Part shown: in pieces, positions 1 to 42,354 of the stretch
Layout: each line of letters starts with the position of its first letter
Numbering within the stretch: the stretch's first letter is position 1
From: Microcaldota archaeon
GTDB taxonomy: Archaea > Micrarchaeota > Micrarchaeia > Anstonellales > Bilamarchaeaceae
Length of the DNA stretch: 42,354 bases
Assembly: GCA_016212505.1 (NCBI GenBank)
Contig: JACRGB010000027.1
Coordinates: 1 to 42,354, forward strand
Direction of reading: 5' to 3'
Made by a program: the position numbers and the translations under genes
The notes under the pieces: model-generated
Database searches by the model: none
The model's input: the letters and a program-made list of their open reading frames with translations, nothing else
What the model was told of the DNA's origin: nothing

Positions 1-96
1 CACTACTGAGCAAAAATATTCCGGTAAAAATTAGATACTTAAGGGGAAAATCTGGCTTTTCCCCTTAACCCCTTACCATTTGTTGCGCTTTTACGA

Positions 97-118
97 CCCC
101 ACCTTAGAAAAGGTGGGG
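97..118. repeat. Hairpin CCCCACCTT-AGAA-AAGGTGGGG; terminator or IS200/IS605-type end remnant
   Basis: Perfect 9-bp inverted repeat; resembles the CCCCACCC-TAAA-GGGTGGGG hairpin at 42228-42247. Confidence 0.5.
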
Positions 119-119
119 A

Positions 120-635
120 TTAGCGCGCAACCCGATTTATTGTTCCTAAATTATCAGTTATTTCAAAACATAAGCGCGGAGTTATTTCTATTTCCAGATC
201 TGAGAATAGTCTGCGAATTGATCGTGCTAACTTTATTGCCTCTGAAAGGTATGCCACAACCCCTTCAGCATGAACCTGGCCTGGACCAGGACAAAGTGCT
301 ATCAGGATAGTAATCTGACCGGTTTCTTTTGCCCGAGTAAGTGTACTTTCAAATGATTGATTATTTCTCAATGATGCGGAAAGGAGAGGCTGCCTTGAAC
401 CACTTTCAAATTCTAATGCAGTTATGAGTTTGGTGAGTTCAAAATCATTTTCAGCAATTGATCTTGAATATTTATGGGCCATGGACTTGCCTGAGTCAAA
501 TAACACACAAAGTCTTTCCTCTGGTAACTTGAAGGTTCTGGCTATCCTGCCAAGTTCAGTACCAGATAGGGCTAGAGTGCCCGTTAGTGCAGAAATTTTG
601 CCCGAAGAAGGTTGAGCCAATAATGCACTGGTCAC
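120..635 (-). CDS. Hypothetical protein
   Basis: 171-aa ORF with GTG start; overlaps the stop of an upstream HTH reading frame (GTGA). Confidence 0.45.
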   Translation of the reverse strand: MTSALLAQPSSGKISALTGTLALSGTELGRIARTFKLPEERLCVLFDSGKSMAHKYSRSIAENDFELTKLITALEFESGSRQPLLSASLRNNQSFESTLTRAKETGQITILIALCPGPGQVHAEGVVAYLSEAIKLARSIRRLFSDLEIEITPRLCFEITDNLGTINRVAR

Positions 636-859
636 GGTGCAGCCCTCTTTCTTGGCAAGTTATTGTGCTTCTTAATCTTCTGCCAAATAGTGGTCTTGCT
701 GACGCTGAATATTTTGGCAAGTTTTCGTATAGAAAAGGGCCGGCTATAGTAGATATGAAAAAGTTCCTTTATTTGATTTCTAGTTAAAGAACTAGGTCTT
801 CCGTATTTACTCTTCTTTTTGCTGTACTTCCAACCACCCTTTAATTGGTTTTTCCTTAT
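632..859 (-). pseudogene. Small HTH (transposase/resolvase-like) reading frame without a canonical start; possible remnant
   Basis: My translation of the minus strand gives ...KYGRPSSLTRNQIKELFHIYYSRPFSIRKLAKIFSVSKTTIWQKIKKHNNLPRKRAAP*; absent from the ORF track. Confidence 0.4.
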
Positions 860-973
860 TCAATTAACTCACCTCAAGTTTATAGTTATTATAACATGAT
901 ACGAAATACAGATATATAAATCAGTGTCCGTAAATTCGAGTTCTTTTTTGTTACACAGGATAAAAACATCGTG

Positions 974-1480
974 TTACACATTTTGAGATTTTACAAGAGA
1001 AATTATTTCAGTTTCTGGAGCATAACTTCTGAAACCTGCATTGAAATTATGCATGGGAATTGTACTACTAATTGATTTATCCCAGCCAAATGGGATCTGC
1101 ATGGTTCGTTCATACCTAGATTGAACAATGTGAAATAGTTGATCGGAAATAATTCTTGCTACATGAGGCAATGCAACCTTATCACTTAGATGACCAAACG
1201 CGCCAATAACAATATCGGTACTCCTAATCATTTCCTGAATCCGCATAATATCTTTAGCAACTTGATCAAGTGATATTCGTTCATCCCCCTGCTCTACGCA
1301 AACCCAAGTAAGTATTGCATTTGGAGAACTGATAGATCGGTTATCTTGATGTAATTCTGGGAGTGATAAACCCAAGCGTGATTTTAATTTTTCTTCTGCG
1401 CGTCTTCTATAGCTTGGAGTTTTGCCTGAAACGCCTGCTTCGATTAGCAAGCTCTTTACGTGGAACGTGAGAGTTTTCAT
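974..1480 (-). CDS. Free-standing archaeal ThrRS-type editing domain-like protein
   Basis: Motifs VCVEQGDE, IGAFGHLSDKVALPHVARII and QIPFGWDKS resemble the archaeal threonyl-tRNA synthetase N-terminal editing domain; no synthetase core attached. Start at MKTLTFHV. Confidence 0.5.
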   Translation of the reverse strand: MKTLTFHVKSLLIEAGVSGKTPSYRRRAEEKLKSRLGLSLPELHQDNRSISSPNAILTWVCVEQGDERISLDQVAKDIMRIQEMIRSTDIVIGAFGHLSDKVALPHVARIISDQLFHIVQSRYERTMQIPFGWDKSISSTIPMHNFNAGFRSYAPETEIISLVKSQNV

Positions 1481-1481
1481 G

Positions 1482-2045
1482 TTAAAGACCCACATCCCCG
1501 GAAGTACCACCTATTAGTTCTATTGCCCGAGTGTTTTCTGATTTTACGGATTCTAAAGCAGTCTTTACTGAGCCTATACCGCTCATTGAAGCTTGCACAA
1601 CTTCATCATCACCACAGATCTGTTCGCAAGTCTCCCTAAAGGTACGTCCGATAACACTTTCGCTAACAGGCCCATAGATACCTGCATTATACACGAAACC
1701 TATGCGCTGATTCATTATTTCTGACTGAACACCTGTGCCACAATACCTAGATATTATCGCATATATGGCCGCTGTTCGGTCGGGTGTAGGTTTAGAACGA
1801 TCTGCAATGAAGGTTTTTATGAACTGCACGACATCTTTTTCCTCTTGCGCAATAGCTGCAATTGCACCCTCAAAACCAACCACACTTTTCTGGTGTTCTC
1901 TACCCACCACACAGATAGCATAAAATATCTCGCGTATTTTAGTACTACCAATAGGGGCTTCAGGTGCCATCTTATGCTTTGATCCAAACGAACCGCCTCC
2001 GCCTCCTTTTCTTCCTATTTCACTTTTTTGTTTCATTTTTTTCAC
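1482..2045 (-). CDS. Hypothetical protein, same operon as the editing-domain-like protein
   Basis: 187-aa ORF; its stop lies 1 nt before the downstream ATG. Confidence 0.5.
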   Translation of the reverse strand: MKKMKQKSEIGRKGGGGGSFGSKHKMAPEAPIGSTKIREIFYAICVVGREHQKSVVGFEGAIAAIAQEEKDVVQFIKTFIADRSKPTPDRTAAIYAIISRYCGTGVQSEIMNQRIGFVYNAGIYGPVSESVIGRTFRETCEQICGDDEVVQASMSGIGSVKTALESVKSENTRAIELIGGTSGDVGL

Positions 2046-2145
2046 CTCAATGTTTTTTGATGGTGTTATGTGTGTTTGTAATGCTATTTATAAGTTGTGA
2101 CAGAAATGATATATTTATAAAGTATTTAGCACAAATAGGTTAAAT

Positions 2146-2823
2146 ATGACAAATTTAGTGCATGAAGTATGGAAGATTATAGAGAAAGAACCAAGCATTC
2201 AGCTGGACCTACAGCGCAATCTAATCAATGTAAGGGCGCTTGCACGTTTTGTTGGAAAGAAACTAACCGAGCAAGGGATGGAAACTACTGAAGATGCAAT
2301 AATAAGTGCAATAAGGAGATACCCCCAAGATAACCAGTTCAAAAATAAGTTTGAGCATGCACGGAAGATCGTGGCCCAGTCTACGATTTCAATACGAAGC
2401 CATATTGCAAACATTGCGGTAGTTAAAGGAAAGGAAGCCCAGGATGCACTTGAACGCATCTTTTCAATCATTAATTTTGAAAGGGGTGAAACTCTCAGGG
2501 TGGTGCAGGGAGAAGAATCGATAAAGATACTTATAGATGAGAAAAATGTTGATAAGGTTCTGAAAATAATCCCAAAGGATACAGTAATAAAAGTACAAAA
2601 AAACCTTGCAGAAATAAATCTGCACCTGCATCCTGAAGCAGTCAATACGCCTGGAATCGTATTTGCAATAACTACGGACTTATTGCTTAACAATGTAGTT
2701 ATGTACGAGATAATGAGCTGCGTTCCTGAGATGCTCATATTTGTTGAGGAAAAGGATTTGCTTAAGGCACATCAGGTTTTGTTTGAGTTATGCCATTCAA
2801 AAAAAGGGACTAATAAAAGCTAA
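2146..2823 (+). CDS. ACT domain-containing protein (aspartokinase-type regulatory fold)
   Basis: 225 aa; C-terminal half has two ACT-like segments (VFAITTDLLLNNVVMYEIMSCVPEMLIFVEEKDLLKAHQVL). Confidence 0.6.
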   Translation: MTNLVHEVWKIIEKEPSIQLDLQRNLINVRALARFVGKKLTEQGMETTEDAIISAIRRYPQDNQFKNKFEHARKIVAQSTISIRSHIANIAVVKGKEAQDALERIFSIINFERGETLRVVQGEESIKILIDEKNVDKVLKIIPKDTVIKVQKNLAEINLHLHPEAVNTPGIVFAITTDLLLNNVVMYEIMSCVPEMLIFVEEKDLLKAHQVLFELCHSKKGTNKS

Positions 2824-2832
2824 TACAGCGGA

Positions 2833-2883
2833 GGACAAAATTTCATAAATTTTGTCCGCATGGTAAATTATTAAATTTACCAT
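2833..2883. repeat. Two tandem hairpins: GGACAAAATTT-CAT-AAATTTTGTCC and ATGGTAAATT-ATTA-AATTTACCAT
   Basis: Perfect inverted repeats read directly in the intergenic region. Confidence 0.8.
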
Positions 2884-2896
2884 ACAAAAATAAATT

Positions 2897-3511
2897 ATGA
2901 AATATATAGACCTTACCCATACTTTCAGCGCAAACATGCCAGTTTATCCAGGAGATCCGCTTTCTGAGCTTAAGCGGATAGATAAGGATAGGATTGTTGA
3001 TCATCAACTAACTACTGGAATGCATGTTGGCACTCATATGGATGCGCCACTCCATATGATCGCGGGCGGAAAGAGGCTTTCCGAGTTTGATGTTGGAAAA
3101 TTTATTGGTAATGGAGTACTGATTGATGCAAGAAATAAAGAGCAGGTGGATGTTGATTCATTAGATAAGATAAGGATCCGGGATCATGATATAGTTATAA
3201 TATGGACCGGGTTTAGTGAAAAGTTCCGTACCAAACCAGAAGAATACTACGCCAAGTATCCGAGCATTAGTGAGGAACTTGCGAAAAAATTTGTTGAACT
3301 AGGTGTAAAAATAGTCGGGATGGATACTCCAAGCCCGGATCGCGCTCCGTATAAAGTCCACAAAATTCTGCTGGAAAAAGAAATCCTGATTATCGAGAAT
3401 TTGACAAACGTCGAAAGGTTAGTTGGAATTAAAAAATTTGAAATTATTGCACTTCCTGCAAAGTTTGATACAGAGGCTGCACCAGTAAGGGTTATTGCAA
3501 GGGTAAAGTAA
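2897..3511 (+). CDS. Cyclase family protein (kynurenine formamidase-like metal-dependent hydrolase)
   Basis: HVGTHMDAPLHM (HxGTHxDxPxH) motif, 204 aa. Confidence 0.85.
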   Translation: MKYIDLTHTFSANMPVYPGDPLSELKRIDKDRIVDHQLTTGMHVGTHMDAPLHMIAGGKRLSEFDVGKFIGNGVLIDARNKEQVDVDSLDKIRIRDHDIVIIWTGFSEKFRTKPEEYYAKYPSISEELAKKFVELGVKIVGMDTPSPDRAPYKVHKILLEKEILIIENLTNVERLVGIKKFEIIALPAKFDTEAAPVRVIARVK

Positions 3512-3534
3512 TAATTAGCAAACTATTCTTCAGG

Positions 3535-3855
3535 TTACTCAACAGTAACTTCACAAAGAATTTTTGTCCCGCTTAGCACTGGGTCAACCAGGGCGTGTGA
3601 AGCATTAAATTTAGCACGCAGCTGAACCCGCGTCCCGGGTTTGACACCGCGTTCTTCAAGATTTTTTGAAAGAGTTTCATAAAAAGTCGGAATTATAGTG
3701 TTATCCAAAATCGCACGGATCATTTTGATAGACACTTGTGTATCAATCTTCATTGGCTTGAGCATTTTCTTCCCGCTTTTCTCAATAACTTGATAGAACA
3801 GAATGTCAACTTTTTCCAATGCCAAAGTCCGGTTCAGGCTTCTTGTTGAGACCAT
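3535..3855 (-). CDS. Hypothetical protein
   Basis: 106-aa ORF. Confidence 0.45.
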   Translation of the reverse strand: MVSTRSLNRTLALEKVDILFYQVIEKSGKKMLKPMKIDTQVSIKMIRAILDNTIIPTFYETLSKNLEERGVKPGTRVQLRAKFNASHALVDPVLSGTKILCEVTVE

Positions 3856-3877
3856 GTAAAGTATGTAAAAGAAATAG

Positions 3878-5101
3878 TTATTTAATTAAACACTCAACCG
3901 TTGGCATGGTATATGTAGCCCAAGAGGCAGGCTCGGAACTACGGAGCGTGAACACGATTCCGGAGAATGGCTTCTTGCCACCAATCTCGATTGGCCGTAG
4001 AATGTCAATAAACCCGCCACTTTGATCCGAATTGGGATTTTCGAATAAAATTTCCATGGCACGGGCAAAGAGCTCTGATTCATACATTGAAACAAGATCG
4101 TTTTGGCTTTCGGTTATTTTATTGCATGCCTCTGGTGAAATCTCTACTTTTGGTAAAATTTTTGGCAAGAGGATAGCCAGGCGGGCACAGCTTGCTTCAA
4201 GGGTTTTTGTATACTCCTCAACACGTGTAAAATACGCTTTTAATTTCTCAAGTTTTATAGCCACACCATCCTTTCGAAAAGCATCTACATCTCCTTGAAT
4301 GGTGGCTCTTGCAGCCAGTATATTTTTACAAGCATCCAATATTTTGCGTATTTGTTCCTGGACTTTGCGTAATTTTTTATCTTCCTTCTTTGTTTTTGAA
4401 CTGTTGGCCTTATGCCTCATTGTACGTGCTTTTTTCGATCCAAATATTTTTTTGAGTTTGGCAACATCAGCAGGTTTTTTTGAAGAAAAACTATTGTGAG
4501 CATCAAGAATCTTTTGTATTGTGGAGTTTAGATCGGTGAACTGTTTCACAAGGTCCTCGGCTTGCATCTTCTGCCCGAGAAAAACGGTAATAAAGTCATC
4601 AAAAACATACTTGTCAAAAACGAAACTGGAGAGAGTAGAACCCAGGTAGTCCGACCTTTGTAAAAAACCCATTATGGCTGCCCGGTCTTTCGGTTGCATT
4701 TGCTCATAAAAATCATGCGTAATCTCGTGGGGAATTGAAATTTTTTCGATTTGGCCGTCCCTTCCATATACCAATCTTATCCTATCGACTTTGCCCTTTT
4801 TATCATGATGTATATCTGCATCAAGCTCGGCAACTTCTTCCAGCTCCTTGCGAACCTCTTCAGGCACAGATGCACGAAAACGGTCAGTGGTGTCTCTTGG
4901 TTCAAGGATTATTTTAGGTATCCTTGCCACAACTTCCGGAGGCCACCGTTTTAGTTCTCTTTCTATAATCCCACTGGAGCGAAGGTCTTCACATTGGCTG
5001 GCATATCTGGAGAATTCTCGATGGGAAGCAAGTCGGGGATGGAAGAGATATAGTGTGGTGGCTAATGCTACTCCTAATGCCGCCAGTCTCCGGTGTTTCA
5101 T
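3878..5101 (-). CDS. Membrane-anchored protein with HExxH motif; putative metallopeptidase
   Basis: N-terminal TM segment LAALGVALATTLYLF, motif IPHEITHDFYEQM, long charged coiled-coil region. Confidence 0.5.
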   Translation of the reverse strand: MKHRRLAALGVALATTLYLFHPRLASHREFSRYASQCEDLRSSGIIERELKRWPPEVVARIPKIILEPRDTTDRFRASVPEEVRKELEEVAELDADIHHDKKGKVDRIRLVYGRDGQIEKISIPHEITHDFYEQMQPKDRAAIMGFLQRSDYLGSTLSSFVFDKYVFDDFITVFLGQKMQAEDLVKQFTDLNSTIQKILDAHNSFSSKKPADVAKLKKIFGSKKARTMRHKANSSKTKKEDKKLRKVQEQIRKILDACKNILAARATIQGDVDAFRKDGVAIKLEKLKAYFTRVEEYTKTLEASCARLAILLPKILPKVEISPEACNKITESQNDLVSMYESELFARAMEILFENPNSDQSGGFIDILRPIEIGGKKPFSGIVFTLRSSEPASWATYTMPTVECLIK

Positions 5102-5299
5102 GTGGTAGAGTATATGTAAAAGAGCTTATAAATGTGTTGATACGGGGGATTTTATGTTAAAAAGAATAGCTTTAAATATACTTTTGTTCTAGATTATACA
5201 GATTCCCAAAGCACAAAGATAAAAAGAAAAATAAAAGATTGAGAGGAATTGATAGAGGCAAAAAAACCAGAGTTTCATAAAGACCAGAGGTAAAAAAAT

Positions 5300-6358
5300 A
5301 TGGATGCAGTTTCACAAACATTAGTTCGAAGTGGGCCGATAGCCCGAAGAGGGTTTGAAAGGCGGCCGAGAATGGGAGAGCCCATACTGTCCCAGATAGC
5401 AGAGGAAAAGAGATTTTTAAGTACATTTGCATTATTGGAAAAATCAACATCTCATGAAATCAGAAATAAGCTTTCGAATATAGCTTTGGCAATCGGTGTA
5501 GCCAGGGGAATGCGCTCAAGAAAGGGGATTACTGCAGATAGTGAAAAATGGGATGAGTTACATTTAGCAGTTAAAACTATCAGTGAGTGTGTTGAAAATT
5601 TAGAAGGTTTACGCCATGCTGCAGAGAATATAAAACGACCCACAACTTTTGAAGTTACTGCGTTCAAAGCAACAGCCTTTGGAATTAGTGCAAAAATGCT
5701 AAGAGCACTTGAAAAGGCTGAGTCGCACATAGGGCTTTTAGATCATATAAATTTACAAACAAAACCTAAAATCGTAATCGCGATCGGAAAGGAAATAACA
5801 AGATATATGATTGAATTGACCAAAAGCGGTGAGCTGCCATACCATCCATCAGTAAAAGCAGTTGATGGCGAAGTAAAATCAATGCGGTCTGCAATAAATG
5901 CTGCAGTACGCGAAAATCTTGAGAGAAAATGGCTTAAGGTCACTTATCATCCGGATGAGAACATAGCTACAATACCTGTTGAGATTGAACCACTTTACCT
6001 GCGGTTAACCCTCATGAATTTAGTTTCTAATGTTACAAGGGCACTGACAATTGCTGCGGAAAGCACGGGAGCGCCTCCAAAGTATGAACTTTTGGTGGAA
6101 GTGCATGCCCATGAAGAAAAAATTGTTTTGAAATTTATCGATCAAGGATGCGGCATGAGCGAATCAATGAAGTATATGCTAAACCATGGCATACCTGCGA
6201 CAACAAAAGATTCAACTGACCCAGGAGAACATGGAATTGGTTTCCAATACTGCAGGGAATTGGTTGAAAGAATGGGCGGAAAGCTTTATGTAGAATGGAC
6301 TGTTGAAGGAGAAGGAACAATTATTGCTCTTGAATTGCCTCGATTGAAAACAGAATAG
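5300..6358 (+). CDS. Soluble sensor histidine kinase
   Basis: H-box STSHEIRNKLSNI; N-box NLVSNVTRAL; GCGMSESMK; GEHGIGFQYCRELVERMGG. Confidence 0.85.
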   Translation: MDAVSQTLVRSGPIARRGFERRPRMGEPILSQIAEEKRFLSTFALLEKSTSHEIRNKLSNIALAIGVARGMRSRKGITADSEKWDELHLAVKTISECVENLEGLRHAAENIKRPTTFEVTAFKATAFGISAKMLRALEKAESHIGLLDHINLQTKPKIVIAIGKEITRYMIELTKSGELPYHPSVKAVDGEVKSMRSAINAAVRENLERKWLKVTYHPDENIATIPVEIEPLYLRLTLMNLVSNVTRALTIAAESTGAPPKYELLVEVHAHEEKIVLKFIDQGCGMSESMKYMLNHGIPATTKDSTDPGEHGIGFQYCRELVERMGGKLYVEWTVEGEGTIIALELPRLKTE

Positions 6359-6385
6359 GGTTTAGAGGAAGATAAAGAAAAAAAT

Positions 6386-6572
6386 TGGGCCCATTGAGAT
6401 TTGAACTCAAGACCTTTCGATTTGTGCCTTTTGGAAAAAGGCACCCCAAAACTTATTGGTTATCTATTTCCAAAAGTTATCAGTCGAACGCTCCACCGGG
6501 TTACTCGTGCTTTTTTAGCAAGTAAGTTTTTTGGTTCTTTTTTCCTAAAAAAGAACACTGAGCTATGGGCCC
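6386..6572 (-). tRNA. tRNA-Ile(GAT) with two introns (D-loop ~57 nt; anticodon loop 37/38 ~56 nt)
   Basis: Acceptor GGGCCCA/TGGGCCC+A; D-arm GCTCAG[intron]CCCGGTGGAGC; anticodon arm TTCGA-CTGATA[intron]A-TCGAA; T-arm TTGAG-TTCAAAT-CTCAA. Confidence 0.88.
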
Positions 6573-6631
6573 TTATAGGATGAGAATTCTACATAACTCT
6601 TTTTAAAAGATTTGACTCGCACAATAATAGT

Positions 6632-7747
6632 ATGAAAATTGCTATTTTTTCTGATCCTCACCTAGGTTATGCAAGGTTCGAGGAGGATTCATATGTTCAG
6701 GCAGAAAATGCAATAGTCAGTGCGTCGGAAAAGGCAGACCTAATTCTTTGCGCAGGGGATATTTTTGACATCAAAATCCCTAAGCTTGAGACATTAAAGC
6801 GTGCTGTTGAAATTTTCAAAAAGGCTAGCATACCGGTCATTGCAATACATGGAAACCATGAGAGAAGAAGCAAAGAAATGACTAATCCTGCGCAGCTACT
6901 TTCCGCAAGTACCGGAATAGTCCTCATTCATGCAAATGATGAAATATTTGAAAAAAATGGGGAAAGGATACAGGTTTTCGGAATGGGTAGCGTGCCCGAA
7001 GAATACGCGCAGGAAGCGCTCAGGCAATCGCTTAGCAGGTTCAGCGCAGATGGCTCTGCCTTCAAAATCCTGATGCTCCATCAGTCGATAAAAGAATTGA
7101 TCCCAAATGCAAAGGAAGAAATTTCGCTCGAATACCTTGAAACACTACCTTTTGATTTAATTGTAAATGGCCATATCCACGAAAAGATTAGCAAGCTAGG
7201 AGGCAAATTCATAATTCCGGGAAGCACAGTGATAACTCAGTTGAAAAAAGAGCAGATGGAAAAACGGGGATATTATTTATTTGACACAAAAACAAAACAG
7301 AATGATTTTATTGAGATAAAATCAAGAGAGTTTTTCTACGAAGAATTACATTTTAAAGAAGGCGAACCGGGCCAGATAAGGGATAGCGTAAGGGAAAAAG
7401 TGCTTGCAATAAGAAAAGAACATCCGGGTTCTATTGTGGCAATAAAGCTCTTTGGGAGCCTCAAACCTGGAATCGCTGGCGCGGACATAAAATTGGAAAA
7501 ATTCGATGAGCGGATTTTTATTGATAATAATTTAGATTCGGAAAATCTAGCGGCAAAGCTTGAAAAAATAAGGAATTTAAGGGCAGAGAATATGACAGTT
7601 AAGGATCTCGCATTAAAAGAATTAGATAAAAAGACTTCAGGAAAAATAACTATGTTCAAATCGACTGAAATTTTCGAATCGCTTGTTGAGGGAGTCGATG
7701 AGACGATTACATATCTAGAGAATACAAATAAAAAGTCTAACAAATAA
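6632..7747 (+). CDS. Mre11/SbcD-like metallophosphoesterase nuclease
   Basis: FSDPHLGY, AGDIFD, IHGNHE and NGHIHE phosphoesterase motifs. Confidence 0.85.
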   Translation: MKIAIFSDPHLGYARFEEDSYVQAENAIVSASEKADLILCAGDIFDIKIPKLETLKRAVEIFKKASIPVIAIHGNHERRSKEMTNPAQLLSASTGIVLIHANDEIFEKNGERIQVFGMGSVPEEYAQEALRQSLSRFSADGSAFKILMLHQSIKELIPNAKEEISLEYLETLPFDLIVNGHIHEKISKLGGKFIIPGSTVITQLKKEQMEKRGYYLFDTKTKQNDFIEIKSREFFYEELHFKEGEPGQIRDSVREKVLAIRKEHPGSIVAIKLFGSLKPGIAGADIKLEKFDERIFIDNNLDSENLAAKLEKIRNLRAENMTVKDLALKELDKKTSGKITMFKSTEIFESLVEGVDETITYLENTNKKSNK

Positions 7748-7804
7748 AGTTTTTCTGGTTTTGAAGAAGAAGTTTTTATCAAACTAACAAATAAGTTTTT
7801 TGAT

Positions 7805-7887
7805 GACCAATTGAACGATCGTTCGTTCAATGGTCCATTGAAGTGCATTGCACTTCAATCGGAAACTTTTTTTTCTAAAAAAAGTTT
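7805..7887. repeat. Three tandem hairpins between mre11-like gene and tRNA-Leu
   Basis: GACCAATTGAACGA-TCGT-TCGTTCAATGGTC (one bulge); ATTGAAGTGC-ATT-GCACTTCAAT (7837-7859); AAACTTTTTTT-TCT-AAAAAAAGTTT (7863-7887). Confidence 0.8.
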
Positions 7888-7891
7888 TAAT

Positions 7892-8154
7892 GCAGGGATG
7901 ACAGAGCCCGGTCAAGGGAGTTTTCAGTCTTGAGTTTCCCGTTTTGGGAAATCGAAACTGGGAACAGGAAACTGAAAACCCGACTAAATGTGCGGCGCTT
8001 AGGACGCCGTGGCTTAGTGCCTGCGCAGGTTCAAAACCCATTACTTTTGATTTATGCTTGCCTTCTGGCAAAAGTAAAGGGATTGGTCAAAAGCCAACCA
8101 GTTTCATTCCGTAACGAAACGGAAAACTGGAAACTGAGAATCCTGCTCCCTGCA
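7892..8154 (+). tRNA. tRNA-Leu(TAG) with two non-canonical introns: D-loop (~7916-7987) and T-loop (~8036-8140)
   Basis: Acceptor GCAGGGA/TCCCTGC+A; ACA-GAGCCCGGTCAA[intron]A-TGT; CGGCG-CTTAGGA-CGCCG; class II variable arm TGGCTTAGTGCCTGC; GCAGG-TTCAAA[intron]T-CCTGC. Spliced length 86 nt. Confidence 0.87.
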
Positions 8155-8181
8155 ATTCTATCTGACCAGAGGGCGCACCCG

Positions 8182-8205
8182 AATTTGACAGAATTCTGTC
8201 AAATT
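8182..8205. promoter_or_regulatory. Perfect 24-nt palindrome AATTTGACAGAATTCTGTCAAATT
   Basis: Perfect palindrome 33 nt upstream of the integrase start; related copies at 9590-9613 and 19106-19129. Confidence 0.7.
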
Positions 8206-8238
8206 TCGCAACAAAATTAAAATAGCCCTTTTGTTGGA

Positions 8239-9459
8239 GTGGTGCATATGGGAAAACTTGATTTGTACAATTACCCCAAGAGGCTTGAGGGGGCGTTAGG
8301 TATGCTAAGGCAAGAGCACATCTGCGAAGAGAATAAACAGGACATAGTATCTTTTACGAAGGTACGGCTTGCCAAAGGCTCAGGACACGGCAGAGTGGCA
8401 AAAATAGTTTATTGCCTTAGGAACATGGCAAAATGGCTGAATAAGCCTTATAGGCAGGCAACGAAAGACGATTTGATAGGCCTCATTGGCGACTTGGAGG
8501 CCAATGTCAACTATGCCGAGCATACAAAATATGACTACAAGGTAGTCCTAAAAATGTTCTACAAATGGCTTTTGGGCAATGACGAATTTTTCCCTCCAGA
8601 AATAAGATGGCTCGGCCTGAAGCTTAAGAACGAAAACCACAAACTGCCCGAGCAATTGCTTACCGAAGATGAGGTATTGAAATTAGCCAACATGGCGGAA
8701 AATCTAAGAGACAAAGCGCTGATTTTGACATTATATGAGGCAGGCTGCCGGATTGGAGAGCTATTATCAATACAAATGAAAAACGTGCAATTTGACCAGC
8801 ATGGTGCCATTCTTAGAGTTAGCGGAAAAACAGGCGACAGACGCATAAGAGTGATAAGTTCCGCACCAATTCTTGGCTCATGGATCAATATGTATCCAAG
8901 ATCATCTGATCCGGATGCACCATTATGGCCATCAACCTGGAGAAACAAAAACTGCGGCATGAAAACATTGGCCTACGGCACATTGTATCAATCGCTCAAG
9001 GATCTTGCAGTAAAGGCAGGGGTTAAGAAAAAAGTTCATCCGCATTTGTTCAGGCATTCCCGAGCTACCGCATTAGCTGGAAAACTTACCGAGGCGCAGA
9101 TGAAGGAGTTGTTTGGGTGGGTTCAGGGTAGCGATATGGCTGCAACGTATGTACACCTTAGCGGCAGGGACGTTGATAACGCTTTGTTGAAATTGCACGG
9201 CTTGGCTAAGCCAGATGAAGAGCAGGAGAATAAAATGAAAGTGCAGGTCTGCCAAAGGTGCAAAGAACATAATTCGCCAATATCGAAATTCTGCACAAAG
9301 TGCGGTTTGCCTCTGGACGAAAAATTCCTAATGAGAGTAGAAAAGGAAATACAAACGGGCAATTATGTAGAAAACAAGCTATGGGAAAATGAGGAGTACA
9401 GAGAGTTTAAAATGAAGATGATAATGAAATTGGGTTTGGATAAACAGCTGATTCATTGA
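8239..9459 (+). CDS. Tyrosine recombinase/integrase with C-terminal zinc ribbon
   Basis: GCRIGELL, HLFRHSRAT and YVHLSGRDVD catalytic region; CQRCKEHNSPISKFCTKCG zinc ribbon; adjacent to a tRNA 3' end. Confidence 0.93.
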   Translation: MVHMGKLDLYNYPKRLEGALGMLRQEHICEENKQDIVSFTKVRLAKGSGHGRVAKIVYCLRNMAKWLNKPYRQATKDDLIGLIGDLEANVNYAEHTKYDYKVVLKMFYKWLLGNDEFFPPEIRWLGLKLKNENHKLPEQLLTEDEVLKLANMAENLRDKALILTLYEAGCRIGELLSIQMKNVQFDQHGAILRVSGKTGDRRIRVISSAPILGSWINMYPRSSDPDAPLWPSTWRNKNCGMKTLAYGTLYQSLKDLAVKAGVKKKVHPHLFRHSRATALAGKLTEAQMKELFGWVQGSDMAATYVHLSGRDVDNALLKLHGLAKPDEEQENKMKVQVCQRCKEHNSPISKFCTKCGLPLDEKFLMRVEKEIQTGNYVENKLWENEEYREFKMKMIMKLGLDKQLIH

Positions 9460-9589
9460 TCTTTCTTTTTTGATTTTTTTGCCAATTTTCGCATTTCCAC
9501 ATACCACTGAGGCAAAAACTTTTCCAGTTCCTTATCATCGTCTTCCATGAGAATTTTAGGCAATTGAGACTATTTATTTTCTCTTGTAA

Positions 9590-9613
9590 AATTTGATAAA
9601 ATCCTGTCAAATT
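9590..9613. promoter_or_regulatory. Second copy of palindromic site: AATTTGATAAAATCCTGTCAAATT
   Basis: Same length and arms as 8182-8205; upstream of the 9726 HTH gene. Confidence 0.55.
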
Positions 9614-9725
9614 GCAGAATCAAAGCCCAAATCCCAAGACTTTCCAGCATTTCAGGGCAAAATGCGAATTAAGGCTTAATTCCTTCAAATTTCCTTAGAA
9701 TTTCCTTACTCTATCGTCTGAGAGG

Positions 9726-9995
9726 TTGCTAGGAAAGGAAATATACACTGTGTCATTTAAGGTATTTATGCGGGATTTGAGATTTATCTTCGTGGCTAAG
9801 ATTGTTGATGCAGTAAACAAGATCCTTGAGTTCATTGCTGATAAACCGGTTAGTGTCCACCAGATAGTTTGCAAGACAAAACTGCATACGAATACGGTAA
9901 ATTCCTATCTGGAGATAATCGAAAAAATTCAAAGCTCAAAAAAGATAAAGAAAATTGTTAAAAAGTCAAGAGTTTTCTTTGTCAGAGACTTTTAA
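9726..9995 (+). CDS. Small winged-HTH DNA-binding protein
   Basis: KILEFIADKPVSVHQIVCKTKLHTNTVNSYLEIIE; start uncertain. Confidence 0.5.
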   Translation: MLGKEIYTVSFKVFMRDLRFIFVAKIVDAVNKILEFIADKPVSVHQIVCKTKLHTNTVNSYLEIIEKIQSSKKIKKIVKKSRVFFVRDF

Positions 9996-10005
9996 CAATG
10001 CGAGG

Positions 10006-10290
10006 TCAATCTCCTGCTTTTTTTCTACAATCTTCTACGATTTCCCTCGGAATAAACTTAAGTGCAATAATGATTAAACTAGGAACAATAATTAAATCAT
10101 CAAGCTGACCTAGGATTGGTATAAATTCTGGAATTAAATCAAAAGGCATTAGAAAATAACCGATAGCCAAAGCCAGCAGAAGCTTCGGAACTTTGGGAGT
10201 TCTTTTATCACTTAGTACAAGCCGATATACTTTTATCTCTCGTTTTAATTTTCGGGAAAGTTCCTTTAGTTTTTCAAACATTATTTCCAT
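10006..10290 (-). CDS. YkvA/DUF1232-like membrane protein
   Basis: ALAIGYFLMPFDLIPEFIPILGQLDDLIIV. Confidence 0.85.
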   Translation of the reverse strand: MEIMFEKLKELSRKLKREIKVYRLVLSDKRTPKVPKLLLALAIGYFLMPFDLIPEFIPILGQLDDLIIVPSLIIIALKFIPREIVEDCRKKAGD

Positions 10291-10715
10291 CCTCTCATTA
10301 CGATAAGCGTCTGTGTTTGCGTGATATCCGGGAATTTTCTAAGGTAATTAAAAACAAACTGATCCAATTCCTTAATGCTCCCAACTCTTATCTTTATGAT
10401 GATGTCAAACTCACCCGCTATTGCGCCTATGTCTTCGACCTCATCGTGTTTGGTCATATCATTCATCATTGAAGTATAATCAGCTCCAGGTTTCGTTCTC
10501 ACTAAAACATAAGCTGAGGTTTCTTTTCCAAGTTTTTCATAATTCAATGCGAGCGTGTATGCCTCAATTACGCCAAGCTCTTCCAACTTCCGGATCCTCC
10601 TATTGATTGTTGCAGAGGAAAACTTTGTTATCTTGGAAAGCTCCCTAGCCGACAGCCTCGAATCACGCTTTAATTCGTGGATTATCTTCCAATCTACATC
10701 ATCCAATTGTTCCAT
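10281..10715 (-). CDS. Lrp/AsnC family transcriptional regulator
   Basis: LDDVDWKIIHELKRDSRLSARELSK... wHTH plus RAM-like C-terminal domain. Confidence 0.9.
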   Translation of the reverse strand: MEQLDDVDWKIIHELKRDSRLSARELSKITKFSSATINRRIRKLEELGVIEAYTLALNYEKLGKETSAYVLVRTKPGADYTSMMNDMTKHDEVEDIGAIAGEFDIIIKIRVGSIKELDQFVFNYLRKFPDITQTQTLIVMRGWK

Positions 10716-10717
10716 AA

Positions 10718-10733
10718 TGATACAGTTGTATCA
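10718..10733. promoter_or_regulatory. Inverted repeat TGATACA-GT-TGTATCA, candidate Lrp autoregulatory operator
   Basis: 7-bp arms immediately upstream of the lrp-like start; AGGTTAA-AAA-TTAACCT follows at 10737-10753. Confidence 0.45.
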
Positions 10734-10836
10734 AAAAGGTTAAAAATTAACCTCAAATTGAGACATAGATATAAATACAACATTTGCCACAATAGTCATT
10801 CATGTACAACAATGCTTTGCATGAGGCCAGAGGTGT

Positions 10837-11625
10837 ATGGAACCACATTTCCAGTACGCTGGACTGAATGCAAGGATAATCAAAAACGAAACTGCCTTGA
10901 TGGCACAGACTTTGGGACATGAAAATTTATGCAGAAAAGAGTATGAAGATCGGCTTATTGCCGCAATAAAACCAATAGCACACGGAAACTCATGCGAGAA
11001 CCTTTTTGTGCATGGACCCGCTGGATCTGGGAAAACAACGATGATAAAACACGTTTTGGATCAACTGAAACTTTACAATCCGAGAGTTTTATCCCTGTAC
11101 GTTAATTGCTGGTATCACAGCACCTCAATGGCCATATTTACCAAAATAGCCGATGCCTTGGGCGAACCTGTATCAAGAAGAGGAAGGGCGACTGATGAGA
11201 TATTCGACCGTATCATAGAGCTTATGAAATACCAAAAAACTCCAGTCATGCTTGTTCTTGATGAGATAGATGGCCTTGTGCACAGAGACGATACAAGAGT
11301 GCTACACAACATTGCCAGAATAGCCCCTGATGAGGCACGATTTGGTGTTATTGGAATATCTGACGATAGTCACGTACTTTCAAGAGTACATACGAAAATC
11401 AGGGATCATCTTCGTTTTACTCCTTTTGAGATAAAGGGTTATAACAAAGAACAATTATTTGGGTTGCTGAAAAGGAGAGCTGAAACCGGACTGATTGAAG
11501 ACTCCTACAAAGACGAATCTCTGGATAGAATCGCAGAGTTGGCCTTTGATAATAATGGCAACGGCAAATTTGCCCTTGAGCTTCTATGGAAAGTGCCAAG
11601 CACGCAGAGGCAAAAGGCAATGTAG
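10837..11625 (+). CDS. Orc1/Cdc6-like AAA+ ATPase (N-terminal part; apparent frameshift at 3' end)
   Basis: Walker A GPAGSGKTT, Walker B VLDEIDGL; out-of-track tail LLWKVPSTQRQKAM. Confidence 0.8.
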   Translation: MEPHFQYAGLNARIIKNETALMAQTLGHENLCRKEYEDRLIAAIKPIAHGNSCENLFVHGPAGSGKTTMIKHVLDQLKLYNPRVLSLYVNCWYHSTSMAIFTKIADALGEPVSRRGRATDEIFDRIIELMKYQKTPVMLVLDEIDGLVHRDDTRVLHNIARIAPDEARFGVIGISDDSHVLSRVHTKIRDHLRFTPFEIKGYNKEQLFGLLKRRAETGLIEDSYKDESLDRIAELAFDNNGNGKFALELLWKVPSTQRQKAM

Positions 11626-11906
11626 TTCTTTCATTGGAAGATATCGAAGAAATAAATAAACTGATTAATGCAAAAGAACCAGTTTTGAGAGAAGAGGAGC
11701 TTCTCATTGTTGAAATTTTGAAAAGCGGCCAGATAACCTCATCTGAATTGTATTGGCTATTTCAGAAAAAACTTAGGATAAGCAGGCGGCAGATATTCAA
11801 TTACGTGATTGGATTGGAACGCAAAGGGATTATTGAAACGAAGCTTATCCAGAGAGGAAATAGTCCAGGCTTCAAGCTCATCAAACTGAAAGATGGGGGT
11901 GTTTAA
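11586..11906 (+). CDS. C-terminal winged-helix portion of Orc1/Cdc6 in the -1 frame
   Basis: MESAKHAEAKGNVVLSLEDIEEIN + LRISRRQIFNYVIGLERKGIIETK completes the Cdc6 architecture. Confidence 0.7.
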   Translation: MESAKHAEAKGNVVLSLEDIEEINKLINAKEPVLREEELLIVEILKSGQITSSELYWLFQKKLRISRRQIFNYVIGLERKGIIETKLIQRGNSPGFKLIKLKDGGV

Positions 11907-11907
11907 A

Positions 11908-12087
11908 ATGGAAGAAAAGCATTTGATAACGGCGGGACGGGTGAAGCTGTTCCTGCAACAAAACGGGATGAGAATAGCTAATGAAACATACGATGCGATA
12001 GATGCCAAGCTGAAATCAGTTCTTATGGGCGCCGTAAAAAGGGCAGAGAAAAACAGACGTTCAACAGTATTGCCTCATGATTTGTAG
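11908..12087 (+). CDS. Small histone-fold-like protein
   Basis: RVKLFLQQNGMRIANETYDAIDAKLKSVLMGAVKRAEKNRRSTVLPHDL resembles the histone-fold helix-strand-helix pattern. Confidence 0.5.
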   Translation: MEEKHLITAGRVKLFLQQNGMRIANETYDAIDAKLKSVLMGAVKRAEKNRRSTVLPHDL

Positions 12088-12120
12088 CAAAAGCCAATTC
12101 TTAATGTTTCTTTAATGCGG

Positions 12121-12219
12121 GGCGTCAATTCGCCAAAATCGGCATTCACAAGCTTATTTTGCACATTAAGGATTCCTTAATGTTCATTAGTTCTGGGCGC
12201 CAGAACTAGCGAATTTGCA
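12121..12219. terminator. Cluster of inverted repeats between convergent operons
   Basis: GGCG-TCAATT-CGCC; CATTAAGGA-T-TCCTTAATG (12164-12182); TAGTTCTGG-GCG-CCAGAACTA (12188-12208). Confidence 0.55.
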
Positions 12220-12240
12220 TAAAAATTCCTCCCATTAATA

Positions 12241-14661
12241 TTATTGCCCCAGTACCTGTTTTACTTTATCCTCTATCTCTGTCCGTAGTATTACCTTGCC
12301 GTATTTCTCAAAATCCTTTTTCCAGTCCCTGTGTGTAACAAGGATATAGCAGTCGTCATATTCCTGTGCAATCTTTTCATATTTTTGTTTAGTTTCTTCG
12401 GGATGCTTTTCTTCCATCACTCCAGTTTCAACTTCAAAACAGATTTTTCTCTTGTTGTTTGTCATCACAACTACATCTGGATTGTGAGTCGCATACAAAA
12501 CAACATGGTCGGTGTATTTTTTTGCTTCCGCCTCTATTATCTTGCAGAAAAAGAAATGCACCGGGCCTTCGTTGGGGCGTGGTGTCACATAATATCTTTG
12601 GCCTCTTCCTTTTCCAAACGGATTGATTTCGATTTCCGTATACTCCTCATTTTCAAGCATTCTGCATTGATCTTCTGTCAAGTCCTTTTTTAGGTAAAAT
12701 CCCTGATAAATATCGAATATTTTTACCCCTTCTTTTTGTTCCTTCTGTTCATCCTTTGGCGTTTTCATTTTCCTTACCTCTTCCGGATCGGTGGTTATCA
12801 TGTCATGGATCTTTGGAGACGGCTTGGCGAAAAATTTCTGCCTGCCATGCTCGGTTATGATAAGCCCGTGCCCCTTGGTGCACTTTATCAGATAGTCCTT
12901 TTCGTTGCGGTTGAGCTTGAGCACGCCGCTGATAAGGTCAATATTGGAGGTGCTCTGCTTCATGAGGATTTTGACCGAAGTCTGGTTGAGGATGGATTTT
13001 CCGCCTTCCCTGCCGAGCAAATCCTCTATCTCCTGTGTTATGAAGCCTATTGAGGCGTTGAATTTCCTTGATGTTTTTATCAGGTTAAGCAGGTACTCCT
13101 CTGCTTCCTTGCTGCGCAGCAATGCCCAGCCTTCGTCTATCAAAAGCACTTTTGCATTTTTATCCTTCTCAATCTCCCTTTTGATAAAATCCAGCACAAG
13201 AAACATCATCAATGGCTTTACCGCATGGGGCAATTCGCTAAGGTCAAAGTTCAGGAACTTATTCCTCAGATCTATGTCGGTTTGCCTATCCATGAAGCCA
13301 AAAAAGCCGTTCCTGCAATACATCCCGATGCGGTTGATAAGAACCTGCACGCTTCTGGTATCTGAGGACAATTGCTTTTTATCCGCCTTCTCAAGGTCTT
13401 TGAGCTGTGATCCTAGTACGCCGTACATTTCACTGAAAGTAGGAGGCTCTCTTTTCCATGTTTCCGGATCGTTCCTGAAAATCCCTTTCTGCTCATAAAC
13501 GCGGGGCAGTACCCGGTTAAGCACCCCTTTCTGGCTTTCGCTCAACCCTCCAACGATTATGTCGAATATTGAAACAAGGGTAAGGAGCTTGCTGCCAAGA
13601 TCCTGGCCTGCAAGGTCAAATACATTTATCATTGATTTTGAAACCCTTGAAAGCTCGATATTTTCCCCGCCGAATTTCTTGCAGATCTCCTTGTATTCCG
13701 CGTTCGGGTCAAGTATGAATATCTTGGTAGCCTCTGCAAAAAGTATCTGAAGCATGAGGTATTTTGCAGTGTAGCTTTTTCCTGAACCGCTTATCCCAAG
13801 GATAAAAAAATGCTTGTTCGACATTGTACCAAAATCTATGAAGATCGGGTTAAGGGTCTCTTCTTCATGTGCAAACAGGATGCCCTTTTTATCAGAATCA
13901 GAGGATGAAAGGAAAGGGAACGTTGCAGCTAAAGGATAAGTTGGAAACTCCTGCTGCACGCTCAGCTCATCAATGCTTAATGGCAGGCAGGAGCGCAGCC
14001 CTTCATACATTCTGTAATTTGTTGTTTTTGGAATGATCAATAAGCCGTTGAGGTTGGACTTGCATTTTTCAGTAAGCAGATTCAGGTTCTCCAGGGTTGC
14101 CTCCTTGTTGTCAATGTATAATGAAATCCTGAACAGTTTCTCCTCGCCCTTATAGAGTGCATCGTAAAGCTTTTTCGTATCCGCAAGCTTTATTTCCAAC
14201 GAAGGGTTAGGCGTTCCTTTTGCTGTGCTGGAGATCAGGTCAGCGGTCTGCTTCATTATCTGATTCTGCAAAAATGTTAGCGTATCATTTATTACTGAAG
14301 GGTATAGGTGGATTGAAATATCATAATTCTCATTCTTGTTCAGGAATGCACCAAGCCATCCATCCTCAACTTTTCTCGGGTATCCAACTGCCTGAATGAC
14401 TCGATGATATGTTTCGTTTATTCTTGCATAATCCGGTCTTATTTCAACGTAGGAAGGGGTTATAAGATAGGAAAATATCTCATCCTTGGAGATTGGCCTT
14501 TCATGCTTCTGGGTAAGAAAAGCAGGCAGAACAAACCAGTTTTTCCTTGGCTTTTCTATGTTTATCTTTTCAGCAATTAGCCTGTCCACTTCTTCAGGCG
14601 TAAAGAGTCTTGGTCTTTTATGTTCGATTATAATATCTTTTTCTTCATCCATCTTGCTCAC
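12241..14661 (-). CDS. VirB4-like type IV secretion ATPase with C-terminal PD-(D/E)xK-like extension
   Basis: GISGSGKSYTAKYLM, VLLIDEGWALL, FITQEIEDLL; tail HNPDVVVMTNNKRKICFEVETG. Confidence 0.88.
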   Translation of the reverse strand: MSKMDEEKDIIIEHKRPRLFTPEEVDRLIAEKINIEKPRKNWFVLPAFLTQKHERPISKDEIFSYLITPSYVEIRPDYARINETYHRVIQAVGYPRKVEDGWLGAFLNKNENYDISIHLYPSVINDTLTFLQNQIMKQTADLISSTAKGTPNPSLEIKLADTKKLYDALYKGEEKLFRISLYIDNKEATLENLNLLTEKCKSNLNGLLIIPKTTNYRMYEGLRSCLPLSIDELSVQQEFPTYPLAATFPFLSSSDSDKKGILFAHEEETLNPIFIDFGTMSNKHFFILGISGSGKSYTAKYLMLQILFAEATKIFILDPNAEYKEICKKFGGENIELSRVSKSMINVFDLAGQDLGSKLLTLVSIFDIIVGGLSESQKGVLNRVLPRVYEQKGIFRNDPETWKREPPTFSEMYGVLGSQLKDLEKADKKQLSSDTRSVQVLINRIGMYCRNGFFGFMDRQTDIDLRNKFLNFDLSELPHAVKPLMMFLVLDFIKREIEKDKNAKVLLIDEGWALLRSKEAEEYLLNLIKTSRKFNASIGFITQEIEDLLGREGGKSILNQTSVKILMKQSTSNIDLISGVLKLNRNEKDYLIKCTKGHGLIITEHGRQKFFAKPSPKIHDMITTDPEEVRKMKTPKDEQKEQKEGVKIFDIYQGFYLKKDLTEDQCRMLENEEYTEIEINPFGKGRGQRYYVTPRPNEGPVHFFFCKIIEAEAKKYTDHVVLYATHNPDVVVMTNNKRKICFEVETGVMEEKHPEETKQKYEKIAQEYDDCYILVTHRDWKKDFEKYGKVILRTEIEDKVKQVLGQ

Positions 14662-15553
14662 GCTCCTTCAAGAACAATTCGCAGGTCGAAATCCTCCAGA
14701 GATAGTCCTCATTAACCTCGATATAGCCCTCAAAATAGGACATAATCAATGAGATGAGCTGGTTAGTGGTGAGGCGATAGCTCACAAGCCCGCAGTTGCC
14801 CAGCTTTGTCTGTATTATTTTTACCCTTTCGTCAAACTCCCTTAGCTGGGCATCCTTCCGTTTTTCCGAATAGCCCACTTTTTTATACGTTGTCCGATGC
14901 TTTGCGTACTGTGAAGCGGCAGGGTCGTATGGAATGACGATGTAGTACAATCTTTCCTTTACAAAATGCTCTTTGATGAAGCCTTCTTCATACACCTTGA
15001 AGTCGTTGTACAATGCGATAAGGCTCTCATCTTTTGTCTTCAATATCTTTGCCTCATGGTTGCTGAAATAGTCCGCAAGGCTCACATTTACCGTCCTTAT
15101 CAGTATCTGGATTGGATGGGAGAGCTGGTTCAGGAAATCCCTGTAATTCAAGGTGATTGACTTCTGTTTTGCCTCATCCAGCAATTCAAAGTTTATGGGC
15201 TTTACAAGGATTACTGCCCTCATTTCTTTGTTATCCAGGTAAATTACATCGTCCTCTATTTTTTTTATGCCTACAAACGCCCTTATCTTTTTGTCAAGCG
15301 CTCCCCCTAGCCGTGGATTGGTCAGATATCTCCATCTGTCAAGCAGTTTCTTCTCAAGGTCAAAAAGCGCAAAGCCCAGCCCAAGCAATAGCAAAAGGAA
15401 AGCGAGGGTCATTTTACCTTCCTGCATTATTGGAAGGCTATAAGCCAACCCTGCAAGGATCAGGAAAGCGACAAGATAGCCAAGCTGTTTTATATCAAAA
15501 TGCAGGAATATTTTTTCCCGGTATTTTATTTCGTCTGGAATATCATAAGCCAT
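14645..15553 (-). CDS. PrgI/VirB3-like protein plus VirB4 N-terminal-like region
   Basis: DIPDEIKYREKIFLHFDIKQLGYL then two TM segments; IYLDNKEMRAVILVKPINFELL... like VirB4 N-terminus. Confidence 0.7.
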   Translation of the reverse strand: MAYDIPDEIKYREKIFLHFDIKQLGYLVAFLILAGLAYSLPIMQEGKMTLAFLLLLLGLGFALFDLEKKLLDRWRYLTNPRLGGALDKKIRAFVGIKKIEDDVIYLDNKEMRAVILVKPINFELLDEAKQKSITLNYRDFLNQLSHPIQILIRTVNVSLADYFSNHEAKILKTKDESLIALYNDFKVYEEGFIKEHFVKERLYYIVIPYDPAASQYAKHRTTYKKVGYSEKRKDAQLREFDERVKIIQTKLGNCGLVSYRLTTNQLISLIMSYFEGYIEVNEDYLWRISTCELFLKEREQDG

Positions 15554-15562
15554 TCTAACACC

Positions 15563-16513
15563 TCACAAAAATGCTGCCAGCATGGCAATCTTCCAGGCTA
15601 TTGAAAGCACGCCTTCCATTGCTTTCATCCCTTCTCCAACGACTGAAAGGACGGCGACAAGGTAGATGATGAGATTTACAAAGCCGATAAGCCCAAAGCC
15701 AAGCATCAGGCTCATGCCCTGAACAAAGCCGCCTGCAAGGTTAGGGTCATTTGTGCTGAACAAAGCAGATAATCCAGAGACCAGCAGCGCGTCAATGCTG
15801 GTCATGAATACGATAAGAAGTATGAACTTGAGCATGAACGAACCCCATTTTTTTGTGTATGGGATGAAGTAAAGGAAAATTCCAACTGGAAATAAGAGCA
15901 GCAGAAACGGGATCATTATGTAGCGGATCAACAAAGTAAAAAACGTTAGTGCTGCCACTAAAATGAAATTGAATGATATGACAAATCCGAATACTATGGA
16001 TGAGAATGTAGCCTGTATGCTCAGATTATCCAATGCACTGTTGTAAAGTGAATTTGTTATGTATTGATTGAGCTGGAGTATCATACTGAAAAGATTGTAC
16101 GAAACCGACAGGGCAACGATCATGAAGATTATTCTATGAAGCCATGCCTTTGCATCATTCATTTTTTCAGGCTCTGCCGCACTGGCAATATAGTAAGCTC
16201 CTACTCCCATTAAGGCAAGCGAATAAAGACTTTCTAGGACTTTCATAACGTTTGTGTAAGGAGAACAGAACAGGGTTATGTCAGGGCCTTTGATTATGAA
16301 ATTCAGGGCGTTTTGCAGGAACTGTTCTGCACCATAAACAAAACCGCTGATCAATGAGCTAAAGAATTTCTCAACAATGCAGGTCGGCAGGTTGTAAAGA
16401 ACCTGAAGGAAATTTGCATTATCCGGGCATGACTGATTCTGAACCTGAAAATTTATAGATGTTGGAAATACCAACGGCAGCAATAGCAATAAGATGAGTG
16501 TTTGTTTAAGCAT
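15563..16513 (-). CDS. VirB6/TrbL-like polytopic membrane protein
   Basis: Signal peptide and about six TM segments, within the T4SS-like operon. Confidence 0.65.
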   Translation of the reverse strand: MLKQTLILLLLLPLVFPTSINFQVQNQSCPDNANFLQVLYNLPTCIVEKFFSSLISGFVYGAEQFLQNALNFIIKGPDITLFCSPYTNVMKVLESLYSLALMGVGAYYIASAAEPEKMNDAKAWLHRIIFMIVALSVSYNLFSMILQLNQYITNSLYNSALDNLSIQATFSSIVFGFVISFNFILVAALTFFTLLIRYIMIPFLLLLFPVGIFLYFIPYTKKWGSFMLKFILLIVFMTSIDALLVSGLSALFSTNDPNLAGGFVQGMSLMLGFGLIGFVNLIIYLVAVLSVVGEGMKAMEGVLSIAWKIAMLAAFL

Positions 16514-17660
16514 GAGGCATCACCTTTTTTCCGATTTGATACAAAATGTAGAAAGCAATTCCAAGCTCTGCCAGAGAAAGTAGGGAATCAAAAAATGCTG
16601 GCTGTTTTATTTCTACTTTCTCGGATTTGGTAGAGTTTCCAACATCGGAAAGATTGCAGCCGCTAATAGTTTTGGAGTTGAAATGCCCAGAAATTGTCAA
16701 TGAGCAGTTTGGAGAGTAAGGAACTAGAATCCTGAATGCAGAATTATTTCTTTCCAAAATACTTAACCCATATTCAGAGGTTTTGTTTAGCGGTACAATT
16801 TCTTTTATAAGCACATTGTACGGCTCCAGCTCATAGCGGGTTTTGTAAGTGTAATTTGTTTTGTCAAAAGTGGAATTGCCAATCTGAAAATATACTTTAG
16901 AGTTGTTTGCATTTACCAGAACTTCAGCCAGGCCATTGTAGTAAGCTGCAACAGAGTAATTTGAATCAGGCGTGAAATTTTCATACTTGATTTTCTTGGA
17001 ATCAGAAACGCTTATGCTGTCCTTGAAGCTGTCCGTCCGATAGTAATCACAAGTAACCCAGCAGCCGGTCATATCGCAATGAGTTACCAAATGATAGCGG
17101 TCTACCAGATACTCGCTTTTTACGTTAAGTGTCGCCGTAAGATTGGAGCTTATGTTTTTCGTTGAAACAGAATAATCATAGCCGCAAATCCTGAAATTGT
17201 CATTACAATCCCCGCCTAATTTTCTTGTATCAACTACAAAAGTGAAATTCTCCTTTATGAAAACCTTGCTTGTTGAATTCAGCAGATAAGTGCCGTTGTC
17301 ATAAACTGAGGGACTGAAATAGGCAAGGCTGACCCACGCGTCCTTAATGTTTTTCGAGCTTTTGGTAACATTAAACCATTTTCCAAAAGGTATTTTCTGG
17401 TTCCATTGGAAAATATTTTCATAGGAATTGTTGCCTATTGCTTCAGCTATGAAAAGTTTCTTGTCTTCGGTCGTATTAAACGCATTTGCCAGAATGCAAA
17501 TTGGATCGAAGTTAAAATTGCAGTATTGCAAGATCGTATCTGCAGGCTTTGAAGGCTGGATGTATTTACTGGCCTCAACATAGTCCTTATATGTATAGTA
17601 AGGACAGGCTGGAACAGCGACTGCAATACCGCACAAAAGCAATAATAGGAGTTCTTTCAT
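16506..17660 (-). CDS. Secreted/surface glycoprotein with C-terminal TM anchor
   Basis: Signal peptide MKELLLLLLCGIAVAV; Cys-rich; many N-x-S/T sequons; terminal TM LGIAFYILYQIGKK. Confidence 0.65.
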   Translation of the reverse strand: MKELLLLLLCGIAVAVPACPYYTYKDYVEASKYIQPSKPADTILQYCNFNFDPICILANAFNTTEDKKLFIAEAIGNNSYENIFQWNQKIPFGKWFNVTKSSKNIKDAWVSLAYFSPSVYDNGTYLLNSTSKVFIKENFTFVVDTRKLGGDCNDNFRICGYDYSVSTKNISSNLTATLNVKSEYLVDRYHLVTHCDMTGCWVTCDYYRTDSFKDSISVSDSKKIKYENFTPDSNYSVAAYYNGLAEVLVNANNSKVYFQIGNSTFDKTNYTYKTRYELEPYNVLIKEIVPLNKTSEYGLSILERNNSAFRILVPYSPNCSLTISGHFNSKTISGCNLSDVGNSTKSEKVEIKQPAFFDSLLSLAELGIAFYILYQIGKKVMPHA

Positions 17661-17664
17661 GGCA

Positions 17665-17883
17665 TCACCCGCAATAGGTACCCCCTGAGAAAACAGAAGC
17701 CAGCCAAGGCGCCATGAAAACGATGCAAAGGCCAATCACGACCCCAAGAATGACCTCCTTCCATTGGTTTTTCATGGCTGGGTCACGGGTAGTTATCAGC
17801 ATGAAGCCGGAATATGCAATCATGATGATTCCGGCAAGTGCTGAAAGCATTGTTATATCGTTTGCTATGTCTGCTAGTGTCAA
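17665..17883 (-). CDS. VirB2/TrbC-like pilin
   Basis: 72 aa, two TM segments, ends GGTYCG. Confidence 0.65.
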   Translation of the reverse strand: MTLADIANDITMLSALAGIIMIAYSGFMLITTRDPAMKNQWKEVILGVVIGLCIVFMAPWLASVFSGGTYCG

Positions 17884-17884
17884 T

Positions 17885-18181
17885 CTACCACCCGCATATC
17901 CCGGCTGAATTTACCAGCGTTTTCACAAGCACAGGGGCTATCCAGATGATTATCAGGCCGATAATCACGCCTCCCAGCAAGGCCTTGGCCGCATTCTTTT
18001 CCATTATCTCGTGGCTGCTGGCAAGGATAAACCCGGCATAGGCAGCAACCAGAATGCCCGCAACAGTCCCCAGAACCTGGATCATGCCATAAAGATTGCA
18101 GATAGGCTGATCCGGCGGGATAGTCAAAGTTGCAAAACTTAACCCAACAAAAAGCAGGGCTACCGCTAACTCTTTTTTCAT
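17885..18181 (-). CDS. VirB2/TrbC-like pilin (second copy)
   Basis: Signal peptide, two TM segments, ends AGICGW; tandem with the previous pilin. Confidence 0.65.
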   Translation of the reverse strand: MKKELAVALLFVGLSFATLTIPPDQPICNLYGMIQVLGTVAGILVAAYAGFILASSHEIMEKNAAKALLGGVIIGLIIIWIAPVLVKTLVNSAGICGW

Positions 18182-19068
18182 ATCATTTCACCTCGAGGTT
18201 TTTTGACGATAATTTCAAAGGAATGGGGATCCTCGCAGTACCCGGCCTTCTTTTTTATGAGCTCCAGATAAGCCCCATTGATCTCGTACCCTACTGAACT
18301 CCTACACAATTTTTTGGCCACGGCACTGGTGGTCCCGCTTCCCAGAAAAGGATCTAGGACAGATTCTCCCTTATAGGTGTACAATCTGATCAAGGCTTCC
18401 GGGAGCTGCTCCGGAAACATCGCAGGATGCCCCTTCCTTGTTTCTGGCATCATTTCCCAAATATCAGTATTCCAATGAAGTCTGGCATATCGGATATTGA
18501 GCTTTGAATCCTCTTTCATGTCGTGCGTCAGCGTCTTATAGTCGAAATCGCCTTTTCTGAAAACTAGAATATGCTCGTAGATATTGTTTGGATAGTAATA
18601 CATCGGATAGGGGTGTTGAATGAGCAAGCCGAATCTTTTTGAAGCTCCGGAGCAATTTCCGTTTTTTCTGCCCGATGGTTTTTTCCAGATGATATTGTCA
18701 ACGTACTTGAAGCCGCATCTTTGCAGTATGCTTATGCAGTGTGCGTGGATCGGGTATTTTCTTCCATTGCTGATGACGTCGGAAATATTCACACAGACAT
18801 AGCGGCCTTTTGCTAAGACGCGGTAGCATTCCTCGAATACCTGCCTTAACGATTTCAAATAGCCTGCATAGCTGTCAATAGATCCGATATTTTCCGTGCC
18901 ATAGTCCTTGACATTAAAATAAGGCGGACTTGTCACAACCAGCTGGATGGATTCGTTGTCCAGCTCTGCCATGTTATAGGCATCTCCGATTACGATCTGG
19001 TGCCTTGTCGGCACCATCTCTCCAAATTCCTCGAATTTCGAGACCATGCGTTTGGTTTTCATGGTCAA
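18178..19068 (-). CDS. Beta-type DNA methyltransferase (N4-cytosine/N6-adenine), no restriction partner seen
   Basis: VTSPPYFNVKDY precedes DPFLGSGTTSAVA; ATGA overlap with the pilin gene. Confidence 0.88.
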   Translation of the reverse strand: MTMKTKRMVSKFEEFGEMVPTRHQIVIGDAYNMAELDNESIQLVVTSPPYFNVKDYGTENIGSIDSYAGYLKSLRQVFEECYRVLAKGRYVCVNISDVISNGRKYPIHAHCISILQRCGFKYVDNIIWKKPSGRKNGNCSGASKRFGLLIQHPYPMYYYPNNIYEHILVFRKGDFDYKTLTHDMKEDSKLNIRYARLHWNTDIWEMMPETRKGHPAMFPEQLPEALIRLYTYKGESVLDPFLGSGTTSAVAKKLCRSSVGYEINGAYLELIKKKAGYCEDPHSFEIIVKKPRGEMI

Positions 19069-19105
19069 TTTGATATCTCGTTAGACTATATTATATTTAC
19101 TGTAA

Positions 19106-19129
19106 AAATTGACAGAATTTTGTAAGATT
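19106..19129. promoter_or_regulatory. Third copy of palindromic site: AAATTGACAGAATTTTGTAAGATT
   Basis: 20/24 identity to 8182-8205; 38 nt upstream of the MTase/T4SS operon start. Confidence 0.5.
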
Positions 19130-19332
19130 CAAGGAGAGAACCACCAATAATTTACTTGATTATAGTTTTAGTGACCCATAATACGGTATTTGTTTAGCTA
19201 GGACTGGGTTGTTGCTCTAAGAAACTTTGATCGGTTTTTGAAGCCAAGCTTCTTTTGGATAGAATTTAGATCCGAGAGGACTTCGTGATACAAGGACCTG
19301 TCGATTACTTTCATTTTATCAATTTGCTAAAC

Positions 19333-19370
19333 TTATTAATTTTATCTCATTTTATTAGATAAGTTAATAA
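19333..19370. promoter_or_regulatory. Imperfect inverted repeat TTATTAATTTTATCT...AGATAAGTTAATAA upstream of znuA-like gene
   Basis: 14/15-nt arms about 46 nt upstream of the znuA start. Confidence 0.4.
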
Positions 19371-19415
19371 CTTTATAGCAAAACTTTATTAAGTATTTGC
19401 TAACCTAACAAAATC

Positions 19416-20312
19416 ATGAAGAAGATAAAGTTTGTGATTTTTGGACTTATCGTGCTTTTGCTAGTAGGATGCAGTGCACCAGTTAAAGAAAATCAAAACG
19501 GAAAATTAACCGTAGTAACTACAATTTACCCAGTTTACGATATTACGAAGAATTTAACATTTGGCTTGGCAGATGTTTCATCACTTATTCCTGCTGGAGT
19601 AGAACCTCATGAGTATGAACCGACTCCTAGCCAGGTTGCTGATCTGCAAAATGCAAATGTATTTGTAATTTCAGGACTAGGTTTTGATGCAGTTGAAGGA
19701 AAATTGGCAAGTAGCTTAAGCAAAAAGGTTAATGTAATAGTGGCAAGTGAGGGGATCGGATTGATGGATGCGACTGGAGAAGAAGCAAAAGAAATGCCAA
19801 AAGATCCTCATATATGGCTATCACCGCAAAGAATGATCATCATGACCCAGAACATCAAAGACGGTTTAGAACAAACAGATCCTGGAAATAAGAATAAATA
19901 CGAGACAAATGCCGCTGCATATGTTTCTGAGCTGCAAAAATTGGATGAAGAATACAAAAACGTTTTATCAAACTGTAATAAAGACACAATACTCACTACG
20001 CACAATGCATTCTCTTATTTATCCAAAGACTACGGGTTCAAGCAGACATCAATATCCGGGCTTAATCCTGATGCTGAGCCCAGCCCTCAGAAGTTAGCAG
20101 AACTAGTTGATGCAGCAAAAAAAGATAAAATAAAATATGTATTTTATGAAGAATTGGTTGATCCAAGAATAGCCCAAACAATAGCGAGCGAAGTCGGCGC
20201 GCAGGCTCTGGAATTAAATCCAATAGAAGGAAGCAAGAATCCTAAGGATAACTATTTTAAGATGATGAGAAGAAATTTAGTTAACCTAAGATTGGCTTTG
20301 GAGTGCAGCTAA
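19416..20312 (+). CDS. znuA: Zinc/manganese ABC transporter substrate-binding lipoprotein
   Basis: Lipobox LLVGCS; TTIYPVYDITKNL, AGVEPHEYEPTPSQ, DPHIWLSPQ, TTHNAFSYLSKDYG. Confidence 0.85.
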   Translation: MKKIKFVIFGLIVLLLVGCSAPVKENQNGKLTVVTTIYPVYDITKNLTFGLADVSSLIPAGVEPHEYEPTPSQVADLQNANVFVISGLGFDAVEGKLASSLSKKVNVIVASEGIGLMDATGEEAKEMPKDPHIWLSPQRMIIMTQNIKDGLEQTDPGNKNKYETNAAAYVSELQKLDEEYKNVLSNCNKDTILTTHNAFSYLSKDYGFKQTSISGLNPDAEPSPQKLAELVDAAKKDKIKYVFYEELVDPRIAQTIASEVGAQALELNPIEGSKNPKDNYFKMMRRNLVNLRLALECS

Positions 20313-21013
20313 TGGACGTTATCGAAATCAAGGATTTATCATTTTCCTATAACGAAAATGAAGTTCTGAATAATATTTCAGTTGAAATAGGAAAAGGCGA
20401 ATTTGTAGCGATGATTGGTCCTAACGGCTCAGGAAAAACAACTTTGATAAAAATTATCCTTGGATTGCTAAATCCCACTGGCGGCTCAATAAAACTTTTT
20501 GGCAAAGACATATCCGAGTTCAGAGATTGGAATGAAATTGGCTATATACCCCAAAAAGGTTCAATTGAAGAAAATTTTCCTGGAAGCATAAGTGAGGTAA
20601 TTTCACTAAAAGAGGGATCGTGCTCGGAAAAAGAAAAAATAGTAAAAATGCTCGATTTGGAAAAATTGCTTGGCCGAAAGTTTTCCAATCTTTCAGGGGG
20701 CCAGCAACAAAAAGTTTTGATAGCTCTTGCATTGACATCTAACCCAAAATTGCTGATACTTGATGAACCAACTGTAGGAGTAGATCTAAAAGTACAACAA
20801 AGTTTCTATGAGATTTTACATAAGCTTAATTCCGAACTTGGAGTGACCATCATAATCGTAACCCATGATGTGGGGGTCATTCCGAATTATGTCCAGAGCA
20901 TCATAAGCATAAACCATAACATATGCTGTAAATCAAAATCGGAAAAAATGGAAGAGTTGCTTGAGCAGGTTTATGGCAAAAAAGTGCAGATGTTTCATCA
21001 CATGCACAAGTGA
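20303..21013 (+). CDS. znuC: Zinc/manganese ABC transporter ATP-binding protein
   Basis: GPNGSGKTTL, LSGGQQQKVLIA, LLILDEPTVGVD. Confidence 0.87.
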   Translation: MQLMDVIEIKDLSFSYNENEVLNNISVEIGKGEFVAMIGPNGSGKTTLIKIILGLLNPTGGSIKLFGKDISEFRDWNEIGYIPQKGSIEENFPGSISEVISLKEGSCSEKEKIVKMLDLEKLLGRKFSNLSGGQQQKVLIALALTSNPKLLILDEPTVGVDLKVQQSFYEILHKLNSELGVTIIIVTHDVGVIPNYVQSIISINHNICCKSKSEKMEELLEQVYGKKVQMFHHMHK

Positions 21014-21017
21014 TTGA

Positions 21018-21839
21018 ATGGTTTTCGAAGTATTAACCTATGAATTTATGCAACGTGCCTTTATTGGCGGAATATTAGTTGCACTACTCTGTGCAAGCTT
21101 AGGAGTCTTTCTGGTTCTCAAAAGGCTTTCACTCCTTGGAGATGGACTTGCACATGCAGCGTTTGGAGGAGTTGCTATTGGTTTGTTGCTGGGCATTTAT
21201 CCAGTTACATCTGCATTAGTAGTTACTGCTGCAAGTGCACTTGGAGTACAGGAACTGATAAAAAAACTCAAAGTTTATGGGGAATCAGCAACTGCAATAG
21301 TTTTATCAGTTGCAATGGGATTGGCAGTAGTAATAATTGGAATAGGTAAGGGATTTAATGTTGATTTGTTTAGCTATTTATTTGGAAGCATTCTGGCCCT
21401 TAACAACATGGACCTGCTGATAATAGGGACAGTATTCATACTTTCGCTCGCGTTTTTAGCACTATTTTACAAAAAACTGGTCTTTATTTCGTTTAATTCA
21501 GAAATTGCCCAAACAAGCGGGATTAATGTTGAACTTATAGATCGGCTCTTTGTGATAATTATTGCGATGACCGTAGTTGTTGCGATAAGAGCGGTTGGCA
21601 TTCTTCTTGTTTCCTCTTTGTTTGTTCTTCCAGCAGTCACAGCTTTCCAAATAGCAAGTTCGTTCAAAAAAACAATGATCTATTCGGTTTTGATTGCACT
21701 TTTTAGCGTAATTTTGGGGGTAGTTACGTCATTTTATCTTGATTTGCCTCCAGGTGGAACAATTGTCCTAATTTTGTTTGGTGTATTCCTGATAAGCATA
21801 ATATTTAAGCAAAGAAAAAAGCATAGAAGGAGTCTATGA
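21018..21839 (+). CDS. znuB: Zinc/manganese ABC transporter permease
   Basis: LSLLGDGLAHAAFGGVAIG; polytopic; next to the znuC-like gene. Confidence 0.87.
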   Translation: MVFEVLTYEFMQRAFIGGILVALLCASLGVFLVLKRLSLLGDGLAHAAFGGVAIGLLLGIYPVTSALVVTAASALGVQELIKKLKVYGESATAIVLSVAMGLAVVIIGIGKGFNVDLFSYLFGSILALNNMDLLIIGTVFILSLAFLALFYKKLVFISFNSEIAQTSGINVELIDRLFVIIIAMTVVVAIRAVGILLVSSLFVLPAVTAFQIASSFKKTMIYSVLIALFSVILGVVTSFYLDLPPGGTIVLILFGVFLISIIFKQRKKHRRSL

Positions 21840-21948
21840 GTAGTGTATAGCGTTGCTATGCTCGATCGTATGAGCTATGGGCTTTGCCCTTATGACCCTA
21901 CTGCTAGTGCTCACTCGACGAGCAAGCTCGCCGTATCTGCAATGCTTG

Positions 21949-22182
21949 TTAATTGAATTCTGATAGTTTTTTCTGAGTGATATCCTGTTTCTTAAGGTAA
22001 TTCTTTACAACTGCCTCAGTCATAGGACCTACGCTTCTATTGGATCTCCAACCACTCCAGAATTCTCTGTCGGGATAAAGCTTGAGAAAGTTGGGGATTT
22101 TTTGAAAAATCTTTGAGGCACTGTGACTTTGAAGATCTGGAGAGGCTGCTGCACTGAAAGAGTTAAAAGGAATGGATCGCAT
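21949..22182 (-). pseudogene. IS200/IS605 TnpA (Y1 transposase) C-terminal remnant
   Basis: IFQKIPNFLKLYPDREFWSGWRSNRSVGPMTEAVVKNYLKKQ matches the TnpA C-terminal pattern; N-terminal HUH motif missing. Confidence 0.65.
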
Positions 22183-22190
22183 ATGATCTC

Positions 22191-24023
22191 ATGAAATATC
22201 TGAATTTTCTTTTTGCTAAAGAGCATCGTATGGAGATAATCCGTATTGGCATAGTTGGTCTTGCAAGTATTTTATTCTGGATGCAAATTCTTCCGTTTCC
22301 AGCACTTCTTGTAGCGATAGGATTTGGGGTCTACTCACTTATTAAGACGGCTGTTTTGGAGCTAATACATGAGAGAAAAATTGGAACTGAACTGTTCATT
22401 TCAATTGCTGTTATTATAGGCATCTTAGGCCAAGAGTATCTTGCTGCGGCGATAGTACTCATGATTATCTTGATCGCAGAGTATATAGCCAGTGTCAATA
22501 CTGAAACAACGCGAGCTTCAATTCAAGATCTTATTGGTACAATCCCAACAACCACCATAGTTTATCGAAACAACAAAGAGACAACAGTAAAAATAGAGGA
22601 GGTTCGTATTGGTGATCTCACTCTTGCTCGCACTGGTGAAAGAATACTAGTCGATGGCGTTGTCATTAAAGGAACTGCAACAATCAACCAAGCACCAATC
22701 ACAGGTGAAAATACTCCGCAAGAGAAGAATGAAGACGACACTGTCTACGCCGGTACCATTGTTACTAGTGGTGCAATCAATATTCAAGTAACCAAACTTG
22801 TACAAGACACCGTCTTTGCACGTATTATTAAGCTGGTGGAAGATGCAGAGCAAAATCAAGCACCAATCGAAAAACTTACTGATAAAATCGCTTCATACCT
22901 CATTCCGATTGTATTCCTCTTTGTTATTGGAGTATATTTGTATACGCGAGATGTGAAAATGGTTATTGCGGTACTCATATTCACATCCCCAGCAGAGCTT
23001 GGGCTTGCTACGCCACTTGTAACAATTTCAGGTGTTGCACGTGCAGCGAAAGAAGGAATTCTTATCAAAGGAGGACTCTACCTTGAAGAACTTGCAAAAG
23101 TAGATACTTTCGTGTTTGACAAAACAGGTACACTCACAAGCGGCATACCAAGTGTTCACTCAGTCATATCATACGACAAAAAGTACACTGAAAAAGAAGT
23201 TCTTGCGTTTGCAGCTGCCGCAGACCGACGATCAAGCCATCCTATCGCAAAAACTATTGTCGCATTCGCAATGCAACAAAAAGTCAGTGTGGCAGAACCA
23301 ACACAATTTATTGTAGTGCACGGTAGGGGAGTACGTGCTACTGTGAAAGGGAAAACTGTCCTAGTGGGTAATAAAGAATTCTTTAGCGAAAACAATATCC
23401 CAATTTCTCAGGAGATCTCACAAACAACCATATTCATCGCAGTGGATAATAGCCTCATCGGTGCGATTACCATTAGCGATACGATTCGTCCAGAAGCAAA
23501 AAAAGCCATCGAGCTGCTACGCACAAGCGGGGTCAAACATTTCTACATGCTCACAGGAGACAATGAAAAAAGTGCGCAAACTGTTGCACAAGCGATAGGC
23601 ATTAGCGAATGGAAGGCAAATCTGCTACCAGAAGAAAAAATCGATTACATCAAAACATTGCAAAAACAAGGGCGCATGGTTGCAATGGTCGGTGATGGAA
23701 TCAACGATGCCCCAGCACTTGCACAAGCAAACATTGGACTTGCAATAGGGGCAAGTGGTACACAGGCAGCAATGGATGTGGCAGACATCGTCCTTGTAGA
23801 TGATAACCTGCTCAAAATCGCACGCGCAAAGGCAATAAGCAAACGCTCGTATCGTACCATCAAAGAAAATCTATTCGTAGGGGTAGGAGTCGTGCACGTC
23901 ATCGGCATCATACTTGTACTCTCACATATCATAGGACCAGTCGAGGCAGCAGCAATACACCTAGTACCAGATGTTGCAGTATTACTGAATTCAGTAAAAC
24001 TTTTGAGGGTAAAAATTGAATAA
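22191..24023 (+). CDS. P1B-type heavy-metal ATPase with atypical SPA motif, no N-terminal metal-binding domain
   Basis: DKTGTLTSG, TGDN, GDGINDAPALAQA; TSPAELGLATP where CPC is usual. Confidence 0.92.
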   Translation: MKYLNFLFAKEHRMEIIRIGIVGLASILFWMQILPFPALLVAIGFGVYSLIKTAVLELIHERKIGTELFISIAVIIGILGQEYLAAAIVLMIILIAEYIASVNTETTRASIQDLIGTIPTTTIVYRNNKETTVKIEEVRIGDLTLARTGERILVDGVVIKGTATINQAPITGENTPQEKNEDDTVYAGTIVTSGAINIQVTKLVQDTVFARIIKLVEDAEQNQAPIEKLTDKIASYLIPIVFLFVIGVYLYTRDVKMVIAVLIFTSPAELGLATPLVTISGVARAAKEGILIKGGLYLEELAKVDTFVFDKTGTLTSGIPSVHSVISYDKKYTEKEVLAFAAAADRRSSHPIAKTIVAFAMQQKVSVAEPTQFIVVHGRGVRATVKGKTVLVGNKEFFSENNIPISQEISQTTIFIAVDNSLIGAITISDTIRPEAKKAIELLRTSGVKHFYMLTGDNEKSAQTVAQAIGISEWKANLLPEEKIDYIKTLQKQGRMVAMVGDGINDAPALAQANIGLAIGASGTQAAMDVADIVLVDDNLLKIARAKAISKRSYRTIKENLFVGVGVVHVIGIILVLSHIIGPVEAAAIHLVPDVAVLLNSVKLLRVKIE

Positions 24024-24088
24024 ACTATCATCATTTAGGATTTCTTTCAAAACCTAATTCTTTTCGGCTACAATATATATTCGTCTAA

Positions 24089-24916
24089 ATGCCATCTATA
24101 CCATTCATGATCGCAGAGTTTATCGTGATGTTTAGAGAGAGTCTTGAAGTGGCATTCGTCATCGGTATCATCCTTGCTTACCTCCACAAGACCAAGAACC
24201 AAGATCAGGAGAAACACGTCTGGCTTGGTGTGTGCTCAGGTATATTGATAAGCATAGCGCTTGTATTCGCTTTCCAGGCATTGAAAATAGAGTTCGAGGA
24301 CCATGAGGAAATTTTTGAAGGATTCTTCATGATCACAACCGCCGCTCTCGTGAGCTGGCTAATCCTTTGGGTAGTAAAGCAGAAAAAGATAGTGGAGAAT
24401 CTCCAAAGTGAAGTTAAAGTCGTGCTCGAGAAGAATGGAATGTTCGGCCTTTTCCTGCTTGCCCTAACCGCTACTCTTCGCGAGTCTGTAGAATCAGTAT
24501 TGTTTATGGCTGGCATTTACATCAATGCCGGTGCAATATCGCTTCTTGGCGGATTCCTCGGTATTGCAGCAGCAGTGATAGTAGGCATCCTAGTTTTCGA
24601 ATATGCTGTAAGATTCAACATTGGTCTCTTCTTCAAGGCCACCACGGTCATACTTGTCCTGCTTACCGCCGGGCTCTTCTCTCAAGGGCTGCATGAACTC
24701 CAAGAGGCGAAAGTGCTTCCAGAGTGGATCGAGCATGTGTACGATATAAACCCGCCACAGAATCCTGATGGCACCTATCCGCTTCTCCATGAGAAAGGAG
24801 CGATCGGAGGCGTGTTCAAGGGTCTGATAGGCTATGATGGCGATCCGAGCGACCTTCAGGTGGCCGGCTATCTGGCTTATGTGGCAGTCATGTACGCTGT
24901 TTACAAAAGGAACTGA
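24089..24916 (+). CDS. FTR1 family iron permease
   Basis: Two RExxE motifs (RESLE, RESVE) in a polytopic protein. Confidence 0.87.
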   Translation: MPSIPFMIAEFIVMFRESLEVAFVIGIILAYLHKTKNQDQEKHVWLGVCSGILISIALVFAFQALKIEFEDHEEIFEGFFMITTAALVSWLILWVVKQKKIVENLQSEVKVVLEKNGMFGLFLLALTATLRESVESVLFMAGIYINAGAISLLGGFLGIAAAVIVGILVFEYAVRFNIGLFFKATTVILVLLTAGLFSQGLHELQEAKVLPEWIEHVYDINPPQNPDGTYPLLHEKGAIGGVFKGLIGYDGDPSDLQVAGYLAYVAVMYAVYKRN

Positions 24917-25015
24917 TGCAATTCCCACGAAGAGAACGTTTCCCCCTCCGCGGTTCGGAATTAAACATAAATGCGGCTTAACTGGTTGTCTACAAATAGG
25001 GATTCGCTCCAGAAT

Positions 25016-26088
25016 CTATCGAACAAAGAAGAAAAGAGTTGCAATTATCAAGTACATTATCATTAGTTGTGCCCCTTCAAACCAATTGCATCTTCCATCA
25101 CTTGAGATTTCATTTACGATTAAAATACTGGCAAAAACAGCTATTATCTCAAATGGTGTAAACACTAAATCCATCGTCTTATTGATAAGTGATGCTACAA
25201 GGACACAAATCGGAACAACAAACATCGCTATTTGCAGGCTTGAGCCGACAGTGACATTGATTGACAAATCTATATTATTTTTCAAAGCAAAGGAAACTGA
25301 GCTTATGTGTTCTGCTGCATTGCCCACTAAGGCAACTATAACTGCACCGATAAACAGTTCAGTTAAACCAAATTGATGACCGACTGCCTCAATGTGACCT
25401 ACAAAAACTTCACTGACTAGTGCAAGTGCGATAGTTGATAATGCAAGTACCGTAATAGAAAAATTCCTACTCCAATGTGGTTTTTCTTTCCGTTCTTCTT
25501 CACTTTCCCTAAAGAGATGCTGATGTGTTTTAAGCGAAAAGACCATGCTAAGTACGTATGTTCCAATTAACAATATCGAAACCACCGTACTAAGGGTTTG
25601 CTCGTCATTTCCCCTGTGCTCTACTGGCACAAAATGGAACAGGCTCGGTATCATTATGCTCATAAATGCGATTAAGAGCATTGTTGAGTTGAGACCAGCC
25701 AAATTAGTTGAAAACTTTTGTTCCTTGTTTTTTAGCCCACCTACAAACATACTTAGTCCAAGAACAAAAAGCAGGTTTCCTATGATACTTCCTGCAATTG
25801 ACGCCTTCACCAATTCTTCAAGTCCTTTATTAATCGCAATTAATGCAATGATCAATTCTGCTGCGTTTCCAAATGTCACGTTTAATAGACTTCCAAGCTG
25901 CCCTCCGTATATTTTAGCAAGTTCTTCGGTGGCATGGCCCATCTTGGATGCAAGAGGTAGGATTGCCAGAAGGGACACAGTAAACAATGTTGTACTGTCC
26001 CCAAGTCCACTATAGCTTAAGAGTAAAGAGATAGGGACGAAAACTAACAATAAATCCATTATTGCAAATTCATATTTTCCAATTTTCA
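25016..26088 (-). CDS. CAX-type calcium/proton exchanger (CaCA superfamily)
   Basis: GNAAELIIALIAI and VALVGNAAEHISSVSFALKN alpha-repeats; start taken at MKIGKYEF. Confidence 0.85.
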
Positions 26089-26146
26089 TTTTAGATCTTA
26101 AGAATAGATAGATGGGATGTTTTTTATTCCCAACTTGGTAAGCCAC

Positions 26147-26172
26147 GCAGTTTGCTGCGTGGTTGGGGCGAG
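26147..26172. terminator. Hairpin CCACGCAG-TTTG-CTGCGTGG
   Basis: 8-bp perfect stem between the CAX and HNH genes; terminator or IS605-type end. Confidence 0.45.
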
Positions 26173-26252
26173 TACTTATTTCTGGATACATTTCTGCCTG
26201 TCTTCCTATCTAACGCGAGTTCAGGGAAAACTTGAGAAGTACGTGAAGGTGA

Positions 26253-26712
26253 TCATTGGCAAGCTGTATGCCAATCAGTAACGATTTCTTTCTGCGCTTC
26301 ATCTAACGGCATGTCTTCGTCACAAACTTTTTTATGGCATAAATTCTCTATTTTGTCTTTTGCGTTAGGTATGGATCCATATTCGGGCCATAAGTTCCTT
26401 GGGTCTGTTGGATGTCCACCAAGTTCCAGGGGTATCAGATGGTCTTCTTCGTACTGACTCATGTTTGTATCCGAATAGCCATAATCTACTATACCCTGTT
26501 TTTTGAGATTATTTGTATAGTATGTGGACGGCCTTATAGTTGTTGTAAATCCACTAGCGCAGATTGTTTGTTGGATATTCTCTTGCGTTACATTCGGATT
26601 TATAGCTCCGGGGGGTGCAGCTTGAATCAGGCAATCCATTGTCAGAATGGCAGTTAGGTGTTGAATTACAACCAAATAGGAAAAGACCGACAAATATGAG
26701 CAGTAACTTCAC
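26253..26712 (-). pseudogene. Secreted lipoprotein HNH-like nuclease, frameshifted at a C6 run
   Basis: LLLIFVGLFLFGCNSTPN...SSCTP in one frame and GAINPNVTQEN...EEDHLIPLELGGHPTDPRNLWPE in another; frames meet at G6 (26610-26615). Confidence 0.65.
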
Positions 26713-26767
26713 TTCTTCACCTTTTTCTATCTTTGCATCAGAATAAAAGTTAATTAAATTATATGAA

Positions 26768-27745
26768 CTACAATAGAAATTCTGCCAATACCGAAGCTCC
26801 ATACAATCCAAGTAGAATCAAACCTTCGGTTTTGCCCATTTTTCCTTTGAGCAGAAATACGAATGATACGAGTGTAGTTATTATTAGTGCTGGAGCAGTT
26901 ATCAATCCGAATTTAGCTGGTAGTAGTATCGGTTGTGCTAGCGCAACAACTCCAAGTGTGAAAAAGAGAGTGAATATATTGGAACCTATGGATTGCGAAA
27001 CTGCCAATTCGTCAAAACCCTTTCTCGAAGCTTGAATTGCCACGATAAGATTCGGTAAACTCGGCCCTAAAGCGCCTAGGGTCACCCCCAGCAGGGTGTC
27101 AGAGATACTAAACACAATTCCAAGTTCAATCAACCCGCGTGTGAATAGTTCTGATCCAACAAGCAACAAAATTCCGCCTATTATAAAAATATGACTGCCA
27201 TTTTTTACCGATGTGAACTCGTGCATTTTTCCAAAACTGATCAATGTTTTTGAGAGTGCTTCTGCTTCTTTTTTCTTTTCACTATTTGCAAGTTGTTTTT
27301 CTTGGACGTATACGTTTACTGTATAAGCTATGAACAATAATATAAATATCAACCCATCCCGTTGTGTGATTTTTAGGTCTTCAAGTGCGATTAATGAAAC
27401 GACTAAAGTTGCCACGAGCATAAATATGCCATCTCGGGTAACTACGTGTTTTGGTATGCGAATTGTTTTAAGAAAAACAGTTATGCCAAGTACAAGCCCT
27501 AAGTTTACAATAACCGAACCAAGACTTACCCCTACGCTGATTTGCTCATGATTCTTTATTAATGCTGATAAAGCAACTAGCAGTTCAGGAAGACTAAGCA
27601 TTATTGAAACAAATATCAGACCTACTGCAATATTAGTTGTTCCAAGTTTACTTGCCACCGTATTAGAAGAATCTGTCACCCATTCTGATCCTTTAAGAAG
27701 CAGGTAGGTACCGACCAACAAGAATAAAAGTGCAAAAATCATCAA
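26768..27745 (-). CDS. Na+/Ca2+ exchanger-like protein (CaCA, YrbG type)
   Basis: Duplicated motif SLPELLVALSALI / PSLPNLIVAIQASRKG, polytopic. Confidence 0.85.
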   Translation of the reverse strand: MMIFALLFLLVGTYLLLKGSEWVTDSSNTVASKLGTTNIAVGLIFVSIMLSLPELLVALSALIKNHEQISVGVSLGSVIVNLGLVLGITVFLKTIRIPKHVVTRDGIFMLVATLVVSLIALEDLKITQRDGLIFILLFIAYTVNVYVQEKQLANSEKKKEAEALSKTLISFGKMHEFTSVKNGSHIFIIGGILLLVGSELFTRGLIELGIVFSISDTLLGVTLGALGPSLPNLIVAIQASRKGFDELAVSQSIGSNIFTLFFTLGVVALAQPILLPAKFGLITAPALIITTLVSFVFLLKGKMGKTEGLILLGLYGASVLAEFLL

Positions 27746-27883
27746 ATATTTAACTGCTAATAGAGATTTAAAATATCATCATAAATCATCTTTATTTATC
27801 TTAATTCGTTTTCTCTGTTTCGATCCTATGTTATCAATGCAGGAAAATTTTCTGCTCAGTCAATTACCTAACTTCCTTCAGGC

Positions 27884-27934
27884 CAGCATTTATATAGAAC
27901 TAGCGATTTATTTACCTCGACAAAAAGGGCAAAA
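27884..27934. repeat. Direct repeat R1: CAGCATTTATA-N19-ACCTCGACAAAAAGGGCAAAA
   Basis: Exact match in both blocks with the same spacer length to 29284-29334. Confidence 0.9.
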
Positions 27935-27949
27935 CTTAGGCTGTTCAAA

Positions 27950-27971
27950 GGTTTACGCTATAACGTAAACC
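27950..27971. repeat. Near-palindrome GGTTTACGCTATAACGTAAACC at end of ATPase gene
   Basis: 17/22 identical to GGTATACGTTATATCGTAAGCA at 29172-29193 (ATPase promoter side). Confidence 0.6.
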
Positions 27972-29142
27972 ATTGAGTGATCTGTTTCTCGCCACTCAAT
28001 AAAAACGTCTTTTTGGTTTTATGCTCTTTTGAAAACTGTTCCAATGAAGACGTTTCCCGTGCGGGTGCTTCTTGCGTTGCACAAACATTAATGGCTGTAA
28101 GTTCAAGGCCTTCCTTAACAATAAAATCTATTTCAAAATCATTAGAGTAATACTGAATTTCTTTTCCTGACCTTAGAAGTTCAATTGCTACTGCATTTTC
28201 AGTTCTTCTACCGAAATCTAATGAGAATGACTTTGAAATCGCAGCCTGTAAACCCGTATCATAAGCATAATATCTTCTTGGTTTTTCCATTGCCTTCTTC
28301 AACGAATATGAAAATGCAGGTACATGAAATGCAATAAAAGCATCTTCAAGATAGGACAAATACATCTTAATGGCATCAAAAGAAAGACCAGTCATTGCTC
28401 TGAGCTTGTTATAGCTGAACAATTTTCCAGAATTAGTTATAACATATACTGCAAGAGTTCGCAACGTAGGTACATCTCTTACTTCGTATCTTGTGGAGAT
28501 ATCTCGGGTTATAGCACTATCGAAGTATTCTTCGAGCATACGAAGACGTTTTTCAGGATTTTTTTCCAAAACGACTGCAGGATAACCTCCAATTTCCAAA
28601 TAATCTTTTAGAGCTGCTTTAGGGTGAACTTTTTTGAACTCTTTAAAGGAAAAGGGAAGTACAAGGAAACCTAAGCCCCGACCTCCTAACGTAGTAGAGA
28701 ATTCAGAACTTAATAGTTTTGCAGATGAACCTGTGACAAAAATCTTGAAAGTTTTTTTATCTACATTTACCCTTACCCACTTCTCCCAGTTAGGAACATT
28801 TTGAATTTCGTCTAAAAAAATATATTTTGGTTTTTTATTGAACGTTTTGGTGAATTCTGCCATAATATCATCAAGGAATGAGGTCGAGAGTAATCCTGAG
28901 AACGATGGCTCCTCAAAGTTAACATAAAGGCAGGAGTGTTTTCCATGCTTATCTGCAAGGAAAGAGAGGATCTGGAGGCACACAGTCGTTTTTCCTGAAC
29001 GCCTGGGTCCATAGAAATAAACTGCATCTGGTCCATGTATCAGTTCTTTGGCTTTTTCAGTTACATCTCTGGGAATTCCAAGATCTGGCTTTCTAGTCCA
29101 ATAATTCCAGCTTTCGATGATTTTCCAAATGCGTTCTTCCAT
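27958..29142 (-). CDS. AAA+ ATPase of the AAA_14/DUF4143 family
   Basis: GPRRSGKTTVCLQIL, IFLDEIQNVPNWEKWVR, FVTGSSAKLLSSE; C-terminal DUF4143-type region. Confidence 0.87.
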   Translation of the reverse strand: MEERIWKIIESWNYWTRKPDLGIPRDVTEKAKELIHGPDAVYFYGPRRSGKTTVCLQILSFLADKHGKHSCLYVNFEEPSFSGLLSTSFLDDIMAEFTKTFNKKPKYIFLDEIQNVPNWEKWVRVNVDKKTFKIFVTGSSAKLLSSEFSTTLGGRGLGFLVLPFSFKEFKKVHPKAALKDYLEIGGYPAVVLEKNPEKRLRMLEEYFDSAITRDISTRYEVRDVPTLRTLAVYVITNSGKLFSYNKLRAMTGLSFDAIKMYLSYLEDAFIAFHVPAFSYSLKKAMEKPRRYYAYDTGLQAAISKSFSLDFGRRTENAVAIELLRSGKEIQYYSNDFEIDFIVKEGLELTAINVCATQEAPARETSSLEQFSKEHKTKKTFLLSGEKQITQWFTL

Positions 29143-29283
29143 TTAGTATAATCGTTGATGAAGTATTTAAAGGTATACGTTATATCGTAAGCACATAAAA
29201 ATGGCCCATCTTATACATATGTAGGTCAACTAAAGAGCTGATTTGCTTAACCTAGGTTAAGTATTTGGAGTTCAATCATAGCG

Positions 29284-29334
29284 CAGCATTTATAAGCCTC
29301 AGCCCTTAGAACGACCTCGACAAAAAGGGCAAAA
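29284..29334. repeat. Direct repeat R2: CAGCATTTATA-N19-ACCTCGACAAAAAGGGCAAAA
   Basis: Partner of R1, exactly 1400 bp apart. Confidence 0.9.
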
Positions 29335-29368
29335 AGACGTGTGCGTCCTCAGGACTGATCTGAGGTTT

Positions 29369-29379
29369 TGCTCCCTGCA
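29369..29379 (+). repeat. TGCTCCCTGCA repeat, candidate att (tRNA-Leu 3'-end-like)
   Basis: Same 11-mer as tRNA-Leu 3' end (8144-8154); wider TTTGCTCCCTGCATYTAGTTTTTT shared with 32168 copy. Confidence 0.6.
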
Positions 29380-29426
29380 TTTAGTTTTTTTCTATAAACA
29401 CAAAATTTTCTATCAAATTCACCGAG

Positions 29427-31172
29427 CTATTTGTTGGGTTTTAAACTTACTAATCGACCCTCGCTAAAAGTGGAGACTGGTACATTATATGTAACCGTGT
29501 CTAATTCTCCTTCATACGAAAGGTGAAAAACAGTTTCAGAAGAATTAAACCTGGGTGCATACAAGATTTTTGCACCAAAAGAGGAGGATATCATTGCACC
29601 TATCGAGCTTTCAAGTAAACCTGTAGCACAGGCAATTAGAGCAATAGTTGAGTTTGGTGCCATCCATTGTCTTATATTTCTATGCTTAATTTCTTCTTCA
29701 TCGGTTAAATCGAGTTCATATCTTCCATCTAATTTCTCTTCATCAGATAAATTTACAGAGTCAGGTTCAATATGCTTACCACCTAACCTTATAGACTGAG
29801 GAGTACCATGTCCTCCAATTATTAACAGAGATATTTTTTTGCTCTTTCCAGTAGCTTCCACTCTTTCATAGAAATCTTTTTCATTATCCGTTTCAACAAT
29901 CACGACCCTATAAAACTTAGTCAATCCATCCAATGTCAGACCCTCTCTATAGAATGCACCATCAAAATCGCATTTATTAAAAACTATCAATGCAACGGGT
30001 TTATCAGAATTCGAAATGGCATTTTTGTAGGTTTCATCCAACGTATTTTTAGTGTATCTCAAAAAATAAGTAATACCGAAAGCTTGATATAACGTTTTTA
30101 TTTTTTCTTCGCCGAGTATTGTTAATCCCCAGACCAAATTCAATAAAATTTCGCCATCTTGAGAAACACCTAATTGTCTTGCAAATGCTCTGGCTCTAAC
30201 AATTCTCTTAAAAGTAGAAGAAGAATTCGCAAAAAATTCCCTTACCTCTGGATTTCTAAGTAGGTATAATGCATGGATAGCATGGACTCCTGCAATCTTA
30301 GTCATCTCAACAAATGCATCGGTAAACTTCTTAGGATCTTTAATAAATGGATCTAAGATCAGATCGTTTGCAAGAGACTTAAATACGTAACTGGTATGGT
30401 CCTTTGCAACCCTGGCTAGTTGGATAAATTGATCTGGATATTTGACAAACAACCGGGCAATTTTATCACTTGCAAGAACTTCAAAAACATCGTTTTGATT
30501 TTTCCCAACGGATTTTATAATATCTGCAAACTGATCAGCAAACCTCTTAGGATCTTTAATAAAGTACTCTGAAAGTGTATCATTTTTAAAAGCTGGGAAT
30601 ATACTACCTCGGAAATTTTTTGCGGCTTTGAGAATCACAATAAAAGCATCAACTATTTTCTTAGGTTCTTTAACAAAAGAATGAGCTATTTTATCGTTTT
30701 CAAAAGCAATGAGTGTAATGCCTGTACCTGCAGCTTTAACCAGTTCAACAAACCTATACGGATATTTTGTAAATAATTCTGCACTTTTTTCATGAGCCGT
30801 AAAAGATAAAAATATATGCCATGCACGGTCTCCTGCAGCTTTATAAAACTCAACGAAAATGTCAGTTGCTTTTTTAGGGTCTCTAATAAAAAATTCGGCA
30901 AGCTTATCACTTTCAAGAGCTCGAATAACATAACCAGTACTATCTCCGAAGACTTTAGCAATAGTTTGAATAGCTGTTTTTACTGCAGCGATTTTTTGTT
31001 TTATCTTATTTGGTTCTGTAATTTTCAAAATTTGTCTAGCTAATTCTTCCTGACAGTTTGCTCCAATTTCTTTTTGTATTGCACCAATTGACCATATTTT
31101 CGGAGATTTTGTTTCAACTACCAGAGGTTTGAATTGAAATATAAACATAATTTCTATCTTTAATCGATACAA
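29427..31172 (-). CDS. Helical-repeat protein with C-terminal caspase-like (clan CD) protease-like domain
   Basis: LLIIGGHGTPQSIRLGG (His) and IALIACATG (Cys); N-terminal 33-38-aa repeats such as NDTLSEYFIKDPKRFADQFADIIKSVG. Confidence 0.6.
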   Translation of the reverse strand: MYRLKIEIMFIFQFKPLVVETKSPKIWSIGAIQKEIGANCQEELARQILKITEPNKIKQKIAAVKTAIQTIAKVFGDSTGYVIRALESDKLAEFFIRDPKKATDIFVEFYKAAGDRAWHIFLSFTAHEKSAELFTKYPYRFVELVKAAGTGITLIAFENDKIAHSFVKEPKKIVDAFIVILKAAKNFRGSIFPAFKNDTLSEYFIKDPKRFADQFADIIKSVGKNQNDVFEVLASDKIARLFVKYPDQFIQLARVAKDHTSYVFKSLANDLILDPFIKDPKKFTDAFVEMTKIAGVHAIHALYLLRNPEVREFFANSSSTFKRIVRARAFARQLGVSQDGEILLNLVWGLTILGEEKIKTLYQAFGITYFLRYTKNTLDETYKNAISNSDKPVALIVFNKCDFDGAFYREGLTLDGLTKFYRVVIVETDNEKDFYERVEATGKSKKISLLIIGGHGTPQSIRLGGKHIEPDSVNLSDEEKLDGRYELDLTDEEEIKHRNIRQWMAPNSTIALIACATGLLESSIGAMISSSFGAKILYAPRFNSSETVFHLSYEGELDTVTYNVPVSTFSEGRLVSLKPNK

Positions 31173-31222
31173 TTAAATAAATTAACTCCTCGAGTTAAGA
31201 CCATAGATTCCACATTGAGCTT

Positions 31223-31233
31223 TGCTCCCTGCA
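31223..31233 (+). repeat. TGCTCCCTGCA repeat, candidate att
   Basis: Exact 11-mer, same orientation. Confidence 0.55.
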
Positions 31234-31290
31234 ATTTATTCTGATTGATAGGCATCTAGCTTATTGTACTCGCCATCAGAAATTTTCATA

Positions 31291-31394
31291 TACCAAACCA
31301 ACCAAATGCCTCACAGTAATTGGTTGGGTGATACTACGAGTTGGTTTGGTAGTTCTGAACCAACACATAAGTATGTCCGAGTTAGTTGGTTCAG
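31291..31394. repeat. Two inverted repeats upstream of MTase: TACCAAACCAAC/GTTGGTTTGGTA and CTGAACCAAC/GTTGGTTCAG
   Basis: 12-bp perfect arms at 31291-31302 and 31340-31351; 10-bp perfect arms at 31355-31364 and 31385-31394. Confidence 0.75.
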
Positions 31395-31463
31395 TATAGA
31401 TATAAACTTGAAAATGGGGGAAGTTTAGGAGAACCTTTAAATGGCATATTCTTATTAGTAAAC

Positions 31464-32108
31464 ATGAAAGAATTACATCTGGAAAATTCCTGGTTTTTAA
31501 TTTCTAGCAAACTGAAAAAAATTAAATTCAATGGAGATACGGATATTCGGTATACCGAAGAATTTGTTGAAATGTTCATCCGTAAATTTACAAAAAGAGG
31601 GGATAGAATCTTAGATCCTTTTGCTGGTTTTGGTACAACGTTGTTTGTAGGCCAACAATTGGGACGAACAGTTATTGGGATAGAATATGACAAAAGTCAA
31701 TATGAATACATTAACGAGCGGATTAAAGAGCCATGTAAAATCATACATGGTAATTCCCTAAAACTCAGATCGTATAACTTGCCAAAGTTTGACTTTTCCA
31801 TAACTTCTCCTCCCTATATGAGATACTTTGATAAGGAAGATCCATTTACAAATTATACAAAAATTGGGAGTTACTCAAAATATTTGAAAGATATTGGAAG
31901 AATATATAAGCAGATCAAAAAGGTAATGAAAAAAAATGCCATAATCATAATCGAAGTGTCAAATACAATTGGGCAGGGCCGCCCGTTGACTCCTTTAGCT
32001 TGGGACATAGGGAGAGAAATTTCGAAAATATTCTTTTTCGAACAAGAAATAATTTATTGCTCAACAGAAGGCGATCATAGCCACGTTTTAGTATTTAAGA
32101 ACAAATAA
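31464..32108 (+). CDS. DNA methyltransferase (DPFAGFGTT ... TSPPY order)
   Basis: RILDPFAGFGTTLFVGQQLGRTVIGIEYD; FSITSPPYMRYF; start taken at MKELHLEN. Confidence 0.82.
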   Translation: MKELHLENSWFLISSKLKKIKFNGDTDIRYTEEFVEMFIRKFTKRGDRILDPFAGFGTTLFVGQQLGRTVIGIEYDKSQYEYINERIKEPCKIIHGNSLKLRSYNLPKFDFSITSPPYMRYFDKEDPFTNYTKIGSYSKYLKDIGRIYKQIKKVMKKNAIIIIEVSNTIGQGRPLTPLAWDIGREISKIFFFEQEIIYCSTEGDHSHVLVFKNK

Positions 32109-32167
32109 CTGCAAAGTAATCATTTTCATTAAAGATCAGTGTCCAAGTGCAAGGGGCAGGGTAAGTT

Positions 32168-32178
32168 TGCTCCCTGCA
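32168..32178 (+). repeat. TGCTCCCTGCA repeat, candidate distal att
   Basis: Exact 11-mer; abuts the stop of the OB-fold gene; extended match to 29369 copy. Confidence 0.6.
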
Positions 32179-32179
32179 T

Positions 32180-32479
32180 CTAGTTTTTTGCCAGAATATA
32201 ATAACCAAAAAAACTATCATGAACCAAGGTGCCGCTAATTGTGACATTGCTCCCGGGTGCAGGAAGGGATTCACTAGAAACTTTAATTGAACCAGTTGAA
32301 TCTTCAATAACATATCCTGAGAGTTTTCCGACTTTTAAACTGTTCGTAACAGTGCCGCTCACAGTAATTTCCTTACCTAAGTATTTTTCTGGATCTGAAT
32401 TAATTTCACCAATTTTGGTAGAAAATATTGCGCACCCAAATAAAAGAACGAGCGCTAGAACAGCAGAAATAAATTTCAT
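32180..32479 (-). CDS. OB-fold-like lipoprotein
   Basis: Lipobox LVLLFGCA; GKEITVSGTVTNSLKVGKLSGYVIEDSTGSIKV. Confidence 0.6.
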   Translation of the reverse strand: MKFISAVLALVLLFGCAIFSTKIGEINSDPEKYLGKEITVSGTVTNSLKVGKLSGYVIEDSTGSIKVSSESLPAPGSNVTISGTLVHDSFFGYYILAKN

Positions 32480-32495
32480 AAAGTTCGCCTCCAAT

Positions 32496-32648
32496 TCAGG
32501 ATTTTGTGAAAAATTGTATTTCCTTTTCGTGTTTTTTTGCTTCTGCAAGAGAATCGAATGTCCCAAGGTTCCTTCTCTTGCCTGTTTTGGAATTGATTTT
32601 TCTGGAATAGATGCGGTATTTTCCGTTCGATAATCGGAGTATCACCAT
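32496..32648 (-). CDS. Small conserved-type basic protein (50 aa), absent from ORF track
   Basis: MVILRLSNGKYRIYSRKINSKTGKRRNLGTFDSLAEAKKHEKEIQFFTKS. Confidence 0.65.
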   Translation of the reverse strand: MVILRLSNGKYRIYSRKINSKTGKRRNLGTFDSLAEAKKHEKEIQFFTKS

Positions 32649-32661
32649 ATTCACACCAGTT

Positions 32662-32910
32662 TCAGAATCCTAATCCAGTGACATGAAGCATCAGCACCAG
32701 TAAAAGTCCGGTTAAACCTCCTACTGCAACCACTCCAACTGAAAGTAGGTTGATAGGAATTCCGGCACCAAGTAAATTTAAAACCATGAAAATTACGATT
32801 CCAAAAACCGAATTTAGAATAATGTGCATTGGGTTTTTGAGAAATAATACTAGAAGGTAAAGAAGGAATAATGCAACGAGCAAAGCACCAAGTTCTATAA
32901 AAAAAGTCAT
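32662..32910 (-). CDS. BofA-like small membrane protein
   Basis: NPMHIILNSVFGIVIFMVLNLLGAGIPINLLSVGVVAVGGLTGLLLVLML. Confidence 0.7.
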   Translation of the reverse strand: MTFFIELGALLVALFLLYLLVLFLKNPMHIILNSVFGIVIFMVLNLLGAGIPINLLSVGVVAVGGLTGLLLVLMLHVTGLGF

Positions 32911-32924
32911 TTGTCATACCTCCT

Positions 32925-33185
32925 TCATACAACAATAAATCCGACTTTTAGCAACCTGAGTAGTATTATGAGAAGAAGGCCAATGATACCTCCTAGTGCA
33001 ACTATGAGCACGGTGATGATATTGATTGGTATACCTAGACCAAATATCGCATTTAGCAAGAACAAAATACCGATAGCAATTAATGAATTAATTAAAATTG
33101 CAAGTGGGTTCTGGATAAACACAAGTAGTAAAAGCAATACTAAAAAAGCCACTAAAACACTGCCCATTTCAACATATGTTGCCAT
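32925..33185 (-). CDS. BofA-like small membrane protein (paralogue)
   Basis: NPLAILINSLIAIGILFLLNAIFGLGIPINIITVLIVALGGIIGLLLIILL. Confidence 0.7.
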   Translation of the reverse strand: MATYVEMGSVLVAFLVLLLLLVFIQNPLAILINSLIAIGILFLLNAIFGLGIPINIITVLIVALGGIIGLLLIILLRLLKVGFIVV

Positions 33186-33190
33186 TTCTA

Positions 33191-33355
33191 TCAGCTCCGT
33201 TTCTTGAGCTCGCCCTTAGCTCTTCTAGTTTTATTTACAGTTGCTGCAGCTATTCTTTTTGCAACTTTTACAGGCCTGCCCAGATCCAATTCAATTTCTT
33301 TTATGTGCTCATACTGCCTCGTCCTTTTTTTACTTTTTACCCCGCGCGGTGGCAT
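33191..33355 (-). CDS. Small basic protein (54 aa), plasmid stabilization-like, absent from ORF track
   Basis: MPPRGVKSKKRTRQYEHIKEIELDLGRPVKVAKRIAAATVNKTRRAKGELKKRS. Confidence 0.6.
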   Translation of the reverse strand: MPPRGVKSKKRTRQYEHIKEIELDLGRPVKVAKRIAAATVNKTRRAKGELKKRS

Positions 33356-33516
33356 TAATTTCTAACCCCCACATCGTATTCCGTAGGGTCCCTATCTGCT
33401 TCAAATGATTCGCGCACATATTGCCCCATAATCTGCAGAACTCCGACTTTTTTCTTATGGGTTTTTTTGTTTCTATGAAAATATTTTTTCTTTAATTTTT
33501 CAAACATAGTAATCAT
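33355..33516 (-). CDS. Small basic protein (53 aa), hypothetical, absent from ORF track
   Basis: MITMFEKLKKKYFHRNKKTHKKKVGVLQIMGQYVRESFEADRDPTEYDVGVRN; TAATG overlap with downstream gene. Confidence 0.55.
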   Translation of the reverse strand: MITMFEKLKKKYFHRNKKTHKKKVGVLQIMGQYVRESFEADRDPTEYDVGVRN

Positions 33517-33522
33517 CTCTAA

Positions 33523-33885
33523 TCAGTGGCGGCCCGGCATCGGTTCGCTGGAGCAATTTTTACAATAAATTGAAAGCCCCGAGATGGGCTCATATGCAGT
33601 CTTGAACTTAGATCCACATTTAGAACAAGTTGCTTCATACAAGCCCAGATCTCCGGGTTTTTTGTCCCCACCCCTATATTCCGAATCCTCTTTTATGGAA
33701 CGTCCAACTTCTTCAATGCTTTCTCCTACAGTTCTTCTTACTTTAGGAATTTCTTTTTTCACTTTACCTACGGCCTCATCTACCGCTTCTTCGGTTTTTT
33801 GTGCCAATTGCCTTCCTGCTTTTTTTATTTTTCTTGCGGCTTTTTTCACAGCCCTTTTAGCATCAACCATAAACCATCCCCCCAT
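33523..33885 (-). CDS. Lys-rich helical protein with C-terminal zinc ribbon
   Basis: CSKCGSKFKTAYEPISGLSIYCKNC; start may be the internal MVDAKRAV. Confidence 0.6.
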   Translation of the reverse strand: MGGWFMVDAKRAVKKAARKIKKAGRQLAQKTEEAVDEAVGKVKKEIPKVRRTVGESIEEVGRSIKEDSEYRGGDKKPGDLGLYEATCSKCGSKFKTAYEPISGLSIYCKNCSSEPMPGRH

Positions 33886-33995
33886 ATTTTTGTTGATTTC
33901 TGAAATGAGCGTAGGATTGAGTTTATATTAAAGTTATTATGAAATATTAACAAAAAGAGCAAGATTTATAAGAATTATTTGTCTTTTAATTAATT

Positions 33996-34961
33996 ATGAT
34001 ACCAAAATTAGACACATACGACAAGAAAATATTGTATGAACTTGATGTTAATTCAAGGATTTCTGTGTCCAATTTGGCTAGAAAAGTCAGGCTCCCGAAA
34101 GAAACAGTAAATTACCGCCTCAAAAGGCTTGTAGAAAAAAAATATGTGAGGGATCTTTATGCAATTATCAATGCATCGCATTTTGGATATAGGTATTACA
34201 AGATATCATTCAAATTCCACAGTTTGGATACAGCCTTGGAAAAAGAAATAGTAGAATATCTTAAGAATGAAAAAAGTTGTGCCAATTTGAGAATCACTGA
34301 GGGTGCTTATGATATTGTATTTTTGGGAATACACAAAACCTCAGGAGACCTTAAAGAATTTTTAGAAAATTTCAGCAGGAAATTTGGTATGTATCTTGTG
34401 GATAAAAACATCCAGAAAATTGTTACCAGCTACAAAATTAATCAAAAGATTCTTTACGATGGCAAAACATCGAAGAAGATATTTTACCATGCTGAACCGG
34501 TAGATTATCAGCCTGAGCAGCTGGATTTGAAAATCCTAAAGGCGCTTTCAAAGCAGGCTCGGATAAAACTTATCGACTTGGCACGGAAGCTTGAGGATGA
34601 TCCGCGGGTTTTAAAATATCACATAAAAAAAATGGAAAGTAAAGGAATAATTGTCGGATACGCATCCACGTTGAATTTCAAGTTATTTGGTTTGGAATTT
34701 ATTCAAATAGACATTTCCCTCAAGCATCACGGATTAATCAGTAAGATCATAGATTTTTTTGATGAAACCCGGACCTGTGTTTTTGCATATGAGATACTAG
34801 GAAAGCAGGATCTTAGCTTGGAGCTTTACGTTGAAAATGATGAACAGCTAAGGCGAATAATAGTATTGTTCAAGGAAAATTTCAAAGAGTATTATATTTC
34901 ATATGAGGTTTCCCGAATCTATAGAGAGTACATGTCTAACTGGTCTCCTTTTGAAATGTAA
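33996..34961 (+). CDS. Lrp/AsnC-like regulator with two HTH segments
   Basis: LDTYDKKILYELDVNSRISVSNLARKV and LDLKILKALSKQARIKLIDLARKL. Confidence 0.85.
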   Translation: MIPKLDTYDKKILYELDVNSRISVSNLARKVRLPKETVNYRLKRLVEKKYVRDLYAIINASHFGYRYYKISFKFHSLDTALEKEIVEYLKNEKSCANLRITEGAYDIVFLGIHKTSGDLKEFLENFSRKFGMYLVDKNIQKIVTSYKINQKILYDGKTSKKIFYHAEPVDYQPEQLDLKILKALSKQARIKLIDLARKLEDDPRVLKYHIKKMESKGIIVGYASTLNFKLFGLEFIQIDISLKHHGLISKIIDFFDETRTCVFAYEILGKQDLSLELYVENDEQLRRIIVLFKENFKEYYISYEVSRIYREYMSNWSPFEM

Positions 34962-35076
34962 AAATAGTGCCAAAAAACATTAGGAAATGGATAATTTCCG
35001 AAACTTATTTAAAGCGGCTTTGAGCGTTTTTAGCAGGCTTTGTAAAGTGGTTGAAAGAACAAGGGAGGTGGCATTG

Positions 35077-36468
35077 ATGAAAAATTCGATGGCAATTCTG
35101 TTGGTTAGTGTCGTTCTGATTTTGCTTTTAGCAGGGTGCACCGGGCAGGGCGGAAATTATCAAAACCCTTCACCATCACCAAATACTGGCTCGGGAAATG
35201 GGCGAGTTGTTTTTACAGCAGCAGATAAGGCTGCAGATATGGGCGCAATAACAAGCGTAAAAGTAGTTATAGATAATATACAGGTTCATAGTACATCGGA
35301 AAGCTGGATTACTGTTTCATCAACACCAAAGGTAATTGATTTGATGCAACTAAAGGCATCAGGAAATGAGGAGCTTTTAGCAGATACTCAAATACCTAAA
35401 GGCTCATACGATCAGCTTCGATTACAAATATCAAGTGTCGTTGTAACCGATGCCCAGGGAGATCATGAGGCCAAATTGCCTTCTAACGATCTTAAGATAA
35501 TGGGAAATATGGAAGTTAAGGAAAATTCAACTGCAACGGCAAATTTTGATTTTATAGCTAGCGAATCCCTGCATAAGACAGGAAACGGAAAATTCATTAT
35601 GGCGCCTGTTATACAGGTGGAGACAAGAGACAATGCAGACGTTGATGTCGCAAATAATATGGACGTTAAAGTAAATAACGGACAAATTAGGACAAATGCC
35701 AAAGTGGGTATGGATGAAAAAGGTAACGTTGGCGTGGGAATAGGAATACCTGCAGATGCAGATATTTCTATTGATGCAACCGGTACAATAAAAGTAGGAG
35801 GGATACTACAAGGAGCTGGTTCATCCCAGGGAAGAGTAGTTGCAATCATAAAAGATAAATCTGCAAATCTAAATACAATTACGAGCGTCAATATTACTGT
35901 TGATAGCGTAATGGCGCACAACGAAGCAAAGGGATGGGTTAGCCTTTCTTCAACACCTAAAACATATGACCTTATGCAACTTGTTGGAAAGGAAGCGCTT
36001 TTGGCAGACGCACAATTAGATAACGGAACATATGAGCAGATGAGATTGCAGATATCCAAGGTAATCGTGACTGACACAGAAGGAACGCACGAAGCCAAGT
36101 TGCCTTCAGGGGACTTGAAAATCAACGGAGTGGTTGTGGTTAATAGTAACTCGACTTCCACGGCGACATTTGATTTCATACCCTCAGAATCACTGCACGT
36201 AACTGGCAATGGCCAATACATTATGGCGCCGGTTATTGATTTTGAAAGCAGGGAAAATGCAACAGTAAATGTCAGTCAAAACAATGAGATAAATGAAACT
36301 GATCAGGGGAAATTAAGGACAAAAATAAAAGTCGGTATGGATGAAAACGGAACTCTTGGCATAGGCATCGGAATTCCAGCAAATGCCCAAATTTCAATCG
36401 ACAATAACGGGTCGATTAAAATCAATAAAATCCAGGCAAATGCCTCGATTAACGTGAATATCGGATAA
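35077..36468 (+). CDS. Lipoprotein with two DUF4382-like domains
   Basis: Lipobox LLLAGCTG; duplicated ITSVxVxxDxxxxH...W..(V/L)SSTPKxxDLMQL repeats. Confidence 0.75.
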   Translation: MKNSMAILLVSVVLILLLAGCTGQGGNYQNPSPSPNTGSGNGRVVFTAADKAADMGAITSVKVVIDNIQVHSTSESWITVSSTPKVIDLMQLKASGNEELLADTQIPKGSYDQLRLQISSVVVTDAQGDHEAKLPSNDLKIMGNMEVKENSTATANFDFIASESLHKTGNGKFIMAPVIQVETRDNADVDVANNMDVKVNNGQIRTNAKVGMDEKGNVGVGIGIPADADISIDATGTIKVGGILQGAGSSQGRVVAIIKDKSANLNTITSVNITVDSVMAHNEAKGWVSLSSTPKTYDLMQLVGKEALLADAQLDNGTYEQMRLQISKVIVTDTEGTHEAKLPSGDLKINGVVVVNSNSTSTATFDFIPSESLHVTGNGQYIMAPVIDFESRENATVNVSQNNEINETDQGKLRTKIKVGMDENGTLGIGIGIPANAQISIDNNGSIKINKIQANASINVNIG

Positions 36469-36496
36469 CAGTTAATTTTTTATTTTTCTTTATAGT

Positions 36497-36780
36497 CAAA
36501 CCACGAAAGTAATGCAACAGGTTTTGCCGATGCTAACCTCAGCGTGGTTTGCTATTGATGCGCACATGTTCGGAGTGCCGAACATGTCATGATCATAGCT
36601 GATCGTGACTATCTTGAAACCTTTGGTTTCAAGGACATGGCGCAAAATGTCGCTTTTTTGCGACATTTACGCCGCATTTTTTATTGCGGCAGCCATAAAT
36701 TTAGTCAAAAACCGAAAAAGCGTAGGTTTAAAGATAGACTAAAACATAGTAGTATTCGTAGTACGAAGAATCGTACTCAA
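36497..36780 (+). ncRNA. Candidate structured RNA: multibranched array of hairpins (strand uncertain)
   Basis: AAACCACG/CGTGGTTT; ACATGTTCGG/CCGAACATGT; CATGATC/GATCGTG; CTTGAAACC/GGTTTCAAG; AAATGTCGC/GCGACATTT; GCCGCA/TGCGGC; GTACGA/TCGTAC. Confidence 0.4.
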
Positions 36781-36797
36781 TAAAATAAGGTGAATAA

Positions 36798-36944
36798 ATG
36801 GGATATGAAGGTAGCGGCGGAGATCGCACAATGTATGACGCAACTTGTGCAAAATGCGGTCAAGCTTGTCAAGTTCCTTTTAAACCGACTGAAGGCAGAC
36901 CGGTTTATTGCAGGAACTGTTACAAACCAAAACCAAGATACTAG
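36798..36944 (+). CDS. Small zinc-ribbon protein (48 aa), absent from ORF track
   Basis: MGYEGSGGDRTMYDATCAKCGQACQVPFKPTEGRPVYCRNCYKPKPRY. Confidence 0.8.
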   Translation: MGYEGSGGDRTMYDATCAKCGQACQVPFKPTEGRPVYCRNCYKPKPRY

Positions 36945-37073
36945 AATTTAGTGAAGTTTTAGAATATCTGTTAATTTTTGTATTTGTTTTTTTGCTAATA
37001 AAATTTGTTTTTTAATTGTATTGGAAAACGTATAATTTCCAAAAGGTACAAATTTTGCGAAATTTATCCTTCG

Positions 37074-37499
37074 TCATTTTATCTTGAGGAGTAAATTCTC
37101 TGCTTTTTTTAGAATTTCTTTTGCATTATCATAGGTTAGCCGAGAGATCGCCTCTTCATAAGAAAGCCATTCAAAACCTATGTGTTCATGAGACAATTTT
37201 ATTTTGGTTATACTAGTTTTTGCAAGGAAAAAATAAACGTCTTTGTAGAATTTTTTTCCTTTCATAGAATAATAATAGGATATGTGTTCGCGAAAATCAG
37301 GCACAAAAACCAAATCATCAACACCGGTTTCTTCTAGTGTTTCGCGCTTTGCAGTATCTATTTCATCTTCGCCTTTTTCAACATGGCCTTTTGGAAAATC
37401 CCAATGTTTTGCACTATACTGCAGAATAAGATAGCGACGGTCCACCTCAGTCGCGCCTTTCCGAAACAATACAACGCCGCAGGATTTTTCTTTAATCAT
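37074..37499 (-). CDS. NUDIX hydrolase
   Basis: FPKGHVEKGEDEIDTAKRETLEETGV Nudix box. Confidence 0.9.
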   Translation of the reverse strand: MIKEKSCGVVLFRKGATEVDRRYLILQYSAKHWDFPKGHVEKGEDEIDTAKRETLEETGVDDLVFVPDFREHISYYYSMKGKKFYKDVYFFLAKTSITKIKLSHEHIGFEWLSYEEAISRLTYDNAKEILKKAENLLLKIK

Positions 37500-37577
37500 A
37501 GAATGAACTGCCAGGGAACAAATTTATAAACAATAGCATTCATTATTCCTTTGCTAAATCACTAATTAGGTGTAATT

Positions 37578-37730
37578 ATGGGTAAATTTCCAGAAGCAGA
37601 CTTAAGGCTAGCACAGATCACGATTTGCAGGCGATGCAAAAGCAGGAATAGTAAGAATTCGGATAAATGCCGAAAATGCGGCTCATCATATATGAGGCCA
37701 AAGAGGAGAGAAATAAGAGCAAAGAAATGA
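37578..37730 (+). CDS. rpl40e: Large ribosomal subunit protein eL40, absent from ORF track
   Basis: MGKFPEADLRLAQITICRRCKSRNSKNSDKCRKCGSSYMRPKRREIRAKK. Confidence 0.87.
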   Translation: MGKFPEADLRLAQITICRRCKSRNSKNSDKCRKCGSSYMRPKRREIRAKK

Positions 37731-37809
37731 AGGTAAAATGCGCTTGGGAATGGTTAAAAAGCCTTCTGGGCACAGGTAAAAAGGTCATATTAAACAGATA
37801 GGTGAACTA

Positions 37810-38238
37810 ATGGGAAATGGAGAATTTGCAGGAAGAAATCTCATGCGTAAACGCAAAAAACATCGATGGTTATCCAAGAGATGGAAGAGAAAAGCAATGA
37901 AACTAAAGGAGAAATTCGATCCTCTTGAAGGGGCTCCTCAGGCACGTGCAATAGTTCTGGAAAAAATCGTCCTCGAGCAAAAACAGCCTCACTCAGGCCT
38001 TATTAAGTGCGTAAAATGCCAGTTAATCAAAAACGGCAAGGTAATCAGCGCACACGCACCTCGGGATAAGGCAATTTCTTTTATTGATGAACACGATGAA
38101 ATCATAGTAGCCGGCCTTGGCGGTTCACAACGCGGCCAGATGGGTTCGATTCCTGGTGTTCGTTATAAGGTAGTGTCTGTTAATCACGCTGATTTGCAGA
38201 TGCTCAGACGAGGAAAGAAGGAAAAACCAAAGCGATGA
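37810..38238 (+). CDS. rps12: Small ribosomal subunit protein uS12
   Basis: [13 protein letters not shown]...[20 protein letters not shown]...IPGVRYKVV. Confidence 0.9.
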
Positions 38239-38258
38239 ATTAAATTGGTGAAACATTT

Positions 38259-38864
38259 ATGGACAAGTTATTTGGAAAATATCCACTTGAAAATCTTGAA
38301 ATCAAAGATAAAAGCATTGCACAGGTCATTTGCTTAACCTCAGTTTATGTGCCACACACATTCGGCAGGCTTTCACGGGAAAAACTCGGAAAAATGCAGA
38401 TGAATGTTGTTGAAAGGTTGGCAAATAAGCTCATGAGAGGAGGAACTGGTGAAAAAACCTCAGGTAAAGTCATCAGAACCAAAGGCCAGATGCAGGGCAA
38501 GAAATTGCGTGCCCTTAAGTTTGTTGAAAAGGCAATGCAGATGGTTGAGGAACAAACCAAGGAAAACCCAGTACAAGTACTTATTCGTGCACTTGAATAT
38601 GCTGCTCCCCGAGAAGATGTAACAAGAGTATCTCATGGTGGTGTATCATACCAGGTTGCAGTAGATGTTTCAGCAACAAGACGATTGGACATGGCTCTTA
38701 GAAACATTGCACTTGCTGCACTAATGGGCTCATTTAACAAGCCAAAATCTCTTGCCCAGTCATTAGCAGATGAAATAATCGCAACAGGAAAAGGCGATAT
38801 GCAGGGAAGTTACGCAATAAAGAAGCGTGACGAAACTGAACGTATGGCACGATCAGCAAGATAA
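38259..38864 (+). CDS. rps7: Small ribosomal subunit protein uS7
   Basis: NPVQVLIRALEYAAPREDVTRVSHGGVSYQVAVDVSATRRLDMALRNIA. Confidence 0.93.
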   Translation: MDKLFGKYPLENLEIKDKSIAQVICLTSVYVPHTFGRLSREKLGKMQMNVVERLANKLMRGGTGEKTSGKVIRTKGQMQGKKLRALKFVEKAMQMVEEQTKENPVQVLIRALEYAAPREDVTRVSHGGVSYQVAVDVSATRRLDMALRNIALAALMGSFNKPKSLAQSLADEIIATGKGDMQGSYAIKKRDETERMARSAR

Positions 38865-38905
38865 ATTCGGTTGATGATTTTTTATTTTTTTGTTTCTTAT
38901 TTTGA

Positions 38906-39628
38906 TTATTTGGGTATGTTTTCAGCCCTTAATAACAACGACCAGGTTCTGAAAAATTCGCTATTAATTATCCCATAACTTACGCTAGATATTCCACCAG
39001 CTGGATCAAGAAGAATATGGAAGGGTTGGGAGATATTTGGGGCATAAGGTAATGAAATATTATTCACAAGTACGCTGAGTGCACCCTCAGGAATAATTAA
39101 TTTAAGATAACGATTATTTTGAAACTCAACAGTTGCAGAAGCCGTCAGATCTTTAGGAGATTGATGATTAGGAAGAATCGACAAACTAACAACGATCAAG
39201 CGATCAGGTAGTTTAAGGGCCAGACTATTGAGATATCTTCGCTCATATTTTGAGGTTTCACCAAAAACCAGCAATACGCATTTGCCTTTTGCATAGCGCT
39301 CTATAAAATTTAGAAGACCACTGCTTGATCGATCAATTCGAATACGTCCTGGTTTTGCTCCTTCATCATAATTTATTGGCTCTCCATTAATATCGAAAAC
39401 CAAAACATTTGGCCAATTTCTTAATTCAGATTTATTTCCAAACCTTGGATAAGCACAAACAATCTTGCTAGAGCCATCAAGCTGGGTGGTAGCGCAGCCT
39501 GCAATAGCTAGAGAAGCAGCTAAACAAATTGCGCCTAGAGATTTGTAGAAAAGTCGCGGGGCTCCTTGATCGAATTGTTGATTAGCTTGATGAGCCGCAG
39601 TTAATTGAGGCCTTTTATGAGAAGGCAT
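38906..39628 (-). CDS. Hypothetical lipoprotein/secreted protein
   Basis: Hydrophobic segment with LAIAGCATTQ lipobox-like motif. Confidence 0.5.
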   Translation of the reverse strand: MPSHKRPQLTAAHQANQQFDQGAPRLFYKSLGAICLAASLAIAGCATTQLDGSSKIVCAYPRFGNKSELRNWPNVLVFDINGEPINYDEGAKPGRIRIDRSSSGLLNFIERYAKGKCVLLVFGETSKYERRYLNSLALKLPDRLIVVSLSILPNHQSPKDLTASATVEFQNNRYLKLIIPEGALSVLVNNISLPYAPNISQPFHILLDPAGGISSVSYGIINSEFFRTWSLLLRAENIPK

Positions 39629-39718
39629 GATAAGATTATTGATAAATTGGGTTTAAAAATGGAAACCAAATGAATAAAGCTAACTAATAAAATAGTATCA
39701 GCACAGATAAATGAAAAG

Positions 39719-39877
39719 GTGATTCATTTGATAGAATACGGAGAATTCAAGGGAAATAAGCTCATAATCCTCAAAAGAAGCGAAGAGGACCCATACCCAT
39801 TTAGTTTTGGAAAGGGAAAAGCAAAACTTATTGTTGAAAATTATGATGCAATAAAGAAATTTGCTGAAGAAGAGTAG
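39719..39877 (+). CDS. Small conserved-type archaeal protein, absent from ORF track
   Basis: GTG start; VIHLIEYGEFKGNKLIILKRSEEDPYPFSFGKGKAKLIVENYDAIKKFAEEE. Confidence 0.65.
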   Translation: MIHLIEYGEFKGNKLIILKRSEEDPYPFSFGKGKAKLIVENYDAIKKFAEEE

Positions 39878-40000
39878 TTTGGTTTCGCTATCTAAAAATA
39901 GAGGAGGAAAGTTAGCTTTTATATTCTTTTCCCTCCTCATTAAGTTGATTCTAATTGCTTAGATGTTTGAGAATTAATGAGAATTATTTAGGTGTAGCTT

Positions 40001-42193
40001 ATGGCACGAAAAGAAGCAGTAGTTGAAGAAGTACAGAGATTGATGGATGCTCCAGATAATATCCGAAATGTCGCAATTATCGCGCACGTTGACCATGGAA
40101 AAACAACGTTAACCGATTCGCTCGTTGCACGTGCGGGACTAATCAGCAAGGAACTAGCCGGATCGCAAAGGATGATGGATTTTGATGAGCAGGAAGCTGC
40201 CCGTGGAATTACAATTAAATCAGCCAACATTTCTCTTGGTTTTGCTTACGAAGGAAAAAATTATTTGATCAACTTAATCGATACACCAGGCCACGTGGAC
40301 TTTGGTTTCCACGTAGTAAGGGCAATGCGCGCGGTTGACGGGGTTTGTTTGGTTATCGACTCGGTCGAAGGAGTGATGCCGCAAACTGAAACGAACTTAA
40401 GGCAGGCACTAAAGGAACGTGCAAGGCCAGTCCTGTTTATCAATAAGATCGACCGTCTGATCAACGAACTCAAATTAGACGCAACGCAGATGCAGCAGAG
40501 ATTTATCAAGATCATCACGCAGGTAAACAAGATCATTGAAACGAACGCACCTGAAGATAAGAAAGACGAATGGATGATCAAAGTAGATAAAGGAAACGTT
40601 GCATTTGGTACTGCCTTCAACAAATGGGCAATATCAATTAGTGCAATGAAAAAATTCAATATCTCATTCAAGGACATTTATGATAAGTGCACCAAAGGCG
40701 AACATGCCTGGCTGGTCGAGCGCAGCCCGCTTGATGAAGTCATGTTAGAAATGATCATAAAACACATCCCAAACCCAAAAGTAGCCCAACCATACAGAAT
40801 CCCGGTTCTTTGGAAGAATGGTGATTTAACTACTGAAGAAGGAAAAAGCATGCTTGCAACCGATCCAAAAGCAAAAGCAATTGGCGTATGTTTTGGGGTT
40901 GCTTATGATGAGCATGCAGGAGAAGTTGCAGTCGTCCGATTATTTGCCGGAACGGTAGAAAAGGGAACTAACCTTTATGTTTCAACCAAAAAGCAATATG
41001 CAAAAGTACAGCAGGTCGGTATCTACATGGGTCCTGACCGGGTTGGTGCCGAGCGAGTGGTTGCAGGAAATATCGGCGCTTTTGTCGGATTAAAAGATGT
41101 TTATGTAGGTGAAACAGTATCGGTTGATCCGATCACACCATTCGAACAGATAAAACACTATTCCGAGCCAGTCATTACCAAGTCAATTGAAGTTAAGGAG
41201 CAGAAGGACTTACCAAAATTAATCGAAGCGCTTCGTTCAATTTCAAAGGAAGACCCGACGATCAAAATTACTTTGAATAAGGATACGGGCGAACACCTGG
41301 TAAGCGGAAACGGTGAACTGCACCTTGAAATTATCGAGTACAAAATAACCCAGGAAAAGAAAATACCGATTATTACTTCTCCGCCAATTGTCGTTTACCG
41401 CGAAGCATTGCTTGGTAAAAGTCCTATTGTAGAAGGAAAGTCGCCAAATAAGCACAACAGAATTAAATTCTCTGTTGAGCCATTAGAGCCGGAAATCATA
41501 AAGGCAATTGAAGATGGGACAATCCCAGAAGGAAGGCCAAAGGGAAGGGAAGTTTGGGAAAAACTTGTTGAACTAGGCATGGACCGTGAAGAAGCAAGAA
41601 ATGTTTATGATGTGCACAATTCGTCCATGCTCATTAACAGAACAAAAGGTATCCAGTACCTTAATGAAGTGGAAGAATTGCTCATACAAGGATTTGAAGA
41701 AGCGCTGGAGCAGGGACCACTCGCAAAAGAAAAAATGAGCGGGATCAAGGTCAAACTCGAAGATGCGACACTACACGAAGATAATATACACAGGGGACCA
41801 GCACAAATGATTCCAACTGCAAAAAGGCCTATTTATGCAGCACTTCTTTATGGTGGAATGACATTGCTCGAGCCAAAGCAGAAAGTTTTGATTAACACCT
41901 TGCAGGATTATGCTGGCGCAGTCATTAACCTAACAAATGGAAGAAGAGGCCAACTAGTTGATATGCAACAAGAAGGTGAAAATGCAACAATCACTACAGT
42001 TCTTCCAGTTGCTGAAATGTTTGGTTTTGCCAATGACTTAAGAGGCGCAACTCAGGGCCGGGCCATTTGGTACCAGGAATATGCGGGTTATCATCCGATG
42101 CCAAAAGAATTGGTGCTTAAAGTTGTCAAGCAAATCCGAGAAAGAAAAGGCGAAAAAGCAGAAATGCCAACTCCTCAATTCTTCCTGGAATAG
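40001..42193 (+). CDS. fusA: Archaeal translation elongation factor EF-2
   Basis: IAHVDHGKTTLTDSL, DTPGHVDFG, NKIDR; diphthamide-site context DNIHRGPAQMIPT. Confidence 0.97.
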   Translation: MARKEAVVEEVQRLMDAPDNIRNVAIIAHVDHGKTTLTDSLVARAGLISKELAGSQRMMDFDEQEAARGITIKSANISLGFAYEGKNYLINLIDTPGHVDFGFHVVRAMRAVDGVCLVIDSVEGVMPQTETNLRQALKERARPVLFINKIDRLINELKLDATQMQQRFIKIITQVNKIIETNAPEDKKDEWMIKVDKGNVAFGTAFNKWAISISAMKKFNISFKDIYDKCTKGEHAWLVERSPLDEVMLEMIIKHIPNPKVAQPYRIPVLWKNGDLTTEEGKSMLATDPKAKAIGVCFGVAYDEHAGEVAVVRLFAGTVEKGTNLYVSTKKQYAKVQQVGIYMGPDRVGAERVVAGNIGAFVGLKDVYVGETVSVDPITPFEQIKHYSEPVITKSIEVKEQKDLPKLIEALRSISKEDPTIKITLNKDTGEHLVSGNGELHLEIIEYKITQEKKIPIITSPPIVVYREALLGKSPIVEGKSPNKHNRIKFSVEPLEPEIIKAIEDGTIPEGRPKGREVWEKLVELGMDREEARNVYDVHNSSMLINRTKGIQYLNEVEELLIQGFEEALEQGPLAKEKMSGIKVKLEDATLHEDNIHRGPAQMIPTAKRPIYAALLYGGMTLLEPKQKVLINTLQDYAGAVINLTNGRRGQLVDMQQEGENATITTVLPVAEMFGFANDLRGATQGRAIWYQEYAGYHPMPKELVLKVVKQIRERKGEKAEMPTPQFFLE

Positions 42194-42227
42194 TTCTGCT
42201 AACTTTTTCTTTAATTTATGACATCCT

Positions 42228-42247
42228 CCCCACCCTAAAGGGTGGGG
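42228..42247. repeat. IS200/IS605-type subterminal hairpin CCCCACCC-TAAA-GGGTGGGG
   Basis: Perfect inverted repeat just downstream of the partial TnpA reading frame. Confidence 0.7.
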
Positions 42248-42264
42248 TTTCCTTTTTTGGGATG

Positions 42265-42354
42265 TCAAAAACTCACAAGAGTTTTTTGTACTGATTGATT
42301 TTGCACATATTTTCTTACAGTCTTCAGATCAACATCACTAACCGTCCTGAAGAA
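42265..42354 (-). mobile_element. tnpA: IS200/IS605 TnpA, C-terminal part only (truncated by window end)
   Basis: Minus-strand translation FFRTVSDVDLKTVRKYVQNQSVQKTLVSF* matches the Y1 transposase C-terminus. Confidence 0.75.

Follow-up and report, generated by a model that had tools for sequence, protein, structure and literature searches.

The window analysed here, a stretch of 42,354 nucleotides (nt), is one contig of a Micrarchaeota MAG (1.48 Mb, 90% complete) from the genus of Ca. Bilamarchaeum; the named records for the loci compared with it are Micrarchaeota, and one same-genus contig belongs to LFW-283_2, described as Ca. Bilamarchaeum dharawalense (PMC8561730). On the minus strand of the window lies a tRNA-Ile(GAU) gene, recognised by synteny and exon identity with relatives, whose whole precursor body spans 187 nt (6386 to 6572). 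Exon 1 (6558 to 6572; tRNA positions 1 to 15) supplies the 5' acceptor strand, U8 and A9, the 5' strand of the D stem, and A14 and G15, on the same plan as the relatives' GGGCCCRTAGCTCAG. It is followed by intron 1, a 57-nt D-loop intron with a relaxed bulge-helix-bulge (BHB) motif (6501 to 6557; tRNA position 15/16; BHB pairing test and MFE fold), and by exon 2 (6478 to 6500), which runs from after G15 to position 37 and comprises the rest of the D arm, G26, the anticodon stem and CUGAUA, as delimited by the relatives and the BHB test. Intron 2 (6422 to 6477), 56 nt long, also has a relaxed BHB and occupies the canonical 37/38 position, as judged from a shuffle test and from the relatives' pairing at the same place, and exon 3 (6386 to 6421; positions 38 to 73) was placed by the relatives and by an intron-aware finder.

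Excision of 6557–6501 and 6477–6422 joins GGGCCCATAGCTCAG, CCCGGTGGAGCGTTCGACTGATA and ATCGAAAGGTCTTGAGTTCAAATCTCAATGGGCCCA into a 74-nt tRNA with anticodon GAT, leaving a complete canonical tRNA-Ile cloverleaf that is supported by intronless orthologues (acceptor GGGCCCA/TGGGCCC, D stem GCTC/GAGC, anticodon arm TTCGA CTGATAA TCGAA, T arm TTGAG TTCAAAT CTCAA). The position of the D-loop intron at 15/16 is set both by the BHB and by the resulting D loop, AGCCCGGTG (compare AGCCAGGTG in genome G016). A preliminary description of this stretch had proposed the same gene, with introns of about 57 nt in the D loop and 56 nt at 37/38 and a 74-nt product, and the sequence is as it claimed; the perfect hairpin that it placed in each intron is likewise present (6556–6534 and 6444–6424).

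Beside the tRNA-Ile gene, a plus-strand gene for an Mre11/SbcD-like phosphoesterase (6632 to 7747) serves as a syntenic anchor, and beyond it lies a plus-strand tRNA-Leu(UAG) gene (7892 to 8154) with a D-loop and a T-loop intron, the orthologue of which is intronless in G011. This is the second doubly interrupted tRNA gene that the preliminary description had noted about 1.3 kb away. Its D-loop intron (GGUCAA|G..A|AUGUGC, bars marking the junctions) forms a BHB with the central helix GGUC/GACU and the bulges AA|G and AA|A. As side observations, tRNA-Leu(UAG) is followed after 85 bp by the start of a tyrosine recombinase gene (PF00589 with a zinc-ribbon tail; 8239 to 9459, plus strand), tRNA-Leu(CAG) is followed by a paralogue of this recombinase with 77% identity (locus L010), and the two tRNA-Leu genes have in common a trailer with the palindrome AATTTGACAGAATTCTGTCAAATT.

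Standard tools pass over the tRNA-Ile gene: ARAGORN and Rfam at the gathering threshold reported no tRNA in the 42-kb window. With a home-made intron-aware finder, the gene was the sole solution scoring 17 or more in the window, and in a later version of the finder it reached 23.8, versus at most 14.1 for the reversed sequence of all own-genome loci. The precursor fold has z = -4.97. Among the tRNA hits in the 1.48-Mb, 90%-complete genome, no intact copy of tRNA-Ile(GAU) was found.

The Mre11-like gene was present in 54 of the 59 genomes searched. Many of the loci read from the same genus and the same family have it flanked by tRNA-Ile and tRNA-Leu, a conserved block in which the relatives' tRNA-Ile gene carries zero, one, two or three insertions. 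More specifically, intronless and near-identical tRNA-Ile genes lie at the same locus in G003 and G035; only the 37/38 intron is found in G016, G013 and G001, and only the D-loop intron in G010; and both introns are present in G007, G002, G014, G008, G015, G005 and G011, as well as in the window genome. In more distant genera, additional insertions interrupt the anticodon stem or the T arm of tRNA-Ile. Because the relatives form this series from zero to multiple introns at one locus, the exons could be defined without assuming any splicing model. The comparison shows tRNA-Ile introns coming and going at this locus among relatives.

To assess BHB geometry, cut sites were fixed by the mature tRNA, pairs were counted in the 4-nt central helix and in the inner helix, and each intron was compared with 1000 dinucleotide shuffles. 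The preliminary description had staked its D-loop intron on a BHB forming at these junctions, and one does fold: the central helix GCUC (positions 10 to 13)/GAGU is paired at 4/4 positions between 3-nt bulges (AG|U and AA|C), the inner helix extends over about 10 bp with one mismatch (score 9.5), and 0/1000 shuffles were as good. The junction is without an outer helix and corresponds to the relaxed hBH type. The D-loop introns of nine relatives are cut at 17/17a, with UCAG (positions 12 to 15)/CUGA paired 4/4 in all and at most 1/1000 shuffles as good, and the same values (4/4, at most 1/1000) describe the full set of 10 genomes. Since the window's D-loop junction sits 2 nt from that of the relatives, the exact cut sites are model-based. 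The 37/38 junction is weak as a BHB by itself, with 2/4 central pairs (CUGA/GCAC), and is accompanied by an inner helix of about 10 bp (score 10.5; 1/1000 shuffles). A full central helix is seen at 37/38 in several relatives, in which CUGA pairs with differing partners (UUGG, UCGG, UCAG, UUAG); the 37/38 introns of some relatives are not significant alone (e.g., 336/1000 in G002 and 139/1000 in G034). Both tRNA-Ile introns fit BHB geometry far better than shuffles. As in archaeal BHB tRNA introns, a BHB or relaxed BHB is found at both junctions, namely a 4/4 hBH in the D loop and, at 37/38, a relaxed 2/4 form with a long inner helix.

Such interruption is common in this genome, as the preliminary description had suspected. 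The 90%-complete genome yields 6 RF00005 matches above cut-off (3 to 36 in same-genus species), and of the 26 tRNA genes that we resolved from sequence stretches around tRNA and module matches, an incomplete set, 21 are interrupted, 13 of these by at least two introns and three by three; the five uninterrupted genes are Ala-UGC, Gly-CCC, Ser-UGA, Pro-UGG and Glu-UUC. An intron in the D loop, another at 37/38 and a third in the T loop are apparent in each of tRNA-Thr(CGU) (L009/L198), tRNA-Arg(UCU) (L243) and tRNA-Glu(CUC) (L234). Twenty-three of the 26 genes came from the intron-aware finder, Ala from ARAGORN, and Leu-UAG and Leu-CAG were read by eye; anticodon readings in the finder output were shifted or weak for two Thr genes (L014, L009) and for L008, L185 and L242. 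With 21 of 26 resolved genes interrupted, splicing is therefore needed for translation.

A splicing endonuclease expected to cut such sites is encoded in the same genome, again as for archaeal BHB tRNA introns. This EndA of 394 aa, with N-terminal and catalytic domains (L020), aligns over its length to ARMAN-2 EndA (4fz2, 446 bits) and, as read from that alignment, keeps Y236, H251, R275, K282, W384 and the loop residues Y160 and K161; it is an epsilon2-type enzyme whose residues at the active site and in the specificity loop are those of ARMAN-2. The roles of these residues are taken from PMC12397907 and PMC6379350, where enzymes of the epsilon2 type are described as having broad specificity through the specificity loop, and epsilon2 EndA has been reported to cut relaxed hBH sites (PMC4033280). 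The relaxed junctions of tRNA-Ile (no outer helix in the D loop, 2/4 central pairs at 37/38) are consistent with such broad specificity. A second EndA-like protein (189 aa, one EndA domain; L021 1219–1788, G000:C31) is conserved across the family; in its alignment, a His and a Lys stand opposite the catalytic Tyr and His, which it apparently lacks. We considered this paralogue as the cause of intron richness and rejected it, as its distribution does not track: it is missing in intron-poor G003 and present in intron-poor G023, G032 and G035, and it is absent in intron-rich G039, G044 and G051.

Taken together, comparative sequence analysis makes it very probable that the tRNA-Ile(GAU) gene is functional, is present in a single copy and is interrupted by two archaeal BHB introns belonging to a repeated family that carries a hairpin-CCAAAAC module. 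The precursor would be transcribed, and the 5' and 3' ends of each intron would pair into a rod, placing the junctions in 3-nt bulges beside a 4-nt central helix. The epsilon2-type EndA would then cleave each bulge between its nucleotides 2 and 3, after which the exons would be joined into the 74-nt tRNA by a ligase, probably RtcB.

Three other readings of the gene were weighed. That it is a decaying pseudogene with random insertions, its role being taken by another tRNA-Ile(GAU), could be argued from its being missed by standard finders and from a genome just 90% complete; such decay is highly improbable given that all its stems are intact, that the locus is syntenic across many species, that BHBs fall exactly at the junctions, and that most other tRNAs of the genome are interrupted likewise. 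It is also very unlikely that the 37/38 insertion alone is an intron and that the D-loop insertion is kept as an enlarged loop or trimmed by another route. The missing outer helix and the competing local hairpin would fit retention, yet ten D-loop introns of varied length and sequence all combine 4/4 central pairs with long inner helices, cutting restores the same D loop, and epsilon2 EndA is reported to cleave relaxed hBH sites (PMC4033280). Assembly or binning artefacts come to mind because every genome compared is a MAG and hairpin repeats are able to break assemblies; an artefactual origin is nevertheless extremely improbable, as many assemblies, made from different sites, show the same intron plan independently of one another and differ in bases, with compensating changes.

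The introns of tRNA-Ile carry a terminal module, common to introns of other tRNA genes, that consists of a hairpin with a covarying stem followed by CCAAAAC and that occurs at one or both intron ends; that the intron hairpins recur in this way had escaped the preliminary description. In intron 1 the module is forward: its hairpin (GTTCTTTTTTAGGAAAAAAGAAC; 6534 to 6556, minus strand) is followed by CAAAAAAC. In intron 2 it is reversed, with GTTTTGGG preceding the hairpin (GTGCCTTTTTCCAAAAGGCAC; 6424 to 6444, minus strand; module match 6428–6451 on the plus strand), and homologues occur in introns of tRNA-Thr(UGU) and tRNA-Thr(CGU). The 37/38 introns of tRNA-Ile and tRNA-Thr(UGU) have CCTTTTTCCAAAAGG in common, a case of near-identical introns in different tRNAs or positions such as marks transposed introns of the Thermoproteales type. 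Wherever the module could be placed in tRNA genes, its hairpin lies at an intron end with CCAAAAC inside; it is forward in D- and T-loop introns and forward and/or reversed at 37/38.

We searched for the module with the pattern C-TTTT-N(2-6)-AAAAG-N(2-8)-CAAAA, using the reversed pattern as control. There were 376 matches in 17 genomes of the genus versus 25 for the control, an enrichment that, as the pattern was drawn from introns of this analysis, is partly by construction for those copies and not for many others. The sister genus is enriched as well (26 and 27 matches versus 1 each in the control), and outside the two sister genera matches are near control except in G057, of another family (28 versus 0). 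Among 87 copies read, the four base pairs beyond the searched core were all paired in 62, versus 6.4 expected from shuffled arms (maximum 15). The arms have many different sequences among these copies; primary sequence is kept in the loop (AGG) and in the single-stranded parts (CCAAAAC). This arm covariation favours the local hairpin, against whole-intron rod folds that are equal or better for most introns; local hairpins compete with the rod pairing of the intron's two ends, and we rejected them as the sole relevant structure. Of the own-genome copies read, most sit inside interrupted tRNA genes; two (L236, L239) are located at ORF starts or upstream of them, and a few matches in coding sequence are probably due to chance. 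Across the genus, module number falls with rising number of recognisable tRNAs (Spearman -0.57, p 0.017, without phylogenetic correction). As a family marker, CCTTTTNNCCAAAAGG was discarded, being not enriched over control whereas the longer module pattern is. The tRNA-Ile introns belong to a repeated family with hairpin-CCAAAAC ends that is found across the genus in many tRNA genes, at the D, anticodon and T loops. In addition, a module copy in G009 (L251, about 410–565) lies between two ORFs; these may together form a single gene, in which case the copy is possibly a BHB intron of a protein-coding gene.

In G057, the module bounds units of about 155 bp adjoining tRNA genes. The hairpin edge and the tRNA 3' end are 1 nt apart for tRNA-Val, -Pro and -Gly and 2–5 nt apart for -Arg and -Thr, and most other copies have a tRNA 3' end no more than about 350 nt away. 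The G057 loci L254–L281 are near-identical repeats of about 155 bp, some nested and often at contig ends. Inverted termini and dispersal were observed for module-bounded units, which may be MITE-like, and the arrangement in G057 suggests a candidate tRNA-associated mobile unit. We tentatively put forward, as a possibility that we hold at somewhat less than an even chance, that the tRNA-Ile introns, one per orientation, derive from a non-coding mobile element that targets tRNA genes and ends in a self-complementary hairpin plus CCAAAAC. Within a tRNA gene, the inverted ends of the element would supply the BHB inner helix and it would be spliced out harmlessly, and at a tRNA 3' end, as in G057, it would be removed by 3' processing. 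Alternatively, the shared hairpin could reflect convergent constraint on RNA structure rather than common descent or mobility, as would suit stem arms that covary freely and inverted ends that BHB inner helices favour; the conserved primary sequence of the AGG loop and CCAAAAC, the confinement of the module to two sister genera and one distant genome, and the copies outside tRNA genes (L236, L239) or flush with tRNA 3' ends in G057 make convergence unlikely, with a substantial chance remaining. Separately, pieces of sequence that look like tRNA 5' ends (acceptor strand with the start of the D arm) were seen just upstream of full tRNA genes at L031, L006 and L237, as in Caldiarchaeum.

Published work already covers BHB introns in tRNAs, tRNA genes with several introns, and genomes saturated with introns. 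In Thermoproteales, multi-intron tRNA genes are known and intron transposition has been proposed (Fujishima 2010, as cited in PMC4033280 and PMC4090602); in both systems, a tRNA can hold two or three BHB introns, placed at canonical as well as non-canonical sites, and similar intron sequences are seen in different tRNAs of one lineage. The two differ in phylum, in the endonuclease (alpha2beta2 there, epsilon2 here) and in the defined terminal hairpin module, found here at either intron end and also outside tRNAs. ARMAN-1 and ARMAN-2 (Micrarchaeum) have a close EndA homologue with the same key residues, and multiple and non-canonical introns are known in ARMAN; in comparison, the share of interrupted tRNAs is high here (a count for the window genome alone), and the window genome also has the 189-aa EndA-like protein. 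Asgard tRNA sets are saturated with introns (PMC11291895): most tRNA genes of the unrelated Atabeyarchaeia and Freyarchaeia are interrupted, often more than once and at non-canonical sites, as here, and the passage on them describes no shared intron module. In Caldiarchaeum tRNA-Thr (PMC3293823), intron gain is tied to a mobile element, as may be the case here, and a 5' tRNA fragment lies near the gene, but the element there is a 1.8-kb recombinase element, in contrast to the short non-coding module-bounded units described here. A review calls the mechanism of tRNA intron transposition unknown (PMC4090602). The open-licence literature held no report of such introns for Bilamarchaeum or of the hairpin-CCAAAAC module, and the Micrarchaeota genome papers searched (including PMC8561730) give tRNA counts with no mention of introns; the module family looks new.

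The doubly interrupted tRNA-Ile is real, ordinary in kind and unusual in density, and its interest comes from the repeated intron family with recognisable ends. In genomes of this kind, most tRNAs can escape standard annotation, giving the genomes a false tRNA-deficient look. If the descent from a mobile element holds, archaeal tRNA introns would be an archaeal counterpart of eukaryotic introner elements. The recurring end pieces in many other tRNA genes of the genus hint at how archaeal tRNA introns spread, and with species in which, at similar completeness, recognisable tRNA genes number from about 3 to 36, and with a short module that marks the introns and can be counted, the genus is a testable case for how archaeal tRNA introns multiply.

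Follow-up and report, generated by a model that had tools for sequence, protein, structure and literature searches.

Introduction

BHB splicing by an epsilon2-type endonuclease and the transposition of tRNA introns are both already known, from Thermoproteales and ARMAN archaea: in Thermoproteales, introns have been transposed among tRNAs (PMC4033280), and in the epsilon2 endonuclease two residues of the ARMAN-specific loop (ASL), Tyr160 and Lys161, are important (PMC12397907). How archaeal tRNA introns are gained is an open question. The description of the type species of the lineage considered here does not mention introns (PMC8561730), and a search of the accessible literature (whose coverage leaves out most subscription journals) found no description of such introns in Bilamarchaeaceae.

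The locus described below lies in a 42,354-nt stretch of DNA ("the window") from a "Ca. Bilamarchaeum" species (Micrarchaeota; order Anstonellales, family Bilamarchaeaceae). Its genome belongs to the same genus as the relative designated G001, and the named relatives in an alignment of the neighboring Mre11-like phosphoesterase are mostly Candidatus Micrarchaeota. The explanation that we hold to be very probable is that the window carries a functional, single-copy tRNA-Leu(UAG) gene with two BHB introns, which would be cut by an epsilon2 EndA and the exons rejoined by RtcB, and that the intron families concerned have spread by transposition.

Results

An interrupted tRNA-Leu(UAG) gene

Removal of 72 and 105 nt from the locus (Table 1) leaves a complete 86-nt tRNA-Leu(UAG), with the 5' start GCAGGGA-UG-ACAG, acceptor stem GCAGGGA/TCCCTGC, anticodon arm CGGCG-CUUAGGA-CGCCG (anticodon UAG), T stem GCAGG/CCUGC, and the variable arm also in place; CCA is not encoded at the 3' end. 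The exon junctions are GGUCAA-(72 nt)-AUGUGC in the D loop and UUCAAA-(105 nt)-UCCUGC in the T loop. In a custom spliced-alignment program (match +2, mismatch -2, flat intron cost 11), all 86 template bases match, for a score of 150 out of 172, the shortfall being the two intron penalties; across 16 control stretches taken from the window, no tRNA template scored above 23, and a chance match is excluded. The three exons are collinear within 263 nt, so this is neither a split nor a permuted tRNA, and the spliced product is identical at 86/86 positions to spliced orthologs.

An earlier note, made from the letters of the window, had proposed a tRNA-Leu(UAG) gene at this place with about 72 nt of intron in the D loop and 105 nt in the T loop, both away from the canonical site, an 86-nt product with intact acceptor, anticodon and T stems, and a structure that strict tRNA finders could miss. 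Each of these points holds, the exon boundaries being fixed by the orthologs: ARAGORN detected no tRNA in the window and cmscan at the Rfam gathering level gave no match there, so that standard tools overlook the gene. An intact second tRNA-Leu(UAG), which the note had named as a possible objection, was sought in the same genome (a draft of 46 contigs, 90% complete) and not found.

Table 1. Positions of the tRNA-Leu(UAG) gene, its parts, and other features discussed in the text.
Feature	Position	Strand	Remarks
tRNA-Leu(UAG) gene	window 7892-8154	+	263 nt, single copy
Exon 1: 5' acceptor strand, D stem, D loop to GGUCAA	window 7892-7915	+	identical in G001, G016
D-loop intron	window 7916-7987	+	72 nt; family B (GAGTTTTCAGTCTTGAGTTTTCGG..CGAAAC..GAAAACTGAAAAC); seed member, 76.4 bits with model R3
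Exon 2: D-stem 3' strand, anticodon arm, variable arm, T stem, T loop to UUCAAA	window 7988-8035	+	
T-loop intron, site 59/60	window 8036-8140	+	105 nt; from spliced alignment and BHB analysis
Exon 3: U60, T-stem 3' strand, acceptor 3' strand, discriminator A73	window 8141-8154	+	
tRNA-Ile(GAU)	window ~6386-6572	-	D-loop intron 57 nt (family A, ~6501-6556), anticodon-loop intron 56 nt
Palindrome chain	window 7736-7890		TTGAACGATCGTTCGTTCAA, TTGAAGTGCATTGCACTTCAA
Phage-integrase-family tyrosine recombinase	window 8239-9459	+	possible zinc ribbon
tRNA-Ile(UAU)	L173, G000:C4 ~19400-19850	-	four predicted introns
Family A intron-like element near archease	G000:C9:52496-52554 (L242)	-	
Family B element in 16S	L265 ~380-454		~75 nt
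Family B element in 23S	L258 ~1501-1577		
Family B element on C28	L260 1490-1600 (G000:C28:32839-32914)		flanked by ATTCAAA, TCTCCC
R3 match on C29	C29:25428		
Small EndA-like paralog	L008 1219-1788		189 aa
Tandem intron-like copies in G013	L043 after ~2650		AACTTTTTCTACTGTTTTACTAAGGTTAAAAGTT..CTTCCTGAGGATGAGCGTACGG

Immediately upstream of the gene there is a chain of palindromes, beside a hairpin that looks like a family A element in reverse (families are described below); palindromes of this kind, variable in their arms, are seen again close to and within other tRNA introns. Directly downstream is an ORF for a tyrosine recombinase.

Splicing signals and machinery

Both introns have a complete central helix (4/4 pairs) and 3-nt bulges of the form AA↓N, where the arrow marks the exon-intron boundary. 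In the D-loop intron, with the register GGUCAA↓GGGAG...GACUAA↓AUGUGC, GGUC pairs with GACU as the central helix; the bulges are AA↓G and AA↓A, and the inner helix is long (GG/CC, then GUUUUCAG/CUGAAAAC). The register of the T-loop intron is UUCAAA↓ACCC...CUGAGAA↓UCCUGC, with central helix UUCA/UGAG (one G-U pair) and bulges AA↓A and AA↓U; here 0/4 inner pairs are directly stacked, making this a relaxed, bulge-helix-loop-like motif. By eye, the 5' half of the T-loop intron looks like the T-loop introns of Lys-CUU and Arg-GCG, and the 3' half like family B.

The same signals are enriched across the genome. The central helix is complete in 20 of 56 aligned introns, where shuffled intron sequences reach 2.8 on average and 8 at most (n = 300), and at least three of four inner pairs are present in 26/56 (shuffles: mean 10.5, maximum 19, n = 300); boundaries were picked for pairing equally in real and shuffled sequences. 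The Leu register was set by sequence equivalence. About a third of the introns have two or fewer of the four central pairs in the chosen register, indicating either that some boundaries are uncertain or that some sites are non-BHB.

An epsilon2-type endonuclease, defined here as a three-unit alphaN-alpha-betaC chain of ~390 aa with a Tyr/His/Lys triad and ASL residues Tyr160/Lys161, is encoded in the genome: a 394-aa protein matching ARMAN-2 4FZ2/9W2K with E = 1.9e-132 and aligned by phmmer over its full length (3-390 to 5-387 of 4FZ2). In alignment to ARMAN-2 it keeps the catalytic triad (Tyr236/His251/Lys282) and ASL residues Tyr160/Lys161. RtcB (E = 5.2e-168) and archease, which assists this tRNA ligase, are also encoded. 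The BHB motifs and the endonuclease type that the earlier note had wanted checked are in place, and its supposition that the host is of Micrarchaeota type and has a relaxed endonuclease proved correct.

Assuming that these parts work together, the tRNA-Leu(UAG) gene would be transcribed with both introns; the endonuclease, relaxed via its ARMAN-specific loop, would cut each of them at the 3-nt bulges adjoining the 4-bp exon-intron helix; and RtcB, with archease, would join the exons. Transcription and splicing of the gene are likely on the evidence of its sequence, and cleavage by EndA and ligation by RtcB are the activities predicted for the encoded enzymes. Exon conservation, single copy number and the presence of this machinery together suggest that the gene is functional.

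A second, small EndA-like paralog has counterparts in nearly all 43 family genomes. Its catalytic Tyr and His are replaced by His and Lys (alignment to Methanocaldococcus jannaschii EndA), and it may have a structural or regulatory role. Endonuclease gain was considered as a cause of the intron load and rejected, since intron-poor genomes encode the epsilon2 EndA and the small paralog just as intron-rich ones do. The archease gene has a peculiarity of its own, a family A intron-like element just upstream of its start codon; autoregulation is possible.

The same locus in relatives

The tRNA-Leu(UAG) gene lies 3' of the gene for the Mre11-like phosphoesterase, and orthologous loci were located by searching for that protein. 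Spliced alignment found tRNA-Leu(UAG) at all 15 loci, i.e., the window and 14 relatives, with introns in varying combinations of D, anticodon and T loops, or with none. The spliced tRNAs of G001 and G016 are the same 86 nt base for base as that of the window, but their introns differ, being in the anticodon and T loops; the exons are therefore fixed by homology, and the introns are polymorphic within one genus. G004 has a single intron (T loop), G012 and G008 have three each, and in G005, G006 and G013 the gene is uninterrupted; the D-loop intron is missing at this locus in G004, G001, G016, G005, G006 and G013. We propose that the introns have been gained and lost quickly within the genus. 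In G013, tandem copies of an intron-like element lie downstream of the intronless tRNA-Leu.

Interrupted tRNA genes genome-wide

At least 32 of 37 tRNA genes in this genome are interrupted, the genes having been identified by spliced alignment or by reading around intron-model matches; both counts are conservative, leaving out Ala-CGC and Arg-UCG, which were read by eye. With the tRNAs of G013 as templates, 34 genes were aligned, 29 of them interrupted by a total of 56 introns (median 58.5 nt, range 25-154) at D-loop, anticodon-loop, T-loop and other sites; exon boundaries are uncertain for Phe, Ser-GGA, Trp, Leu-CAG and Leu-GAG. Intron models exposed further genes, read from the sequence: Glu-CUC (three introns; also recovered by spliced alignment), Arg-GCG (two) and Thr-CGU (three). 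The most heavily interrupted, tRNA-Ile(UAU), has four predicted introns, and two of these border a T-loop exon of 6 nt, UUCAAA. A candidate at C8:5966 (score 35) was unconvincing as a tRNA.

The window itself holds another interrupted gene, tRNA-Ile(GAU), which is uninterrupted in G013 and was missed by the tRNA tools and by the earlier note, as were the genome-wide extent of interruption and the intron families common to tRNAs and rRNAs. Six tRNAs in the genome (again, 90% complete in 46 contigs) are above the Rfam cut-off. Uninterrupted tRNAs number from 1 to 44 per genome across the family and from 2 to 39 within the genus, counts that hinge on genome completeness and strict filters.

Intron families and rRNA insertions

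Alignments (A2, A3, A5) and model searches show similar introns in different tRNA genes and at different positions, as in Thermoproteales-type transposed introns. Family A has seven seeds, in D, anticodon and T loops (A2); family B has twelve, including the Leu-UAG D-loop intron; family C occurs in anticodon and D loops, with members in G001, G010, G012 and G016, plus G041 from another genus. Homology claims at low scores are limited by the short, U/A-rich and partly palindromic nature of these families, and E-values of the custom models are rough.

Run over the whole genome, the covariance models match mostly in RNA genes. Eleven of the 12 matches of model R1 are in tRNA genes, three of them new, and the 12th is just upstream of archease. 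Model R3 recovers its 12/12 seeds in this genome and, in addition, sites in tRNA-Ala(CGC), tRNA-Arg(TCG), 16S and 23S, and two outside recognised RNA genes (on C28 and C29). The C29 site has no Rfam match. The element at the C28 site has flanks like a T arm without a recognisable 5' half, and may be a tRNA fragment. The 16S and 23S insertions belong to the same family as the Leu D-loop intron, and Rfam alignments match 16S and 23S on both sides of the element; in 16S it is within a hairpin loop (GGUAAA↓...↓UGCG) interpreted here as the 690 loop. Among the nine best R3 loci examined in other genomes, the majority, spread over several genera, again fall in tRNA genes (Ile, Lys, Arg, Met, Ser, Glu and others); the one match examined in G036 does not, and some other loci are weak.

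The U-rich 5' arm of family A can pair either with the adjacent A-rich arm, as a hairpin, or with an A-rich arm at the 3' end of the intron, as the inner BHB helix (A2); these pairings are mutually exclusive and could perhaps form a switch. The anticodon introns of Ile-GAU, Lys, Thr and Asn were considered as reverse complements of family A and rejected, reverse scores being ~18-21 bits and the element partly self-complementary.

Discussion

Could the tRNA-Leu(UAG) locus instead be a decaying pseudogene, wrecked by insertions and never spliced? Two long insertions within 263 nt, with small repeats adjoining, are what such a gene might look like, but 86/86 exon positions are preserved and identical to those of two relatives, no other Leu(UAG) gene was found in the genome, BHB pairing is above that of shuffles, and 32/37 tRNA genes are interrupted in the same way, a state that no living cell could sustain if these were pseudogenes; we consider this reading very improbable. 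Equally slight is the chance that the introns are self-splicing, as group I introns or a new kind of ribozyme. Their conserved internal cores, such as CAGGGCAAAAACCYYGGAAAAAGCCCTGAG, go beyond what BHB splicing needs, but at 25-154 nt they are too short for a group I core (P3-P8), no group I or II Rfam match was found on the window or around the gene (no group I model at gathering level or at E<=5 around the gene), BHB central helices are strongly enriched, and a matching endonuclease and ligase are encoded. An assembly or binning artefact, conceivable for a draft in 46 contigs at 90% completeness, has a negligible probability: gene order, exon sequence and the T-loop intron site recur in independently deposited assemblies.

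A different alternative concerns the route of spread, and not splicing: the elements could be MITE-like DNA transposons, inserting at any site and persisting mainly where they are excised by the endonuclease. Lookalike palindromes are seen by eye outside tRNA genes, as just upstream of tRNA-Leu; the D-loop intron of Thr-GGU contains nested palindromes flanked by TGC..TGC; and one R1 copy is upstream of archease. Against this, 11/12 R1 matches and most R3 matches in the genome are in tRNA and rRNA genes, an estimated ~1% of its length, and reverse-orientation matches are weak (~18-21 bits) and explained by self-complementarity. We think this route unlikely, and with matches concentrated in RNA genes a general dispersed MITE origin is not favoured.

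Under the preferred explanation of BHB splicing and transposition, short intron families would have spread among tRNA genes, and that of the D-loop intron also into 16S and 23S rRNA genes. These data do not decide between movement at the RNA and at the DNA level: the restriction to RNA genes speaks for movement as RNA or for strong selection, and palindromic ends with a possible TGC duplication around the nested palindrome leave a DNA route open. One tentative proposal is that Bilamarchaeaceae have mobile, small structured introns that move as RNA and insert specifically into tRNA and rRNA genes, and that, in some species but not in their sister species, they have recently come to interrupt almost all tRNA genes. 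Movement might then proceed by reverse splicing, with RtcB and the relaxed epsilon2 endonuclease as the enzymes, after which the product would be copied into DNA; specificity for tRNA and rRNA genes would follow from movement at the RNA level.

For the question of intron gain, the genus offers one tRNA gene that is intronless or has one, two or three introns, and this polymorphism, with detectable tRNAs numbering from 2 to 39 per genome and a family shared by tRNA, 16S and 23S genes, makes DNA-level and RNA-level spread directly testable. There is also a practical consequence: of at least 37 tRNA genes here, the standard Rfam model detects 6, and tRNA counts fail as a gauge of completeness in this lineage.

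Comparison with known systems

According to Fujishima (2010), as reviewed in PMC4033280 and PMC4090602, Thermoproteales-type tRNAs also carry several introns each, at canonical and non-canonical sites including D and T loops, with similar introns in different tRNA species and BHB motifs. The present host differs in being a DPANN lineage with an epsilon2 endonuclease, in having one family also in 16S and 23S rRNA, and in copy numbers that swing within one genus. Reported isodecoder medians are mostly 12-25 nt (58.5 nt here, range 25-154) and the reported maximum is three introns per tRNA gene (up to four predicted here).

ARMAN-1 and ARMAN-2, also Micrarchaeota, share the full-length homologous epsilon2 endonuclease (4FZ2, 9W2K) with its ARMAN-specific loop residues, relaxed BHB/BHL substrates, and multi-intron tRNAs, reported for both (PMC12397907). 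The lineage here is a different one (Anstonellales, Bilamarchaeaceae), with the small, catalytically altered EndA-like paralog nearly family-wide; the figure of 32/37 interrupted tRNA genes describes this genome alone. Introns in archaeal rRNA genes have counterparts in Thermoproteales 16S rRNA (PMC4496867), although the element here is small (~75 nt) and shares its family with tRNA introns of its own genome. Archaeal rRNA group I introns, known also from Micrarchaeota (PMC6125680), are catalytic and ~250-800 nt long, and Rfam detected none in the window or in the rRNA stretches searched. What the "Ca. Bilamarchaeum" introns add to these systems is their scale and fast within-genus turnover in a DPANN lineage, their length and conserved cores, and the sharing of a family among tRNA, 16S and 23S genes.

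Follow-up and report, generated by a model that had tools for sequence, protein, structure and literature searches.

How a T4SS might move DNA when neither a relaxase nor a coupling protein can be recognised beside it is the question raised by an operon in the window (the whole 42,354-nucleotide stretch of micrarchaeal DNA that was analysed). Absence of a relaxase is normal for archaeal conjugative elements: according to published work none of them has a recognisable one, and the source of the transferable DNA is unknown (PMC9905601, PMC6563490). An earlier note on this DNA described a minimal T4SS without relaxase. The lack of a known relaxase or VirD4 still stands for the profiles searched, but the operon is the transfer module of an integrated mobile element, with a recombinase, a replication gene and att sites, and its VirB4 protein is fused to a predicted PD-(D/E)XK domain.

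The seven orfs of the operon, all on the minus strand, were verified, and neighbouring orfs overlap or abut in operon-like fashion. The first gene encodes an N4/N6 DNA methyltransferase (18178-19068; N6_N4_Mtase 1.7e-48) that is kept in nearly all copies of the module. It is followed by two VirB2-like pilins, one with a signal peptide (17885-18181; TrbC 9e-6) and one matching T4SS_pilin (17665-17883; 3e-9), a surface protein (16506-17735), a VirB6-like channel protein (15563-16513), a protein comprising PrgI/VirB3 and the VirB4 N-terminal domain (14645-15553), and a VirB4 ATPase with a nuclease-like C-terminal domain (12241-14661). VirB4 matches the TraG P-loop (E 3e-25) and the CD1110-family VirB4 HMM (3.5e-82), its best matches being CD1110 and Mbov_0397. 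The PrgI match of the preceding protein (0.0023) is under the curated cut-off, its position and partner are consistent with the assignment, and VirB4/TrsD N-terminal matches were also obtained; it is a separate gene in the window and fused to VirB4 in other copies. These HMM matches and the orfs themselves bear out the methyltransferase, pilins, PrgI/VirB3-VirB4N protein and VirB4 proposed earlier. No Pfam match was obtained for the VirB6-like protein across 12 homologues, so its identity rests on fold: the top three PDB entries for its AF2 model are all R388 TrwI/VirB6 (Z 9.8, 9.2 and 8.7 across ~220 residues), in agreement with the VirB6 assignment of the earlier note. The surface protein, for which a family search gave no match, has a signal peptide and a C-terminal TM segment by inspection and a better start at the ATG at 17660 (giving 16506-17660); it was rightly called sequon-rich, with 18 N-glycosylation sequons compared to a mean of 5.3 and a maximum of 13 in shuffles (n=2000). 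The set of PrgI/VirB3, VirB4 and VirB6 that is typical of MPF_FATA is thus present by HMM and fold, and the element has its own T4SS with a VirB4, as an ICE does. The gene order repeats in ~20 Micrarchaeota loci, a synteny that the earlier note had proposed to look for, and the operon is therefore not a chance arrangement.

The element sits at the 3' end of an intact, intron-containing tRNA-Leu(TAG) gene (7892-8153, plus strand; introns 7916-7987 and 8035-8139), which after removal of both introns is 85 nt long and is called as tRNA-Leu(tag) by ARAGORN; the homologue in a related genome (G002) is intron-less. The tRNA gene has the attL core TGCTCCCTGCA at its 3' end (8144-8154), and exact repeats of this core, always on the plus strand, lie at the right end of the T4SS-bearing segment (29369-29379), between two single-gene segments (31223-31233) and where the island borders the chromosome (attR, 32168-32178). 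With up to one mismatch allowed there are five matches where 0.5 are expected, a number reached by none of 100 shuffles. The bases after attR are similar to those flanking the unoccupied tRNA-Leu site in G002, where Mre11, tRNA-Leu, NUDIX, rps12 and rps7 follow each other and the island is absent. Next to the tRNA is the gene of a Xer-type tyrosine recombinase with a C-terminal zinc ribbon (8239-9459, plus strand; Phage_integrase E 1.2e-17), as it also is in the copies of contig C38 and of another relative (G016), and other copies of the module likewise lie at tRNA-Leu. The locus therefore combines an integrase, attachment sites and an empty site in a relative, as expected of an ICE.

The host is a Micrarchaeon, and among the ~20 related modules in its phylum are three divergent copies in the host genome itself. 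Proteins of the element are 91-100% identical to those of G016 (VirB4 98%, PrgI 98.7%, VirB6 97%, pilin 100%) while EF-2 is 81% identical, and this disparity in sequence identity supports a recent movement of the element between relatives. The well-assembled close copies have an integrase, Orc or att context and the distribution of the module is patchy; relatives of VirB4 or of its C-terminal domain were not found in viral contigs. The contact apparatus that the earlier note had entertained is made less likely by the association with an integrase and by the recent movement.

The MOB profiles searched genome-wide were PF03432 and PF13814. PF12696 had no match in the host genome, and PF02534 and PF03432 had none there or in 11 relatives, apart from one weak Walker-A match (G059). 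PF13814 (MOBC) stayed below its cut-off throughout the same genomes; its weak matches also arise in control genomes and are uninformative. By these profiles, the element departs from an ICE in that no relaxase of a known MOB family was detected in the host genome and 11 relatives (PF03432, PF13814) and no element-borne VirD4/TcpA coupling protein in the host genome (PF12696, PF02534). The earlier observation that the window shows neither a VirD4 nor a relaxase accordingly holds for the known profiles searched, and the reading as a DNA-transfer T4SS without recognisable VirD4 or classical relaxase is supported. Two findings had been named that would count against them: the profile searches detected no relaxase or VirD4 on the same element, and no identical archaeal module was found in the literature searched. 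A TrwB/HerA-like ATPase of 786 aa encoded elsewhere in the host genome (G000:C21; TrwB_AAD_bind, PF10412, 5e-10) was considered as the VirD4 of the element and rejected, as it is chromosomal, occurs in 21 of 40 relatives of which some are element-free, and was not found in the element carriers G015 and G016; it could conceivably act as a chromosomal helper.

A candidate for the missing DNA-processing enzyme is the C-terminal domain of VirB4 (residues ~658-806; 12244-12690, minus strand). Its AF2 model (pLDDT 82.6) has PD-(D/E)XK topology, with structural matches mostly to nucleases. H702, D729 and E745-T746-G747 are invariant, being kept in 17 fusions and remnants and in 44 of 44 members of a wider set, while E743 is replaced by D in some stand-alone copies. 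The computed fold and catalytic-type residues support its annotation as a putative nuclease. PD-(D/E)XK folds have many other functions besides. No such extension is present among the plasmid VirB4 proteins listed, a plasmid collection searched with the domain alone gave no match, and 300 genomes of Thermoproteota gave two weak ones; among the genomes searched, the domain appears to be essentially micrarchaeal.

The relaxases of the MOBC family (CloDF13 MobC, pAD1 TraX; Replic_Relax) likewise have a PD-(D/E)XK fold with H, PD and E-x-E residues, and in the VirB4 domain these residues occur in matching order with near-equal spacing, including the D...E-x-E arrangement characteristic of MOBC. 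Alignment by hhalign gave E values of 0.002 to 5e-4 at a low probability of 13-31%, and a score of 32 (29.5 when trimmed), where 100 column shuffles reached 18.1 at most; the MobC reference was the protein of a Citrobacter plasmid, the CloDF13 record having frame errors. The segment before the domain pairs weakly with the N-terminal region of MobC, and Pfam identified no wHTH in six stand-alone copies. Membership in Replic_Relax by Pfam was dropped, since none of the domains reached the PF13814 cut-off (one of 9 scored, at E 0.009). The sequence comparison thus suggests a resemblance to MOBC relaxases that is weak but above controls. The MOBC proteins compared are separate proteins of ~240-250 aa encoded beside a VirD4-type gene, whereas the micrarchaeal domain forms the C-terminal end of VirB4.

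The domain is also found as a stand-alone gene adjoining the gene of the same Xer recombinase, at four loci once (L116, at 9562-10434; L117; L130; L131) and at another twice (L133); T4SS or motor genes were not detected near these loci, one of which is at tRNA-Leu(CAG). The stand-alone copies nest within the VirB4-fused clade, and Xer is common to both types of element. Integrative mobilizable elements of streptococci similarly pair an integrase with a relaxase-type gene and have no T4SS of their own (PMC5357655); the micrarchaeal loci differ in being archaeal, in that their nuclease is kin to a VirB4-fused domain, and in that mobilization is an inference.

The locus is probably an ICE-like element of Micrarchaeota with a DNA-processing nuclease fused to its T4SS motor, whose presumed functions would be nuclease activity, nicking, coupling and transfer. 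The island, att sites, recent movement, T4SS parts, nuclease fold, conserved catalytic-type residues and stand-alone copies are all supported by computation. Xer would insert the element at the 3' end of tRNA-Leu and presumably excise it too, and the Orc1/Cdc6-like initiator would presumably replicate the excised circle. The operon would build a monoderm T4SS of two VirB2 pilins, a VirB6 channel, PrgI/VirB3, a VirB4 motor and a surface adhesin, and the methyltransferase encoded with them may serve to mark the DNA of the element or to protect it. In place of a relaxase, the fused domain would cut element DNA to yield a transferable strand, as a candidate for nicking at an oriT, with cutting and pumping united on one motor; no oriT or nic site was recognised. 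Small elements with Xer, a stand-alone nuclease and no T4SS genes nearby would probably hitch a ride. The full form of this proposal, in which VirB4 alone would recognise element DNA, nick it and pump it through the T4SS, in place of both relaxase and coupling protein, while satellites mobilise by means of the detached nuclease and an integrase, is offered tentatively. If it is true, VirB4 as a single polypeptide would be an undescribed conjugation architecture and would answer how relaxase-free archaeal elements process DNA. The fused nuclease, with its free version in hitch-hiker-like elements, is a concrete candidate with named catalytic residues; archaeal conjugation has long lacked a DNA-processing enzyme, and this may be it.

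It is possible, but rather unlikely, that the domain performs HerA-NurA-like resection or degradation, deriving ssDNA from ends or removing competing DNA without being a site-specific relaxase, in which case initiation would be by other means or dsDNA would be transferred. Other families of Micrarchaeota have the domain as a fusion with a chromosomal HerA-like ATPase, which suggests a more general motor-plus-nuclease role; its fold matches include nickases but also Hjc, NucS and Can2, and HerA-NurA has been proposed as the source of ssDNA for the Ced/Ted systems (PMC9905601). Resection accords less well with stand-alone copies that adjoin integrases where no motor gene was detected, as mobilization genes do, or with a residue order and spacing that fit MOBC.

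A host-serving apparatus housed in the island, either a Ced/Ted-like importer of partner DNA or a device for epibiotic contact, is quite improbable. Ced and Ted have VirB2-, VirB6- and VirB4-like parts without a relaxase, as here (PMC9905601, PMC11868833), their layout being that of a T4SS without relaxase or coupling protein (PMC9905601); the T4SS of Patescibacteria is thought to be co-opted (PMC12102498), and one genome has three divergent copies of the micrarchaeal module. Ced and Ted are domesticated chromosomal importers in which CedB/CedD is a split VirB4 and a fused nuclease is not reported (PMC9905601, PMC11868833), whereas the micrarchaeal VirB4 has a fused one and its module lacks their chromosomal, non-mobile location, being patchily distributed, recently transferred and, in well-assembled close copies, associated with an integrase, Orc or att sites. 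Least probable of all is a relaxase function of Xer, like that of TcpM (MOBM) in pCW3, with the VirB4 domain as an accessory. Tyrosine-recombinase relaxases are known (PMC5357655, PMC12857230) and Xer is in both types of element, but integration alone accounts for Xer at tRNA-Leu att sites, and this reading does not explain why an invariant nuclease domain has been retained.

The literature searched yielded no conjugative element from Micrarchaeota. Thaumarchaeal integrative-conjugative elements and Sulfolobus conjugative plasmids share with this ICE-like element VirB4, VirB6, VirB3, integration into the host genome and the lack of a recognisable relaxase; they usually have a VirD4/TraG homologue (VirD4 was not found here) and TadC/FlaI/PilT, and often TFIIB-ParB (PMC6563490). 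Unlike them, the micrarchaeal element has Orc1/Cdc6, a conserved methyltransferase and a nuclease domain on VirB4. MPF_FATA systems (the CD1110 VirB4 family; Patescibacteria T4SS, PMC12102498) have PrgI/VirB3, VirB4, VirB6 and VirB2 as here; in comparison, no VirB1 or VirB8 was recognised in the micrarchaeal module, the nuclease domain is extra, and some family members have a VirB3-VirB4 fusion.

Between Xer and the operon are genes for an 89-aa wHTH-like protein kept in several copies (9726-9995, plus strand; weak HTH matches), an Lrp/AsnC regulator kept in other copies (10281-10715, minus strand; AsnC_trans_reg 1.2e-15), the Orc1/Cdc6-like initiator (10837-11906, plus strand; Cdc6_lid 1.3e-7) and a 64-aa protein kept in several copies (11893-12087, plus strand; histone-like by eye, Pfam inconclusive). 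The initiator gene, which is intact in other copies (356 aa), is split by a frameshift into 10837-11625 and 11586-11906, one base near 11589 being deleted relative to G016; the window copy may be decaying, or the missing base may be an assembly error. The earlier note had missed this integrase, att and Orc context, the membership in a mobile island and the C-terminal domain of VirB4. A 24-bp palindrome, AATTTGACAGAATTCTGTCAAATT (8182-8205), with relatives at 9590-9613 and 19106-19129, also precedes Xer in the G016, G001_C52 and C38 copies and is likely an operator. The cargo region (19416-29142) encodes, by inspection, a ZnuABC-like transporter, a P-type ATPase, an FTR1-like permease, two CaCA-type exchangers and a small secreted protein and, by Pfam, an AAA_14/DUF4143 ATPase. 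The element reveals gene flow, metal transporters included, between species of a DPANN lineage; two of the cargo genes are also on contig C38.

The minus-strand T4SS operon that an earlier note placed at 12241-19068 is present as described there, with VirB4, PrgI, the two pilins and the methyltransferase identified by HMM. Its surface protein, described as sequon-rich, contains 18 sequons (shuffle mean 5.3). The VirB6-like protein has a Pfam match in none of 12 homologues; its AlphaFold model (pLDDT 73, built from 12 sequences) ranks R388 TrwI/VirB6 first in both Foldseek and VIA-align. The Z values against 7o3v, 8rt9 and 8rtd (9.8, 9.2 and 8.7 over ~220 residues) are close to the chance-match range of helical proteins, yet the protein that one would expect takes all of the first three places, and the modelled fold supports the VirB6 assignment. 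The PrgI-VirB4N and VirB4 genes are separate and overlapping (14645-14661) in the window, in related genomes G016, G001 (contig C15) and G047 and at loci L065 and L077. Elsewhere in the family they form a single fused orf of ~1000-1140 aa; the difference is a conserved event of gene fission or fusion.

The note saw no VirD4 or relaxase in the window, and in the whole source genome profile searches with TraG-D_C, T4SS-DNA_transf, Relaxase and Replic_Relax (the MOBC family in Pfam; PMC5357655) found nothing above cut-off. The TrwB_AAD_bind profile found a HerA/TrwB-like ATPase, which was rejected as the coupling protein of the element because it is chromosomal and occurs across genomes independently of the element.

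VirB4 extends ~160 residues beyond the usual end, and this C-terminal domain is a candidate, open to test, for the relaxase that the element seems to lack. Among 5000 plasmid records, 80% of the extension was covered at only one place, and nearly all plasmid VirB4 alignments listed end at residues 589-644. Its H, D, E, T and G residues are invariant in 44 sequences, and its AF2 model (pLDDT 82.6) has the topology alpha-beta-beta-beta-alpha-beta. The Foldseek/VIA matches are dominated by PD-(D/E)XK nucleases (YaeQ, NucS, XPF/ERCC1, Hjc, Can2/Card1, BamHI, FokI and the nicking enzyme Nt.BspD6I). This fold is also that of MOBC relaxases (PMC12857230), and the order H - PD - E-x-E agrees with the MobC alignment, with a D-to-E spacing of 13 in MobC and 13-14 in the extension. 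The extension does not reach the Pfam Replic_Relax cut-off; in profile comparison with MOBC, E was 0.002 for an alignment of 17 sequences and fell to 5e-4 when 44 were used (probability 13-31%), exceeding all column shuffles, which supports a MOBC-like domain, short of a proven MOBC relaxase.

A phylum-wide search found the nuclease domain in three settings: fused to VirB4, stand-alone, and fused to HerA-like ATPases. Stand-alone genes (273-295 aa; L116, L117, L130, L131 and two copies in L133) adjoin a Xer recombinase with no T4SS genes nearby, and one such locus is at tRNA-Leu(CAG). In a midpoint-rooted tree with several rows that duplicate one protein, the stand-alone genes branch from within the VirB4 fusions, with a support of 0.83 for 8 of 12 rows. 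Bacterial mobilizable elements have the same layout of integrase and nuclease without T4SS, and this analogy supports the idea that the domain processes DNA for transfer. The strongest competing explanation is a HerA-NurA-like role in resection, favoured by the chromosomal HerA fusions (L124:10049-11791, L125:8915-10621, L126:8278-10098, L127:6783-9941), which occur in two other Micrarchaeota families, mostly as a single copy and in most sampled genomes; the best NCBIfam match of the L126 fusion is CedD (8.5e-18). Elsewhere, one Micrarchaeota genome (G164; L118, L133) has ten matches, both VirB4-fused and stand-alone, the nuclease domain shares one open frame with a DDE_3 transposase domain (L123:6243-7541), and only 2 of 300 Thermoproteota genomes have matches, all weak.

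We infer that the element is excised, replicated, cut, coupled and transferred. Most likely, Xer would excise it, Orc1/Cdc6 would replicate the excised form, and VirB4 with its nuclease domain would cut the DNA and pump it through a VirB6/VirB2 channel, while stand-alone nucleases would let small elements borrow the T4SS machine. The element is probably a variant among archaeal integrative conjugative elements.

The window is a whole contig of a 1.48 Mb genome. Left of the operon is a tRNA-Leu(TAG) gene (7892-8153) with two introns, the spliced sequence of which is accepted by ARAGORN, followed by genes for Xer, a small wHTH-like protein, Lrp, Orc1/Cdc6 and a 64-aa histone-like protein. The att sequence is the tRNA 3′ end, TGCTCCCTGCA, repeated in unchanged orientation at 29369, 31223 and 32168. 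Because of these repeats and the intact order Mre11 - tRNA-Leu - NUDIX - rps12 - rps7 without the island in a relative (G002), the island is placed at ~8155-32178. The att copies divide it into three segments. The first is the T4SS element, whose cargo serves metal transport; the other two hold one gene each, for a 581-aa protein without family (29380-31233) and for a second DNA methyltransferase (31234-32178). The latter two have att copies at their borders and no integrase, resembling cassettes or remnants stacked at one site. One tRNA intron is near the D-arm and the other in the T-loop directly beside the integration site; introns are apparently also present in tRNA-Leu genes of G009 and G006 and at the module copies of G016 and of contig C38 of the source genome. 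A near-palindrome, TTGACAGAATTCTGTCAA, at 8182 (before Xer), 9590 (after Xer) and 19106 (before the operon) is kept in other copies and is probably the operator of an element regulator. Orc1/Cdc6 is split into two frames by a one-base deletion in an A run (11589), either decay or an assembly error; the G016 copy, which is 96% identical, keeps the gene whole.

The related loci belong to Candidatus Micrarchaeota, the module being found in G016, G001 (two copies), G009, G015, G047, G023 and further genomes of this phylum. The source genome has two additional copies, on contigs C38 (integrated in tRNA-Leu(CAG)) and C6; the G016 copy is in a tRNA-Leu-like gene. Element proteins are 91-100% identical to those of G016 (VirB4 98%), whereas EF-2 is just 81% identical, and this difference in sequence identity points to recent horizontal movement. 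The VirB4 of the C6 copy is cut at residue ~483, where the contig end (32780-32918) shares an identical inverted overlap of 139 bp with window positions 2-140. The operon is also present on a contig of a Bathyarchaeota MAG (L077), with a VirB4 of 68% identity; this would reflect either a binning error or transfer between phyla.

Follow-up and report, generated by a model that had tools for sequence, protein, structure and literature searches.

What does an archaeal gene do that joins helical repeats to a caspase-like domain and lies alone between two short att-like repeats? We address this question for a gene in a stretch of 42,354 nucleotides (hereafter, the "window") from a member of the Micrarchaeota, whose draft genome consists of 46 contigs, totals 1.48 Mb, and is about 90% complete. 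Caspase-like sensor-proteases are central to abortive infection in bacteria. DPANN archaea have small genomes with little room for luxury genes, and their defense genes are poorly known; we know of no described family of caspase-like sensor-proteases in this group. The original prediction for the gene, made from the sequence, was a candidate new effector system that combines a repeat sensor with a caspase-like protease. Here, we describe the two halves of the protein, the family to which it belongs, the insertion that carries it, and the functions that could explain these features.

The gene lies within a single minus-strand ORF at 29427..31172, which encodes 581 aa when read from a TTG codon. 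Translation more likely starts at an in-frame ATG at codon 9 (position 31148), the point at which related repeat proteins open with MFIF or MFVF; with this start, the gene would span 29427..31148 (minus strand) and encode 573 aa. All residue numbers below follow the 581-aa numbering. The protein begins MFIFQFKPLVVETK, and inspection of the translation revealed no obvious signal peptide and no transmembrane segment.

The C-terminal part of the protein, residues 306–581 (29430..30257, minus strand), is a conserved module that an alignment of homologues (A1), AlphaFold, and Foldseek assign to the clan-CD caspase-like fold. The His and Cys signatures of clan CD that had been noted earlier are indeed present: predicted catalytic His455 is part of a GGHG motif (within IIGGHG; 29808..29810, minus strand), and predicted catalytic Cys515 is part of ACATG (within IACATG, SCSTG in most homologues; 29628..29630, minus strand). 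Both residues were already invariant in A1, which holds 32 homologues from related genomes, and they are invariant in 55/55 homologues spanning both sites, from the 56 members collected. Given that overall identity among homologues is about 25–45%, this invariance, together with the position of the two residues after core strands, argues that the signatures are not chance matches. In the 56-member set, Glu427 is also invariant and Asp402 nearly so. The AlphaFold (AF2) model of residues 306–581, built with A1, has a pLDDT of 92.2 and a pTM of 0.91. Its strands at 88–94, 117–123, 142–148, and 199–208 (module numbering) have pLDDT >90, and the order of elements read along the chain is beta1, beta2, beta3-His, beta4-Cys, i.e., His150 follows the third core strand (142–148) and Cys210 follows the fourth (199–208). 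In the caspase/haemoglobinase fold, the His and the Cys are located at the ends of strands 3 and 4, respectively (PMC4357240). The module has what characterizes clan CD: a core beta-alpha fold, this His/Cys placement along the chain, and a conserved dyad.

Comparison with solved structures leads to the same fold that had been anticipated. The top Foldseek match of the module model in the PDB is the DUF4347 protein Tce1 (E 4.5e-5, probability 1.00), with CED-3 and legumain among the further matches; the full-length model matches SAVED-CHAT (8tl0, probability 1.00) and caspases-4 and -1, with E-values >0.001. A profile search also reached the CHAT protein 8tl0, at E 0.007. Among the 32 members, DUF4347 (PF14252) matches 19 at E≤1 (best 4e-7), CHAT (PF12770) matches two weakly (best E 0.023) without reaching its curated cut-off, and Peptidase_C14 matches none at E≤1. 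The window protein falls below every curated family cut-off in sequence searches, scoring 11.9 bits against DUF4347, for which the curated Pfam cut-off is 24.6. Because the fold agrees and the sequence scores are sub-threshold, we place the C-terminal domain near, not inside, DUF4347 and CHAT, as a divergent clan-CD family of its own. Its modeled fold and conserved dyad suggest that it is a Cys-dependent protease.

Several known proteins resemble the window protein in part. DUF4347 (PF14252; represented by Pseudomonas Tce1, PDB 9qpe, and PA0256) is the best match in both sequence and structure, and His-Gly and Cys motifs are present in both. DUF4347 occurs in type VI secretion effectors, and PA0256 is a Hcp-loaded substrate in Pseudomonas (PMC8262886); the best solved-structure match is itself an Hcp3-Tce1 complex. 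However, this relative is a secretion effector, whereas the domain in the window follows a helical solenoid in an apparently cytosolic protein. TPR-CHAT (Csx29/Craspase) and SAVED-CHAT share the arrangement of an N-terminal sensor or solenoid with a C-terminal caspase-like protease, but the repeats in the window are different and undescribed, and the vicinity of the gene lacks a CRISPR, SAVED, or cyclic-nucleotide partner. Metacaspases and orthocaspases (C14) are similar in their clan-CD dyad, patchy occurrence, multiple copies in some genomes, and diverse fusions; to our knowledge, an N-terminal solenoid is no known partner of metacaspases. Prokaryotic metacaspases are patchily distributed, sometimes multi-copy, and fused to diverse domains, and a 2012 survey found archaeal metacaspases only as single genes in five euryarchaea (PMC3501461).

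The N-terminal ~330 aa had been described as consisting of alternating repeats. Repeats are present, but they are confined to residues ~86–303 (30264..30917, minus strand), and their alternation is not strict: a repeat HMM and the AlphaFold helices delimit six units in the order long-short-long-long-short-long, with lengths of 39, 32, 38, 38, 34, and, for the last, ~37 aa. Residues 1–85 form a separate N-terminal piece, and residues ~306–390 are a helical part that is conserved together with the caspase-like domain. The repeat type, which had not been recognized, has no match in the curated libraries Pfam, NCBIfam, PADLOC, and PHROGs. Short and long helices alternate in the full-length AlphaFold model (pLDDT 79.7, pTM 0.54), and the region is predicted to be an alpha solenoid; solenoid-like PDB matches of this model are weak and are to designed helical repeats only. 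Because the full-length pTM is only 0.54, the placement of the repeats relative to the protease is unreliable. We discounted two other sets of matches. A CARF match to the protein (0.0043) covers only a short helical stretch and was treated as chance, and strong-looking Pfam matches of the longest repeat proteins (to XPC-binding, among others) are sums over repeats in which no individual stretch is significant.

Repeats of the same type were found in 20-odd ORFs, where they precede the caspase-like domain, a domain with FRGHS and PGSCGS motifs, or, in a few proteins, neither. Proteins of the second kind ("class 2") have a C-terminal part of ~440 aa with strictly kept FRGHS, PGSCGS, and NTSTGRGQVTNA motifs. 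This conserved, His/Cys-bearing domain occurs in 20/303 genomes, with examples at L037:6449-8329 (contig C24 of the same genome as the window), L049, L048, L029, and L026. Homology between it and the caspase-like domain was not supported, with an hhalign probability of 0.5% from a class-2 alignment that is shallow. One further protein (L143:3956-5644) combines seven repeats with a C-terminal part of ~290 aa that has no Pfam match and is possibly a third type of effector.

The caspase-like domain is patchily distributed. A profile search detected it in 40/303 Micrarchaeota genomes and 27/127 genera, with up to eight copies per genome, and it is absent from 10 of the 17 genomes of the same genus, well-completed relatives included. 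The named relatives are Candidatus Micrarchaeota: a single pattern scan across GTDB species gave seven loci, all of them in this phylum; the viral, phage, and plasmid collections searched contained no homologue. One genome (G032) has seven tandem genes in ~14 kb and an eighth ~55 kb away on the same contig, and the repeats of these copies are 30% identical versus 54% for the protease domain. In nearly all 56 proteins, the domain is C-terminal, behind differing helical N-termini, some of which are HEAT/ARM-like. Three proteins of 1362–2505 aa (L124, L125, and L129) are unlike the rest of the family in that the domain is located mid-chain. Maximum-likelihood analysis of the domain scatters the members with repeats over several separate clades: the window protein pairs with a repeat-less member (support 99/96), the G032 copies group by themselves (100/100), and L051 and L052 branch elsewhere. 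The simplest reading of this topology is that N-terminal modules have been exchanged between family members; the alternative is repeated loss of the repeats.

Homologues share no genomic context. Among 310 genes flanking them, there is no conserved neighbor and no family at more than four loci, and the neighbor families that can be recognized are housekeeping genes. In the window, the gene for an AAA_14/DUF4143 ATPase (27958..29142, minus strand) adjoins the caspase cassette; we rejected it as a partner, since it adjoins a caspase-like gene only here and in G001 and belongs to a common type of ATPase. The surroundings of the caspase-like gene revealed no partner or substrate gene and no link to gasdermins, toxin-antitoxin modules, or CRISPR, no PADLOC defense model matches the protein, no SAVED or TPR domain occurs within it, and no CRISPR-type gene was seen among the immediate window neighbors scanned. 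Because no partner gene is conserved, "system" is too strong a word, and the gene is better described as a stand-alone effector. The outcomes that would count against the original prediction, i.e., lack of the fold, an unconserved dyad, or homologues in housekeeping operons, were all three absent.

The location of the gene offers a further clue. A tRNA-Leu(UAG) gene is found at 7892..8154 (plus strand), with a D-loop intron at ~7914–7985 and a T-loop intron at ~8036–8139. ARAGORN run on the unedited sequence gave the wrong result that the window has no tRNA, since the two introns hide it; ARAGORN identifies the tRNA once they are removed. Rfam gave no match. The orthologous tRNA genes in two relatives (G013 and G002) are intron-free. 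The 3' end of the tRNA is GCTCCCTGCA, and the final 10 nt of a 13-mer, TTTGCTCCCTGCA, equal the 3' end of the tRNA. This 13-mer occurs on the plus strand at 29367..29379 (r1), 31221..31233 (r2), and 32166..32178 (r3), and at just one more place in the 1.48-Mb genome. The caspase-like gene had been placed between two att-like repeats next to a methylase, which is what we find: r1 and r2 flank it, and the third copy, r3, lies beyond the methylase gene. Chance can be set aside as the origin of the repeats, with three of the four 13-mers in the genome falling within 2.8 kb and four window matches to the 9-mer of the att sequence against 0.16 expected. We likewise rejected terminator hairpins: r3 can fold with a T-run, none of r1–r3 clearly beats shuffled sequences, and the tRNA and empty-site evidence (see below) is decisive. 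On contig C4 of the same genome, a tRNA-Leu(UAA) with anticodon and T-loop introns (L062, ~1589–1810, minus strand) is also missed by standard detection, and a further att copy is located 88 nt downstream of it.

A tyrosine recombinase gene (8239..9459, plus strand; Phage_integrase 1.2e-17; XerA-like 1.7e-32, below the cut-off), whose product has a C-terminal zinc ribbon, begins 85 nt past the tRNA. Further along are genes for an Orc1/Cdc6-like ATPase (10837..11625, plus strand; TIGR02928 9.8e-44) and a VirB4-like conjugal transfer ATPase (12241..14661, minus strand; NF045971 3.5e-82; TraG P-loop 3e-25). The spacing between mre11 and rpS12 is 30 kb here versus 0.6–17.5 kb in relatives of the same genus (0.6 kb in G011, 3.8 in G005, 4 in G010, 5 in G013, 9.4 in G002, and 17.5 in G015), and in G016 homologues of the genes beyond r3 (right of 32.7 kb) come immediately after the tRNA-Leu. 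Since relatives thus have uninvaded or differently filled sites, sequence comparison places the inserted DNA at about 8.15–32.2 kb, with its right end, r3, at 32.18 kb. It consists of a VirB4/Orc1 integrative element followed by two att-bounded single-gene cassettes, the caspase cassette (r1–r2) and the methylase cassette (r2–r3). A tRNA, an adjacent recombinase, a 3'-end repeat on the far side, and an empty site in relatives identify a tRNA-targeted integrative element, and known archaeal elements of this kind likewise have a recombinase beside the tRNA, 3'-end att copies, and tandem accretion.

Some additional features of the element are worth recording. The conjugation-type part, 8239–~29366, also encodes hydrophobic proteins without a Pfam match, a methylase, and, as named by inspection, zinc, heavy-metal, iron, and calcium transport proteins. 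An intergenic element upstream of a calcium exchanger gene recurs on contig C38 (L096:3715-3800) beside an exchanger paralogue of 90% identity; in the window, it is split by the DUF4143 ATPase gene (27883–27934 and 29288–29338), on both sides of which there is a 21-nt exact repeat, ACCTCGACAAAAAGGGCAAAA.

Do the cassettes move? The caspase-like ORF is the sole gene between r1 and r2, and an N4/N6 DNA methylase gene (31464..32108, plus strand; Pfam N6_N4_Mtase 3.9e-22; ORF from a TTG at 31386) is the sole gene between r2 and r3. The methylase cassette is 94% identical at the DNA level in two other species, whereas the adjacent mre11 DNA is only 66–68% identical between the same species, and in both cases homology begins exactly at r2. 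In one (G008), the methylase segment directly follows the tRNA-Leu 3' end, and the 94% match (90% over the first 68 nt) starts exactly at the att core (L171:2393 to window position 31223). In the other (G007), a 171-aa ORF is located between the tRNA and a second att copy, after which comes the 94% methylase segment (L170:3827 to window position 31220). The right border of the cassette is seen only in the window, because the contigs of both other species stop inside the methylase gene. A third species (G006) has a separate one-gene segment (419 aa) between the tRNA and an att copy. Comparison of these sites demonstrates, from their sequences, movement of the methylase cassette. Recent movement of the caspase cassette is an inference by extension, because the genomes searched yielded no near-identical counterpart of the caspase segment.

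The one-gene segments beside mre11 and tRNA-Leu in these three species (L170 in G007, L166 in G006, and L171 in G008) have att flanks with shared arms of the CTGATCAG/CCTCTGATC type; the 171-aa G007 ORF is lipoprotein-like, and the 419-aa G006 ORF has BNR-like repeats. Within the methylase segment of the window, a 106-bp insert (31291–31396) with inverted repeats TACCAAACCAAC...GTTGGTTTGGTA is absent from G007 and G008 and looks like a small non-coding mobile element. The arrangement also recalls integrons, which are known from archaea (PMC9668308), in that cassettes contain single genes. Unlike integrons, however, the window has 3'-tRNA repeats rather than folded attC sites and genes in both orientations; the recombinase scores 42 bits with the integron integrase model, far below its cut-off of 265, and r1 and r2 fold no better than shuffles. 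Most other members of the caspase-like family lack a flanking tRNA or att repeats, so mobility is shown at this locus rather than for the whole family; the mobile location supports, without proving, a role in conflict for the family at large.

The reading that we favor, and to which we assign an even chance, is that the protein acts alone, as a mobile sensor-protease of the abortive-infection or conflict kind. The N-terminal solenoid would bind a ligand, probably an invader protein or nucleic acid, or a stress product. Binding would relieve, or promote assembly of, the C-terminal clan-CD cysteine protease, whose His455/Cys515 dyad would then cleave one or more cellular proteins and cause growth arrest or death, to the benefit of kin or of the element. 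The gene would travel as a single-gene cassette between att repeats derived from the tRNA-Leu 3' end, at the end of an integrative element. By analogy, this logic would be that of the TPR-CHAT and SAVED-CHAT proteases. The features that suggest a sensor and a role in defense are the architecture, the patchy distribution, the tandem expansion, the faster divergence of the repeats, and the location in a mobile cassette.

Other functions have to be weighed against this one. Micrarchaeota are DPANN archaea, which are thought to live attached to other archaea, and the protein might be an effector directed at the host or partner archaeon or at competitors, with the caspase-like domain acting extracellularly or inside the host and the repeats binding a host target. 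We give this a modest chance: the nearest named family, DUF4347, includes the secretion substrate PA0256 (PMC8262886), and the top structural match is the Hcp3-Tce1 complex, but the N-terminus, MFIFQFKPLVVETK, has no obvious export signal or membrane anchor, and no conserved secretion gene lies beside homologues. There is a small chance that the gene instead serves the element, for stability, addiction, or exclusion of competitors, harming cells from which the element has been lost or into which a rival has entered. Such a role would fit a gene that closes a VirB4/Orc1 element, is bounded by att repeats, and has an orphan methylase as its neighbor, and there is precedent in toxin-antitoxin modules under protease control that are flanked by direct repeats (orthocaspase MaOC1; PMC7935541); however, the r1–r2 cassette contains no small antitoxin-like gene, and att repeats are absent from the surroundings of most family members.

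The favored sensor-protease can also be set against roles outside conflict. A regulatory or housekeeping protease of Micrarchaeota, for which variable solenoids choose substrates, would account for the strict retention of the catalytic residues in a family that is old and diverse within the phylum; with the gene missing from most genomes, including 10/17 of the genus, and with no syntenic context, tandem expansions, and a mobile setting here, we consider it distinctly unlikely. Finally, several clan-CD relatives are transamidases, and the fold and dyad could have been kept in an enzyme that is not a protease, e.g., a transpeptidase or a different enzyme of acyl transfer. Caspases, legumain, and SAVED-CHAT are among the nearest neighbors in structure, and we consider such an activity highly improbable.

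If the protein is a sensor-protease of the kind proposed, then a multi-copy, fast-diversifying family with swapped sensors and a kept dyad would be a new branch of prokaryotic death and immunity proteins. Near-identical cassettes amid an adjacent gene that is ~67% identical would point to a route by which such genes spread, and further cassettes should be findable between tRNA-Leu 3'-end repeats next to mre11. More tentatively, and with a chance that we put at somewhat below even, Micrarchaeota may have their own immune-like set of solenoid-caspase proteins whose sensors can be exchanged, and single effector genes of this kind may pass between species as att-bounded one-gene cassettes that are stacked behind tRNA-Leu(UAG) and mobilized by element-borne tyrosine recombinases. 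If so, conflict genes of DPANN archaea would have an integron-like platform that is anchored at a tRNA.
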